Shown piece after piece: positions 1-47,564 of a DNA stretch of 47,564 nucleotides; position 1 is the stretch's first letter; every line of letters starts with the position of its first letter. This DNA is from an uncultured Alphaproteobacteria bacterium. Lineage in GTDB: Bacteria > Pseudomonadota > Alphaproteobacteria > HIMB59 > GCA-002718135. Made by a program: the position numbers and the translations under genes. The notes under the pieces are model-generated. The model did not search any database. It saw only the letters and a list, made by a program, of their open reading frames with translations, and was not told the DNA's origin. The DNA lies in NCBI GenBank assembly GCA_902518985.1, contig CABYIF010000007.1:1-47564 (forward strand), given 5' to 3'.

Positions 1-407
1 GTATAAACTCTTGGCAATGGACACCATTCATGATGATACTTCTGCTTGCTGGATTAATGACAGTACCTAACGAACAGTATGAAGCAGCAAAAATAGATGG
101 TGCAAATTGGTATCATGTAATGACAAAAATAGAAATACCATCCATTTTGAGCTTTGTTTTACTCGGAGTAGTTTTAAGATTGATTGAATGCATTCGTTTA
201 TTTGACATTATTTATGTTACTACCCGTGGTGGACCAGGAATAGCCACAGAAGTAATGGCATATTTTACGTATAGAACTGAATTTAGAAGTTTTCAAATAG
301 GTACAGGTTCTGCATCTGCAGTAATTATTCTAATCATTAGTTTAATTGTTACAACAATTGCGGTCACACTTTTACGAAGGGTAGAAAAAAATGCAGATTT
401 CAGCTAG
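1..407 (+). CDS. sugar ABC transporter permease (MalF type), 5'-truncated by window edge
   Basis: This is the C-terminal part of an inner-membrane permease of a carbohydrate ABC importer. The reading frame is open to the left edge, with the first whole codon at base 3 (N-S-W-Q-W-T-P-F-M-M), so the true start lies outside the window. The W-x-W-T-P-F segment is typical of the MalF/UgpA-like permease family. The cytoplasmic EAA loop that contacts the ATPase is visible as EAAKIDGA, followed by the family's RLIECIRLFDIIYVTTRGGP stretch. The gene overlaps the next permease by 17 bases, so the two are probably translationally coupled. The binding protein and ATPase of this importer are presumably upstream. 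The substrate cannot be read from the sequence. Confidence 0.9.
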   Translation, partial: INSWQWTPFMMILLLAGLMTVPNEQYEAAKIDGANWYHVMTKIEIPSILSFVLLGVVLRLIECIRLFDIIYVTTRGGPGIATEVMAYFTYRTEFRSFQIGTGSASAVIILIISLIVTTIAVTLLRRVEKNADFS

Positions 408-1212
408 TAAAAAAATTATTTTATTAATTATTGCTTTTTCACTTACCTTTATTTTTTTAGCTCCTAATCTTTGGATGTTATTTGGTGCTTTTAAGAATCA
501 AAATGCAATGTTTGCATTACCGCCAGTATGGATACCTGATTTCACTTATATAAAAAACTTTACTATTATGTTATCGCAGAGTTATTCATACTTAATTAAT
601 TCAATTATAGTAACCATAGGATCAACTATTGTTACTCTTGTTTTTTCTCTACCTACAGCATTTGGTCTCACTTTTTTTAAATTTAGAGGCAGTAACTTTC
701 TTGCTGATTGGATTTTAAGTACAAGAATGTTACCTCCAGTTGCAGCTGCAGTACCATTGTTTATTTTATTTAAATATTTAAATTTATTAGATTCCTTATT
801 TGCTTTAGTCATAGTGTATACAGCATTTAACATCCCTTTTGCTGTATGGGTTTCAGCATCTTTTTTTAAAAGAATTCCCTATGATCTTATAGAAGCTTCT
901 AGAATAGAGGGAGCTTCATGGTTTCAAATATTTTTAAAAATTGCTGTCCCCTTATCAAAAGGAGGTATAGCCACTGTAGCAATATTTGTATTTATATTTA
1001 GTTGGAATGAATTACTAATTGCACTATTTTTTACAGTATCAGAATCTCGAACATTCCCTATTTTTATTTCGGCTCAAGTAAGTCAAGCACAGATCATATG
1101 GGGAAATGTAGCAGCAGCTACAGTAATTCAAAGTATTCCTCCAATATTATTAACAATATTTTTACAGAAAAATATAGTCTCAGGACTGACCTTAGGCGCA
1201 GTAAAAAATTAA
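391..1212 (+). CDS. carbohydrate ABC transporter permease (MalG type)
   Basis: This 273-residue inner-membrane permease is the partner of the truncated permease before it. It shows about six hydrophobic segments, the first at residues 8-32, and an EAA loop (EASRIEGASWFQIF) near residue 168. The carboxyl end SGLTLGAVKN is characteristic of MalG-like permeases, and the second importer in this window ends almost identically ([10 protein letters not shown]). The start ATG lies inside the end of the upstream gene. A SorC-type regulator begins one base after the stop, so transporter and regulator are likely one transcript. The family is certain; the substrate is unknown, probably a sugar or polyol given the dehydrogenases nearby. 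Confidence 0.92.
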   Translation: MQISASKKIILLIIAFSLTFIFLAPNLWMLFGAFKNQNAMFALPPVWIPDFTYIKNFTIMLSQSYSYLINSIIVTIGSTIVTLVFSLPTAFGLTFFKFRGSNFLADWILSTRMLPPVAAAVPLFILFKYLNLLDSLFALVIVYTAFNIPFAVWVSASFFKRIPYDLIEASRIEGASWFQIFLKIAVPLSKGGIATVAIFVFIFSWNELLIALFFTVSESRTFPIFISAQVSQAQIIWGNVAAATVIQSIPPILLTIFLQKNIVSGLTLGAVKN

Positions 1213-1213
1213 A

Positions 1214-2188
1214 GTGTTAAAATCAAAAAATAAATTAAAAGATTACACTAATAGAATTGCATGGATGTACTGGAAACAAAAAATATCACAAAAAGATATA
1301 GCAAAAAAATTTAAGATTAATACAGTTCAAGTTCATAGAATTTTAAATGAAGCTGAAAAAAATGGATCAGTTAAAGTATTTGTTGAAGGATCATTTGATG
1401 TTTGTTCACGGTATGAAGAGGAAATTAAAAAAAAGTATAATCTGAAACATATAGAAGTAGTTCCAAGTGAAAGTTTGCATGGTCAACAAACAACTGCTAA
1501 TACATTAGACCCCGATCCATTATCTATAGCTTATGCTGGTGCCAATACTATTCTAAATAAAATAGATAAAGAAAAATGTAGAAACTTTGGATGGTCTACA
1601 GGTTCCACAAATACAAGAATTGCAAATATACTTCCACAAATTAATGAGAAGGTTAGTTTTGTTGATACAACGGGATCTTTAAGAAATGATTTGTCTTTTA
1701 ATCCACTTTTGGGATTAAATACACTTTCTAGGAAAACCAATGGAAAATGTTATCACCTGGGTGCACCTTATATTTTTCCTACTTTAAAAGAAAAAAATAA
1801 ATTTTTTAATTTAAAGTTTGTAAAAGATATTCTTAAAAAAGAAGAAGAATGTCAATATATCATTTTGGGGATTGGTTCTATGAAAGGTGGCACTAGTTTA
1901 TACAACAGAGTTAAAAATCATCCTTATTTAATTGATAAGAAGTTTTTTAATCAGATAAAAAAAGACGGTGCACTTGCAGAGTCTAGTGGAAATTTCTTTG
2001 ATAAAAATGGGAAACACTTTTTTTATGATGAAATTGTTAGAAAGAATTTTGACTTAATTAAGAAGAAAAAAACCATAGCTATAGCAGGTGGTACTGATAA
2101 AGCTTTTGCAATTAAATCAGTTTTATTAAATGGATGCTTATATGGTTTAATAACTGATGAAGAAGCCGCTAAAATTATTTTAAGTTAA
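1214..2188 (+). CDS. SorC/DeoR-family sugar-responsive transcriptional regulator
   Basis: This 324-residue protein starts at GTG, one base after the permease stop. An N-terminal helix-turn-helix lies at about residues 18-55 (KISQKDIAKKF then TVQVHRILNEAEKNG). A SorC-type sugar-phosphate-binding domain follows. It contains the FGWSTGST segment, a GIGS motif near residue 215, and a C-terminal AIAGGTDKAFAIKSVL segment typical of these regulators. Family members bind phosphorylated sugars and control the adjacent catabolic operon. It is therefore the likely regulator of the flanking polyol/sugar genes, although its operator was not identified. Placement between the permeases and an SDR suggests autoregulation within one operon (inference). 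Confidence 0.88.
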   Translation: MLKSKNKLKDYTNRIAWMYWKQKISQKDIAKKFKINTVQVHRILNEAEKNGSVKVFVEGSFDVCSRYEEEIKKKYNLKHIEVVPSESLHGQQTTANTLDPDPLSIAYAGANTILNKIDKEKCRNFGWSTGSTNTRIANILPQINEKVSFVDTTGSLRNDLSFNPLLGLNTLSRKTNGKCYHLGAPYIFPTLKEKNKFFNLKFVKDILKKEEECQYIILGIGSMKGGTSLYNRVKNHPYLIDKKFFNQIKKDGALAESSGNFFDKNGKHFFYDEIVRKNFDLIKKKKTIAIAGGTDKAFAIKSVLLNGCLYGLITDEEAAKIILS

Positions 2189-2189
2189 A

Positions 2190-2954
2190 ATGATTTTAGA
2201 TAAATTTAAAATTCCAAATAAGATTGCAATTGTTACGGGTGCTATGGGTGGAATGGGATTTGCCATTGCTGATGCCTTAGGAGAAGCTGGAGCAAAACTA
2301 ATTCTTACGGATATGAAAGAAGATAAAAGCTTCTTGGATAAATTTAAAACTAAAAACTATACCTTTGAATTTATCAAAGGAAATATTACAAATCCTGATT
2401 TTCCAGAAGAATTAATAAATTTTGCTATAGGTAAATATAAATCATTAGATATTCTTGTTAATTGTGCAGGGATAGCAGCATCAATAGAAATGGAAAACTA
2501 TGATGATGAGTCATTAACAAAAATGTTTGATGTGAATTTTAAATCAGTTTTTCGTTTATGTAGACAAAGTATTATAAAAATGAAAAATAAAAAAGAAGGT
2601 TGTATTTTAAATATTGGCTCTATGTCAGGTATTGTTTCAAATTTTCCGCAGCCACAAGTTGCCTATAATGCCTCAAAATCAGCAGTTCATATGTTAACAA
2701 AAAGTTTAGCAAGTGACTATGCAGAGTCTAACATTAGAGTTAATGCCATTGCTCCTGGCTATATAAAAACCCCAATGAATAATTTGCCTAAAGAAAATGA
2801 ACATTGGTTTGATAAATGGAATAATTACACTCCTATGGGAAGAATGGGAAAAGCAGATGAAGTTGCTACAGCAGCACTATTTTTATGTTCGCCAGCTTCA
2901 AGTTATGTAACTGGAGAGGTATTAGTCGTAGATGGTGGATATACATCAAGATGA
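2190..2954 (+). CDS. SDR-family oxidoreductase, probable NAD-dependent polyol/sugar dehydrogenase
   Basis: This 254-residue classical short-chain dehydrogenase starts at ATG one base after the regulator stop. The cofactor motif TGAMGGMG lies near residue 17, N-C-A-G replaces the usual NNAG, and the catalytic Ser plus Tyr-Asn-Ala-Ser-Lys (AYNASK) are present. Strand beta-2 ends in an acidic residue (ILTDMKED), which in this family favours NAD(H). The C-terminus ends SYVTGEVLVVDGGYTSR. It is a full-length paralogue of the SDR at 8963-9727, with the same length and near-identical C-terminus. The neighbouring transporter and regulator suggest oxidation of an imported polyol or sugar; the actual substrate is unknown. 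It converges on the minus-strand operon with only 11 bases between stops. Confidence 0.9.
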   Translation: MILDKFKIPNKIAIVTGAMGGMGFAIADALGEAGAKLILTDMKEDKSFLDKFKTKNYTFEFIKGNITNPDFPEELINFAIGKYKSLDILVNCAGIAASIEMENYDDESLTKMFDVNFKSVFRLCRQSIIKMKNKKEGCILNIGSMSGIVSNFPQPQVAYNASKSAVHMLTKSLASDYAESNIRVNAIAPGYIKTPMNNLPKENEHWFDKWNNYTPMGRMGKADEVATAALFLCSPASSYVTGEVLVVDGGYTSR

Positions 2955-2965
2955 ACTTTTTAAAT

Positions 2966-4375
2966 TTATAAAAATTTATTTTTAAAAAATAATATTTTTT
3001 TTCTTAATATATCTGGAAATTCGGGATATTGATTTGGAGTATTTCCCCATAAATCACTATTAAATATAAATTCTTCCATCATATCATCTTCCAAATATTT
3101 TTTAATCCAGTCCCAACTTGGCTCATAATAATTAAAATCTAAAGTTTTGTTATTTATTTTTTTCATAAAAATATACCAACTAGCTATAGACTCAATTGAA
3201 TTTTCAGGATGAATATTTAATTCAAAACATTTATTGATTGTTGGAAGGATAAATATTGGAAATTTTCCAACACCATCCATAGCAATTCGTTCAAGCTTGT
3301 CACCAATATTTTCGTTTTTAAATCTATCAAAAATAATCATCATATATTCTTCCAAATTAAATGGAGCTATATTATCTAAAGCTGGAATAATCTCTTTACG
3401 TTCGAGTTCGAAAAAATATTGTTGTAATTCTTTATCTAAAATAGCTTGATCATAAGTTTTATGCCCTTTGAGTGCTCCAATATAACTTAAAGCAACATGG
3501 CCTCCATTTAAAATTCTTATTTTAGATTCTTCATATGGGAAAACATCATTAACAAATTGTACACCAACGTCTTCAAGCTTAGGTCTTTTGCCAATAAACT
3601 TGTCTTCAATAACCCATTGAATAAAAGGTTCAGCCATTACACTACAGTTTTCATCTATATGAAATTTTTTTTTAACTTCTCCTTTTAAATAATTTGGAGC
3701 TCTGGGTGTTATCCTATCAACCACACACGATGGAAAACTTACTTTTTGTTCAATCCATTCAAGTAATTCCAACTCATTTGATTGTTTGACATATTCTTTA
3801 AGACATTTTTCAAGCATTAAACCATTTTCTCTAATATTATCACAGCATAAGAGTGTTATTTCCTTATCAATTGATTGCATTCTTTTTTTTAAGGCTGATA
3901 GGAGAAAAGAAAAAATAATTGTATTTTCCTTTTGTGCAATATTATCTTTAACTATTTGTAAATTTAGATTCAAATCATTTTCTTCATTAATATAATAACC
4001 ACTTTCAGTTACAGTCATTGTGACGATTTCAATATCTTTATCACACAATATTTTTTCAGCTTCATCTTTTTCCTCACTCCAATCAATTAATTTTTGAATA
4101 GAATGTATTTCAGTAAATTCAATTTCTCCATCACTAGAAGCAGTCTTCAAAACATATTTTCCATCTCTTTTTTTAAGAAAACTAAAATTTTCTCCTTCTT
4201 CTTTTCTAAGATTAATACCGCATATACCCCAATTTTTATCATCAGTTTCTTCTATATAATTATTAATATACAGAGCTTGATGTGCTCTATGAAAGTTACC
4301 AACACCAAGGTGCACTATGCCAATTTTACACTCTTCTCTTTTAAGAGACGGAATTTTTAATTCAATTGTCTTCAT
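2966..4375 (-). CDS. mannitol dehydrogenase-family protein (mannitol 2-dehydrogenase or fructuronate reductase)
   Basis: This polyol-specific long-chain dehydrogenase interconverts a polyol such as mannitol with its ketose, or fructuronate with mannonate. The N-terminal nucleotide-binding motif is GVGNFHRAHQA. The catalytic signature K-x4-N-x2-H is intact (KIRILNGGH). The frame opens upstream at 4450, but the ATG at 4375 (MKTIELKIP) is preferred. It gives a 469-residue protein of normal family length and only a 14-base overlap with the upstream dehydrogenase. This is the last gene of the minus-strand transporter operon. Rhodobacter smo/mtl loci also pair an ABC polyol importer with MtlK, which favours a polyol role here. 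UxuB activity cannot be excluded. Confidence 0.88.
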   Translation of the reverse strand: MKTIELKIPSLKREECKIGIVHLGVGNFHRAHQALYINNYIEETDDKNWGICGINLRKEEGENFSFLKKRDGKYVLKTASSDGEIEFTEIHSIQKLIDWSEEKDEAEKILCDKDIEIVTMTVTESGYYINEENDLNLNLQIVKDNIAQKENTIIFSFLLSALKKRMQSIDKEITLLCCDNIRENGLMLEKCLKEYVKQSNELELLEWIEQKVSFPSCVVDRITPRAPNYLKGEVKKKFHIDENCSVMAEPFIQWVIEDKFIGKRPKLEDVGVQFVNDVFPYEESKIRILNGGHVALSYIGALKGHKTYDQAILDKELQQYFFELERKEIIPALDNIAPFNLEEYMMIIFDRFKNENIGDKLERIAMDGVGKFPIFILPTINKCFELNIHPENSIESIASWYIFMKKINNKTLDFNYYEPSWDWIKKYLEDDMMEEFIFNSDLWGNTPNQYPEFPDILRKKILFFKNKFL

Positions 4376-5405
4376 CAATTTTAATTTGAAGCTTAACATC
4401 TGAGGGTCTATGTTCTGCGGCTCTTTCAAATGCTTCAACACTTTCTTCAAATTTAAATGTGTGAGTAATCATTGGTTTCACATCTATTTTACCACTTCCA
4501 AGTAACCTTATTGATGGTTCATACTGATGAGAATACCTATGCACAGTTTGATATTCTAATCCTTTAGCAAATAAAATTGCCCAATTCATTGGAACAGGTT
4601 CAGCATTGTTACCAATCAACACAACGTGTGCTCCTGGAGAACAACAAGAAAATATAGCTTCATACGCTTTGACAGCACCACTACATTCAAAAAAACGATC
4701 AACACCCCATCCATTCGTATCATTCATTATTTTTTCTGATAAATTTTCTTTTGATAGATCAACCGGTATTAAATCAGGATAGTGTTCACACATCTTTAAC
4801 TTCTCAGACAATATGTCTGCGATATAAACTTTTGAACACCCCCCAGCTAGAGCAGCCAAGCCAGTTACAAGTCCAATTGGCCCACAACCCATTACTAATC
4901 CTATCTGGCCGGGTTTTATTTTCGCTTTGGTAACACCTTGCATACCAACTGCTAATGGTTCAACCATTGCACCTTCTGCATAGGATAAATTATCAGGAAT
5001 TTTAAAAACCATATCACCAGGAAAGACTACTTCTGGTGCTAGACAACCGTGAATAGGCGGGGTAGCCCAAAATTTTACTTTTTGATCATAATTGTAAATC
5101 CCTAATTTATATTCTTTTGATTTTTTACTAACTACTTGAGGCTCAATACAAACTCTATCACCTTCTTTTAAAATTTTTTCATTTTTTCCTACTGCAATAA
5201 CTGTACCAGATCCTTCATGACCTAAAACCATTGGCGCATCAACATTCCATTGTCCAATTTTACCATGTTCATAATAATGTATATCTGATCCACAGATTCC
5301 AACAGTGTGCATTTTTATTTTAACATCATCTGGACCTACTTCTGTAGGAAGATCAATATCACGTAAGTTTAATTCAAGTTGTTTTTCTAATACTAACGCT
5401 TTCAT
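4362..5405 (-). CDS. zinc-dependent polyol dehydrogenase (sorbitol/xylitol dehydrogenase-like, MDR family)
   Basis: This 347-residue medium-chain dehydrogenase probably oxidises a polyol (sorbitol, xylitol or similar) to a ketose with NAD. The catalytic zinc ligands are visible as Cys38 ([13 protein letters not shown]) and His63-Glu64 (LGHEGSG). The Rossmann motif is [10 protein letters not shown]. The structural-zinc lobe between about residues 95 and 125 has lost its cysteines ([16 protein letters not shown]), as in animal sorbitol dehydrogenases, so only the catalytic zinc is expected. The conserved ATPPIHG that follows supports the sorbitol dehydrogenase group. The gene starts 3 bases after the small membrane protein stop and overlaps the mannitol dehydrogenase-like gene by 14 bases, so it is operonic. 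Confidence 0.9.
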
Positions 5406-5408
5406 TTT

Positions 5409-5594
5409 TTATCCTTTCCAAATAACATAAATTATCCATAAAATGCCAATCCCAATTGAGATGTTTATAGATGCAAATTGCTCAACAAAGCGCATCCAAA
5501 TGAGTTGTAGAGCTACAAAACTGATTACTCCAATAAACAATCTATCAAACCAATTTGTTTTTATTGGAAGAAAGCCTCTAGAATTTTTTTTCAT
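5409..5594 (-). CDS. small membrane protein within ABC polyol operon
   Basis: This is a protein of about 61 residues with no recognised function. The ATG at 5594 (MKKNSRGFLPIKTNWFDR) is preferred over a TTG at 5615 because an AAGGGA ribosome-binding-like sequence precedes it. The stop of the upstream permease also falls just before it. A basic N-terminus leads into two hydrophobic segments, about residues 18-36 and 42-58, ending in WKG. It lies between the permease and the dehydrogenase, in the place where many such operons carry the ATPase gene. It could be an accessory subunit of the importer; small membrane proteins (for example DUF2160) accompany some alphaproteobacterial polyol/glycerol importers. 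Membership in that family is not established here. Confidence 0.7.
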   Translation of the reverse strand: MKKNSRGFLPIKTNWFDRLFIGVISFVALQLIWMRFVEQFASINISIGIGILWIIYVIWKG

Positions 5595-5595
5595 A

Positions 5596-6450
5596 TTATC
5601 CCTTAACTGCTCCAAATGTTAATCCTGAAACAATATATTTCTGGACAAGCGCCAGAAAAATAAGAGCAGGTAACATTGAAACAACTGCTACTGCAGCCAT
5701 TGTTCCCCACTCAGTGCCAGTAGTTGTTACAAACTCTGAAAGTCCAGTAGGAATAGTTCTTGCATAAACACTAGTAAGTGTAGCTGCTAAAAGATATTCA
5801 TTCCAAGCAAATAAAAAACTTAGCAAAGCAGTTACTGCAATGCCAGGAGCAGCTAATGGAACAATTAATTTAGATATAATTGTAAATAAATTTGCTCCAT
5901 CAACAATCATAGCTTCATCTAAGTCTTTTGGGATACCATCAAATATACCTTTTAATAACCAGATAGCAAAAGGCAGATTAAATACACAATATAAAAGTAT
6001 TAATCCAATTTTTGTATCAAATAAATTACTATCTCCATATTTAAATACAAGTGTAAATAGAAGAAATAGGGGTAACATAAAAGCTGCAGGTGGAGCCATT
6101 CTATTAGTCATAGTCCAAAAGAAAATTGTTTCTGCTGCAGCAATCTTGTATCTTGATAATGCATAAGTTGCCATAATGGCGAGCACAGTTACAAGCAAAG
6201 CATTTGATGTTGCAATAATTATTGAGTTCATTAGATAATCACCAAATACTCCATCAACAAAAGGTCTTGTATAATTTTTCCAATGAATTTTTTCTAAAAA
6301 AGTAGGATAAAGATTTGGTTTTCCATATAATTGAACGGGTGTCCTTGTAGATACTAATATCATCCAATAAATTGGAAACAGTGTTATAATTGTGAACAAG
6401 CTCCATATTACAACAGAGAAAGTTTTATAAAGTACTTTATTCATCTTCAT
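5596..6450 (-). CDS. carbohydrate/polyol ABC transporter permease (MalG/SmoG type)
   Basis: This 284-residue inner-membrane permease has six hydrophobic segments, the first at residues 8-30. An EAA loop ([18 protein letters not shown]) lies near residue 185 and the family-typical C-terminus is [10 protein letters not shown]. Two in-frame ATGs lie close together at 6450 and 6444; either is plausible. The gene overlaps the upstream permease by 14 bases. With that gene and the binding protein it forms the transmembrane part of an importer whose ATPase is not in the operon. Downstream polyol dehydrogenases suggest a sugar alcohol substrate (inference). Confidence 0.92.
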
Positions 6451-7321
6451 TTGCTTTACCTCTTGAAACCATTACTGAATATAAGATCCAACAAATAACT
6501 ATAGTTATATATAAATACAATACAGACATTGCAGAACCATACCCATAAGTTCTTTTTTCAAATACTTCTTTCCAAATATGTATTCCTGTAAAACGAGTTG
6601 AATAACCAGGACCTCCCGCAGTTAACATCCAAACCTCGTCAACAATCTTAAGTGAATCCATCATTCTTATAAAAATAACAACTATTAAAACTGGTACTAA
6701 CATTGGAATAGTAATGTAAATAAAAATTTGAAAATTATTAGCTCCATCAATTTTTGCTGACTCATAAGGATCTTGTGGTAGGGCACTTAAACCTGCCAAC
6801 AAGGTTAAAGTAACAAAAGGAGTCCAATGCCAGACATCCATTACAACAATTGTCCAAAAAGCCTGAGCCTCTGAACTCATATAATTTAACTTAAATCCAA
6901 ATAATTCTTTTGCTAGAAAAGGGATTGGTCCTAAGCCTTGAACCAAAAAAAGTTTAAATATAGCACCAACTACTATAGGTGCGATTACTAAAGGAAGTGT
7001 ATGCACACTTCTAAAAAAAGCTTTTAAAGGAAAAGAACTTAGTAAAGATAACGCCAGTAAAAAACCAAGGGTGAGTTCTAAAGCCAAAGTTACAATTGCG
7101 AATCTAATTGATCTCCAAACAGAATCTATAAAAAATTTATCAAAAACTAATTCTCTATAATTATAGCCAAAGTTAATAAATTCCATTTCCTTATTTTTAC
7201 CAAGGGGCATCCAATTAAAAAAACCAACATAAAGAACGTAAAGAAATGGAAGTAACCCAACAATAATTAATATAACAATTGTAGGAGATAATAATAACCA
7301 AGCTGTTTTTGATGAATTCAT
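6437..7321 (-). CDS. sugar/polyol ABC transporter permease (MalF/SmoF type)
   Basis: This 294-residue permease has its first membrane helix at residues 7-31 ([19 protein letters not shown]), a motif universal in MalF/UgpA permeases. The segment [16 protein letters not shown] and the EAA loop ([15 protein letters not shown]) follow. A characteristic [19 protein letters not shown] block near residue 230 confirms the family. It is separated from the binding-protein gene by 52 bases that contain a strong hairpin, and it overlaps the next permease by 14 bases. It heterodimerises with that permease (family knowledge). Confidence 0.92.
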
Positions 7322-7334
7322 AATTATTATTTAA

Positions 7335-7359
7335 AGGAAGGCATACATGATGCCTTCCT
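7335..7359 (-). terminator. intra-operon hairpin after binding-protein gene
   Basis: A perfect 9-bp inverted repeat (AGGAAGGCA / TGCCTTCCT, 10 bp counting a closing T-A) encloses a 5-7 base loop. It lies between the binding-protein stop and the permease start. Only a short T/A-rich run follows on the minus strand. This fits partial termination or 3'-end protection of the binding-protein message, giving more binding protein than permease, rather than a full stop. Confidence 0.75.
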
Positions 7360-7373
7360 AAAAAATTAAAATA

Positions 7374-8795
7374 TTAGTTTTGATATCCTAAGTCTTTCAT
7401 AACTTTATCAAGAGCTTCACAAGCTCCATCTAATGCATCTGAAGGAGACATTTCACCTGCTAATGCAGCATATGTGAAAGGATCGATCGCAGCTCTACCA
7501 GCAGCGTGGAAAGGGTACATTGGTGCACCAGCATATAAATAGCCAGTGTTTTGCATCAATGTGAAATATCCATCAGCAATCTGATCCATAGCAGCAACTT
7601 TTGGATCATCATAAGTAGAGTAGTGTGTAATACGTGCACCAGCTACAGCCCAATCTGCTTGAACTTCACTCTGTGCTATATATTGTAACCACAACAAAGT
7701 TGCTTCTTTGTTTTTAGATGAATGCGGAATACCGTATGCACCTCCATCAAAGTAACCGATATAACCTTCACCGGCAGCAGCTTGTGTCATAACTCCTGGA
7801 GCGGTTGGCGGTTGCATAACACCAACATTACCAACAACTACTGATTTTTCTTCATTAGAAGCAATCCATGCAGCATTCTCTCCGTAAACCCAACCTTGTG
7901 CAGCTCTTCCTGCAGCAAATGTTGAAGCTACTTCACTCCATGTACTTTGTAGTGATTCTGGTGGTGCAAATTCTAGCATTGAAGTCCAGAAAGTTAGAGC
8001 AGCTTTTGCTCTAGCACCATTTAATGATCCACCACCTTCTACGCAAGAATGGAAATCATCAGTTACACCCCAGTTATATAAACCAAAAGATGGTCCAATT
8101 GATTCTAGGAATTCATAAGTTGAAGCTGGGTGTCCAGTGTGACCTTGAACAGTTGTACCCCAACATTCCATACCTTTTTCTGCACAGTATCCTGTGAAGA
8201 ATTCAGCATTATCTCTCCATTGTGCAAAAGAAGTAGCAGGAGCAAGAGGGTAACCATATTTTTTTTGGAAACCTGATTTAGCATCAGCCGCTCCAAATAG
8301 GTCTTTCCTATATAAGTATACTTTTACAAATGCTTCCATTGGCATACCAAAAACATCACCGCTTCCATCTTTAAAATAATCAATGAAAGTAGTGAAATCA
8401 TCCATATTAACCATTGGAGCTACAAGTTCCGGCTGATCTTTTAGTGATTGAGTAATGTTTACTAAAAAATCTCTGTCTAAGTAAGAATAAACTATATCTT
8501 GTTCAATATATACAAAGTCATAAATACCAGAATTTGCTTCCATATCTTTAATTGCTTTGTCATACATTTGATCCCAAGATGTATTTTCTAATTGTACTTT
8601 GATGCCTGTTAGTTTCTCAAAATCTTTAGCTAATACTTCTCCAGCAAATTGGCCAGGAGGTGTATTTTCGGCAACTCCTTGAATTACAGTACCTGCATAA
8701 GGAGCTCCAGCTTTTTTCCACCATTCAGCGTGACCGTCAGCCATTGCTGAGAATGAAAAAGTTGAAACTAGAAGGGCAATTAATAATTTTTTCAT
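7374..8795 (-). CDS. periplasmic substrate-binding protein of sugar/polyol ABC importer (SmoE-like)
   Basis: This 473-residue extracellular solute-binding protein (family 1-like) captures the sugar or polyol in the periplasm and delivers it to the two permeases encoded downstream. A clear signal peptide covers residues 1-19 ([19 protein letters not shown], cleaved before DGHAEWW). The mature protein is rich in Trp, Tyr and Gly, as usual for carbohydrate binders, and has four cysteines. A strong ribosome-binding site (AGGAGG) precedes the ATG. Base use is less AT-biased than in neighbours, suggesting high expression. It is the first gene of the minus-strand operon, transcribed from the 167-base divergent region at 8796-8962. 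Substrate assignment to a polyol rests on the downstream dehydrogenases. Confidence 0.9.
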
Positions 8796-8962
8796 ATTTC
8801 CTCCTATTATGAATAGTTAAAAACCTATGTTTTAAACAAATTTACATTATTCAGATTAACTTTTAATTCAACTACTTTTTAAATCTTTTTTTGTCATTAA
8901 ATTGTTGTTTTTTTTGTTAATTTTAGAGATATTATTTATAATAAATCAATATTGGGGGAATC

Positions 8963-9727
8963 ATGATTTTAGAACGATTCAAAGTTACTAATAAGGTTGC
9001 AATTGTCACAGGGGGTACTAGAGGAATTGGTTTGGCTATAGCGCATGCTCTGGGTGAAGCTGGAGCAAAACTCGTTGTTACAAGCAGAACAGATAAATTT
9101 GGTGGATTAAAAAGTTTAAAAGAGGCCGGCTATGATGTATCTTTTTTAGAAAGTGATATGCACGATAAGTCTGTTCCTCAACAAATAATAGATTTTACTT
9201 TAGAAAAACATGGGAGGATTGATATTCTCGTAAATAATGCTGGTGTTGCTCAACATGGTGAGATGGAAGAATATAATGATCAACTATTAGATAATATCAT
9301 GAATATAAATGTTGATTCAGTTTTTCGCATGTGTAGGTCAGTAATAACACCAATGAAAAAACAAGGGGAAGGCGTAATACTTAATATTGGTTCAATATCT
9401 GGTTTAGTTTCAAATATACCTCAGCCTCAAGTTGCATATAATGCTTCGAAAGCGGCAGTTCACATGATGACAAAAAGTTTAGCTAGTGATTTTGCTGATC
9501 AGAATATTAGAGTTAATGCATTAGCTCCTGGATATTTTAGAACTGAAATGACTAATCTTCCAAAGGAACATGAACACTGGTATCCTACATGGGATAAGCT
9601 TACTCCATTGAACAGAATGGCTGAGACAGAAGAAATTGGAGCTGCAGCTTTGTTCCTTTGTAGTCCTGCTTCAAGTTATGTCACAGGCGAAGTTTTAGTT
9701 ATTGATGGCGGCTATACAACTAGATAA
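8963..9727 (+). CDS. SDR-family oxidoreductase, probable NADP-preferring paralogue
   Basis: This 254-residue classical SDR has the cofactor motif TGGTRGIG, NNAG, a catalytic Ser and the AYNASK Tyr-Lys pair. Strand beta-2 ends in Ser-Arg (VVTSRTDK), which in this family usually means NADP(H), in contrast to the Asp in its paralogue at 2190-2954. Both proteins have the same length, start (MIL-x-x-FK) and C-terminal block (SSYVTGEVLV-x-DGGYT-x-R). The ATG is preceded by GGGGGAA as ribosome-binding site. The gene diverges from the binding-protein operon and is followed after 3 bases by a GMC oxidoreductase, so the two probably act on successive steps of one substrate (inference). Confidence 0.9.
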   Translation: MILERFKVTNKVAIVTGGTRGIGLAIAHALGEAGAKLVVTSRTDKFGGLKSLKEAGYDVSFLESDMHDKSVPQQIIDFTLEKHGRIDILVNNAGVAQHGEMEEYNDQLLDNIMNINVDSVFRMCRSVITPMKKQGEGVILNIGSISGLVSNIPQPQVAYNASKAAVHMMTKSLASDFADQNIRVNALAPGYFRTEMTNLPKEHEHWYPTWDKLTPLNRMAETEEIGAAALFLCSPASSYVTGEVLVIDGGYTTR

Positions 9728-9730
9728 ATT

Positions 9731-11359
9731 GTGGCAGAAATATCAGAATATATAGTTGTAGGTGGAGGTGCTTCAGGATGCGCAGTAACATCACAACTAT
9801 TAAAAAAAAATAAGAAAGTAACATTATTTGAAGCAGGTCATAATAATAAAAATTTTTTAATTGATTGGCCCGCTGGTTTTTTTAAATTTATAAATAAATC
9901 TAAATTTGCTACATACCATAAAACAAAACCCCAAAAGCATTTATTTGATAGAGAAAATATCGTTCCCCAAGGAAATGTATTAGGAGGTGGAACTTCTATA
10001 AATGCTCAAGTTTATATGAGAGGTAGAGCAGAAGATTATGATGAGTGGAATGATATTCTAAGTATTAATAATAATAAAGCAGATTGGGATTGGGAGACCT
10101 TATTACCTTATTTTAGAAATATGGAAACTAATGGTACATTTAATAATAAGCACCATAGTCAAGAAGGTCCACTTAAAGTATCTCATTGTAAATACATAAA
10201 TGAATTAACTCATGATTTTGTTAATTCTGTAGCATCACTTGGTTTGGAAATTGTTGATGATTTTAATGGTGACAATCCTCAAAATGGTGTTGGTTATTAT
10301 CAATTTATGAATAGCAATGGTCAAAGAAGTTCAGCAGCTAATGCTTACATCGACCCTGAAAGAAATAATCCAAATTTAAAGCTAAAACTTAATTCAGGTG
10401 TGAAAAAATTAATAATTGAAAATAACAAAGTAATAGGCGTAGAATATATTGATCGTACTGGAGAGCATAAAAACTATTTTGCAGAAAAAGAGGTTATTTT
10501 AGCGCCAGGATCATTCATCACTCCCAAGCTTTTAATGTTATCAGGGATAGGTGATGAAAAAGAACTTTCGGAACATAATATAAAGTGTGTGCATCATCTT
10601 CCTGGAGTAGGAAAAAACTTGATGGATCATCCTGAGTGTCCTCTTATAGCAAGAGCAAATGGGAAATATGGTTATTATAAACAGGGTGAGGGTTGGCGAA
10701 TGATTAAAAATGGAATTGAATTTTTAATCCGAGGCACAGGACTTGTAAACTCTGTCGGAGTTGAAGCTGGAGCATTTGTAAATCCATTAAATCGAAATGA
10801 CTTATCTTACATACAGGCATTTTTTGTACCAAGCATTTATATGAATGCTGACACCATTGGTGTTATTGAACCTGATTACGGAATGTCTATTACAACTGTA
10901 ATGACAAAACCTAAGTCGAGAGGTTATGTAAAACTTAGATCTTCTAACTATGAAGATCCACCTGAAATAAGTCTAAATTTATTAAAACATGAAGATGATT
11001 TAAAAATGATGGTAGCTGGTCAAAAATTTTTCATGGAGTCACTTAAACAAGGACCTTTATCAAATAAAGTAAAAGAAATAATATTACCCAATCAAAAAGA
11101 TTTAGATGATAAAAAAATTGAAGAACATTGTAAAAGATTTGTGAGAACAAACTATCATCCAGCTGGAACTGCAAAAATGGGAGCTGACAATGATCACATG
11201 GCAGTACTTAATTCTAAATTACAAGTAAGAGGTCTAGATAATCTAAGAGTGTGTGATATGTCAGCAATGCCAATAATTAATTCTGGTAATACATCAGCTC
11301 CTGCAATGATGCTGGGATTAAGATGCGGTGATTTTTTAAATGATAATAATATTAATTAA
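9731..11359 (+). CDS. GMC-family FAD oxidoreductase (choline dehydrogenase-like)
   Basis: This 542-residue glucose-methanol-choline flavoprotein starts at GTG three bases after the SDR stop. The FAD-binding motif is VVGGGASGCAVTSQLL at residues 8-23. The GMC signature GNVLGGGTSINAQVYMRG lies near residue 80, and the C-terminal active-site segments NYHPAGTAKMG (catalytic His) and NSGNTSAPAMMLG (second active-site position Asn) are present. No signal peptide is visible, so it should act in the cytoplasm or at the inner membrane. Such enzymes oxidise alcohol groups of polyols, sugars or choline. The setting between polyol and rhamnose genes suggests a sugar-derived alcohol. The last 8 bases overlap the convergent kinase gene. 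Confidence 0.9.
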   Translation: MAEISEYIVVGGGASGCAVTSQLLKKNKKVTLFEAGHNNKNFLIDWPAGFFKFINKSKFATYHKTKPQKHLFDRENIVPQGNVLGGGTSINAQVYMRGRAEDYDEWNDILSINNNKADWDWETLLPYFRNMETNGTFNNKHHSQEGPLKVSHCKYINELTHDFVNSVASLGLEIVDDFNGDNPQNGVGYYQFMNSNGQRSSAANAYIDPERNNPNLKLKLNSGVKKLIIENNKVIGVEYIDRTGEHKNYFAEKEVILAPGSFITPKLLMLSGIGDEKELSEHNIKCVHHLPGVGKNLMDHPECPLIARANGKYGYYKQGEGWRMIKNGIEFLIRGTGLVNSVGVEAGAFVNPLNRNDLSYIQAFFVPSIYMNADTIGVIEPDYGMSITTVMTKPKSRGYVKLRSSNYEDPPEISLNLLKHEDDLKMMVAGQKFFMESLKQGPLSNKVKEIILPNQKDLDDKKIEEHCKRFVRTNYHPAGTAKMGADNDHMAVLNSKLQVRGLDNLRVCDMSAMPIINSGNTSAPAMMLGLRCGDFLNDNNIN

Positions 11360-12707
11360 TTAGCTTTTTCTTTTTTATAGTTTTTAACCATATAGAATAG
11401 ATTGTATTGTAATTTATACCTTTTATTTTATTAATTTTAACCAAATTAATATTACTTTTCTTTTTAATATTAAATAACAAACTTGCACCCAAACTAGTTC
11501 CTATTTCTTTTTTATTTTTAAAAACATTTTGTTTATTTCTTAAAGTTGCAATAAGTCTCATTATATAATTATTTTTGGTTACAGGTCCATCTAACACTAT
11601 ATCAGATGAAGACTGCATATAATCAAGACAGAAATTTAATGTAAAAGCCATATAAATACAGATTAAAGAATATCTTTGATTATTTGTTAATTTAATTTTT
11701 TTTATTTTCTTATTAAGTTTAAATGGACCAGCTTTTGCAAAGCTAGGATAAATTAAATTATGAATTAAATCCTTTTCATTAATTTTTGCTGCTGATTTAT
11801 TATTTATTTTTAATAATTTACATAATATATCATGTTCTCTACCACCCATAAATCGCATTGTTGGTACATGATTGCCAAAAACATCAATATTACATAACAT
11901 ATCTAATTTAGGATTTAATTTTTTTAAATTAGTTTGTTGATTAAAGATTATGTACCAAGTTCCACTTGAAACTAAGGTAAAATTTTTAAGTTTAGAATTT
12001 TTAAAATACAAATATGAGGCATTGCTGTCATGTATGCCATTTAAAACACTGATTTTGCTATCATTAATTTTGAAATAACCAATACTTTTCCATGCTTCAT
12101 TTAGTTTGGGAAACTTATCTGAAATATTTAATTTTTTAACAAGTGAAGAATATTTGTTTTTATTGAAATCCCATAAAAAACTATGACAACCAATATAAGA
12201 TATTTCACTTGAGTAATTTCCAGAAAGTTTCCAAGATATATATTGAGGATAAGACAGAATATATTTAGTTTTTTTAATAACTTCAGGAAAAGTTCTACTA
12301 AGATAATAAATTTGTTGGCCAACGTTTAATCCAACTTCTAAATGAGGAGTCAAAGATGTTTTGAAACTCGGTGTTATTTTTTTAAAGTCATTTGCAAATT
12401 TATCATACTGGTATTCGTAATCAGTACTTGCAATAATTTCTTCATTATTATGATCTATCAATGCAACTGTTGCACCATGAGCTGTACAAACAAATTGAGA
12501 AAAATTGTATTTTAATGATAATTTATTTAAGTTTTTTATTAGCCAGTCAATAATTTTTATAGAGTCTAGGTATGTAATTTTATTTTTAAATTTCTTTAGT
12601 TTCTGCTTTGTTTTAAGCTCTTTAATTACTTTACCTTGTTGGTTTATTAAAACAAGTTTTACATTTGTTTTACCAATATCTAATATTACATTTATTTTTT
12701 TAATCAT
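11352..12707 (-). CDS. rhaK: FGGY-family carbohydrate kinase, probable rhamnulokinase
   Basis: This 451-residue sugar kinase is expected to phosphorylate L-rhamnulose with ATP to rhamnulose-1-phosphate. The N-terminal ATPase-fold motif is NVILDIGKTNVKLVLI at residues 6-21, and a second is LVSSGTWYIIF near residue 246. The FGGY C-terminal glycine-rich segment is diverged (IVLDGPVTKNNYI). The ATG overlaps the aldolase stop as ATGA, so the two are translationally coupled. The adjacent RhaD-type aldolase and RhaI-type isomerase make rhamnulose the likeliest substrate, but other FGGY substrates are possible. In Rhizobium leguminosarum the equivalent kinase is also needed for rhamnose transport. 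The gene is very AT-rich with lysine- and asparagine-rich insertions. Confidence 0.82.
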   Translation of the reverse strand: MIKKINVILDIGKTNVKLVLINQQGKVIKELKTKQKLKKFKNKITYLDSIKIIDWLIKNLNKLSLKYNFSQFVCTAHGATVALIDHNNEEIIASTDYEYQYDKFANDFKKITPSFKTSLTPHLEVGLNVGQQIYYLSRTFPEVIKKTKYILSYPQYISWKLSGNYSSEISYIGCHSFLWDFNKNKYSSLVKKLNISDKFPKLNEAWKSIGYFKINDSKISVLNGIHDSNASYLYFKNSKLKNFTLVSSGTWYIIFNQQTNLKKLNPKLDMLCNIDVFGNHVPTMRFMGGREHDILCKLLKINNKSAAKINEKDLIHNLIYPSFAKAGPFKLNKKIKKIKLTNNQRYSLICIYMAFTLNFCLDYMQSSSDIVLDGPVTKNNYIMRLIATLRNKQNVFKNKKEIGTSLGASLLFNIKKKSNINLVKINKIKGINYNTIYSIWLKTIKKKKLIN

Positions 12708-14791
12708 CTAGTGAAAGATGTGATGTTTCCTCCATCAATATTAATTATATTACCAGTTGATTTTTTGGATTTAGAACTTGCAAAAAAGTATATTCCCTCA
12801 GCAATATCTTCAGGTAAAACACTTACTTTTAATAAACTTCTATTCTTGTAAAATTCTTCAACTTTATTTATTGAAATTTTATTCCCAGCGGCACGTTGTT
12901 TCTTCCAATCACTGCTCCAAATCCTAGAGTTTTGTATTACTGCGTCAGGATTAATTATATTTGATCTAATTTTATATTCGGCACCTTCAAGTGCTATGGA
13001 TCTTGAAAGATGAAGCAATGAACTTTTAGCTACACTGTATGCAGATGCTCCTTTGGAAGCACTTAAGCTATTTTTACTTGATATGAAAATTATAGAGCCA
13101 CCCATATTTTGTTTCATCATTTGAGCATAAACTTCACGGCTAATTAAAAAACAACCTTTAGATAAAACAGCCATATTTTTATCCCACAATTTAGATGATG
13201 TATTCTCAAACGGAGCTGCTGATGCAAATCCTGCATTTGCAACCAAAATATCAATTCCACCGAAAGAATTTATACTTTCATCAACTGCTTTTTTAACTTC
13301 AATTTCATTAGTTACATCCATTACTATTGATTGAACAGCATCTCTTCCAAATTTATTTTGAAAGTTATCTTTAGTTTTTTCCAGTGCTTTTTTATCAATA
13401 TCAGTTAAGATAACACAACAACCTTCTTGTAAAAATTTTGTTGCTGTAGCAGATCCTATACCTCCGGCTGCACCAGTAATAAGTGCTACTTTCCCAGCTA
13501 ATTCTTTTTCCGGTGGCATTCTTTTTAACTTTGCTTCCTCAAGTTCCCAATACTCTATCCTAAATGCTTCTTTTTCTGTTAAACCAGTATATTTACTTAT
13601 TCCTTCTGCACCCTTCATAACATTAATTGCGTTACAAAAAAATTCACTTGAAATTCTAGCTGTCGATTTATTCTTAGCAAATGACATCATGCCATATTCG
13701 GGTATTAGAACAATAACAGGATAGGGATCTCTTAAATTAGGTGAATTTTTATTTTTATTTCTTTTATAATATTTTCCATAATCATCTTTGTATTTATTAA
13801 GATATCTTTCAATAATTTTATTTAGATCCTTTTCATTTTTCATCAGGTTAGTTAATGATGGAAGAACTAATGGTAATCTTTTAGTTCTCAAAAAATGATC
13901 AGGGCAAGATGTTCCAATATTAGATATTTTTTTCATATTTAGTGAATTTACAAACTCTAATGTTACTTTTGATTTGTCTAAATGCAAAATTTTGTAATTT
14001 TCTTTAGATAATTTTCCTCTTATGATTGAAATTAATTTACTTTCAAATTCACTAATCTGTTTTGTTTTATAAATTGGCTTACCAAATGAATATTTTTTAA
14101 TTGAATTATTTAAATAAATTTGTGCTTTTCTAATTATATCAATTGAATTTTTATAGCATAATTCACTTGTATCAGCCCATGTGAATAGACCATGGTGACC
14201 TAAAACAATTCCAATTATATCTTTATTTTTTTTTATTAAGTTTTCCATTTTAAGACCAAGATCAAATCCTGGACGTTGCCAGTTTAACCAGCCCAATTTA
14301 TTTTCATAAACTTTGTTTACAATATCTCTTCCATTTTTCATTGTTGCTAATGCAATTATTGAGTCGGGATGTGTATGATCAACTTCTGGAAATGGAACAT
14401 AAGCATGAAGAGGTGTATCTATACTAGCTGCTCTTGGGTTATTATTAAAAGTACACATAGGATAATAAGTAACCATTTCATCTTCAAAATTAAAGCCTCT
14501 ATAAACGTTCTTTAAATTATTTAACTTTTCCATATAAAGGCTTGCAAATCCATTTTCTTTAATTGATCCAAGGTCTCCACCAGAGCCCTTTACATAAAGT
14601 ATATTTTGATTTGATTTATTTATAGGATCTTTAAGGTTGATTTTAGAAGAGGTATTTCCACCACCGAAATTAGTTATTTTTAAATCTCTACCTAATAAAT
14701 TTGATCTGATAATTAATTGTTGAAGTTTGCTATATCTATTAAATTTTTTATTCCAATTATTTTTTATAGGTACTTGATATCTATTATTCAT
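12704..14791 (-). CDS. rhaD: bifunctional rhamnulose-1-phosphate aldolase / short-chain alcohol dehydrogenase
   Basis: This is a two-domain enzyme of about 695 residues. The N-terminal class II aldolase domain (to about residue 400) has the zinc-binding His-Thr-His-Pro-Asp near residues 139-143 and a later GHHGLFTWAD. It should split rhamnulose-1-phosphate into DHAP and L-lactaldehyde. The C-terminal SDR domain (from about residue 430) has TGAAGGIG, an acidic beta-2 end (ILTDIDKK, NAD type), NAG and an S...Y..K triad (AYSVAKSS), and should oxidise lactaldehyde. The ATG at 14791 (MNNRYQVPIKN) is preferred over a TTG at 14824 because it matches the usual start distance before the conserved SNLLG-x-DL-x-ITNFGGGN. 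No good ribosome-binding site precedes either. It diverges from the rhamnose transporter operon. Confidence 0.92.
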   Translation of the reverse strand: MNNRYQVPIKNNWNKKFNRYSKLQQLIIRSNLLGRDLKITNFGGGNTSSKINLKDPINKSNQNILYVKGSGGDLGSIKENGFASLYMEKLNNLKNVYRGFNFEDEMVTYYPMCTFNNNPRAASIDTPLHAYVPFPEVDHTHPDSIIALATMKNGRDIVNKVYENKLGWLNWQRPGFDLGLKMENLIKKNKDIIGIVLGHHGLFTWADTSELCYKNSIDIIRKAQIYLNNSIKKYSFGKPIYKTKQISEFESKLISIIRGKLSKENYKILHLDKSKVTLEFVNSLNMKKISNIGTSCPDHFLRTKRLPLVLPSLTNLMKNEKDLNKIIERYLNKYKDDYGKYYKRNKNKNSPNLRDPYPVIVLIPEYGMMSFAKNKSTARISSEFFCNAINVMKGAEGISKYTGLTEKEAFRIEYWELEEAKLKRMPPEKELAGKVALITGAAGGIGSATATKFLQEGCCVILTDIDKKALEKTKDNFQNKFGRDAVQSIVMDVTNEIEVKKAVDESINSFGGIDILVANAGFASAAPFENTSSKLWDKNMAVLSKGCFLISREVYAQMMKQNMGGSIIFISSKNSLSASKGASAYSVAKSSLLHLSRSIALEGAEYKIRSNIINPDAVIQNSRIWSSDWKKQRAAGNKISINKVEEFYKNRSLLKVSVLPEDIAEGIYFFASSKSKKSTGNIINIDGGNITSFTR

Positions 14792-14798
14792 AAATTTT

Positions 14799-14811
14799 GT
14801 TGTTAAACAAC
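14799..14811. promoter_or_regulatory. perfect palindrome upstream of rhaD, candidate operator
   Basis: The inverted repeat GTTGTT-A-AACAAC lies 8 bases upstream of the rhaD ATG, in the 125-base divergent region. Its position would let a bound regulator block the rhaD side. No matching regulator gene is nearby, so this is a candidate only. Confidence 0.4.
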
Positions 14812-14860
14812 GATTTATATTCAATTAGTTAAGATTGCAAAGTTAATTATATTTTTTCCT

Positions 14861-14880
14861 TGATTAATTCAAGTTAATCA
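14861..14880. promoter_or_regulatory. inverted repeat upstream of rhaS, candidate operator
   Basis: A perfect inverted repeat TGATTAA-6 bases-TTAATCA is centred about 46 bases before the rhaS start, in the shared rhaD/rhaS intergenic region. Seven-base half-sites with a short spacer fit a dimeric repressor or activator binding site. Its AT-richness in an AT-rich genome tempers confidence. Confidence 0.45.
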
Positions 14881-14916
14881 TTTTTATTACATTTATCATT
14901 TAATAGGAGGAATATA

Positions 14917-15903
14917 ATGAAAAAATTATTGTTAGTTTTATCTTCATTTCTGTTAATTTCTTTTAATGCATACGCAGACGATATGCGTATTGCACTTGTC
15001 GTAAAAGGCCTTGGTATTGGTTTCTTTGAAGCTGCTGCTGAAGGTGGAGAAGAAGCTGCTAAAGAAATTGGAGGTATTGAAGTAATTTATACTGGACCAG
15101 CAACAACTACTGCTGAGGCTCAAATTGAAGTAATAAATTCTTTAATTGCTCAAAAAGTTGATGCAATTGCTATTTCTGCAAACGATAGAGATGCGCTTGT
15201 GCCAATAGGGAAAAAAGCAATGCAAAGAGGAATTACTGTAATTTCTTGGGACTCTGGAATTGGCGAAGATGGAAGAGTAATGAATCTAGATCCATCTAAC
15301 ACTGCGTTAATTGGTTCTTCTAACATCAAATGGATGAAAAATTCTATGGGTGATGAAGGTGAATTCGCTATTTTAAGTGCAACAAGTCAAGCAACAAATC
15401 AAAATGCTTGGATTGAAGAAATGAAAAAAGAATTTGCTAAGCCAGAATATTCAAAAATGAAATGGGTTGATACAGTTTATGGCGATGACTTATTCGATAA
15501 AAGTTATCAAGAAGCTCTAGGTCTATTCAAAAAACATCCAAACTTAAAAGGCATTATAGCTCCAACTTCAGTTGGTATTGTTGCTGCAGCAAAAGCTGTA
15601 GAAGACCAAGGTTTGGTGGGCAAAGTCTTTGTTACTGGTCTTGGACTACCAAGTGAAATGAAGGCACATGTTAAAAATGGCTCCGCGATTCAATTTGGAA
15701 TTTGGAATCCTATTGATTTAGGATACTCAGCTGTTTACTTGTCACATCAAATAGCTAGTGGTGCATACAAAGGTCAAGAAGGCGAATGTATACCTACAGG
15801 TAGAATGGGTGAGATTTGCATAGGAGCAGGTAATTCTGCAGCTATGGCAGATCCATTTATATTTGATGCTTCAAATATCGATAAATTTGCAGAAATATTC
15901 TAA
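14917..15903 (+). CDS. rhaS: rhamnose ABC transporter substrate-binding protein
   Basis: This 328-residue periplasmic binding protein of the ribose/rhamnose (type 1 fold) class has a signal peptide at residues 1-20 (cleavage after NAYA). Family landmarks are the early GIGFFEAAAEGGEEAAKE segment, INSLIAQKVDAIAISANDRDAL, the sugar-stacking WDSG and the C-terminal FGIWNPIDLGYSAVY segment. These fit the RhaS group, consistent with the ATPase, permeases and RhaI encoded next to it. A strong AGGAGG ribosome-binding site precedes the ATG. A 13-bp hairpin follows the stop, giving the classic arrangement for over-producing the binding protein. Confidence 0.9.
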   Translation: MKKLLLVLSSFLLISFNAYADDMRIALVVKGLGIGFFEAAAEGGEEAAKEIGGIEVIYTGPATTTAEAQIEVINSLIAQKVDAIAISANDRDALVPIGKKAMQRGITVISWDSGIGEDGRVMNLDPSNTALIGSSNIKWMKNSMGDEGEFAILSATSQATNQNAWIEEMKKEFAKPEYSKMKWVDTVYGDDLFDKSYQEALGLFKKHPNLKGIIAPTSVGIVAAAKAVEDQGLVGKVFVTGLGLPSEMKAHVKNGSAIQFGIWNPIDLGYSAVYLSHQIASGAYKGQEGECIPTGRMGEICIGAGNSAAMADPFIFDASNIDKFAEIF

Positions 15904-15916
15904 ATAAATCTTATAA

Positions 15917-15947
15917 AACATATGACCATTAAATATGGTCATATGTT
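15917..15947 (+). terminator. intra-operon hairpin between rhaS and rhaT
   Basis: A perfect 12-bp inverted repeat (AACATATGACCA / TGGTCATATGTT), 13 bp counting the closing T-A, has a 5-7 base loop. It lies in the 49 bases between rhaS and rhaT with no T-run after it. It probably stabilises the rhaS transcript or partly attenuates read-through, like the hairpin after the other binding-protein gene. Confidence 0.75.
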
Positions 15948-15952
15948 AACTT

Positions 15953-17431
15953 ATGAAACTTGAGTTAAAAAATATTTCAAAATTCTTTCCAGGAATTAAA
16001 GCTCTTCAAAAAGTTAATTTTAAACTTAAGGAAAATAGTATTCATGCTCTTCTTGGAGAAAATGGAGCAGGAAAATCGACACTAGTTAAAATATTGTGTG
16101 GTGTCTATCAACCTGATGAAGGTCAAATATATTTAAATAATGTTGAACAAAAAATTACTAATCCAATAACCTCTTTATCTTTGGGCATATCAGCAATTCA
16201 TCAAGAGTCTGTAATGTTTGATGAATTAAGTGTTACCGAAAATATTTTTATAGGAAATCATATTGTAAAATCAAATAGTTTAGTTGACTGGCAAAAAATG
16301 GAAAAAAAAACTAAAGAACTTCTTGGAAATTTAGAAGCTGATATTAAACCTAATGAAAAAATTAAAGATCTTAGTATTGCTCAAAGACACATAGTGCAAA
16401 TATCAAGATCTTTAATCCATGATGCTGATATAGTTATTATGGATGAGCCAACCGCTTCACTTTCTCAAAAAGAAATAGATGAATTATACACAATAATTAG
16501 AAATTTAAAGAAACAGAACAAATCAATTATTTTTATATCTCACAAACTTGATGAGGTTATGGAAGTCTGCGATGAATTTACTGTATTAAGAGACGGAGAA
16601 TTTATTAATGCTGATTTAATTGCCAATACTAATAAAGATAAATTAGTAACATATATGGTAGGTAGAGAGATAGATCAGATTTTTCCTAAAAAACAAGTTA
16701 AAATCGAAAATGAAATTTTTAATGTAAATAATTTATATAAAAAAACACAGTTTAAAAATATTAGTTTTAATTTAAGAAAAAAAGAAATTCTTGGATTTTA
16801 TGGTCTCGTAGGTTCTGGAAGAACAGAAATAATGAAAACTATTTTTGGGATCAATAAATATGATGACGGCGAAGTTTTATTTAAAGGTAATAAATTGAAA
16901 ATTAATAAACCTAATGATGCAATTCAAAATGGTATAGTATATCTCTCTGAAGAAAGACAAAATTTAGGAATGACAGGATTGATGTCAGTCAAAGACAATA
17001 TTAACATGGCAATAATGGAAAAAAACTCTGATTATTTGATAATTAATCAATTACGTGAAATTAAAAATGCTGAAGAATTACAAGATAAACTAAATATTAA
17101 AGTATCTTATTGGAGTCAACTAGCCCAAAGTCTATCTGGAGGAAATCAACAAAAAACAGTTATAGCTAAATGGTTGTCTACTAAACCTGAAATACTAATA
17201 TTAGATGAACCTACTAAAGGAATAGATGTTAAATCTAAATCAGCAGTTCATGAATTTATGGGTGAGCTAGTTGATACAGGCATGTCTATAATAATGATTT
17301 CATCTGAATTAACAGAAATACTTGGAATGTGTGACCGAGTAGTTGTGATGTATAAAGGGTTAATTAAAAATATATTAGATGTCTCAAATACATCTTCAGA
17401 AGAAATTGTTAAGTTAGCTAGTGGAGAATAA
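15953..17431 (+). CDS. rhaT: rhamnose ABC transporter ATP-binding protein (double ATPase)
   Basis: This 492-residue tandem ATPase of the RbsA/MglA type energises rhamnose import on the cytoplasmic face. Half one has Walker A GENGAGKST at residues 35-43, a signature region LSIAQRHIVQISRSL and Walker B IVIMDEPTAS. Half two has the degenerate P-loop GLVGSGRTE, signature LSGGNQQKTVIAKWL and Walker B ILILDEPTKGID. Such asymmetry is normal in this family. The stop abuts the next permease start. The name follows the Rhizobium rhaSTPQ system and does not refer to the E. coli rhamnose-proton symporter RhaT. Confidence 0.92.
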   Translation: MKLELKNISKFFPGIKALQKVNFKLKENSIHALLGENGAGKSTLVKILCGVYQPDEGQIYLNNVEQKITNPITSLSLGISAIHQESVMFDELSVTENIFIGNHIVKSNSLVDWQKMEKKTKELLGNLEADIKPNEKIKDLSIAQRHIVQISRSLIHDADIVIMDEPTASLSQKEIDELYTIIRNLKKQNKSIIFISHKLDEVMEVCDEFTVLRDGEFINADLIANTNKDKLVTYMVGREIDQIFPKKQVKIENEIFNVNNLYKKTQFKNISFNLRKKEILGFYGLVGSGRTEIMKTIFGINKYDDGEVLFKGNKLKINKPNDAIQNGIVYLSEERQNLGMTGLMSVKDNINMAIMEKNSDYLIINQLREIKNAEELQDKLNIKVSYWSQLAQSLSGGNQQKTVIAKWLSTKPEILILDEPTKGIDVKSKSAVHEFMGELVDTGMSIIMISSELTEILGMCDRVVVMYKGLIKNILDVSNTSSEEIVKLASGE

Positions 17432-18400
17432 ATGATAAAAAAAATCATAACTAGTCGGGACTTTATCTTATTTGGAATAATAATTTTTGGAGTGGTTGTT
17501 GTAGGTATAGCAAATCCTTTTTTTGTTCAACCGTCTAGTTTGTCAGATGTTTTAACTGATACATCAATATTAATTATTTTAGCTTTAAGTCAAATGATAG
17601 TTATTTTAATAAGAGCAATCGATTTATCTGTAGCTTCAAATTTAGCTTTATCAGGAATGCTAATATCTTTATTATCAACAGTTTACCCTGAACTACCTGT
17701 TATTTTTTTTATAATACTTTCTTGTTCAATTGGAACTTTCTTAGGAGTCCTTAATGGAGTATCTATTGCTATTCTTAAAGTTCCTTTCATAGTTACTACT
17801 CTTGGCACACTGAGCATTTATAGAGGTTTAATTTATTTTGTAAGTGACGGGAAACAAGTTTATTCGTCAGAGTTTTCAGAGGATTTTCTTGCTTTAATTC
17901 ATTATAAATTTTTATCTTTATCCTTTTTATTTTGGATTGCAGTTGCTGTGTTTATATTAATGTATATTTTGTTAAATCATACAAAGTTTGGAAGAAATCT
18001 ATATTCACTTGGAGGAAATCCAGATGCCGCAAAATACATTGGAATAAACGAAAACAAATATATTATATTAGCTTACTCTTTATCTGGTTTTTTCGCTGGC
18101 TTATGTGGTTATTTATGGGTAGCAAGATACTCAGTTGCATCAACTCAAATAGCAATAGGATTTGAATTGACTGTTATTTCTGCATGTGTTGTTGGAGGGA
18201 TTAGTGTCATGGGTGGTGTCGGAACGGTTGTTGGTTGTACCTTAGGCGCCTTGTTAATAGGTTTTATCAGAAATGCATTACCTGCGGTTGACATATCTCA
18301 ATTTTGGCAATTGGCTATTTCTGGAGCTATAATATTGATAGCTATAATTATCAATACTAAGACTGAACAAAGAAAAGAAAAAACAATAATGGTAGAATGA
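17432..18400 (+). CDS. rhaP: rhamnose ABC transporter permease 1
   Basis: This 322-residue polytopic permease of the RbsC/AraH family starts immediately after the ATPase stop. It has about eight to ten hydrophobic segments, the conserved RAIDLSVASNLALSGM region and the cytoplasmic loop GRNLYSLGGNPDAAKYIGI that contacts the ATPase. The C-terminal GGISVMGGVGTVVGCTLGAL block is typical of the family. It overlaps the next permease by 4 bases (ATGA), so coupled translation and a heterodimeric channel are expected. Confidence 0.9.
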   Translation: MIKKIITSRDFILFGIIIFGVVVVGIANPFFVQPSSLSDVLTDTSILIILALSQMIVILIRAIDLSVASNLALSGMLISLLSTVYPELPVIFFIILSCSIGTFLGVLNGVSIAILKVPFIVTTLGTLSIYRGLIYFVSDGKQVYSSEFSEDFLALIHYKFLSLSFLFWIAVAVFILMYILLNHTKFGRNLYSLGGNPDAAKYIGINENKYIILAYSLSGFFAGLCGYLWVARYSVASTQIAIGFELTVISACVVGGISVMGGVGTVVGCTLGALLIGFIRNALPAVDISQFWQLAISGAIILIAIIINTKTEQRKEKTIMVE

Positions 18401-19383
18401 TGAAAAATATAATTCCAGAAAATCCACCATTTAAATTAATAAATATTCTATACAAAAAAGAATTTATTCTTTTTATGGTTTTCATCACCATAATTATTAT
18501 CAATTCAAATATTTCTCCTTATTTTTTAGATCTTTACAATCTTATTGATAGTACTTTCTTATTTAGTGAAAAGGCAATCATAGCCTTAAGTATGACCTTT
18601 GTGATTATCGCAAGGCAAATTGATTTATCAGTAGCTTCTATCATTGCTGTTTCATCATGTGTCTTGGGATATACGACAAGTGTTGGTTTCGATACTTATC
18701 TTGTTATTTCATTTACTTTAATTAGTGGAATATTATGTGGTGCTTTTAATGGATTTATAATAACGAGATTTGCAATTCCATCTATAATAGTCACAATAGG
18801 AACGATGTCATTATTTAGAGGTTTGGCTTACTCTTTTCTTGAAGACCAATATTATAACAAATTCCCAAAATTTGTAGTTTCATTAGGTAGTGATTATCTA
18901 TTTGGCTATATTCCGTATGCTTTTTTAACTTTTATAATTTTATCAATAATTTTTGCATTCATTTTGCATAGAACAATTATTGGAAAAAGAATTTTTTCAA
19001 TTGGTAATAACCCAGACTCAGCAGGATACACTGGAATAGATGTTGATAGATATACCTTTGTATTATTTACACTTAACGGTCTTTTCTCTGCTATTGCAGC
19101 AATATTTTTGTCTGGAAGACTGTCAAGTGTTCGACCAAACATAGCATTTGGTTGGGAACTTGAAATTATAACAATGGTTGTTTTAGGAGGAGTTTACATT
19201 TACGGTGGATCTGGCTCAATTCTTGGAGTAGTTATATCAATATTCATTTTAGGAATGCTCTCATTTGGTTTAGGATTACTGAATGTACCAGGGGTAGGTA
19301 TAATAATTTTTACAGGTTTATTATTAATATTAAGTATTGGTTTTCCATCATTCATTAAATATTTTAGGAGTAAAAATGAGTGA
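18397..19383 (+). CDS. rhaQ: rhamnose ABC transporter permease 2
   Basis: This 328-residue RbsC/AraH-type permease is the partner of the preceding one, to which it is clearly paralogous. It carries RQIDLSVASIIAVSSCVLG, the coupling loop GKRIFSIGNNPDSAGYTGID and the C-terminal GGVYIYGGSGSILGVV. Its last 8 bases overlap the ASRT-like gene. That junction contains AGGAG immediately before the next ATG, so the ASRT-like protein is made together with the transporter. Confidence 0.9.
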   Translation: MMKNIIPENPPFKLINILYKKEFILFMVFITIIIINSNISPYFLDLYNLIDSTFLFSEKAIIALSMTFVIIARQIDLSVASIIAVSSCVLGYTTSVGFDTYLVISFTLISGILCGAFNGFIITRFAIPSIIVTIGTMSLFRGLAYSFLEDQYYNKFPKFVVSLGSDYLFGYIPYAFLTFIILSIIFAFILHRTIIGKRIFSIGNNPDSAGYTGIDVDRYTFVLFTLNGLFSAIAAIFLSGRLSSVRPNIAFGWELEIITMVVLGGVYIYGGSGSILGVVISIFILGMLSFGLGLLNVPGVGIIIFTGLLLILSIGFPSFIKYFRSKNE

Positions 19384-19768
19384 AATAGGAAAAAAAATAT
19401 GGATATTTCCTGATGCCTACTTACCAGCTACTGGTAATCCTTATAAAACTTCATTTGGTGGAGATCAATATAGTCACGAATCTCTTTGTATAGTAAATTA
19501 TTCATTAACAAATGCAAATTTAGTAATTGATTTTCTTTATGAAGATGAAAAACCTATTGAAAATTATGAAACAATTATTGAAGCAAAAAAAAGTTTACAT
19601 TTAAGATTAGATAATATTACAGTTAAAGGCATGAACTTACCCAGAGAAAAACCATATTCTATAGTTTTAAAAAGTGATACAAAAATAGTTGCTCAATTAT
19701 CGCGATTAGATACAACTTCACAATATAATTCATTTATGACAGCAATGGGATGGGGGACTGATGTTTAA
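19376..19768 (+). CDS. ASRT-like small-molecule-binding protein (Anabaena sensory rhodopsin transducer family)
   Basis: This 130-residue soluble protein starts at the ATG at 19376, which has AGGAG five bases upstream. The frame's more upstream start is inside rhaQ. The whole length follows the ASRT family pattern: an N-terminal IGKKIWIFPDAYLPATGN, a central SHESLCIVN, a basic EAKKSLHLRLDNI strand, and a C-terminal LPREKPYSIVLKSD then VAQLSRLDTT. ASRT proteins are beta-sandwich domains. Comparative work proposed them to be sugar-type ligand sensors in organisms without rhodopsin (family knowledge). Here the gene lies between the rhamnose permease and isomerase, overlapping both. That is where Rhizobium carries the mutarotase rhaU. 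Role as sensor, sugar-handling protein or mutarotase substitute is inference. Confidence 0.85.
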   Translation: MSEIGKKIWIFPDAYLPATGNPYKTSFGGDQYSHESLCIVNYSLTNANLVIDFLYEDEKPIENYETIIEAKKSLHLRLDNITVKGMNLPREKPYSIVLKSDTKIVAQLSRLDTTSQYNSFMTAMGWGTDV

Positions 19769-21050
19769 GGCAGTAAATTTAGAAATAATAAACGCTGAAA
19801 ATGAAAAAATTAAAAACAATTTAAAATTTGATTATGAATATTTGCAAAAAAAATTAGAGAAGAAAAATATAAATATTAATGAAATTAAAGAAAAAATAAA
19901 AAATTTTCAAGTTGCATTACCAACTTGGGGTGTTGGAACTGGAGGAACAAGGTTTTCGCGCTTTCCAGGTATTGGTGAGCCACAAAATATTTATGAAAAA
20001 ATTGAAGACTGTGCTGTTATAAATGATTTAGCAGGTATAACACAAAAAGTCTCACCTCACTTTCCTTGGGATAACGTAAATGATTTTAAAGAATTAAAAG
20101 AATTTGCTGATAATTTTGGAATAGGTTTTGATGTTGTTAATTCTAATACTTTCCAAGATAATTCTAGAGATAATTTATCATTTAAATATGGAAGTCTAAC
20201 TAATTCTCAACAATCTATAAGAGAAAAAGCAATTCAAATAAATATAGAAGCTATTGAAAGTGGGAAAAAATTAGGATCAAAAGGATTAACAGTTTGGATT
20301 GGAGATGGTGGGAATTTTCCTGGCCAAATGAGTTTTTCAAATTCTTTAGATAGATATGTTGACTCTATGAAAAAAATTTATTCTTCATTACCTAAAGACT
20401 GGTTAGTATACTTAGAACACAAACCATATGAGCCAGCATTTTATTCAACTGTTATAAGTGATTGGGGTACAAGTTATATTTGTGCCCAAGAATTAGGTGA
20501 TCAGGCAATGTGTTTAGTAGATCTAGGTCATCACTTACCAAACACAAATATTGAAATGATTGTATCTCGTTTAATTGACTCAAAAAAACTTGGTGGTTTC
20601 CACTTTAATGACAGTAAATTTGGTGATGACGATTTAGATAGTGGTTCAATAAATCCATATGAACTTTTTTTGATTTTCAATGAATTAACTATAGCATCAA
20701 TTAAAGGAAAGATAAAAAATATAGCTTATATGATTGATCAATCTCACAATGTTACTGATCCAATTGAGAGTTTAATCTTGAGCGCAAATGAAATTGTATC
20801 AAATTATGCTAAATCACTATTAGTAAATTATGAGCAATTAGAGAGCTATCAAGACTCTAATGATCCAATTAAATGCATGCAAATATTAAAAGATGCTTTT
20901 AAAACAGATGTCAGTCCAATAATTGAGCAAGCAAGATTAGAAAATAATAATGCAATAGATCCCATATCTGTTTATAGATCTTTAAATTATAAAGAAAAAA
21001 AATCAAAAATAAGAAAATCTTCTCAAGGGAGTTCTTCTGGAATTGTATAA
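19761..21050 (+). CDS. rhaI: L-rhamnose isomerase (rhizobial/Pseudomonas type)
   Basis: This 429-residue TIM-barrel isomerase converts L-rhamnose to L-rhamnulose. The strongest signature is VALPTWGVGTGGTRFSRFPG near residues 50-70, followed by ITQKVSPHFPWD. Metal- and substrate-binding segments are VYLEHKPYEPAFYST (Glu, His), VDLGHHLPNTNIE (Asp, His) and GGFHFNDSKFGDDDLDSG. This is the RhaI type of Rhizobium and Pseudomonas, distinct from E. coli RhaA. The gene overlaps the ASRT-like gene by 8 bases and is followed after 2 bases by an SDR. It is the main evidence that this transporter and catabolic set handles rhamnose. Confidence 0.92.
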   Translation: MFKAVNLEIINAENEKIKNNLKFDYEYLQKKLEKKNININEIKEKIKNFQVALPTWGVGTGGTRFSRFPGIGEPQNIYEKIEDCAVINDLAGITQKVSPHFPWDNVNDFKELKEFADNFGIGFDVVNSNTFQDNSRDNLSFKYGSLTNSQQSIREKAIQINIEAIESGKKLGSKGLTVWIGDGGNFPGQMSFSNSLDRYVDSMKKIYSSLPKDWLVYLEHKPYEPAFYSTVISDWGTSYICAQELGDQAMCLVDLGHHLPNTNIEMIVSRLIDSKKLGGFHFNDSKFGDDDLDSGSINPYELFLIFNELTIASIKGKIKNIAYMIDQSHNVTDPIESLILSANEIVSNYAKSLLVNYEQLESYQDSNDPIKCMQILKDAFKTDVSPIIEQARLENNNAIDPISVYRSLNYKEKKSKIRKSSQGSSSGIV

Positions 21051-21052
21051 AT

Positions 21053-21781
21053 ATGAATTCTAAAAAGGTTATGCTTATAACTGGTGCTACATCAGGTATA
21101 GGCAAAGCTTTGGCAGATTTTTATTATAAGAAAAACTATAGATTGGTATTAACAGGAAGTTCACAAGAAAAAATTAACAAATTATCAAAAAAGTTTAAAA
21201 AAAATACACTTCTAGTGCAAGCAGATTTAACAAAATCTGAAGATATAAAAAAAATAGTAAACGAGACAATAAATAAATTTAAAAAAATAGATATACTAGT
21301 AGCTAATGCTGGTATGTATGAGCCTGATAAAATAATATCTGGAAATCCAGAAAGGTGGGAGAGGGTTATTAAAGTAAATGTGACAAGTGTTTTTAGATTA
21401 GTTAACCTAATATTACCTTATATGAAAAAAAACAACTTTGGAGATATTGCAATTACTAGTTCTATATCAGGTCATCAAGCAATTTACTGGGAACCTGTAT
21501 ATAGTGCCTCAAAACATGCCATTCAATCTTTTGCACATGGATTAAGGACTCAGGTATCTAAATATAATATAAGAATAATTTCTATTGCACCAGGTATGGT
21601 TATGACAGAATTATGGAATTTAGATCCAATTAAAAATAAAAAATACATAAATAATATGATTAGCAAAGGAAAGGCCTTAGATGTAAAAGATATTGTGGAA
21701 AGTTTTGAATTTGCTTTGTCGAGAAATAGAGGGGTAAATATAAGGGATCTTGTTATTCTCCCTACAAATCAAAATATTTAA
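21053..21781 (+). CDS. SDR-family oxidoreductase at end of rhamnose operon
   Basis: This 242-residue classical SDR has TGATSGIG at residues 11-18, ANAGM, a catalytic Ser (ITSSISG) and YSASK. Strand beta-2 ends LTGSSQEK with no acidic residue, so NADP(H) is likely. It is only 2 bases from rhaI. A rhamnose pathway of kinase plus RhaD does not need this enzyme. It may act on lactaldehyde, on rhamnose itself (as in rhamnose-1-dehydrogenase routes) or on another sugar. Sequence alone does not separate these options. Confidence 0.85.
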   Translation: MNSKKVMLITGATSGIGKALADFYYKKNYRLVLTGSSQEKINKLSKKFKKNTLLVQADLTKSEDIKKIVNETINKFKKIDILVANAGMYEPDKIISGNPERWERVIKVNVTSVFRLVNLILPYMKKNNFGDIAITSSISGHQAIYWEPVYSASKHAIQSFAHGLRTQVSKYNIRIISIAPGMVMTELWNLDPIKNKKYINNMISKGKALDVKDIVESFEFALSRNRGVNIRDLVILPTNQNI

Positions 21782-21786
21782 AAAAA

Positions 21787-22353
21787 TTATTCTTTTATAA
21801 GAAAAATGTTTGATTCAATTTTAATTTTATCTTTCAAAATCGTTGTATTGCTCCAATTACCTTCACCAATTTTAAAATCAGTTCTAGAAAATTCAAGTAC
21901 GCCTATAATTTGAACAATATCACTAGTTAATCTTTTTATTTTTAAATTAGTTGTTACTATTTTACTAATACCTTTTATTGTTAGTTCAATATTTAGAGTT
22001 AAATTATCTTCATTTTTGTAGGAGAATTTTTTAGTATCCAAGACACCTAATGGATAATTAGATGAATTAAAAAATAATGGACCTAATAATAAATTTCTAT
22101 ATTTTTCATAATTGGTTTCAATACTATCTATTTTTACTGATAAAATAGCTTTATTATTTTCCTTGTTTTCTAAATCAATTTCAACAAAACCATTTATATT
22201 TTTAAATTCTCCAATTACATTACTTGCAAATAGTACTGGTAATTCAAAAGTTATATTTGAAATTTTTTTATCTATGACCCATTTTTCGTTAGCATGAACA
22301 TTTGATATACATGCTAAAAATAAGATTGGTAATAAGTTAATTATTTTCTTCAA
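21787..22353 (-). CDS. YceI-family periplasmic protein
   Basis: This is a YceI-like lipocalin-fold protein, which probably binds an isoprenoid or other amphiphile in the periplasm. The typical opening KWVIDKKISNITFELP, the SVKIDSIETNY segment and the central FFNSSNYPLG are present, followed by the C-terminal half LTIKGISK and FSRTDFKIGEG. The longest frame begins at 22404, well inside rnhA. The TTG at 22353 is preferred: it creates an ideal signal peptide (M)KKIINLLPILFLACISNVHA with cleavage before NEKW, has GAGAAA upstream, and cuts the overlap with rnhA to 17 bases. That gives 188 residues. The gene is the last of the ispH-thrB-rnhA operon. Confidence 0.82.
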   Translation of the reverse strand: MKKIINLLPILFLACISNVHANEKWVIDKKISNITFELPVLFASNVIGEFKNINGFVEIDLENKENNKAILSVKIDSIETNYEKYRNLLLGPLFFNSSNYPLGVLDTKKFSYKNEDNLTLNIELTIKGISKIVTTNLKIKRLTSDIVQIIGVLEFSRTDFKIGEGNWSNTTILKDKIKIESNIFLIKE

Positions 22354-22768
22354 TATATTTTCTCGCAAGAAAGTCGGCTTTTTCATTAAATTCATTATTT
22401 GCATGACCTTTTACCCAATTCCATTTTATTTCATGATAAATTATTTTTTCATCAAGTTTTTCCCATAAATCTCGGTTTTTTACTGGTTTTTTATTTGCAG
22501 TTTTCCAACCATTTTGTTTCCATTTATTGATCCAACTTTCAATACCATCTTTTAAGTACTTGCTATCTGTAAATATTTCAAATTTACTTTTTTCCTTAAA
22601 ATATAAAACAGCATTTATCGCTGCAGTAAGTTCCATACGATTATTAGTTGTGTTTGTTTCACCTCCATTTAATAAAATTTGTTTATCTGGATTTGCAATA
22701 ATAACAACCCCCCAACCGCCTATACCTGGGTTTCCTGAACATGCTCCATCAGTATAAACAGATATCAT
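22337..22768 (-). CDS. rnhA: ribonuclease HI
   Basis: This 143-residue endonuclease removes RNA from RNA-DNA hybrids. The catalytic residues are Asp7 (YTDGACSGNPG), Glu46 (NNRMELTA), Asp68 (FTDSKYLKDGI), His122 (KGHANN) and Asp132 (EKADFLAR). This matches the E. coli enzyme in order and spacing. It has normal length and overlaps the homoserine kinase stop by 4 bases. Its 3' end overlaps the YceI gene. Confidence 0.97.
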   Translation of the reverse strand: MISVYTDGACSGNPGIGGWGVVIIANPDKQILLNGGETNTTNNRMELTAAINAVLYFKEKSKFEIFTDSKYLKDGIESWINKWKQNGWKTANKKPVKNRDLWEKLDEKIIYHEIKWNWVKGHANNEFNEKADFLARKYIEENN

Positions 22769-23718
22769 GTATTAATAATTTCATTATTTTGATGCCATTT
22801 AAGAATGTTAAAATATTCATAAGGGTCTTTTTTGATAACAATAGCATTTTTTGGATGAAAAATATAATCATGCATTCTAGTAACTAATATTCTAACTGCT
22901 GCAGCTCTTAATAGTGTATTAAGAACAGTAAGTTCTGAATTATTTAACTTTCTTTTAGAGTTGTATCCTTCAATAATTGCGTTGAAAAATTCATTTTTAA
23001 AAACATTGCCATTTTCTTTAAAACACCAATCATTGATAACAATACAAATATCATACAAAAAAAAGTGATGACAAGAAAAGTAAAAGTCAATTACTCCACT
23101 TATTTTTTTATCCTTAAAAAAGATATTATCTTTGAATAGATCTGCATGTATAATACCTGTTGGTATATTTTTTGGCCAAAATTCTTCTAAATAGCTTATT
23201 TCATTTTTTAAATTCTTAATTATTTTTGCAAACTTTTCATCATTACTGTCTTCACATTTTTTATATAGATCTTTCCATTCTTTTATACCTAAGCCGTTTT
23301 CTCTTTTTTGATTAAAATTTATTGTTAGGTTGTGCAAATTTCCAATCATTTTTCCAACTTCTATACAATCTGACTCGCTCGGAATATTAATTTTTAGTCC
23401 ATCAATAAATGAAATAATTACTGCTTTTTTATTTTTTATTGTGTTAATGATTTTACCTGCTTTATTGCTTATAGGTTTTGGGCATTTAAAATTATTTAAA
23501 TTTAAATATAATTTTAAATCCATAAAAAATGGTAAATCTTCTTTTCTTACTCTTTTTTCAAAAACTGTAAGTATGTAAGGTTTCCCACTACATATAATTT
23601 TGTAATTTGTATTTTCTATACCTTCAATTATTTCATGATAGTCTTCTAATTTGCCGACATTATAAAAATCAAGAAATTTCTCAATTTCGTTTTTATCTAA
23701 TTTTGTAAAGACTGCCAT
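22765..23718 (-). CDS. thrB: homoserine kinase (choline kinase-like, alphaproteobacterial type)
   Basis: This 317-residue kinase phosphorylates homoserine in threonine synthesis. It belongs to the protein-kinase-like APH fold group rather than the GHMP group. The opening MAVFTKLDKNEIEKFLDFYNVG, the GIENTNYKI and the YILTVFEKR strands are typical. The catalytic loop is IIHADLFKDNIFF and the metal-binding motif GVIDFYFS. The conserved LRAAAVRILVTRMHDY follows. The ispH-thrB-rnhA order is an alphaproteobacterial hallmark. The stop overlaps rnhA by 4 bases, and the start is 3 bases after ispH. Confidence 0.93.
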   Translation of the reverse strand: MAVFTKLDKNEIEKFLDFYNVGKLEDYHEIIEGIENTNYKIICSGKPYILTVFEKRVRKEDLPFFMDLKLYLNLNNFKCPKPISNKAGKIINTIKNKKAVIISFIDGLKINIPSESDCIEVGKMIGNLHNLTINFNQKRENGLGIKEWKDLYKKCEDSNDEKFAKIIKNLKNEISYLEEFWPKNIPTGIIHADLFKDNIFFKDKKISGVIDFYFSCHHFFLYDICIVINDWCFKENGNVFKNEFFNAIIEGYNSKRKLNNSELTVLNTLLRAAAVRILVTRMHDYIFHPKNAIVIKKDPYEYFNILKWHQNNEIINT

Positions 23719-23721
23719 TAC

Positions 23722-24663
23722 TTAACTTCTAAGCTTATGAGGTACGTTAAAATATATATCCTCTTTTTGATAATGAGCTTCATTAATTTTAAGTTCAAAA
23801 TTATTTTTTAACTTATCTAGTAATTTCTTAACTAGTATTTCAGGTGATGAGGCACTAGCAGTAATACCTATATTTTTTATATTTTCAAAAATATTTAAAT
23901 TAAGAGAATCAACATCTTCAACTAAAATAGCTTTTTTAGAACCATAATTCTTTGCTACTTCTACAAGTCTTAATGAATTAGATGAATTGCTAGCACCAAT
24001 AACTAAAAAGTAATCACAATTTGATGCAACCTTTTTTACTGCTTCTTGTCTGTTTGTAGTTGCATAACATATGTCATTTTTTTTTGGTTCAATAACATTG
24101 CTAAAATATTTTTTTATCTCATTAACAATATCTTTGGTGTCATCTACCGATAGTGTTGTTTGAGTTACATATGCTATTTCTTTATTAAAATCTAATGGTA
24201 AATTTTTAACATCTTCAACTTTTTCAATTAGGTGAATTTCACTATTTGTTTGACCCATAGTACCTATAACTTCTGGATGATTTCGATGTCCAATCAATAT
24301 TACTGGCAATTTTCTTTTATCATAATTTTCTACTTCTTTATGTATTTTGCTTACAAGAGGGCATGTAGCATCAAAGTATATTAAATTAAGGTTTAGAGCT
24401 TCATCAGGGACAGATTTTGGAACTCCATGTGCAGAAAATATTACTGGTCTACTTCTATCTTGAATTTCATCGAGCTCCTCTACAAATACAGCTCCTTCAG
24501 ATTTGAGATTTTCAACAACATATTTGTTATGAACTATTTCATGTCTTACATATACTGGCTCTCCATATTTCTTTAATGCTTCTTTTACCATTTCGATAGC
24601 TCTATCTACTCCGGCACAAAAACCCCTAGGACCAGCTAAATATACATTAAGTTTTTTACTCAT
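23722..24663 (-). CDS. ispH: 4-hydroxy-3-methylbut-2-enyl diphosphate reductase
   Basis: This 313-residue iron-sulfur enzyme is the last step of the MEP isoprenoid pathway, yielding IPP and DMAPP. The three cluster cysteines are visible: Cys16 (GPRGFCAGVDRA), Cys101 (FDATCPLV) and Cys199 (DICYATTNRQ). The substrate-binding segments GHRNHPEVIGTMGQ and GASNSSNS are intact. It is the first gene of a minus-strand operon with thrB, rnhA and the YceI gene. IspE, another MEP enzyme, is encoded at 43822-44658. Confidence 0.97.
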   Translation of the reverse strand: MSKKLNVYLAGPRGFCAGVDRAIEMVKEALKKYGEPVYVRHEIVHNKYVVENLKSEGAVFVEELDEIQDRSRPVIFSAHGVPKSVPDEALNLNLIYFDATCPLVSKIHKEVENYDKRKLPVILIGHRNHPEVIGTMGQTNSEIHLIEKVEDVKNLPLDFNKEIAYVTQTTLSVDDTKDIVNEIKKYFSNVIEPKKNDICYATTNRQEAVKKVASNCDYFLVIGASNSSNSLRLVEVAKNYGSKKAILVEDVDSLNLNIFENIKNIGITASASSPEILVKKLLDKLKNNFELKINEAHYQKEDIYFNVPHKLRS

Positions 24664-24712
24664 TTTTTTTCAATATTGTAATTTATGATACTTTTATAGT
24701 AATACAATAATT

Positions 24713-25213
24713 GTGAAAAAACTTTTATTATTTTTTATAGTTATTTCTCTATTAGGATGTTCAGCTAAAAATGAGCAAAATAAGGAGATTCTAATGATTG
24801 ATTGTCCTGAAGTATTTTTTTCTTCAGAAAACAATATTTACATTGATGGTTCCAGCAATGATACTGATCTAGAGGATATTGGATATAAAGCATCTATAAA
24901 TAATTATAGATTCGAGAAAAGTTGTTTTACGAACCAAAAACGTAATAATTATAATTTAGATTTATTAATTATTGTGAAGCCGATAAACCCGAATGACCAA
25001 GATATTAGTTTACCACTGTTTGTATTATTTTATGACATAGAGGGGAAATTAATTGCTAGACAATACTATAGAATTGAAAATGATTTAGCTTTTGATAAAG
25101 ACTCTTCAAAATATGAAATAACAGATATAACAGAGAGTCTAAATATTTACTTAGAAGCAAGTCAAAAGGTTGGTTATATTACTGTCGGATTTGTTAATGT
25201 TATAAACAACTAA
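24713..25213 (+). CDS. small lipoprotein of unknown function
   Basis: This 166-residue protein starts at GTG. It has a lipoprotein signal peptide with lipobox LLGC (MKKLLLFFIVISLLGCSAKN), so the mature protein is anchored to a membrane through Cys16. The rest is predicted beta-rich with a conserved-looking NLDLLIIVKPINPNDQDI and VGYITVGFVN end, loosely recalling YcfL/DUF1425 lipoproteins. That link is not established. It lies alone between ispH, from which it diverges, and the ATP synthase operon, with which it converges; the two stops abut. Confidence 0.75.
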   Translation: MKKLLLFFIVISLLGCSAKNEQNKEILMIDCPEVFFSSENNIYIDGSSNDTDLEDIGYKASINNYRFEKSCFTNQKRNNYNLDLLIIVKPINPNDQDISLPLFVLFYDIEGKLIARQYYRIENDLAFDKDSSKYEITDITESLNIYLEASQKVGYITVGFVNVINN

Positions 25214-25699
25214 CTAATTTTTTAATACAATATTTAATTCGTTTACTGATTGTTTAATTAACTCAGATTTTTTTTCTTCAGAAAGATTGTTTTTAAGAAT
25301 ATTTGTAGTTGCATTAATTGTTGCTTCAGTAATATAATTTTTAATCGATGTATTAGTGTCTCTAACTAATTGATCAATTTTACTTTCTGCTAATAGTTTA
25401 CGTTTTTCGATTTGTTCCGTTAATTTTATAGATGATAATTTTTTTAATTCAGATATTTTATTTTCAGCATCTATTTTTAAAGAATTTAATTCTTTTTCAA
25501 CTTCATTTTCTCTAGCTTTTAATTCACTCAGTGTATTTTGAGCTTCGTTCTTAATATTTTCTGATTCATGAATTTTATTTTTAATTTCATTAATTTGACT
25601 ATCTAAACTTGAAGTAAGAATTTTTTTTACAGGATTAAAAATAGCAATCACAAATAAGAGAAATGATACTGCTACCCAAAATTGAGGATCAGAAAACAT
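25214..25699 (-). CDS. atpF: ATP synthase F0 subunit b
   Basis: This 161-residue peripheral-stalk subunit has one membrane helix at residues 5-27 (QFWVAVSFLLFVIAIFNPV). A long charged coiled coil fills the rest and binds F1. It is the last gene of the F0 operon and overlaps the b' stop by one base. Alphaproteobacteria typically have b and b' as separate genes, and the F/W-rich opening here fits the b type. Confidence 0.92.
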   Translation of the reverse strand: MFSDPQFWVAVSFLLFVIAIFNPVKKILTSSLDSQINEIKNKIHESENIKNEAQNTLSELKARENEVEKELNSLKIDAENKISELKKLSSIKLTEQIEKRKLLAESKIDQLVRDTNTSIKNYITEATINATTNILKNNLSEEKKSELIKQSVNELNIVLKN

Positions 25700-26190
25700 T
25701 AATTTATTTTTCCTTTGAAAGATTGAATTGCTTGATTAACAACACTATCCGAGAGTTTTAAGTCAGAAATTTTAGATACAGTAATTTTAGTAATATTCGA
25801 TATTTCTTCATTGATAGTCTTCATTTGAAGATCTCTATTTTTGATAATTTCTTTTTCAGAATTTGAAATTTTTACTTCTAACTCTTTTTCAAGTGAAGAG
25901 AGTTTTGTTGATGCTTCTTCTTGCAATGAAATAATTGTTTTTTTTATTTCTTCATCTGTCTCTTCTTTAGCATTACTTATTTGAAAGTTAATATTTTTTT
26001 CTATTTTTAATGCTTGTTCTTGAAGCTCTTTGGCAGTGGATAAGTTTTCATTTATTTTATTTTGACGTTTTTCCATCACTGTGGCAATTCTAGGAAGTGA
26101 GACTCTCCATAAAAAAATTAAAAGGAATGAAAAGAATACAAACAGCCAAAAGAGCTGTGAAATAAAGAACTCAGGATTTAATTGTGGCAT
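25699..26190 (-). CDS. ATP synthase F0 subunit b'
   Basis: This 163-residue second stalk subunit (called atpF', atpG or atpX in different genomes) starts MPQLNPEFFISQLFWLFVFF, the usual b' opening. A single membrane helix is followed by a heptad-rich coiled coil. It sits between the c and b genes, the standard alphaproteobacterial order. It forms a heterodimeric stalk with subunit b. Confidence 0.92.
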   Translation of the reverse strand: MPQLNPEFFISQLFWLFVFFSFLLIFLWRVSLPRIATVMEKRQNKINENLSTAKELQEQALKIEKNINFQISNAKEETDEEIKKTIISLQEEASTKLSSLEKELEVKISNSEKEIIKNRDLQMKTINEEISNITKITVSKISDLKLSDSVVNQAIQSFKGKIN

Positions 26191-26207
26191 TAATTATTAA
26201 ATTAAAA

Positions 26208-26432
26208 TTATCCAAATAAAATTACGAGTGCAATTACTAGTGCAAATAAAGCTATTGCTTCAACAAGTGCGAAACCTAGCATTGTCATTGTAAAAACTTC
26301 TCCTCTTGCTGCTGGATTACGTCCGACTGCTTGAATAAATGAAGAAAAGATATTTCCAATACCAATACCTGATCCAATTACACCGATAACGGCTAAACCC
26401 GCTCCGATAACTTTTGCTGCTTCAATTTCCAT
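26208..26432 (-). CDS. atpE: ATP synthase F0 subunit c
   Basis: This 74-residue hairpin proteolipid forms the rotor ring. Two hydrophobic helices flank the polar loop RNPAARGE. The ion-binding carboxylate is Glu58 in GFALVEAIALF. No accompanying sodium-type Gln/Ser-Thr ligand pattern is apparent, so protons are likely. The glycine-rich first helix (GAGLAVIGVIGSGIGIG) is typical. A clear GGAGG-type ribosome-binding site precedes the ATG. Confidence 0.96.
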   Translation of the reverse strand: MEIEAAKVIGAGLAVIGVIGSGIGIGNIFSSFIQAVGRNPAARGEVFTMTMLGFALVEAIALFALVIALVILFG

Positions 26433-26450
26433 AAGACCTCCTATTTTAAA

Positions 26451-27194
26451 TTAATGTAAATGATAAGCATCGTTAATATATAAACACGTTAGTATTGCAA
26501 ACACATAAGCTTGCAAAAAGGCAATTAAAATTTCTAATCCTGTGAGAGCAACAATAAAAGTTAATGGTAGTACACCAGTAAAGAAAGGCATTGAAACTAC
26601 AAATCCAGCAAAAACTTTTAAAAGCGTATGACCAGCTAGCATATTTGCAAAAAGTCTAACTGATAGACTAATGGGTCTGGAAAGATATGAAATTACTTCA
26701 ATAGGAATAAGTAAAGGGTGCATATAGAAAGGAACCCCAGGTATATAAAAGAACGTAAAAAATTTAATACCGTGGTTGATAAATCCTAATATAGTTACAC
26801 CAATAAAAACTATTGATGCCAACGCAAATGTAACAATAATATGACTTGTAAATGTAAATTGGTAAGGAATCATCCCAACCATATTTCCTATGAGAACAAA
26901 CATAAACAAAGTGAATACAAACGGAAAATATTTTTTTCCATTATCGCCGACTGTATCTGTAAGTAATTGTGCAATAAAGTTATACATTAACTCTGAAATG
27001 AGTTGCAATCTCGAGGGTATAATTGAACGAGTATTTACAGTAAGTGTTAGGAACATTGTTATAAGCAAAACTGTGATTAACATTGCAAATGATGAATTAG
27101 TAAAAGAAATGTTATAACTTCCAATTTCTATATTAGAAATTGGTACTATTTCAAATTGTTCTAACGGACTGTGTTTTTCACCTTTAGCTGCCAT
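26451..27194 (-). CDS. atpB: ATP synthase F0 subunit a
   Basis: This 247-residue membrane subunit forms the proton half-channels next to the c ring. The essential Arg lies in the segment SLSVRLFANMLAGH, and the C-terminal AFLQAYVFAILTCLYINDA helix is typical. Opening SPLEQFEIVPI fits alphaproteobacterial homologues. It lies 18 bases upstream of atpE and 21 bases downstream of atpI. Confidence 0.96.
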   Translation of the reverse strand: MAAKGEKHSPLEQFEIVPISNIEIGSYNISFTNSSFAMLITVLLITMFLTLTVNTRSIIPSRLQLISELMYNFIAQLLTDTVGDNGKKYFPFVFTLFMFVLIGNMVGMIPYQFTFTSHIIVTFALASIVFIGVTILGFINHGIKFFTFFYIPGVPFYMHPLLIPIEVISYLSRPISLSVRLFANMLAGHTLLKVFAGFVVSMPFFTGVLPLTFIVALTGLEILIAFLQAYVFAILTCLYINDAYHLH

Positions 27195-27215
27195 ATAAAT
27201 AAATCAGTAATTAAA

Positions 27216-27503
27216 TTACCTTTGTTTTTCAATGCGACGCATTACACGATAAACGTTTAAAAATCCAGCTAATGCCCCAAAAATGAAAAAAATAATTAGA
27301 CCAATAGGTTTAGTATTGAAATAATTATCCACAATTAAGCCGATTCCTACCCCTACAATTAAAGCAGCAATAATTTCTGTACTAATTTTAAATCCAAATC
27401 CCGCTCCACCCTCTTTTTTAGGTAGTTTAGAGTCTAGACTTCTACTTTCGACATTATCAATTTTTTTTTTTAATTCTTCTAGATTTTTATTTTTATAGCT
27501 CAT
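27216..27503 (-). CDS. atpI: ATP synthase protein I (AtpI-like assembly factor)
   Basis: This 95-residue protein has a charged N-terminus and two membrane helices (IIAALIVGVGIGLIVDNYF and GLIIFFIFGALAGFLNVYR). This is the AtpI/AtpR type that helps assemble the c ring. It overlaps the end of smc by 11 bases, so the F0 operon may be partly transcribed from the smc promoter. Confidence 0.88.
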   Translation of the reverse strand: MSYKNKNLEELKKKIDNVESRSLDSKLPKKEGGAGFGFKISTEIIAALIVGVGIGLIVDNYFNTKPIGLIIFFIFGALAGFLNVYRVMRRIEKQR

Positions 27504-30138
27504 CTTTGTTATCTTGTTCTTTTATTTCAATTGCTTTTTCTAAATCAACTGAAACTAACTGGGATACTCCTTTTTCAGGCATAGTAACACCAAATAATCT
27601 ATTAACTCTAGCCATTGTCATTCTATGGTGAGTTATCACCAAAAATTTAGTAGATGAGGTTTTAGCTATCTCTTCTACCAAAGAACAAAATCTATCGACA
27701 TTAGTGTCATCTAATGGTGCATCAACCTCATCTAAAACACAAATAGGTGCAGGATTTGACAAAAATACTGCAAAAAGAAGAGACAATGCTGTTAAAGCTT
27801 GTTCTCCTCCAGACAATAAATTTAAATTTTGTAATTTTTTACCAGGGGGACTTGCATATATTTCTAATCCAGCCTGTAATGGGTCACTTTCATCAGTAAA
27901 CTTTAAATAAGCTTTTCCACCACCAAATAATCTTGTAAATAATTTTTGAAAATTTTCATTGACTATACCATAAGCGGCCAACAGTCTTTGTCTGCCTTCT
28001 GTGTTTAGAGAGTCTATTGCTTCTCTTAATTTTGATATTGCGCTTAACAAATCAGTTTGGTCTTTCTTAATTGAATTAACTTTATCTTCTAAGTCTTTAG
28101 CCTCCTGTTCAGCCAATAAGTTAACGCCGCCTAATCTTTCTTGCTCTCCAATAAGTCTTTCAAGCTTCTTTTCTAATTCATCAGCATTTCCTAATACTTT
28201 ATTAGGGTTTATTTCTCCAACATCGTATAAATCATCAAGTGATATATTTAATCGTTCTTTAACCTGTGTAGCAAGCAACTTAATAGCTTCATTTAATGTA
28301 TTAATTTCGCCCTCTATTCTTATTCTTTCTTCTCTAAGTTCATTCAATTTAACCTCTTCCAATTTTAATTTTTTGTTTGTCTCATTTGACTCCTGCTCTG
28401 TTTCTCGAAGCTGTCTTGCTATATTTTCATATATATTTTTATTGTCATCTATCATTTTTTGAATTTTTACTTTTTCATTTGATACATTGCTAGGCACTGA
28501 CTCTAAATTTGAAAGATCTTGTACCAATGTTTTTTCCCTTGAATTTAACTCTTCAATTCTCTGACTTGCTTTTATAGAAATTTCATTCCATTGTTTTTCT
28601 TCAATACTTAGTTGTTTTATACGTCTATTTTTTAGCTGATCTAACACAGCTTTTGTTGAATTATTTTGTTTTCCTTTTGATACAAACCCATCCCATCTCC
28701 AGATTTCACCGAGTTTACTTACAATAATTTGTCCAGGTTTAAGATTTTTTTGGAGATCTAAAACATTTTCTTTATTTTCAATTAAACCAATAAACTCTAA
28801 TTTCTTTTTTAAGTTATCAGGAGCTTTAATTAAAGATGAAAACTTTGTAATCTCATCACTAAAATTAGACTCAGCTTTATCTAGTTTTCTCCAAAAGTTA
28901 GTTTGCTCTTCATCTATTGAAGCTATCAGTTCATCTGAAAACACAGCAGCTACAGCTTGCTCAAGACCGTCCTCAAAATCTATATAATCAATTATTGGAT
29001 TATCGTTCTTTTTGTTCAAAATTTCTTCTTCATTTGATTGTTCTTCTGATTGTATAAATAAATCTCCTTGTTGTTTTAATAAAACAGATTTTTCTTCTGT
29101 AACTCGTATTAAATTTTGTTTTGCATCATCATACAAAAATTTTTCTCTGTCTATGTCATTTTTAATTTGTTCTATTCTCACCTTAGTTTCATCAAGAGCA
29201 ATATTAGCTCTTTGAATTTCTTTCTCCTGATTTTCAAGATCAATAGTATTTTTTTGTAATTCAGAAGAAATTTTATTTTCCTCAAGTCTTAGAGTTGGTA
29301 AACTTTCTTGAATTTTTTCATATTCTATATTTAGTTTTGCCACAACTTGAGTTTGTTCATTTACAAGGTTAGTTTGCAAATCTATTTTTTCATTGGCTTT
29401 TGTAAGTTTATCTTTTTCATCTATCCATTTTTTATAAAATAATTTTGCTCTAGCTTTCGTTATATCTTTTTGTATATATTTGTAACGCTCAGCTTGTTTT
29501 GACTGTTTTTTTAATATTGTTAATTGTTCATCTTGAGCTTTAAGTACATCCTTTACTCTTTCTAAATTATTTTCAGTAGCATTAAGTCTTAACTCTGCTT
29601 CATGTCTTCTAGAGTGAAGCCCAGTAATACCTGCTGCTTCTTCAAGTAAAGTTCTTCTTTGTTCAGGTTTAGCAGCTATAATTGCACCGACTCTGCCTTG
29701 ACTTACCATCGAAGTAGATCTAGCACCTGTAGCTGCATCAGCAAATAAAAGTTGAACATCTTTTAATCTTACTTCTTTTCCATTAACCCTGTATTCAGAC
29801 CCTTCACCTCGCCAAATTCTTCTTGTAACTTCAATTGAGTCACTTTCATTAAATATATTTGGCGCCTTTCTGCTTTTATTATCTAAATCAATAGTAACTT
29901 CAGCTATATCCCAAGCAGGTCTATCAGTTGTACCATTAAAAATTACATCATCTAATTCACTTCCACGCATTTGCTTAGGTGATAATTCACCCATAACAAA
30001 CCTGAAAGCCTCAACCAAATTTGATTTACCACATCCATTAGGACCAACTATACCCGTAAGGCCATTTTCAATTTCAATTTCTGTTGGTTCAACAAATGAC
30101 TTAAAGCCTTTAACTTTAAGTGTTTTAAAATTTATCAT
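27493..30138 (-). CDS. smc: chromosome segregation protein SMC, short form
   Basis: This SMC ATPase organises the chromosome. Walker A (GPNGCGKSN) is at residues 32-40. The C-terminal head has the signature LNLLSGGEQALTALSL and Walker B ICVLDEVDAPLDD. Two coiled-coil arms (about 170-370 and 530-690) flank a hinge-like middle. At 881 residues it is about 250-300 shorter than Bacillus or Caulobacter SMC, and the shortening is in the coils. The start is set at ATG 30138 (MINFKTLKVKGFKSF) rather than the TTG one codon earlier. No ScpA or ScpB gene is in the window. It is preceded by dsbA-like and DUF721 genes, a common alphaproteobacterial order. Confidence 0.94.
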   Translation of the reverse strand: MINFKTLKVKGFKSFVEPTEIEIENGLTGIVGPNGCGKSNLVEAFRFVMGELSPKQMRGSELDDVIFNGTTDRPAWDIAEVTIDLDNKSRKAPNIFNESDSIEVTRRIWRGEGSEYRVNGKEVRLKDVQLLFADAATGARSTSMVSQGRVGAIIAAKPEQRRTLLEEAAGITGLHSRRHEAELRLNATENNLERVKDVLKAQDEQLTILKKQSKQAERYKYIQKDITKARAKLFYKKWIDEKDKLTKANEKIDLQTNLVNEQTQVVAKLNIEYEKIQESLPTLRLEENKISSELQKNTIDLENQEKEIQRANIALDETKVRIEQIKNDIDREKFLYDDAKQNLIRVTEEKSVLLKQQGDLFIQSEEQSNEEEILNKKNDNPIIDYIDFEDGLEQAVAAVFSDELIASIDEEQTNFWRKLDKAESNFSDEITKFSSLIKAPDNLKKKLEFIGLIENKENVLDLQKNLKPGQIIVSKLGEIWRWDGFVSKGKQNNSTKAVLDQLKNRRIKQLSIEEKQWNEISIKASQRIEELNSREKTLVQDLSNLESVPSNVSNEKVKIQKMIDDNKNIYENIARQLRETEQESNETNKKLKLEEVKLNELREERIRIEGEINTLNEAIKLLATQVKERLNISLDDLYDVGEINPNKVLGNADELEKKLERLIGEQERLGGVNLLAEQEAKDLEDKVNSIKKDQTDLLSAISKLREAIDSLNTEGRQRLLAAYGIVNENFQKLFTRLFGGGKAYLKFTDESDPLQAGLEIYASPPGKKLQNLNLLSGGEQALTALSLLFAVFLSNPAPICVLDEVDAPLDDTNVDRFCSLVEEIAKTSSTKFLVITHHRMTMARVNRLFGVTMPEKGVSQLVSVDLEKAIEIKEQDNKDEL

Positions 30139-30141
30139 CAA

Positions 30142-30753
30142 CTATTGTGATAATATTTTATCGATGATTTGTCTAAACTCTTTTATATTTTTGTTACCAG
30201 AATATAGCACACCATTGACTATAAATGATGGGGTTGAACGTATGTTAAATTCCCTTTGTGCACTCATAACACCTTCTAATAAATCATTTTCTAAATCAAC
30301 ATTAGACAAGCAAGCGTCAAATTCATCTTTTTGCATACCTCCACTTTGCATAATTTTATAGAGTTCTTCTTTAGTTTTATTATTATCTCTAATAACCCAA
30401 CTATTTTGCAACATATAGAGTGCGTTCATATAATCATATCTTACATCTCTGGGAATGCATCTCATCATCATACTGCCTGCTAGAGCAGGATAATTAAAAG
30501 GAAAATCTCTGAATACGAAACGTACTTTACCTGTATCAATATACTCTTTCTTGAGATCATCTAATGTATTGTTATGAAAATTAGCACAATGACTACAAGA
30601 CATTGAAGCATACTCAATTATAGTTATTGGTGCATCAGGATCCCCAATAAAAAAATCATTTTCTTTAATATTAAGCAAAGAGTTGTCATCAGACTTCAGG
30701 TTAGATGTTAGTAATAAAGTTATAACAAGGGTTAAAAAGTAAAATTTTTTCAT
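30142..30753 (-). CDS. DsbA-family thiol-disulfide oxidoreductase
   Basis: This 203-residue periplasmic thioredoxin-fold protein has a signal peptide at residues 1-21 and the redox motif Cys53-Ser-His-Cys56 (YASMSCSHCANFH). The cis-Pro loop is STPSFIVNG. The type is the DsbA/BdbD-like protein encoded next to mutY and smc in alphaproteobacteria. It likely forms disulfides in secreted proteins; the eight-cysteine secreted protein at 33492-34346 is one possible client (inference). Confidence 0.9.
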   Translation of the reverse strand: MKKFYFLTLVITLLLTSNLKSDDNSLLNIKENDFFIGDPDAPITIIEYASMSCSHCANFHNNTLDDLKKEYIDTGKVRFVFRDFPFNYPALAGSMMMRCIPRDVRYDYMNALYMLQNSWVIRDNNKTKEELYKIMQSGGMQKDEFDACLSNVDLENDLLEGVMSAQREFNIRSTPSFIVNGVLYSGNKNIKEFRQIIDKILSQ

Positions 30754-30754
30754 A

Positions 30755-31276
30755 TTATTTATTATCTTTAGCTATATTTTTTCCTAAATCAATTAGAGAC
30801 TTTTTTAGATCTTTGCTGTTTAAATTCTCAACTTCAACTGTAATTTCATTTTGTTCATTATTTGTTAGTCTAGTATTATTCATATCTGATAATTGCTTTG
30901 ATTTAATTTTAGGTATGTAGTTTTGCTGAATTCTCAAGTCTAAAACAGCTTTGAAACCAAAATAACTATTTATTTTTTCCAATATAGTGTCCCTAAAATG
31001 TTGAAATTCTAATGCAGCAGCAGGGGCAACACTAACATTAAGATAATTTTTATAAATTTGTTCACCAATTTCATTTTCACTATCCAATAATCTGGTGATA
31101 TTTTTAGGTTCTGAATATTCTGCAAAATATTTACCAGCTATGTCAGACCATTTAGATTGAATAATAAATTCAATTTTACCATATTTGGAAGTAAAGTTTC
31201 TATTTACTTTTTTAATAGTATTGCCAATGGGCTGTGGAATAAATGTTCTTTTTGGATTATTATTTTTCTTATTCAT
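30755..31276 (-). CDS. DUF721 (DciA-like) protein
   Basis: This 173-residue protein has the DUF721 pattern: IGNTIKKVNRNFTSKYGKIE, then WSDIAGKYFAEYSEPKNI, a beta-rich centre (YLNVSVAPAAALEFQHF) and LRIQQN near the C-terminus. DUF721 proteins include DciA, a loader of the replicative helicase in bacteria without DnaC/DnaI. The link to helicase loading is family knowledge, not shown here. It diverges from mutY and ends one base before the dsbA-like gene. Confidence 0.85.
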   Translation of the reverse strand: MNKKNNNPKRTFIPQPIGNTIKKVNRNFTSKYGKIEFIIQSKWSDIAGKYFAEYSEPKNITRLLDSENEIGEQIYKNYLNVSVAPAAALEFQHFRDTILEKINSYFGFKAVLDLRIQQNYIPKIKSKQLSDMNNTRLTNNEQNEITVEVENLNSKDLKKSLIDLGKNIAKDNK

Positions 31277-31314
31277 ACTTATATTAATTTATACTACAAA
31301 AATATGAAACTAAT

Positions 31315-32364
31315 ATGATAAACAAAGAAAAGCAAGTAAACACATATCTTCTTAAATGGTATTTAGAGCATAGAAGAGATTTACCTTGGAGAATATTATA
31401 TCGAAATTATCTACCAAAACCATATTATGTATTTGTAAGTGAGTTTATGCTTCAGCAAACTACAGTTGGTACAGTAAAAAAACGTTTTACTGAATTTATT
31501 AATAAATGGCCAACACTAGAAAAATTATCCGCAGCTTCCGAAACACAAATCTTAAATTTTTGGTCTGGACTAGGTTATTACTCTAGAGCAAGAAACTTAC
31601 TCAAAGCTGCAAAAATAATTAATAGTAATTTTAATTGTCAAATACCAAATAATTATGATGATTTAATTAAACTACCTGGGATAGGTGATTACACGGCTAA
31701 AGCAATTCTTGGTATAGCTTATAATCAACCAGTTATGCCGACAGATGCAAACATAGAAAGAATACTTGTCAGATTAAATGCAATTGAAAAACCAATTAAA
31801 CAAATAAAAGAAAAACTTAAAAGTCTAGCAAATAATTTTATTTCGAATAAGTCTTCTTCAAATTTAATACAGTCTTTTATGGACTACGGTTCACTAATTT
31901 GTACCCCAAGAAACCCTAAATGTAATTTATGTAAAATAAATAATCTTTGTTTATCCCATAAAAATAATTTACAAAATGATATTCCACTAAAAATTAAAAA
32001 GAAAAATAAAAAAAGTATTAAATATACAAGGGCTTATGTCTTGATCAATGAAAAGGAAGAAATTCTTGTGAGAAATAGACCCTCAAAAGGAATGTTAGCA
32101 TCTATGCTAGAAGTACCAAATGATGTTTGGGTAAAAAATAAGAAAAATTTATTACACGATGAAATTATAAATAAAATTAAAATAAAACTTTTACATAAAG
32201 GATGTATTGAATATTCATTTAGTCATTTTGATTTAGAAACTGATATTTATTTTGGGAATATTAAAAAAAACAAACTTGCTAATGCAAATTGGATAAAAAA
32301 ATCTCATTACTTAAACTCTGGATTACCTACAGTAATGAAAAAAATTGTTGAAGTTGCAATTTAA
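31315..32364 (+). CDS. mutY: A/G-specific adenine DNA glycosylase
   Basis: This 349-residue repair enzyme removes adenine mispaired with 8-oxoguanine. Glu43 is in SEFMLQQTTVGTV, the helix-hairpin-helix is LPGIGDYTAKAI, and the catalytic Asp144 is in MPTDANIERI. A four-cysteine iron-sulfur loop follows (CTPRNPKCNLCKINNLC). The C-terminal Nudix-like domain that reads 8-oxoG is present and short. Normal family length. Confidence 0.96.
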   Translation: MINKEKQVNTYLLKWYLEHRRDLPWRILYRNYLPKPYYVFVSEFMLQQTTVGTVKKRFTEFINKWPTLEKLSAASETQILNFWSGLGYYSRARNLLKAAKIINSNFNCQIPNNYDDLIKLPGIGDYTAKAILGIAYNQPVMPTDANIERILVRLNAIEKPIKQIKEKLKSLANNFISNKSSSNLIQSFMDYGSLICTPRNPKCNLCKINNLCLSHKNNLQNDIPLKIKKKNKKSIKYTRAYVLINEKEEILVRNRPSKGMLASMLEVPNDVWVKNKKNLLHDEIINKIKIKLLHKGCIEYSFSHFDLETDIYFGNIKKNKLANANWIKKSHYLNSGLPTVMKKIVEVAI

Positions 32365-32601
32365 TTAAATAACATTTTTTAATTGATAGACATTAATTAA
32401 GATGAGTTCTATAACTTAAATACCCAAATACAATTTATGCTAAATCCACAAATTTATAAGTTTTACGATAATTTAAAGTAATTTGTGTTTTAAGTAAAAA
32501 TAACTCAGAAATCCTTGAAAATAATGACTTTTTTATTTGGTAAAGATTATATTATAAGTAATATTTTCTTAACTTTTTGTCATTTTTGAGTATAAAACAT
32601 T

Positions 32602-33489
32602 ATGCATTTCTTTAAGTTTTTTATTATTTTTTTGTTATCTTTTAAAGCTTATGCAGGTGATGAAGAAAAAATAAAAAAAAATGTAATTGATAAATTTACA
32701 AGTGGACTTTCTTCTGCTGTTGAAAATATATTAGATGGTGAAGGGGATACACAGGTTCAAATTAAAGCTGGTGAAGAGCTCAAACCTGAATTTTCTATTG
32801 TCACTGTAAGACCAATTTCTCACCATCCTGGTGTAGATTCAGTATTTGTTCAGTTGCAATTAAATGATACAAAAATTCGCGGAAGTAATAGGTTGAGTAT
32901 TAATTCTGGAATTGGTTATCGTAAAGTTTCTGATAATAAAAATACTTTAACAGGAGCCAATATTTTTTTAGATTATGATGAAGAAGGAAATGCAAGAGCT
33001 AGCATTGGTCTAGAACTTCGTTCATCTGCATTTGAATTATTAGCAAATTATTACGCAGGAATTAGTAGTGGTCAAAAAGTTGGAGATTATACCGAAAGAA
33101 CTTTGGATGGAATTGAGGTAAGCGCAATAGGACAAGTACCATATATTCCATGGGCAAACGTTATAGCTAAGTCTTATGAGTGGGAGGCTGAAAAAAATTC
33201 TAAAAACTCTAAAGGAGAGAAGTTTAGTTTAGAATTGACACTAACACCAAATATTATTGCTGAACTAGGTTATGATGATAATAATATTAGTGGTACAAGT
33301 AATTTTGCAAAAATAATGTTTGTTTATCCAGCAAGAGAAACTCCTACTGCTTCTACTGATTTCATAAGTGATACAGCATTTGTTAAAGGAGATATGAGTT
33401 TAGAATTATTATCGATTGTTCGAAGAACAAATAAACAAATAATTGAGTCTGACGGTACAGGCATTAAAATTGCAAGGACATCAGAATAA
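32602..33489 (+). CDS. stand-alone inverse autotransporter beta-barrel (intimin/invasin-type translocator)
   Basis: This 295-residue outer-membrane barrel protein has a signal peptide at residues 1-18 (ending AYA). The inverse-autotransporter signature is clear: LSINSGIGYRKVSDNKNTL, GANIFLDYD and ASIGLELRSSAFELLANYY. Further beta strands (FSLELTLTPNIIAELGYDD) follow. In intimin and invasin the barrel is N-terminal and exports a long C-terminal passenger. Here the chain ends about 50 residues after the last strand, with no passenger domain. Two bases separate it from a cysteine-rich secreted protein gene, which may supply a partner in trans (inference). Confidence 0.82.
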   Translation: MHFFKFFIIFLLSFKAYAGDEEKIKKNVIDKFTSGLSSAVENILDGEGDTQVQIKAGEELKPEFSIVTVRPISHHPGVDSVFVQLQLNDTKIRGSNRLSINSGIGYRKVSDNKNTLTGANIFLDYDEEGNARASIGLELRSSAFELLANYYAGISSGQKVGDYTERTLDGIEVSAIGQVPYIPWANVIAKSYEWEAEKNSKNSKGEKFSLELTLTPNIIAELGYDDNNISGTSNFAKIMFVYPARETPTASTDFISDTAFVKGDMSLELLSIVRRTNKQIIESDGTGIKIARTSE

Positions 33490-33491
33490 TT

Positions 33492-34346
33492 ATGAGTAAC
33501 TTTTGTAAAATAATTATAAATTTTTTGTTTGTAGTAATTTTTTATTCAGGATCATTAAGTGCAGCTGATGTCGGTAGAGCTAGCGTTTATAAAGTTACTA
33601 TGGAAGAAGTGCACTTTTGTGAAGATTCTAAATGTGCAACATATACAAAGGTTTGTGATACAACAAAAACAGTAGATATTGCAGCGGTTACTGCCGGATC
33701 GGAAGTTGCTTCATGGTGTCCACTATCAGGATTACCAATGGGCACAACTTTTACTCACTTGAGAGTAAAGCTTAATAGAGCTTTTATTTTAGCAGGTGTT
33801 GTTTTAAATAAAAATAGCACAACTGATTGCTATACAGGCGGTACAAATGATGGAACTGCTACCAAGACTGCTAATGGTAGCGCAGTTACAAATGCATCTG
33901 TATCAGGAGATACAATTACAATACCTGGACAGACCTTAGAAGAAACAACAATTTGGTTACATGATGCAAGAGGTAATAATGGTGCTTATATTGATGGCGC
34001 AGGTTCAAATACTTACTGGTGGAGCTTTTATACTCATTCGGGAAGACCAACAAATTCAACCTCTTGGTGTGTTGGAACTACTGCAGGAACCCATAATAAT
34101 GCAGCTGGAGTTTGCGCCGATACTAATACGCAATCAGCGACTTGGGATGATGCTGCATCAGCTGATACGATGCAAATTATTTACCCTTTTACCGCCGCTT
34201 ATACAATTGGAGTCGTAACACCTAAAGCAACTCTCTCTTTTGATACTAGTGAGGGTATGGGAGCTGAATGGTTAGGTCCCTCGGGCTCAGAGGTTTGTGA
34301 AATGACTGTTGGGAGAGTAGGGTTTACAGCAACATTATCAGATTAA
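33492..34346 (+). CDS. secreted cysteine-rich protein of unknown function
   Basis: This 284-residue protein is unrecognised. The signal peptide covers residues 1-24 (ending GSLSA). The mature part is rich in Thr, Gly, Ala and Ser and holds eight cysteines (HFC, SKC, KVC, SWC, DCY, SWC, GVC, EVC), enough for four disulfides. No catalytic motif is seen. The beta-strand-like, Thr/Gly-rich composition suggests an exported structural or adhesive protein. It starts 2 bases after the inverse-autotransporter barrel, and its last codons overlap the MORN-repeat frame. A function as surface partner of the barrel is a guess from position only. Confidence 0.7.
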   Translation: MSNFCKIIINFLFVVIFYSGSLSAADVGRASVYKVTMEEVHFCEDSKCATYTKVCDTTKTVDIAAVTAGSEVASWCPLSGLPMGTTFTHLRVKLNRAFILAGVVLNKNSTTDCYTGGTNDGTATKTANGSAVTNASVSGDTITIPGQTLEETTIWLHDARGNNGAYIDGAGSNTYWWSFYTHSGRPTNSTSWCVGTTAGTHNNAAGVCADTNTQSATWDDAASADTMQIIYPFTAAYTIGVVTPKATLSFDTSEGMGAEWLGPSGSEVCEMTVGRVGFTATLSD

Positions 34347-35026
34347 ATTTTTATATATTTATTTTACTTGTATCTTTTCCCGTTTGTGGAAAAGAAAATC
34401 TCCCTATTTGTAAAATAGAAAATAACAAAGTTATATCTCAAAATATTTGTTCAGGTGCTATCAAAATTGGCGAAGAATTTACATATGAGGGAGAGTTTTA
34501 TAATGGCAGGATAAATGGCAAGGGCATATTTATTTGGCTTAATAAAAATTTATTTAATGATTATGTAGGAGAATTTAAGAATGATAGATTACACGGAAAA
34601 GGAAAATTAACCTGGGTAAATGGTGATGTCTATACCGGAAATTTTATTTTAGGAAAAATAGAAGGTTTTGGAAAAAAAATATATAAAAACGGTAATCTCT
34701 ACGAGGGTTTTTTTATTGATGGTGTATTTAATGGAAAAGGAAAATATAAAGATAAAAATAACAATTTTTATGAGGGAAATTTTAAGAATGGTAACTTTGA
34801 AGGTTTAGGTAAAATAATATACGAAAGTGGAGATTCTTATAATGGAAATTGGAAAGATGGTAAAAGGCATGGTTTGGGTACTTTATATATAAAAAATAAT
34901 GGCTCTATTTATGAGGGCGAATGGAAAAATGGCTTACCTGATGGAATTGGCACTATTACGTTTAAAGATGGAAAAATACAAAAAGGTAAATTTCTTGAGG
35001 GTTTGTTTATTGAATTAGTTAACTGA
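34334..35026 (+). CDS. MORN-repeat protein without a standard start codon
   Basis: A continuous open frame of about 240 codons runs from just after an in-frame stop at 34298-34300 to the TGA at 35024-35026. About seven MORN repeats are readable, such as YEGEFYNGRINGKGIF, YVGEFKNDRLHGKGKLTW, YEGNFKNGNFEGLGKI and YEGEWKNGLPDGIGTI. Before them is a hydrophobic segment, RLNFYIFILLVSFPVCG, that looks like a signal or lipoprotein peptide. No ATG, GTG or TTG precedes the repeats in frame. The only standard start codon in frame is a TTG at 34874, near the end. The coordinate given assumes an ATT at 34334, overlapping the previous gene's end. A frameshift from that gene or a sequencing error is also possible. 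MORN repeats mediate membrane or protein contacts. Confidence 0.72.
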   Translation: MIRLNFYIFILLVSFPVCGKENLPICKIENNKVISQNICSGAIKIGEEFTYEGEFYNGRINGKGIFIWLNKNLFNDYVGEFKNDRLHGKGKLTWVNGDVYTGNFILGKIEGFGKKIYKNGNLYEGFFIDGVFNGKGKYKDKNNNFYEGNFKNGNFEGLGKIIYESGDSYNGNWKDGKRHGLGTLYIKNNGSIYEGEWKNGLPDGIGTITFKDGKIQKGKFLEGLFIELVN

Positions 35027-35055
35027 TATTCTAAATGATAATGTAAGCCTCAAAC

Positions 35056-35535
35056 CTATATTTTATATTCAAAATTTTGAGTTGTTGGATTGATCTTTAT
35101 TAATCTTGCACCATTACGAATATGATAATGAGTAGCAACAGGTGTAAGAGGTGAGATGGTTATTATACTTTTAAACTGTTTTTTTGATTTAATATATCTT
35201 TGTAATTCTTTCATAATTTTTTTTCCAGCACCTTTTTTAAAAGACCATAAAGTATAAGCAACGGGAATAGATGCCTCATCTTCTTCTACACTCATAAGAT
35301 CCATCTCTTTTATGGTAGCTGGAATTTCTTTTGTAAAAGCAAAGCAAGCAACACCTTCAATATCATCTTTATATTTGAGACCAAAAATTTTTCTACCCTT
35401 AGCCGTCCTAAAATCATTATCTAGCTCTGGTCTTACGGGGTCATTTTCAGGATTAACACTATCGAGTTCCACTAGTTCTGTTTTTTTTATCCAACTAAAG
35501 AAATCAAATTCGTATTTGTATTTACCTATCTGCAT
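35056..35535 (-). CDS. hypothetical protein, possible GNAT-like acetyltransferase
   Basis: This 159-residue cytoplasmic protein is not confidently recognised. The strand and helix pattern recalls the GNAT fold: VACFAFTKEIPATIKEMDLM, then IPVAYTLWSFKKGAGKKIMKELQRYI (with a KGAGKK turn in the place of the acetyl-CoA loop) and a C-terminal HYHIRNGARLIKI like the usual HxxYxxxGF segment. It converges on the MORN gene with 29 bases between stops. Confidence 0.55.
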   Translation of the reverse strand: MQIGKYKYEFDFFSWIKKTELVELDSVNPENDPVRPELDNDFRTAKGRKIFGLKYKDDIEGVACFAFTKEIPATIKEMDLMSVEEDEASIPVAYTLWSFKKGAGKKIMKELQRYIKSKKQFKSIITISPLTPVATHYHIRNGARLIKINPTTQNFEYKI

Positions 35536-35612
35536 CGTTTGAAAATATTATGAATAAGGTCTTTATAAGAATTGGAAAATAAAGATAGTGAATTCTACTT
35601 GTTTTAAGTGAT

Positions 35613-35618
35613 TTGACA
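35613..35618 (+). promoter_or_regulatory. candidate -35 box (TTGACA) of leader transcript
   Basis: This is an exact TTGACA. The bases at the right distance downstream (TTTTAC, 17-base spacer, or the AT-rich TACTAATATTAT just beyond) could serve as a weak -10. It would start transcription near 35650, ahead of the boxA, short ORF and terminator described separately. Confidence 0.4.
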
Positions 35619-35694
35619 AACACTTTAGTAGCAGATTTTACTAATATTATGTTTGATTGAAATTAAGGAATCTCATACATTAATATTGTTATCG

Positions 35695-35707
35695 TGCTCT
35701 TTAACAA
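35695..35707 (+). promoter_or_regulatory. boxA-like antitermination element
   Basis: The 13 bases TGCTCTTTAACAA are identical to the rRNA-operon boxA of E. coli, which binds NusB/S10. An exact 13-base match by chance in a window this size is unlikely, though AT-richness raises the odds. No rRNA gene is adjacent, so its use here would be unusual. Confidence 0.4.
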
Positions 35708-35722
35708 AAAGGAGTTACAAAA

Positions 35723-35743
35723 ATGAATCCGCCAACACTTTAA
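35723..35743 (+). CDS. possible leader peptide MNPPTL
   Basis: This six-residue ORF (Met-Asn-Pro-Pro-Thr-Leu, stop TAA) has a near-perfect ribosome-binding site, AAAAAGGAG, eight bases upstream, better than most real genes here. The Pro-Pro pair is a known slow step for ribosomes. It lies 88 bases before a terminator and 186 bases before the MATE ATG, as expected for translational attenuation. No homologue is known to me. Confidence 0.4.
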   Translation: MNPPTL

Positions 35744-35830
35744 GGGTGGTGTCCACAACCAAAGCCAACTTTGCATATTAAGCAGACCTTTTTTTAAAAG
35801 GCCTCGCATTAGGTGATGAGCCGAATTTAT

Positions 35831-35859
35831 AAAACCCCCAATATACGGGGTTTTTTTTA
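35831..35859 (+). terminator. intrinsic terminator upstream of MATE gene
   Basis: A perfect 8-bp stem (AAAACCCC / GGGGTTTT) with an 8-base loop is followed by a run of eight Ts (four of them in the stem). It ends the leader transcript about 70 bases before the MATE ATG. Confidence 0.85.
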
Positions 35860-35928
35860 TTCTTACTACTTGAACTAATTATAAAAAACCTGAAAACGGT
35901 TAACTAATATAAAGTTCTTACTCTTAAA

Positions 35929-37245
35929 ATGTCTTCAAAATCATCCATTAAAAATATTTTTAAGTTATCCATCCCTATTTTTTTTGCAAATTTAGTCATT
36001 CCTGTTGTGGCTATTGTTGATACGGGTTTAATGGGTAATCTTGATAATGCTAGTTACTTGGTTGCTACCAGCATTGCTGCAAGTGTCTTCTCCCTTCTTT
36101 TTGGGAGCTTTGGTTTTTTACGATCAGGAACAGTTGGAATGATAGCACAAGCAGATGGATCAAATGACTATCAAGAAATCATAAATATTTTTTTACGTAA
36201 TATCGCTTTTGTTATTATTATTTCCTTCCTCTTAGTTATTCTTCAAACATACATATATAATATTTCTTTATCTATTTTTGAGTTATCGAAGGAAACAAAA
36301 ATATATTTTAAAGATTATTTTACTTTTCGTATTTATTCCTCTTTTGGCGAGCTAACAATTTTTGTGATTACAGGATTATTTATTGGTTTACAAAAAACAA
36401 AAACATCAAGTCTTATTGTCGGTTTCTATTCTATTGCGAATATAATTTTAAGTTTAGTCTTTGTTTTATATTTTAATTTAAATGTATTAGGTGTCGCCTT
36501 AGGCACTCTCGTAGCTTCAACACTGACAACGATAATCTTTATATTCTATACATTCTATGATTTAAGCAAGATGACTAAATTAGAATTTAACACAAGAAAA
36601 ATTTTTAATTTTAGTAAAGTGAAAAATATTTTTAATATCAACTTAAATATATTTATTAGATCCATTCTTCTTTCTTTTTCTTTTTTATATTTTACCTATC
36701 TTGGAACCTCTATCAGTGAAGAAACTATAGCTGCAAATATCATATTGCTTAATTTGATTATGATCTCTTCTTATGTTTTAGATGCTTATGCCTTTTCTAC
36801 AGAAGGTATTGTTGGATATTCTATTGGGTCAAAAAATAAACAATTATTAAGAAATGTTATAAAAAACTCTTTCATCTTAAGTACAGCAACTGGTCTGGTG
36901 ATATGTGTAATCTTTTTCTTTAGTAAAAATTATTTCATTATTACAATGACAGATTTACCTGACATTCGAGAGATCAGTTTTTCATTCTCCTACTGGGTGA
37001 TTATCATTCCGTTTGCGGCCTCTTTTTGTTTTCAATTTGATGGTATTTTTGTTGGTGCTTCTCAGACATCAGAACTTCGAAATGCCATGATCGTCTCTGT
37101 CGTCATCTATATTGTTGTCTCTTTCTTTTTAATAGCAAGTTTTGGGAATACAGGATTGTGGCTATCTCTTTGCCTTTTCTTTATTGCAAGAGCACTCACT
37201 TTGTTTGTCTACATGCCTAGAATTTATGCCCGTATCCAAGAATAA
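35929..37245 (+). CDS. MATE-family efflux transporter (DinF-like)
   Basis: This 438-residue polytopic membrane protein has about twelve hydrophobic segments. The MATE opening IPIFFANLVIPVVAIVDTGLMG is followed by FGFLRSGTVGMIAQADG, both characteristic of DinF-type MATE exporters, which expel drugs or metabolites in exchange for protons or sodium. It contains the C-half repeat SYVLDAYAFSTEGIVGYSIG. No clear ribosome-binding site precedes the ATG. A terminator-bearing leader lies directly upstream, which suggests that expression depends on read-through or on a second promoter in the 70-base gap. Confidence 0.92.
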   Translation: MSSKSSIKNIFKLSIPIFFANLVIPVVAIVDTGLMGNLDNASYLVATSIAASVFSLLFGSFGFLRSGTVGMIAQADGSNDYQEIINIFLRNIAFVIIISFLLVILQTYIYNISLSIFELSKETKIYFKDYFTFRIYSSFGELTIFVITGLFIGLQKTKTSSLIVGFYSIANIILSLVFVLYFNLNVLGVALGTLVASTLTTIIFIFYTFYDLSKMTKLEFNTRKIFNFSKVKNIFNINLNIFIRSILLSFSFLYFTYLGTSISEETIAANIILLNLIMISSYVLDAYAFSTEGIVGYSIGSKNKQLLRNVIKNSFILSTATGLVICVIFFFSKNYFIITMTDLPDIREISFSFSYWVIIIPFAASFCFQFDGIFVGASQTSELRNAMIVSVVIYIVVSFFLIASFGNTGLWLSLCLFFIARALTLFVYMPRIYARIQE

Positions 37246-37291
37246 ATCTGTTAAATTTAAAAAAAATAATTAAAAAGACACACAATTATAC

Positions 37292-37317
37292 AAATAGGTC
37301 GGCCACTAGCCCTATTT
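37292..37317 (+). terminator. weak hairpin after MATE gene
   Basis: An inverted repeat AAATAGG / CCTATTT with a 12-base internal loop lies about 47 bases after the MATE stop. No T-run follows on either strand, so a terminator role is uncertain. Confidence 0.3.
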
Positions 37318-37353
37318 CAAAATAAAAAAGGCCAAAGTTATTAAAAGTTTTTT

Positions 37354-37584
37354 ATGTTTGTAAATTTGGTCAAAATAAAAAAGTTTTTAATCTATCTTTT
37401 TCTATTTTTATTTTTCAATTGTATTTTTATTAGTCCTTTAAATGCAAACCCAGTACTTAGGGGCTTTGAATTAACAAATGATCAATTCGATTTTTCTTAT
37501 GGAATAACATTCAATGATGATGGCACAAAAATGTATATTGTTGGTTTTAAAAAAATTAGTTTAGTTTATCTTTACGGTAATTAG
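37354..37584 (+). pseudogene. truncated secreted beta-propeller-like protein (5' fragment)
   Basis: This 76-codon frame starts with a clear signal peptide (basic residues, long Leu/Phe stretch, ending SPLNA). It then runs NPVLRGFELTNDQFDFSYG and ITFNDDGTKMYIVGF. The latter is the first unit of a repeat usually found many times in large secreted propeller proteins. Homology-like sequence stops at about 37550; the last nine codons are just the antisense of the ccrM 3' end. The remnant therefore looks like a gene cut off at the ccrM boundary, or a very short exported peptide. Confidence 0.65.
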
Positions 37585-38626
37585 ATCGTATTTCATCTAA
37601 TAGAATTGATTTAGACTTATCTTTTACATGCCAAAAATCCCACCCATTACAACTGGGCAGTCCTTGTATCTTTGCTCCCATTTGATGAATAGAACCTGTT
37701 AAATCTTTTATTTTAAGTGTTCCATCAATACTGACCGTTGCTTTAAAGCGTTCTTTTTTATCAGTTAATACCGCACCTGGTGGAATAATTCCTTGCTCGA
37801 CTAATTCACCAAAAGGAACTTTTGGTAATTCTTTTCTACTTTTTGCAATAGTGACTACATCTTCTTCTAATACTTTTGTTTTCTTTAATCTTTCTCTAGA
37901 AAGTTTAACGTAATCTTTATCTTTTTCTATTCCAATAAAGTTTCGTTGCAGTTTTTTTGCTACAACTGCTGTTGTTCCACTTCCTGAAAAGGGATCAAGA
38001 ACAAGATCTCCTTTATTAGTAGAGGCTAAAAGAATACGGTAGAGTAGAGCTTCTGGTTTTTGTGTTGGATGAGATCTTTGGTTATTATCTTTTCTCAATC
38101 TTTCTTTTCCTGAACAAATGGGAATATACCAGTCACTTCGCATTTGTTTTCCTTCATTGAGTTCTTTTAAGTTTTGATAGTTAAAAGTATACTTTGCTTC
38201 ACGAGAAGTAGTACACCAAAGAAGAGTTTCGTGAGCATTTGTAAAACGTGTTCCACGAAAGTTTGGCATAGGATTTGTTTTATGCCAAATAATATCATTT
38301 AAAATCCATAGACCTCTATCTTGAATAGAAGAGCCTACTCTTAAAATATTATGATAACTTCCTATTACCCAAAGGGCCCCACCTTTTTTTAGTATTCTTG
38401 TACACTCACTAAGCCACTCATTAGTGAAATTATCATATTCTTTGTATGTGCTAAATTTATCCCAATCTTGGGTCACTGCTTCTACTGTTGTTTGATCAGG
38501 TCTGTACAAAGTATCTTTAAGTTGAAGATTATAAGGTGGATCAGCAAAGATAAGATCAACTGACTGATCTTTCATTTTTTTCATCTCTTTAATTGAATCA
38601 CCTAAAATTATTTGATTTTTTTTCAT
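37556..38626 (-). CDS. ccrM: CcrM-type adenine-N6 DNA methyltransferase (GANTC)
   Basis: This 356-residue beta-class methyltransferase is predicted to methylate adenine in GANTC and to link methylation to the cell cycle, as in Caulobacter. The catalytic motif DPPYNL is at residues 29-34 and the AdoMet motif DPFSGSGTT at 211-219. A region [15 protein letters not shown] precedes it. The C-terminal non-catalytic domain (about 270-356), with [13 protein letters not shown] and GWDFWHV, is the extension typical of CcrM. There is no cognate restriction gene nearby, so it is an orphan regulator-type enzyme. Confidence 0.94.
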
Positions 38627-38741
38627 AATAGCAAAAAGGAATCTTTAAGCAGTTATGGAATCAGGTCAATCGACTTATCAACAAGGAGAATCTTTTCATT
38701 GGGATAAAAGGAAATTTTTTATGAAAAAAACAATATTAAAA

Positions 38742-38761
38742 GGGGAGTCGCTAAACTCCCC
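38742..38761 (-). terminator. candidate terminator downstream of rnhB
   Basis: A perfect 7-bp stem GGGGAGT / ACTCCCC with a 6-base loop is followed on the minus strand by TTTT. It lies about 120 bases after the rnhB stop, in the 253-base region between ccrM and rnhB. The rest of that region shows only a 15-base palindrome (ATGCAAT-T-ATTGCAT, 38848-38862) of unknown role. Confidence 0.6.
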
Positions 38762-38879
38762 GTAAAATCATCAAATGGGAGGAATGATGATAATAGACAT
38801 ATAAGTTTTGAAATATCTATTTCAATCATGCTCAAGATATAATTAATATGCAATTATTGCATAATAATAATATAGGAAT

Positions 38880-39500
38880 TTATTTTTTGATTAGCGATTT
38901 AATTGGCTCAAAAGTTTTTCGATGACAGTTTGTATGCCCTTTTTCTTTGATTGCATCAATATGTTTTTTTGTTCCGTAACCGGCATTCTGTTTCCATCCA
39001 TAGTGTGGGTATCTATTATCTAATATACCCATAAGTCGATCTCTGTGAATTTTAGCAATTATAGAGGCTGTAGCTATTGATAATGAAACCTTATCTCCTC
39101 CAATAATCGATCTTTCATTAAAATTTTTATATTCTAGCTTAAAGTTTCCATCAATAATTATACTTGCAGTTTGATTATCAAATTTATCTATAACTCTTTT
39201 CATTGATAATTTAGTTGCTTCCAAAATATTTATCTGATCAATTTCTTCTACAGTAGCCAGACCTAAATAGTAATCTAAAATATTTTCTTTTCTCAATAGC
39301 TGAAACAACTTAAACAACTCTACTCTTTGTTTAATTGTTAATTTTTTAGAGTCAGTAATTGGAATTTTGGTTTTTAGTGTTTCATAACTATTATAAATTA
39401 CACCACAGCTAACAACTGGACCTGCAAGAGGACCTCTTCCAACTTCGTCTAAACCAATAACAGGACCCTCGATTGTATTCTCTATCGAAAAATCAGCCAC
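38880..39500 (-). CDS. rnhB: ribonuclease HII
   Basis: This 206-residue enzyme cuts RNA-DNA junctions and single ribonucleotides in DNA. Active-site residues are Asp18-Glu19 in VIGLDEVGRGPLAGPVV, with further Asp in SIIIDGNF and the later KIHRDRLM. The start is GTG, overlapping the moaB stop by one base. RNase HI is also encoded in this window (22337-22768). Confidence 0.95.
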   Translation of the reverse strand: MADFSIENTIEGPVIGLDEVGRGPLAGPVVSCGVIYNSYETLKTKIPITDSKKLTIKQRVELFKLFQLLRKENILDYYLGLATVEEIDQINILEATKLSMKRVIDKFDNQTASIIIDGNFKLEYKNFNERSIIGGDKVSLSIATASIIAKIHRDRLMGILDNRYPHYGWKQNAGYGTKKHIDAIKEKGHTNCHRKTFEPIKSLIKK

Positions 39501-40027
39501 TATTTTTCATTAAGCCTTGGCATGATTTCAACAAAATTACATGGCTTATGCCTGATATCTAATTGATACTTTAAAATCTCATCCCAACCATCTTTACAAG
39601 CACCTGTTGATCCAGGTAAACAAAAAACATATGTACTATTAATAAGAGCTGCTAAAGCTCTTGATTGTATTGCAGACGTGCCAATTTTTTTAAAACTAAT
39701 TTGACGAAATAATTCTCCAAAACCATCAATGTGTTTGCTTGCTATTTGTTTTACTGCCTCAGGAGTTGTGTCACGTCCAGTTAATCCAGTTCCACCTGTA
39801 GTAATAATACAATCTACCTCTTTTTCATTTGAAATTGCCTCTAAGGTATCTTTTATCTGTTGAACATCATCAGGTATTATAATTCTTTTAAGCATATTAT
39901 GACCATAGTCTTTGATCCGTTTTTCAAGTGTATCACCTGATGTATCATTTTCAATAGTGCGTGAGTCCGAGATTGTAATTACTACAATGTTAATAGAAAC
40001 AAAATCTAAAGAGGTATCTATTGGCAT
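39500..40027 (-). CDS. moaB: molybdenum cofactor biosynthesis protein MoaB-like
   Basis: This 175-residue MoaB/MogA-fold protein should adenylylate molybdopterin. The conserved substrate loop is IITTGGTGLTGRDTTPEAV, and the C-terminal part has ALAALINSTYVFCLPGS. Opening INIVVITISDSRTIENDTSG is typical. No other molybdenum cofactor gene is in the window. It sits between the lytic transglycosylase and rnhB in one minus-strand run. Confidence 0.93.
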   Translation of the reverse strand: MPIDTSLDFVSINIVVITISDSRTIENDTSGDTLEKRIKDYGHNMLKRIIIPDDVQQIKDTLEAISNEKEVDCIITTGGTGLTGRDTTPEAVKQIASKHIDGFGELFRQISFKKIGTSAIQSRALAALINSTYVFCLPGSTGACKDGWDEILKYQLDIRHKPCNFVEIMPRLNEK

Positions 40028-40033
40028 ATCATA

Positions 40034-41776
40034 TTAATAAAGTGGATCATTGCCATTAGCTAGCATTTTAAGAGATCGCATTTCTTTTTTGTTTTTATTT
40101 TGATAAATCCAATATTTTGTTAGTATTTTTTCAATAAACCACCTAGTTTCTCTCGATGGTATACTTTCCATAAAAAAGAGTGGGTCATCTAAATAATTTG
40201 TCTCCTTCTTCCATTTTTGTAGATTGCCAGGGCCTCCATTATATGCAGCTGCTAAAAAAATTAAATTTCTTGAGACTATTTCTAGATCAAGAAGATAAGT
40301 AATATATTCTTGTCCTACTTCCAAATTTATTTCTGGGTTTTTTAAAATATTGCTATTATTTCTTTTTACATCTTTACTTTTAGTAATAAATTTTGCTGTT
40401 GAAGGAAGAACTTGCATAAGTCCCATGGCGCCATCTTTACTTTTAGCTTTAGCATTGAACATTGATTCTTGATGCATGAATGCATGTAATAATTCCTTTT
40501 CTAATTTAAAACCATCACGAGGTTTCCAGACACTTGTTGGGTAGTAAAGATGTATAGGTACATCCATACCAAATTGTTCAAGTCTATTTACAATTTTTAA
40601 TTGTGTGTAAGCTAAATCAAAATTTTCAGCTATACTTATTGACTCCTCTGCAACTTCTCTATTCAAAATAGAGTTTAGATGAACTATTTCCTTTTCTAAT
40701 TCATCAGCAAATCCTACCTGAATTAAAGACTGCACTCTTTTACCAGCGGGTAAATTAAGTAATTTACTATTATTCTTATTTAGTATTGTTCTTTGATTCC
40801 ACTGAATTTTATTTTCTACGCCTAAAATCTCGAGTGCCAACATTCCATAAAAACTGTTAGGATTATTTGATGCTCTTTTGAGCCAAAAATTTATATCATC
40901 ATAGCGTCCTAGTTTTGCGTAAGATCTAGCAGTCCAAAAGCTTCCTGAAGTTTGATGCCATGTATCATCTTTTAAACTTATAGAAAATAATGAGAAATAA
41001 TTTGCTGCATCTTGATATTTTTCTAATCGCCATGAACATAAACCTGCAGTCCAAGCTGCGTAAGGAACATATTGTGCTGAATTAACAAGAGCTTCAGATG
41101 CGTACTGAATTGCTAATTTATTTTTATTTGCTAAAAAATAACCTTTGGCAATTAATTCTTTTTGTTGGTCAATTTCTACTTGATCTAATAATAAATTTAC
41201 ATCCCGTTGATTTAATAATTGTAAAGCACCAGTTGGCCATCCTCTATTAACTCTTGATTTAATACCATTAATGAGTTTTCTTTTCTCAGCTCTTTGACCA
41301 CTTGATAATTTTTTAGAACTTTTATATTTATTTTTTTTAACAGTGTTTATTGTTTCAGCTTCTATTCCCAGTGGAAGTGATGGTTTTGTAGGACTTTTGT
41401 AACCTGATGGCATTCGTCGTATTGCTAATTTATATATTCTTTTAGCTTGTGGATGATCATTATATTTTTTTAACCAGTAATATAGCTCTAAATACTTGGA
41501 GTTATAACAATTAGGATGAAGAAATTTTTGAGCATAAATATGACCTAGCAAAATTTTATTTTGTATTTTTAATATATACCTATTTGCACTCTTCCATTTA
41601 CATTTTTCTTGAAATAAATATGCTTGCTGGTAATTGTTAATATCTGATTGACTTAATATTTTTGATGAAAAAATATCATTATATTTCTTTGATATGTCAA
41701 CTTGAAATCCAAAAGCTTTAAATGAAAAAGAAAATAAAGTAATCGAAATTAAAATATATAAACTAATTTTTTTCAT
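40034..41776 (-). CDS. soluble lytic murein transglycosylase (Slt type)
   Basis: This 580-residue periplasmic enzyme cleaves peptidoglycan glycan strands. A signal peptide covers about residues 1-23. A long alpha-helical superhelix (about 40-400) precedes the C-terminal goose-lysozyme-like SLT domain. The catalytic Glu437 lies in AFMHQESMFN, followed by the diagnostic GAMGLMQVLPSTAK and AAAYNGGPGN. The ATG lies within the end of the glycosylase gene (14-base overlap), so the two are coupled. Confidence 0.93.
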   Translation of the reverse strand: MKKISLYILISITLFSFSFKAFGFQVDISKKYNDIFSSKILSQSDINNYQQAYLFQEKCKWKSANRYILKIQNKILLGHIYAQKFLHPNCYNSKYLELYYWLKKYNDHPQAKRIYKLAIRRMPSGYKSPTKPSLPLGIEAETINTVKKNKYKSSKKLSSGQRAEKRKLINGIKSRVNRGWPTGALQLLNQRDVNLLLDQVEIDQQKELIAKGYFLANKNKLAIQYASEALVNSAQYVPYAAWTAGLCSWRLEKYQDAANYFSLFSISLKDDTWHQTSGSFWTARSYAKLGRYDDINFWLKRASNNPNSFYGMLALEILGVENKIQWNQRTILNKNNSKLLNLPAGKRVQSLIQVGFADELEKEIVHLNSILNREVAEESISIAENFDLAYTQLKIVNRLEQFGMDVPIHLYYPTSVWKPRDGFKLEKELLHAFMHQESMFNAKAKSKDGAMGLMQVLPSTAKFITKSKDVKRNNSNILKNPEINLEVGQEYITYLLDLEIVSRNLIFLAAAYNGGPGNLQKWKKETNYLDDPLFFMESIPSRETRWFIEKILTKYWIYQNKNKKEMRSLKMLANGNDPLY

Positions 41777-42479
41777 TTAATTTTTTTTGTAACATTTGTA
41801 AATCTTCCCAAGACGCTTTTTTGTATTGAGGAGAACGAAGCAAAAACGAAGGATGGTAAGAAGCTATAGTATAAATAGTTTTATTTAATTGCAGAGATTT
41901 ATAATTGTGCCAATATCCTCTTAGTTTACCCAATGTAAGAGGTGTAGATAATATTGCCTTTGCTGCAACACCCCCTAATAAAAAAATAAAATCAGGATTT
42001 ATCAAATCTATTTGTTCTTGAAGAAAAGGCAGGAATTGTAAAATTTCATCATCTGTAGGCGTTCTATTATCTGGAGGTCTCCAGTTTACAACATTAGTAA
42101 TATAAACGTCTTCTCTTTTAAGATTGATTGCAGCTAACATTTTATTTAAAAGCTGACCTGCTCTTCCAACAAATGGCAGTCCTTGTATATCTTCATCTCT
42201 TCCAGGAGCCTCCCCAATAAAAATTACTTTTGCATCAAGGCTACCATCATAAACAACTAAATTTTTGGCTGAATTTTTGAGAGGAGTATCAAAAGAATTA
42301 ATTTTTTTGATTATTTGTTGTATTTTATATGACTTATCAATGTTTATATCTTTTGATAATTTGGGAGATGAATTTGTTCTTAAATCACTTTCAAACCAAT
42401 TTCTAGGAGAATCCTGTAGAAAGTAATTTACCCCCGAATTCTTAATGAAATCTAAATTTTTTTTATTTGATTGATTCAT
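41763..42479 (-). CDS. uracil-DNA glycosylase, family 4-like, lacking cluster cysteines
   Basis: This 238-residue DNA repair enzyme removes uracil. The active-site motif is [20 protein letters not shown] and the DNA-binding C-terminal motif SYHPSFLLR. The middle contains [16 protein letters not shown]. Family 4 enzymes carry a four-cysteine [4Fe-4S] cluster. This protein has no cysteine at all: the VVKCRPP position is Trp and the others are replaced. The N-terminal extension of about 70 residues with a conserved-looking [11 protein letters not shown] is typical of alphaproteobacterial members. Confidence 0.88.
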
Positions 42480-42521
42480 TCTAAATTACAATTATTTACT
42501 ATTATTGATACTATTTTTTAA

Positions 42522-43832
42522 ATGATTAATTTAATAAAAAAACTTCTAATTTTAATATTTTGCTTATTTTTTTATACGCCATTATTGGCTTTAGGAAGCT
42601 CATCCTTTCTAATTTCTCAGTCCGCTTTTAAAAATCATGACTATTCGGCCGCACTTTCTTCTTTTAGTTCTCAAGAGGTAAGATCAATCAAAAGCAATTT
42701 ATTGGATAAGACTATATCTGCAGTAATTACAGAAGATATTAATCTTGCAAATAAAATTGCTTCTGAAATTTTACTAGAAGATAATCAAAATCAAGAAGCC
42801 TATATCGTACAACTAGTCTATTTATACAATAAAAATAAATTTAATAAATTAAAAGCAATTCATGAATCTTCAAAAGTGAAAAATGAATTAGTCAATTTTA
42901 TCTTTTTCAACAACAATCAACTTCAAGACAACATAACAATAAGCAAGTCGTTACTTGATATCGTAATTACATCTTTTTCAAGTGTTGATCAAAAATCGTT
43001 GAATTATAATTTTCTTTTATTTTATACTTCTCTTGCAAAAATTATTGATAGTACAAATGATAAAGCCGCCTTAATAAAGGGAGAGCTATTCTTAAACGTT
43101 GAACAAAGTAAAGTTGCTGAAGAAACTTTTCTTAATATAAAGGCAACTAGTCCTTATTATCTTGATGCTCAAAGAAGTCTAGCAATCAATTATTCAAATT
43201 TTCTTCCGTATGACGAAGCTCTAACAAAAATAAAAATATTGATGAAAAATAATAATAACCACTATTCAATAAAAAAAATATTAGCTGATTTTTATCGTGT
43301 CAAAAAAAAATTTAAACTTGCAATACCATTGTACAGTGAAATGATAACTCAGAAGGAAGATGACTTATGGAATATGTATTATAGAAGAGGTATATGCTAC
43401 GAAAGGTCAGGGGAGTGGAATAAAGCTGAAAAAGATTTTCTAAAATCTCTTGAAATAAAGCCAGACTCGGCAAACGTATTGAATTATCTGGCTTATGGAT
43501 GGGTTGAGCGAGAAATTAGATTAGAACAATCATTGAAAATGTTAGAAGCTGCTTACAAAGCTAATCCTGAAAGTTATTATATAATTGATAGTTTAGCTTG
43601 GGCACACTTTAAAAAAAATAATTTTGATGAAGCTGCAAGATTAATGGAAATGGTAATAGATATTGCTCCTGGAGAAGCAATATCACTAGACCATCTTGGA
43701 GATATCTATTATGCTATGAATAGAAAAAGAGAAGCAATTCATTTTTGGCAACAAGCGTTGGAATTAGCTGAACCTGATGATGAAATTAAAGAAAACGTTC
43801 AAAGCAAATTAAATAAATTCAATGCTGGATAA
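42522..43832 (+). CDS. tetratricopeptide-repeat protein, exported
   Basis: This 436-residue protein has a signal peptide (IKKLLILIFCLFFYTPLLA) and helical repeats throughout. The clearest TPR units are in the C-terminal half: YYRRGICYERSGEWNKAEKD, LNYLAYGWVEREIRLEQSLK, DSLAWAHFKKNNFDEAARL and DHLGDIYYAMNRKREAIHFW. TPR proteins scaffold complexes; in alphaproteobacteria a similar gene precedes ispE. It overlaps ispE by 11 bases. The exact partner is unknown. Confidence 0.88.
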   Translation: MINLIKKLLILIFCLFFYTPLLALGSSSFLISQSAFKNHDYSAALSSFSSQEVRSIKSNLLDKTISAVITEDINLANKIASEILLEDNQNQEAYIVQLVYLYNKNKFNKLKAIHESSKVKNELVNFIFFNNNQLQDNITISKSLLDIVITSFSSVDQKSLNYNFLLFYTSLAKIIDSTNDKAALIKGELFLNVEQSKVAEETFLNIKATSPYYLDAQRSLAINYSNFLPYDEALTKIKILMKNNNNHYSIKKILADFYRVKKKFKLAIPLYSEMITQKEDDLWNMYYRRGICYERSGEWNKAEKDFLKSLEIKPDSANVLNYLAYGWVEREIRLEQSLKMLEAAYKANPESYYIIDSLAWAHFKKNNFDEAARLMEMVIDIAPGEAISLDHLGDIYYAMNRKREAIHFWQQALELAEPDDEIKENVQSKLNKFNAG

Positions 43833-44658
43833 TATAACAGAGAAATCTCCTGCGAAAATAAATCTATTTTTAAAAATTATTAACAAAAGAGCAGATGGCT
43901 ATCATAATATTCGAACAGGTATTACCTTTTTGGATCTTCATGATGAAATTAATATTCAACCCCATAACAACTTTGAGGTAATTTATTCAGGAAAATTTTC
44001 ACCTAAAAACAATAAATTTTATAATTGTATAATAACAAGACTTTTTACTTTCTTAAAAATTAAACCTCCAAAAGTTCTTATTTCTATTAAAAAAAATTTT
44101 CCCTATCAAGCAGGATTAGGATCAGCCTCATCAAATGTAGCAACTGTAATTAAAATTCTTGAAAATTTAGAAATAATAGAAAGGAAAAATATTTTTGATT
44201 ATGTAAATCTAGGCTCAGATATCCCTTTATTTTTAAATCAAAAGGATTGTCTTGTAAGAGGTAAAGGTGACTTGATTTCCAACATCTCCTTTCCAAAATA
44301 TTATTTTCTTCTTATAAAACCGAACTATGCATGCTCAACTAAAAAAATGTATAAATCTCTAATTTCATCTGATTTTGATTATACTATAGAACAAGATTTA
44401 GAGGATATAAATGATCAAGATAATGGGAATGACTTTGAGAAGATCCTTAAAAAGTCAGAACCTGAATTTATAAATATCACTAATTTTTTAGAAAATTTAA
44501 AAGGTGTAATATTTACTAGACTTACAGGGAGTGGTTCATGCTTATTTAGTGTATTTGAAACAAAAGAGGATGCACATAAAGCAAAAATCAATTTTAGTAA
44601 AAAATTTCCATCTCTTTGGAATATTACTGCAGAAAATAATCTACTTAATATTTTTTAA
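43822..44658 (+). CDS. ispE: 4-diphosphocytidyl-2-C-methyl-D-erythritol kinase
   Basis: This 278-residue GHMP kinase belongs to the MEP isoprenoid pathway. The opening SPAKINLFLKIINKRADGYH carries the substrate Lys and motif 1. The ATP-binding GHMP loop is PYQAGLGSASSNVAT, and the C-terminal motif is RLTGSGSCLFSVF. It is coupled by overlap to the TPR gene upstream and, with ispH in this window, serves the same pathway. Confidence 0.95.
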   Translation: MLDNITEKSPAKINLFLKIINKRADGYHNIRTGITFLDLHDEINIQPHNNFEVIYSGKFSPKNNKFYNCIITRLFTFLKIKPPKVLISIKKNFPYQAGLGSASSNVATVIKILENLEIIERKNIFDYVNLGSDIPLFLNQKDCLVRGKGDLISNISFPKYYFLLIKPNYACSTKKMYKSLISSDFDYTIEQDLEDINDQDNGNDFEKILKKSEPEFINITNFLENLKGVIFTRLTGSGSCLFSVFETKEDAHKAKINFSKKFPSLWNITAENNLLNIF

Positions 44659-44773
44659 AATCAATTAAAAGTAATCAATTGACTCAATTATCAATTTATT
44701 TATTTTATTGTGTAAACATAAACTAGCTATGTATGATTAAAACACCTCATATTTTATTTTAAGAAAAAAAATT

Positions 44774-45199
44774 TTAGAAAAAATTTATATAATTTAATAT
44801 TATAATCAGAATTAATAAAATGAAGTTCATAACGAACAGAAATACTGAAAAAAGGTGAGTTACTTTAAATTTTTTCCCCGCATTAATATTACCTTCTAAT
44901 TCCTGGTCTCTATAATTATTTATCATGGGTGTAAGATAGTTTCTGTTAACAATGAAGGATAATCCGACAATAATCAAAATTATAGAATTATAAAAATTAT
45001 TGGACAAAAAAGTTAAAAGAAGACAAATTAAAGAAATTATAAATCCAAATAAAAACATTCTTGGAAAAATAGTTCTTAGAAATACACTACTACCCTTACT
45101 ACTCAATGATGCAAAAACTGATGGAGATACAACTACTGAAAAAAAAATCATTGATCCAGCTAAAAAAGCTATCAAAATATTATTAACGAAAATTATCAA
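44774..45199 (-). CDS. DUF4149-like membrane protein
   Basis: This 141-residue protein has four membrane helices. The first helix pair (LIAFLAGSMIFFSVVVSPSV), the RTIFPRMFLFGF segment and the loop with NRNYLTPMINNYRD fit the DUF4149/TMEM205-like family of unknown function. It lies 6 bases downstream of the DoxX gene, so the two are probably one operon. Confidence 0.75.
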   Translation of the reverse strand: MIIFVNNILIAFLAGSMIFFSVVVSPSVFASLSSKGSSVFLRTIFPRMFLFGFIISLICLLLTFLSNNFYNSIILIIVGLSFIVNRNYLTPMINNYRDQELEGNINAGKKFKVTHLFSVFLFVMNFILLILIIILNYINFF

Positions 45200-45205
45200 T
45201 TCTAA

Positions 45206-45583
45206 TTATTTATTTATACGTTGATCTAAACTATATTTTTTAGGACCATTTATTGCCAAAATAAAAAATCCACCAGCTAAAGCAACGTTTTTTAAAAAGT
45301 TTGTTAATGTCATTGGATCAGAAAAATCTCGAAGAAAAATAATTGCAGTTGCTAAACAAAATAATCCAAGTGCAATAGATGATAGTTTAACTTGGTAACC
45401 AATTATTAAAAAGATAGGTGCTACAAGTTCTAATAAAATTGCAGGGTAAATAAAAAATCCTGGCAATCCATACATTTCCATCCATCCAATTGTTCCTTCA
45501 ATATTAGTCATTTTTGAGTAACTGTTAAACAAGAATACAAGAGCTAAAAACAGTCTAGACACTAAATCTAATATATTTGCCAT
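45206..45583 (-). CDS. DoxX-family membrane protein
   Basis: This 125-residue protein has four membrane helices. The opening RLFLALVFLFNSYSKM, the central YPAILLELVAPIFLIIGY and LKNVALAGGFFILAINGP are typical of the DoxX/DoxD-like family. Roles are poorly defined and include redox balance and quinone-linked functions. It precedes the DUF4149 gene. Confidence 0.85.
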   Translation of the reverse strand: MANILDLVSRLFLALVFLFNSYSKMTNIEGTIGWMEMYGLPGFFIYPAILLELVAPIFLIIGYQVKLSSIALGLFCLATAIIFLRDFSDPMTLTNFLKNVALAGGFFILAINGPKKYSLDQRINK

Positions 45584-45630
45584 GTTATTTAATTAGTTTA
45601 AAAAAATAACCTTTCAATCAGAATAAAAAA

Positions 45631-45649
45631 AAGCCCTTAAAAAGGGCTT
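45631..45649 (-). terminator. intrinsic terminator of TPR gene
   Basis: A perfect 8-bp stem AAGCCCTT / AAGGGCTT with a 3-base loop is followed on the minus strand by a T-run of eight. It lies 27 bases after the stop of the TPR gene at 45676-46137. Confidence 0.9.
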
Positions 45650-45675
45650 ATTAAGTAAATTTAAACTAATTCTAA

Positions 45676-46137
45676 TTATGAATTTGCAATTGCTTTTTTA
45701 AGTTTTTTGTATTCATCAGAGCTTGTACCAGCAATAGTTTCAAGTTTTGCTAACATTTCCTCTGCCATAGATTTTTCACCCATCTTTAAATACAATTCAC
45801 CTAAATATTCATGTGCACCGGCATGTTTTGGATCTGCTTCTAAAGCAATTCTATATGAGTCAAATGCTTCATCAAAATTTGGGTTGTCAATATTTCTATA
45901 ACTAAACCCAAGTAGATTGTATACGTCTGCTTTCATTTCACCAAGATCATTTCTTTTTGAAATTTTCTTAAGAAGTTTTAATGATTTATCAAACTTTTCT
46001 GCATAAACCAAATCATACGCTTTATCGTATAAATTCTTAATTTGATCTGAAGCTGATGCACTTGTGTCAGAAGATTCAGTGCTAGCTGCAAACACGCTTG
46101 TACTAAATAGTAATGTAAATAATAATGTTCTAATCAT
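45676..46137 (-). CDS. small exported tetratricopeptide-repeat protein
   Basis: This 153-residue protein has a signal peptide (MIRTLLFTLLFSTSVFAAS). About two to three TPR units follow (ADVYNLLGFSYRNIDNPNF, AGAHEYLGELYLKMGEKS), the second with canonical spacing. It is likely a periplasmic scaffold; no partner is evident. A hairpin occupies the 5' leader right up to the ATG, and a strong terminator ends the gene, so it is monocistronic. Confidence 0.85.
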   Translation of the reverse strand: MIRTLLFTLLFSTSVFAASTESSDTSASASDQIKNLYDKAYDLVYAEKFDKSLKLLKKISKRNDLGEMKADVYNLLGFSYRNIDNPNFDEAFDSYRIALEADPKHAGAHEYLGELYLKMGEKSMAEEMLAKLETIAGTSSDEYKKLKKAIANS

Positions 46138-46170
46138 GAAAATTGAGATATGTTAGAACCTCAAATTTTC
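46138..46170 (-). promoter_or_regulatory. 5'-leader hairpin adjoining TPR start codon
   Basis: GAAAATTGAG pairs with CTCAAATTTTC (one bulged A) around a 12-base loop, ending at the base before the ATG. A GAGG element is partly inside the stem, so the hairpin could limit ribosome access. Confidence 0.35.
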
Positions 46171-46235
46171 AATATTGTTAAACAAAGAATTTTCGAAAAA
46201 CTATAAAAAAATCATGAAAAACGGTATATTTTATA

Positions 46236-46694
46236 TCAATGGCATGAAATATTATATTTTTTTAACCTAAAATAGTTGTATGGCCATGGAGTTAAAAATC
46301 CAGCAATAAGCATTATTGGCACAATCCACCAAAATAATTTAGCCTCACCAATTATTATCCAATCAACAGTATTCATTGCTATCTCCATGGAAATCATTGA
46401 AATAAAACTCATTGTCATTGCAGTTTGAAAGGCCTTTTTTATAATCATTTGTTTTGAAAGAATAATTGTTTCTAATATTATACTTGTAATCAATCCGTTA
46501 ATAATTGCTAACACCATTATAGATAGTGTTGGCCAAGGAATTTGATTTAGTTGAAAATATAGTATAGTTCCAAAATCACCAATTGAACATCCTAGTAAAC
46601 ACCAGAGAGTATTTTTTGCACTTCTTTTCCATGTGTGCTTACATTTCCAGTGAAATCTTATTTTTGGTTCATTTAATGTTGTATATTTAGACAT
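46236..46694 (-). CDS. DUF4396-like membrane protein
   Basis: This 152-residue membrane protein has four hydrophobic segments. The paired motifs LWCLLGCSIGDFGTIL and ETIILSKQMIIKKAFQTAM, followed by MEIAMNTVDW and a C-terminal FLTPWPYNYFRL, match the DUF4396 pattern. Several conserved Cys/His residues (WKCKHTW, GCS, final SCH) suggest metal handling, but no function is established. It stands alone, with about 100 bases on the 3' side and 200 bases upstream. Confidence 0.72.
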   Translation of the reverse strand: MSKYTTLNEPKIRFHWKCKHTWKRSAKNTLWCLLGCSIGDFGTILYFQLNQIPWPTLSIMVLAIINGLITSIILETIILSKQMIIKKAFQTAMTMSFISMISMEIAMNTVDWIIIGEAKLFWWIVPIMLIAGFLTPWPYNYFRLKKYNISCH

Positions 46695-46896
46695 CAGATT
46701 TCAATATAAATTATTTACTTAAAAAACATACTATTTTTAACATCTTTCATTTAGGTATATTATAAGAAATGTAAATATTCTTATTAATTATTCATTAACA
46801 TTATCTTTCAATAAATTTTGAATTTTTGCTAAAATTATATGAGTGCCTATTTTATAGACTACAACATTTATTAATTATATAAGTAACAAAAAAACT

Positions 46897-47564
46897 ATGT
46901 CTTTAGATCAACATATAAATATATTCTTTAAAGACATATATATTGATAAAAAAATTAATTTTTTTGAATTATGGAAATCAGTATTTAGTAAATTATACCC
47001 TACAAAAAACTTAGATTTCAATAATATTTTTACTGCTATTAGAATTAATAAAAGTTTTTATCTTTGTAAGTATTTTATTTCTACTAATGATCTTGATGGA
47101 GATGTTCTTGAATGTGGGGTCTTAAGAGGTTTTTCAGCGTACCTAATGCGATCGCTTGAAGATAAAATGTTATTAAATAAAATAAATAATTATTATTTAC
47201 TTGATAGTTTTGAGGGATTAAGTGAAATCAATAAAGAAGATATTCCAAAAGACAAAAATTTGAAAATACACAAAAAAGGTGAATTAAGAGAGAGTATTGA
47301 AACTGTAGAGAATATATTTAAAGAATTTAATAATGTATATCTAGTTAAAGGTTGGATACCTGAAGTATTTGAAAGTCTTGATAAAAAAAATAATTATAAA
47401 TTTGTTCATCTAGATGTTGATTTATATAAACCAACACTTGAAAGCTTAGAATATATATATGACAAAGTTGTAAAAGGAGGTGTTATAATTACAGATGATT
47501 TTCAAAGCCCATTATTTCCAGGTAATCAAAAAGCATGGGTAGAATTTTTTAAAAGCAGGGATAT
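46897..47564 (+). CDS. TylF-like (macrocin O-methyltransferase-type) methyltransferase, 3'-truncated by window edge
   Basis: This is the first 222 residues of a gene that runs off the right edge. AdoMet-dependent methyltransferase motif I is DVLECGVLRGFSAYLM. YYLLDSFEGLSE follows, then the metal-binding region KFVHLDVDLYKPTLESLEYI and VVKGGVIITDDFQ. This is the TylF/NovP pattern, in which a divalent metal and acidic residues position a sugar hydroxyl. Family members methylate sugars of antibiotics or surface glycans. The start ATG is preceded by no strong ribosome-binding site. Confidence 0.85.
   Translation, partial: MSLDQHINIFFKDIYIDKKINFFELWKSVFSKLYPTKNLDFNNIFTAIRINKSFYLCKYFISTNDLDGDVLECGVLRGFSAYLMRSLEDKMLLNKINNYYLLDSFEGLSEINKEDIPKDKNLKIHKKGELRESIETVENIFKEFNNVYLVKGWIPEVFESLDKKNNYKFVHLDVDLYKPTLESLEYIYDKVVKGGVIITDDFQSPLFPGNQKAWVEFFKSRD

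Follow-up and report, generated by a model that had tools for sequence, protein, structure and literature searches.

Results

The rhamnose cluster and its ASRT gene

By the window we mean the whole stretch of DNA that was analysed, 47,564 nucleotides long, which is contig 7 of a 1.18 Mb assembly that is 69.6% complete and holds a single ASRT gene. The host order is taken to be HIMB59 (alias AEGEAN-169), marine Alphaproteobacteria, a group for which a rhamnose ABC transporter has already been published (PMC10308909). On the plus strand, genes for a rhamnose-binding protein, an ABC ATPase, two permeases, a protein of the ASRT family, L-rhamnose isomerase and a short-chain dehydrogenase follow one another, with an aldolase/dehydrogenase fusion and an FGGY kinase divergent from them:

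11352..12707, minus strand: rhaK-like FGGY kinase (PF21546, E 2e-42; PF00370, E 2.7e-12)
12704..14824, minus strand: rhamnulose-1-phosphate aldolase/dehydrogenase fusion, RhaD/RhaEW (NF006189, 946 bits; TIGR02632, 861 bits; both above cut-off)
14917..15903, plus strand: rhaS, rhamnose-binding protein (TIGR02637, 443 bits, above the cut-off of 342.25)
15953..17431, plus strand: rhaT-like ABC ATPase (from sequence and place; the counterparts in relatives form one cluster adjoining the permeases)
17432..18400, plus strand: rhaP-like permease (from the open reading frame and its position; the counterparts in relatives cluster with the second permease)
18397..19383, plus strand: rhaQ-like permease (PF02653, E 2.2e-37)
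19366..19370, plus strand: AGGAG, ribosome-binding-like site (from sequence)
19376..19768, plus strand: ASRT-family protein (PF07100; phmmer match to TM1070/1nc7; AlphaFold2 model)
19761..21050, plus strand: rhaI, L-rhamnose isomerase of the RhaI type (TIGR02629, 581.5 bits, E 8.6e-175)
21053..21781, plus strand: short-chain dehydrogenase directly 3' of rhaI (PF00106, E 8.1e-55)

A preliminary description of this DNA, made from its letters alone, had read these neighbours as a rhamnose operon, and read them correctly, with the qualification that RhaI, whose best model is the rhizobial TIGR02629, scores under the curated cut-off of 646.75. The short-chain dehydrogenase may be part of the operon; in most of the compared loci a different gene lies 3' of rhaI (two open reading frames of L070 are unnamed). 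Adjoining the cluster, positions 1-9727 of the window form a sugar/polyol island of ABC permeases, a binding protein and dehydrogenase-like genes, as judged from their translations, with a SorC-type sugar-binding regulator (PF04198) at 1214-2188.

The ASRT-family frame runs from an ATG at 19376 to a stop at 19768 and encodes 130 residues. AGGAG stands five bases ahead of this ATG, within the 3' end of rhaQ, and the frame overlaps rhaQ by 8 bp at its start and rhaI by 8 bp at its end; coordinates, frame, AGGAG and overlaps are all as first described, and the overlaps recur in relatives, so that the arrangement exceeds chance. The protein matches PF07100 at E 1.2e-33 (116 bits against a cut-off of 25) in a Pfam profile search, over residues 4-126 and profile positions 1-118 of 119, that is, over the full domain. 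PF07100 was its only Pfam match: PF05336, helix-turn-helix families and the DeoR sensor domain were not found, and NCBIfam gave no match. The family has been defined by an SHEshChhN signature, a tryptophan in strand 1 and an asparagine ending strand 2 (PMC2739507), and the window protein has SHESLCIVN at S33-N41, W9 in strand 1 and N41 at the end of strand 2. Among proteins of solved structure, phmmer found its closest matches in TM1070 of Thermotoga maritima (1NC7, E 8.3e-21) and in Anabaena ASRT (E 9.5e-14). A single-chain AlphaFold2 model (pLDDT 91.7) superimposes on 1nc7 with Z 18.9 and rmsd 1.4 over 116 aligned residues at 43% identity, and on Anabaena ASRT with Z 14.9; fold relatives beyond these two reach Z 5.8 at most among the matches listed and gave no functional lead. 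Thus the frame encodes an ASRT-family protein with the TM1070-like beta-sandwich fold.

Linkage of ASRT to rhaI

In a sample of 150 genomes of the HIMB59 order, PF07100 was found in 19 (18 above cut-off), strong RhaI (E <1e-150, weak RhaI-like matches at E 3e-12 or weaker being left out) also in 19, and both in 18. Conservation of the position of ASRT in relatives had been set beforehand as a check on the preliminary description, and in all 18 genomes with both genes ASRT lies directly upstream of rhaI; the outcome that would have contradicted the description did not arise. The association gives a Fisher p of 4.5e-21, which is only descriptive, given related genomes and adjacent genes. These counts include one genome (G366) in which the ASRT frame is interrupted and rhaP, rhaQ and the aldolase are in pieces; it was excluded from the alignments. 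The nineteenth ASRT genome (G295) has an ASRT fragment at a contig edge and no strong RhaI, with a PF05336 gene on another contig. The nineteenth RhaI genome (G313) carries an orphan rhaI (L049:10216-11505) and no ASRT; no rha-type transporter, kinase or aldolase lies beside this rhaI, no RhaD fusion was found in the assembly, and two PF05336 genes lie on other contigs. The genes on either side of the orphan are ones that also flank the cluster of the window, and by eye they resemble the sugar/polyol island described above.

Loci whose ASRT proteins are 57-72% identical to that of the window come mostly from uncultured Alphaproteobacteria, as single cells and metagenomes. The 8-bp overlap of rhaQ and ASRT is present in all 16 complete HIMB59 loci, and ASRT overlaps rhaI by 1-13 bp, with starts chosen by script, in all 18 complete alphaproteobacterial loci; these named loci and the order-sample genomes are largely the same assemblies, so that the loci are not independent. 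Altogether the pair is kept in 20 alphaproteobacterial genomes, 18 of them in two HIMB59 families and the others being G023 and G435, to which we return below. Neighbour clusters were built from the output of a simple ORF caller, which misses some genes, and one representative per named cluster was profile-tested. In two loci, L060 (750-1904) and L065 (734-1891), an FMN-dependent dehydrogenase follows the aldolase-kinase genes (PF01070, matched from the L060 copy) and possibly oxidises L-lactate made from L-lactaldehyde.

More widely, ASRT occurs in five of 398 genomes of a phylum sample, and at the four loci besides that of the window no rhaI was found within the fetched flank. In Sinorhizobium meliloti pSymB a second, weaker match to the ASRT profile (52 bits) lies in a longer frame (L028:7027-8013) about 0.65 kb behind the first ASRT gene. 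No ASRT relative in viral contigs was confirmed.

ASRT and the mutarotase family PF05336

What, then, usually stands between rhaQ and the rest of a rhamnose operon? The order rhaQ-rhaM-rhaK, with rhaM of the mutarotase family PF05336 (RhaM/RhaU), occurs in five alphaproteobacteria without ASRT (G015, G040, G070, G164, G262), and a Rhizobium plasmid locus has rhaQ, rhaM and a kinase in this order together with a DeoR regulator; on a Catenovulum plasmid rhaM stands elsewhere in the rha cluster. Hence, as had been proposed, ASRT takes the slot behind rhaQ that rhaM or rhaU occupies in these members of the class. The two proteins would have in common this slot and the proposed function; they differ in that their profiles are unrelated and the window protein has no PF05336 match.

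The family itself is common in the HIMB59 order, being found in 79 of the 150 genomes, and yet none of the 18 genomes with ASRT and RhaI has it at the rha locus, which agrees with the earlier remark that no mutarotase gene is in the window. In 15 of the 18 it is absent from the whole assembly, and the other three carry a copy on another contig. In one of these (G333) the neighbours of the copy are an amidohydrolase, an enolase-superfamily gene, a PfkB kinase and a KDPG-type aldolase, which we read as an L-fucose-type route; in G341 and G400 it adjoins another enolase-superfamily gene. None was found in the window's own assembly (G000), at its completeness of 69.6%.

Among 289 genomes of a class sample, RhaI at E 1e-80 or better is present in 12. 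Three of these have ASRT (G000, G259 and G023), none of them with PF05336, whereas PF05336 is present in 7 of the 9 without ASRT, among them the five with the order rhaQ-rhaM-rhaK; it is a fragment in a broken cluster in G154, and in G145 it lies 15 kb from the RhaI gene, with no rha gene in the fetched flank. Two genomes of one genus, G037 and G263, carry RhaI and lack both ASRT and PF05336; like G313, they show that RhaI may occur in a genome that has no ASRT. Of the two named controls with strong RhaI, T. maritima carries ASRT but lacks PF05336, while in Deinobacterium chartae it is PF05336 that is present and ASRT that is absent.

Pooling all RhaI genomes, PF05336 is present somewhere in 3 of 21 with ASRT versus 9 of 11 without (p 3e-4, for genomes that are not independent). 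When lineages are collapsed by hand the contrast is 0/4 versus 6/7 (p 0.015), where HIMB59 is one lineage scored 0 despite PF05336 elsewhere in 3 of its 18 genomes and the 7 are scored by PF05336 anywhere in the genome; counting copies at the locus only, 5 of these 7 lineages have it. An earlier, rougher collapse gave 0/4 versus 7/10 (p 0.07). By lineage, then, the contrast is suggestive rather than strong. Moreover, a PF05336-type gene lies within 5 kb of ASRT in 9 of 51 non-alphaproteobacterial loci, directly before it in L082, L083 and L120 (one of the 11 genes was profile-tested), so ASRT and PF05336 are not generally exclusive. With both genes in 3 of 18 HIMB59 genomes and both locally in these nine loci, we reject strict genome-wide exclusion. 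The proposal that ASRT replaces RhaU is plausible from the slot and from the absence of PF05336, with the reservation that the replacement is not strict outside the Alphaproteobacteria.

Two alphaproteobacterial loci beyond HIMB59

ASRT also stands directly before rhaI in two alphaproteobacterial loci outside the order: L071, from AG-464-G09 (G023), with the order rhaK-ASRT-rhaI (4306-12473), and L072, from a SAR11 (Pelagibacteraceae) single cell (G435), where rhaK faces an ASRT-rhaI pair (7788-14141). Within about 7 kb neither locus has a rha-type transporter or a RhaD fusion, and at E 1e-100 no RhaD fusion was found in the G435 assembly or in that of G023 (71% complete). Since these two lineages keep ASRT with rhaI and rhaK near no rha transporter, a role as a transport partner, which the preliminary description had offered, fits badly and is disfavoured. 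In the order of G435, RhaI at E 1e-60 was found in one of 247 genomes, G435 itself; given this rarity, the ASRT-rhaI pair was probably acquired together.

Both loci carry GT2 genes, which share about 40% identity, together with a common gene of 200 amino acids without a family and related nucleotidyltransferase-like genes; the one in L071 has two tandem domains and passes the Pfam cut-offs (PF00483, PF12804), and the one in L072 has weak matches only, below the cut-offs. L071 has GT4/GT1 and GT9 genes in addition. A biosynthetic use of RhaK, ASRT and RhaI in these two loci is thus a possibility.

What the two loci share with HIMB59 is rhaI, rhaK and ASRT, and this common set directs attention to the sugar on which isomerase and kinase act, and away from uptake and aldol cleavage. 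Such a set would also suit a protein that RhaI and RhaK need for some other step, enzymatic or stabilising, on L-rhamnose or on L-rhamnulose (the ketose, for instance); in addition, creatininase-like and M24-type genes accompany another branch of the family, so that the chemistry of ASRT may exceed anomer exchange. However, the phosphorylating rhamnose pathway has, to our knowledge, no missing step apart from mutarotation, and we consider a step of this other kind rather improbable.

The branch just mentioned is separate and mostly clostridial (L073-L124 except L075). It is accompanied by a creatininase-family gene in 25 loci, an M24/creatinase-like gene in 28 and AraC regulators in 19, besides a PF05336-type gene in the nine loci counted above, and together these form an uncharacterised gene set.

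Regulators and rhodopsins

Anabaena ASRT has been reported to bind and loop DNA (KD 1.7 uM) and to raise reporter expression in Escherichia coli (PMC8660804), and by analogy the window protein might regulate rha operons through DNA. Consistent with this, 19 of the 22 assemblies searched for the family, including that of the window, have no DeoR-type gene (PF00455). The three that do are G333, where a DeoR gene (PF00455 with PF08220) stands directly behind rhaI, G330, where it ends the aldolase-kinase gene row, and G366, where it is on another contig. In the first two, then, a DeoR gene belongs to the rha cluster of an ASRT genome, so a conventional regulator can be present together with ASRT; T. 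maritima, with its DeoR-type RhaR, is a further case (PMC3750489). Moreover, PF07100 was the only family found in the protein, with no helix-turn-helix family, and no common palindrome was evident by eye in the aligned rhaEW-rhaS intergenic regions of 15 loci. We therefore judge DNA-binding regulation by ASRT very improbable, and a role of ASRT as a stand-in for the transcription factor is disfavoured by two of the three PF00455 genomes.

The preliminary description had also stated that there is no rhodopsin. This holds for the open reading frames of the window; the genome does have one, its sole PF01036 match being on contig C8 and ASRT on C7, so that the linkage to a rhodopsin expected of ASRT in the strict sense is absent. 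PF01036 matches occur in 17 of 20 ASRT assemblies searched, and in the five relatives with both genes on one contig these are about 110 kb or more apart; in a control search T. maritima had ASRT and no rhodopsin match. With rhodopsins on other contigs or at least about 110 kb off, we reject a rhodopsin partner as the local role.

Conserved residues and phylogeny

Conservation was scored over 82 family members: 20 of the rhamnose type including TM1070, 51 mostly clostridial and 11 of the Anabaena type. TM1070 was assigned to the rhamnose set by choice rather than by any test, and close relatives make up many of the 82 rows. At least 95% of the members retain H34, E35, N41, R77, Q107 and R110, of which N41 has been described as structural (PMC2739507). 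C38 is not family-wide, being isoleucine in 96% of the 51 mostly clostridial members, and S73, H75, D79, P93 and S109 separate the rhamnose type and TM1070 from one or both of the other groups. A maximum-likelihood tree has one rhaI-linked clade (95/92) and one clade of mostly clostridial sequences (100/97). TM1070, on a long branch, is unplaced in this tree, also with respect to the rhaI-linked clade.

TM1070, the closest solved relative, is a tetramer whose pocket holds 1,2-ethanediol in two monomers, in contact with H25 and C29 (PMC2739507). The counterparts of these two residues in the window protein are H34 and C38.

These data bear on the protein-level sugar sensor of De Souza, Iyer and Aravind (2009), according to which ASRT would bind L-rhamnose and modulate an encoded protein, be it RhaI, RhaK or another, through contact rather than catalysis. 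The TM1070 tetramer pocket with its H25 and C29 contacts and the sugar-operon contexts (PMC2739507) agree with it, and ASRT adjoining rhaI suits a partner of RhaI. However, a sensor accounts neither for the position of ASRT in the slot of rhaM nor for the lack of rhaM at these loci. Moreover, the gene neighbours of the 82 members differ widely, and the polar invariants hold among them all the same; the retention of H34, E35, R77, Q107 and R110 in such different settings is as a shared reaction would require. A non-catalytic sensor is, we think, possible but somewhat unlikely.

Discussion

Of the readings considered, the likeliest is that the ASRT protein of the window is a non-homologous L-rhamnose mutarotase, unrelated to RhaM and RhaU; we hold this reading to be about evenly poised between right and wrong. 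How might such a protein work? RhaSTPQ would deliver L-rhamnose, and the ASRT beta-sandwich, in the cytoplasm, would serve the RhaI step: the sugar would bind in the pocket around H34 and C38, as deduced via H25 and C29 of TM1070, and ASRT would speed the exchange of its alpha and beta ring forms, so that RhaI would be given L-rhamnose in the ring form that it uses. On this account anomer exchange would be catalysed, rather than the sugar being bound alone. Should the mutarotase reading fail, ASRT would next be taken for a rhamnose-binding partner of RhaI. A dedicated anomerase that provides another enzyme with the form of a sugar that it can use has a precedent in YhcH, which differs in acting on N-acetylneuraminate and in being described as a metalloprotein (PMC8141875).

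The best comparison is offered by T. maritima. TM1070 and most HIMB59 proteins have SHESLCI, S-x-HLRLD, KPYSI and QLSRLD in common, and TM1070 likewise sits with a sugar isomerase, an aldolase and a kinase (PMC2739507), in a genome with RhaI and without PF05336. The differences are that T. maritima uses the transporter rtpEFGKL and the regulator RhaR (PMC3750489) and that a control search found no RhaD/ADH fusion in it. In support of the mutarotase reading, the T. maritima rha operon, which Rodionov et al. (2013, PMC3750489) write as rhaMADBC, shows 27-37-fold induction on rhamnose. Since the genome has no PF05336, the rhaM of this operon is most simply TM1070, and we infer that it probably is; the main text of that paper gives no locus tag. 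In this sense the idea that ASRT replaces RhaU is already partly in print. Anabaena ASRT (2II7-2IIA) shares family, fold and the signature with its H and C, and differs by its separate branch, its WAIAEG, TKHVRFN and QHTRLDSRQ motifs and its rhodopsin partner.

De Souza et al. (2009) had already described solo ASRT genes, in Thermotoga and elsewhere, that adjoin genes for a sugar isomerase, an aldolase and a kinase, and others next to monosaccharide ABC transporters; we saw no mention of rhamnose or of a mutarotase in their main text (PMC2739507). Within the collection of papers covered, full-text searches found nothing that links ASRT or TM1070 to rhamnose, or the rhodopsin transducer to a mutarotase. 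Thus ASRT beside sugar-isomerase operons (2009) and the T. maritima rhaMADBC operon (2013) were known, and what is new is the HIMB59 variant of that association. The interpretation given in the preliminary description is, on the whole, partly supported.

One may go further and suppose that ASRT proteins are further unrelated sugar mutarotases, or ketose-handling enzymes, each paired with one sugar enzyme. The trio of SAR11 and AG-464-G09 would then be non-catabolic and, with the nucleotidyltransferase and glycosyltransferases beside it, would produce an activated deoxy-ketose destined for a surface glycan, with L-rhamnulose 1-phosphate as one conceivable starting compound. We offer this extension as a speculation that is probably wrong as it stands.

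ASRT has widespread intracellular relatives, and the family owes its name to a single unusual member that partners a rhodopsin. HIMB59 provides a clean genetic setting in which ASRT occupies the position of a defined enzyme and accompanies rhaI, and it turns the vague idea of a sugar sensor into one specific activity, L-rhamnose mutarotation. If this is true, an unrelated mutarotase family would be added to those known, the T. maritima rha operon would be explained, and the question of which signal Anabaena ASRT senses would be re-opened.
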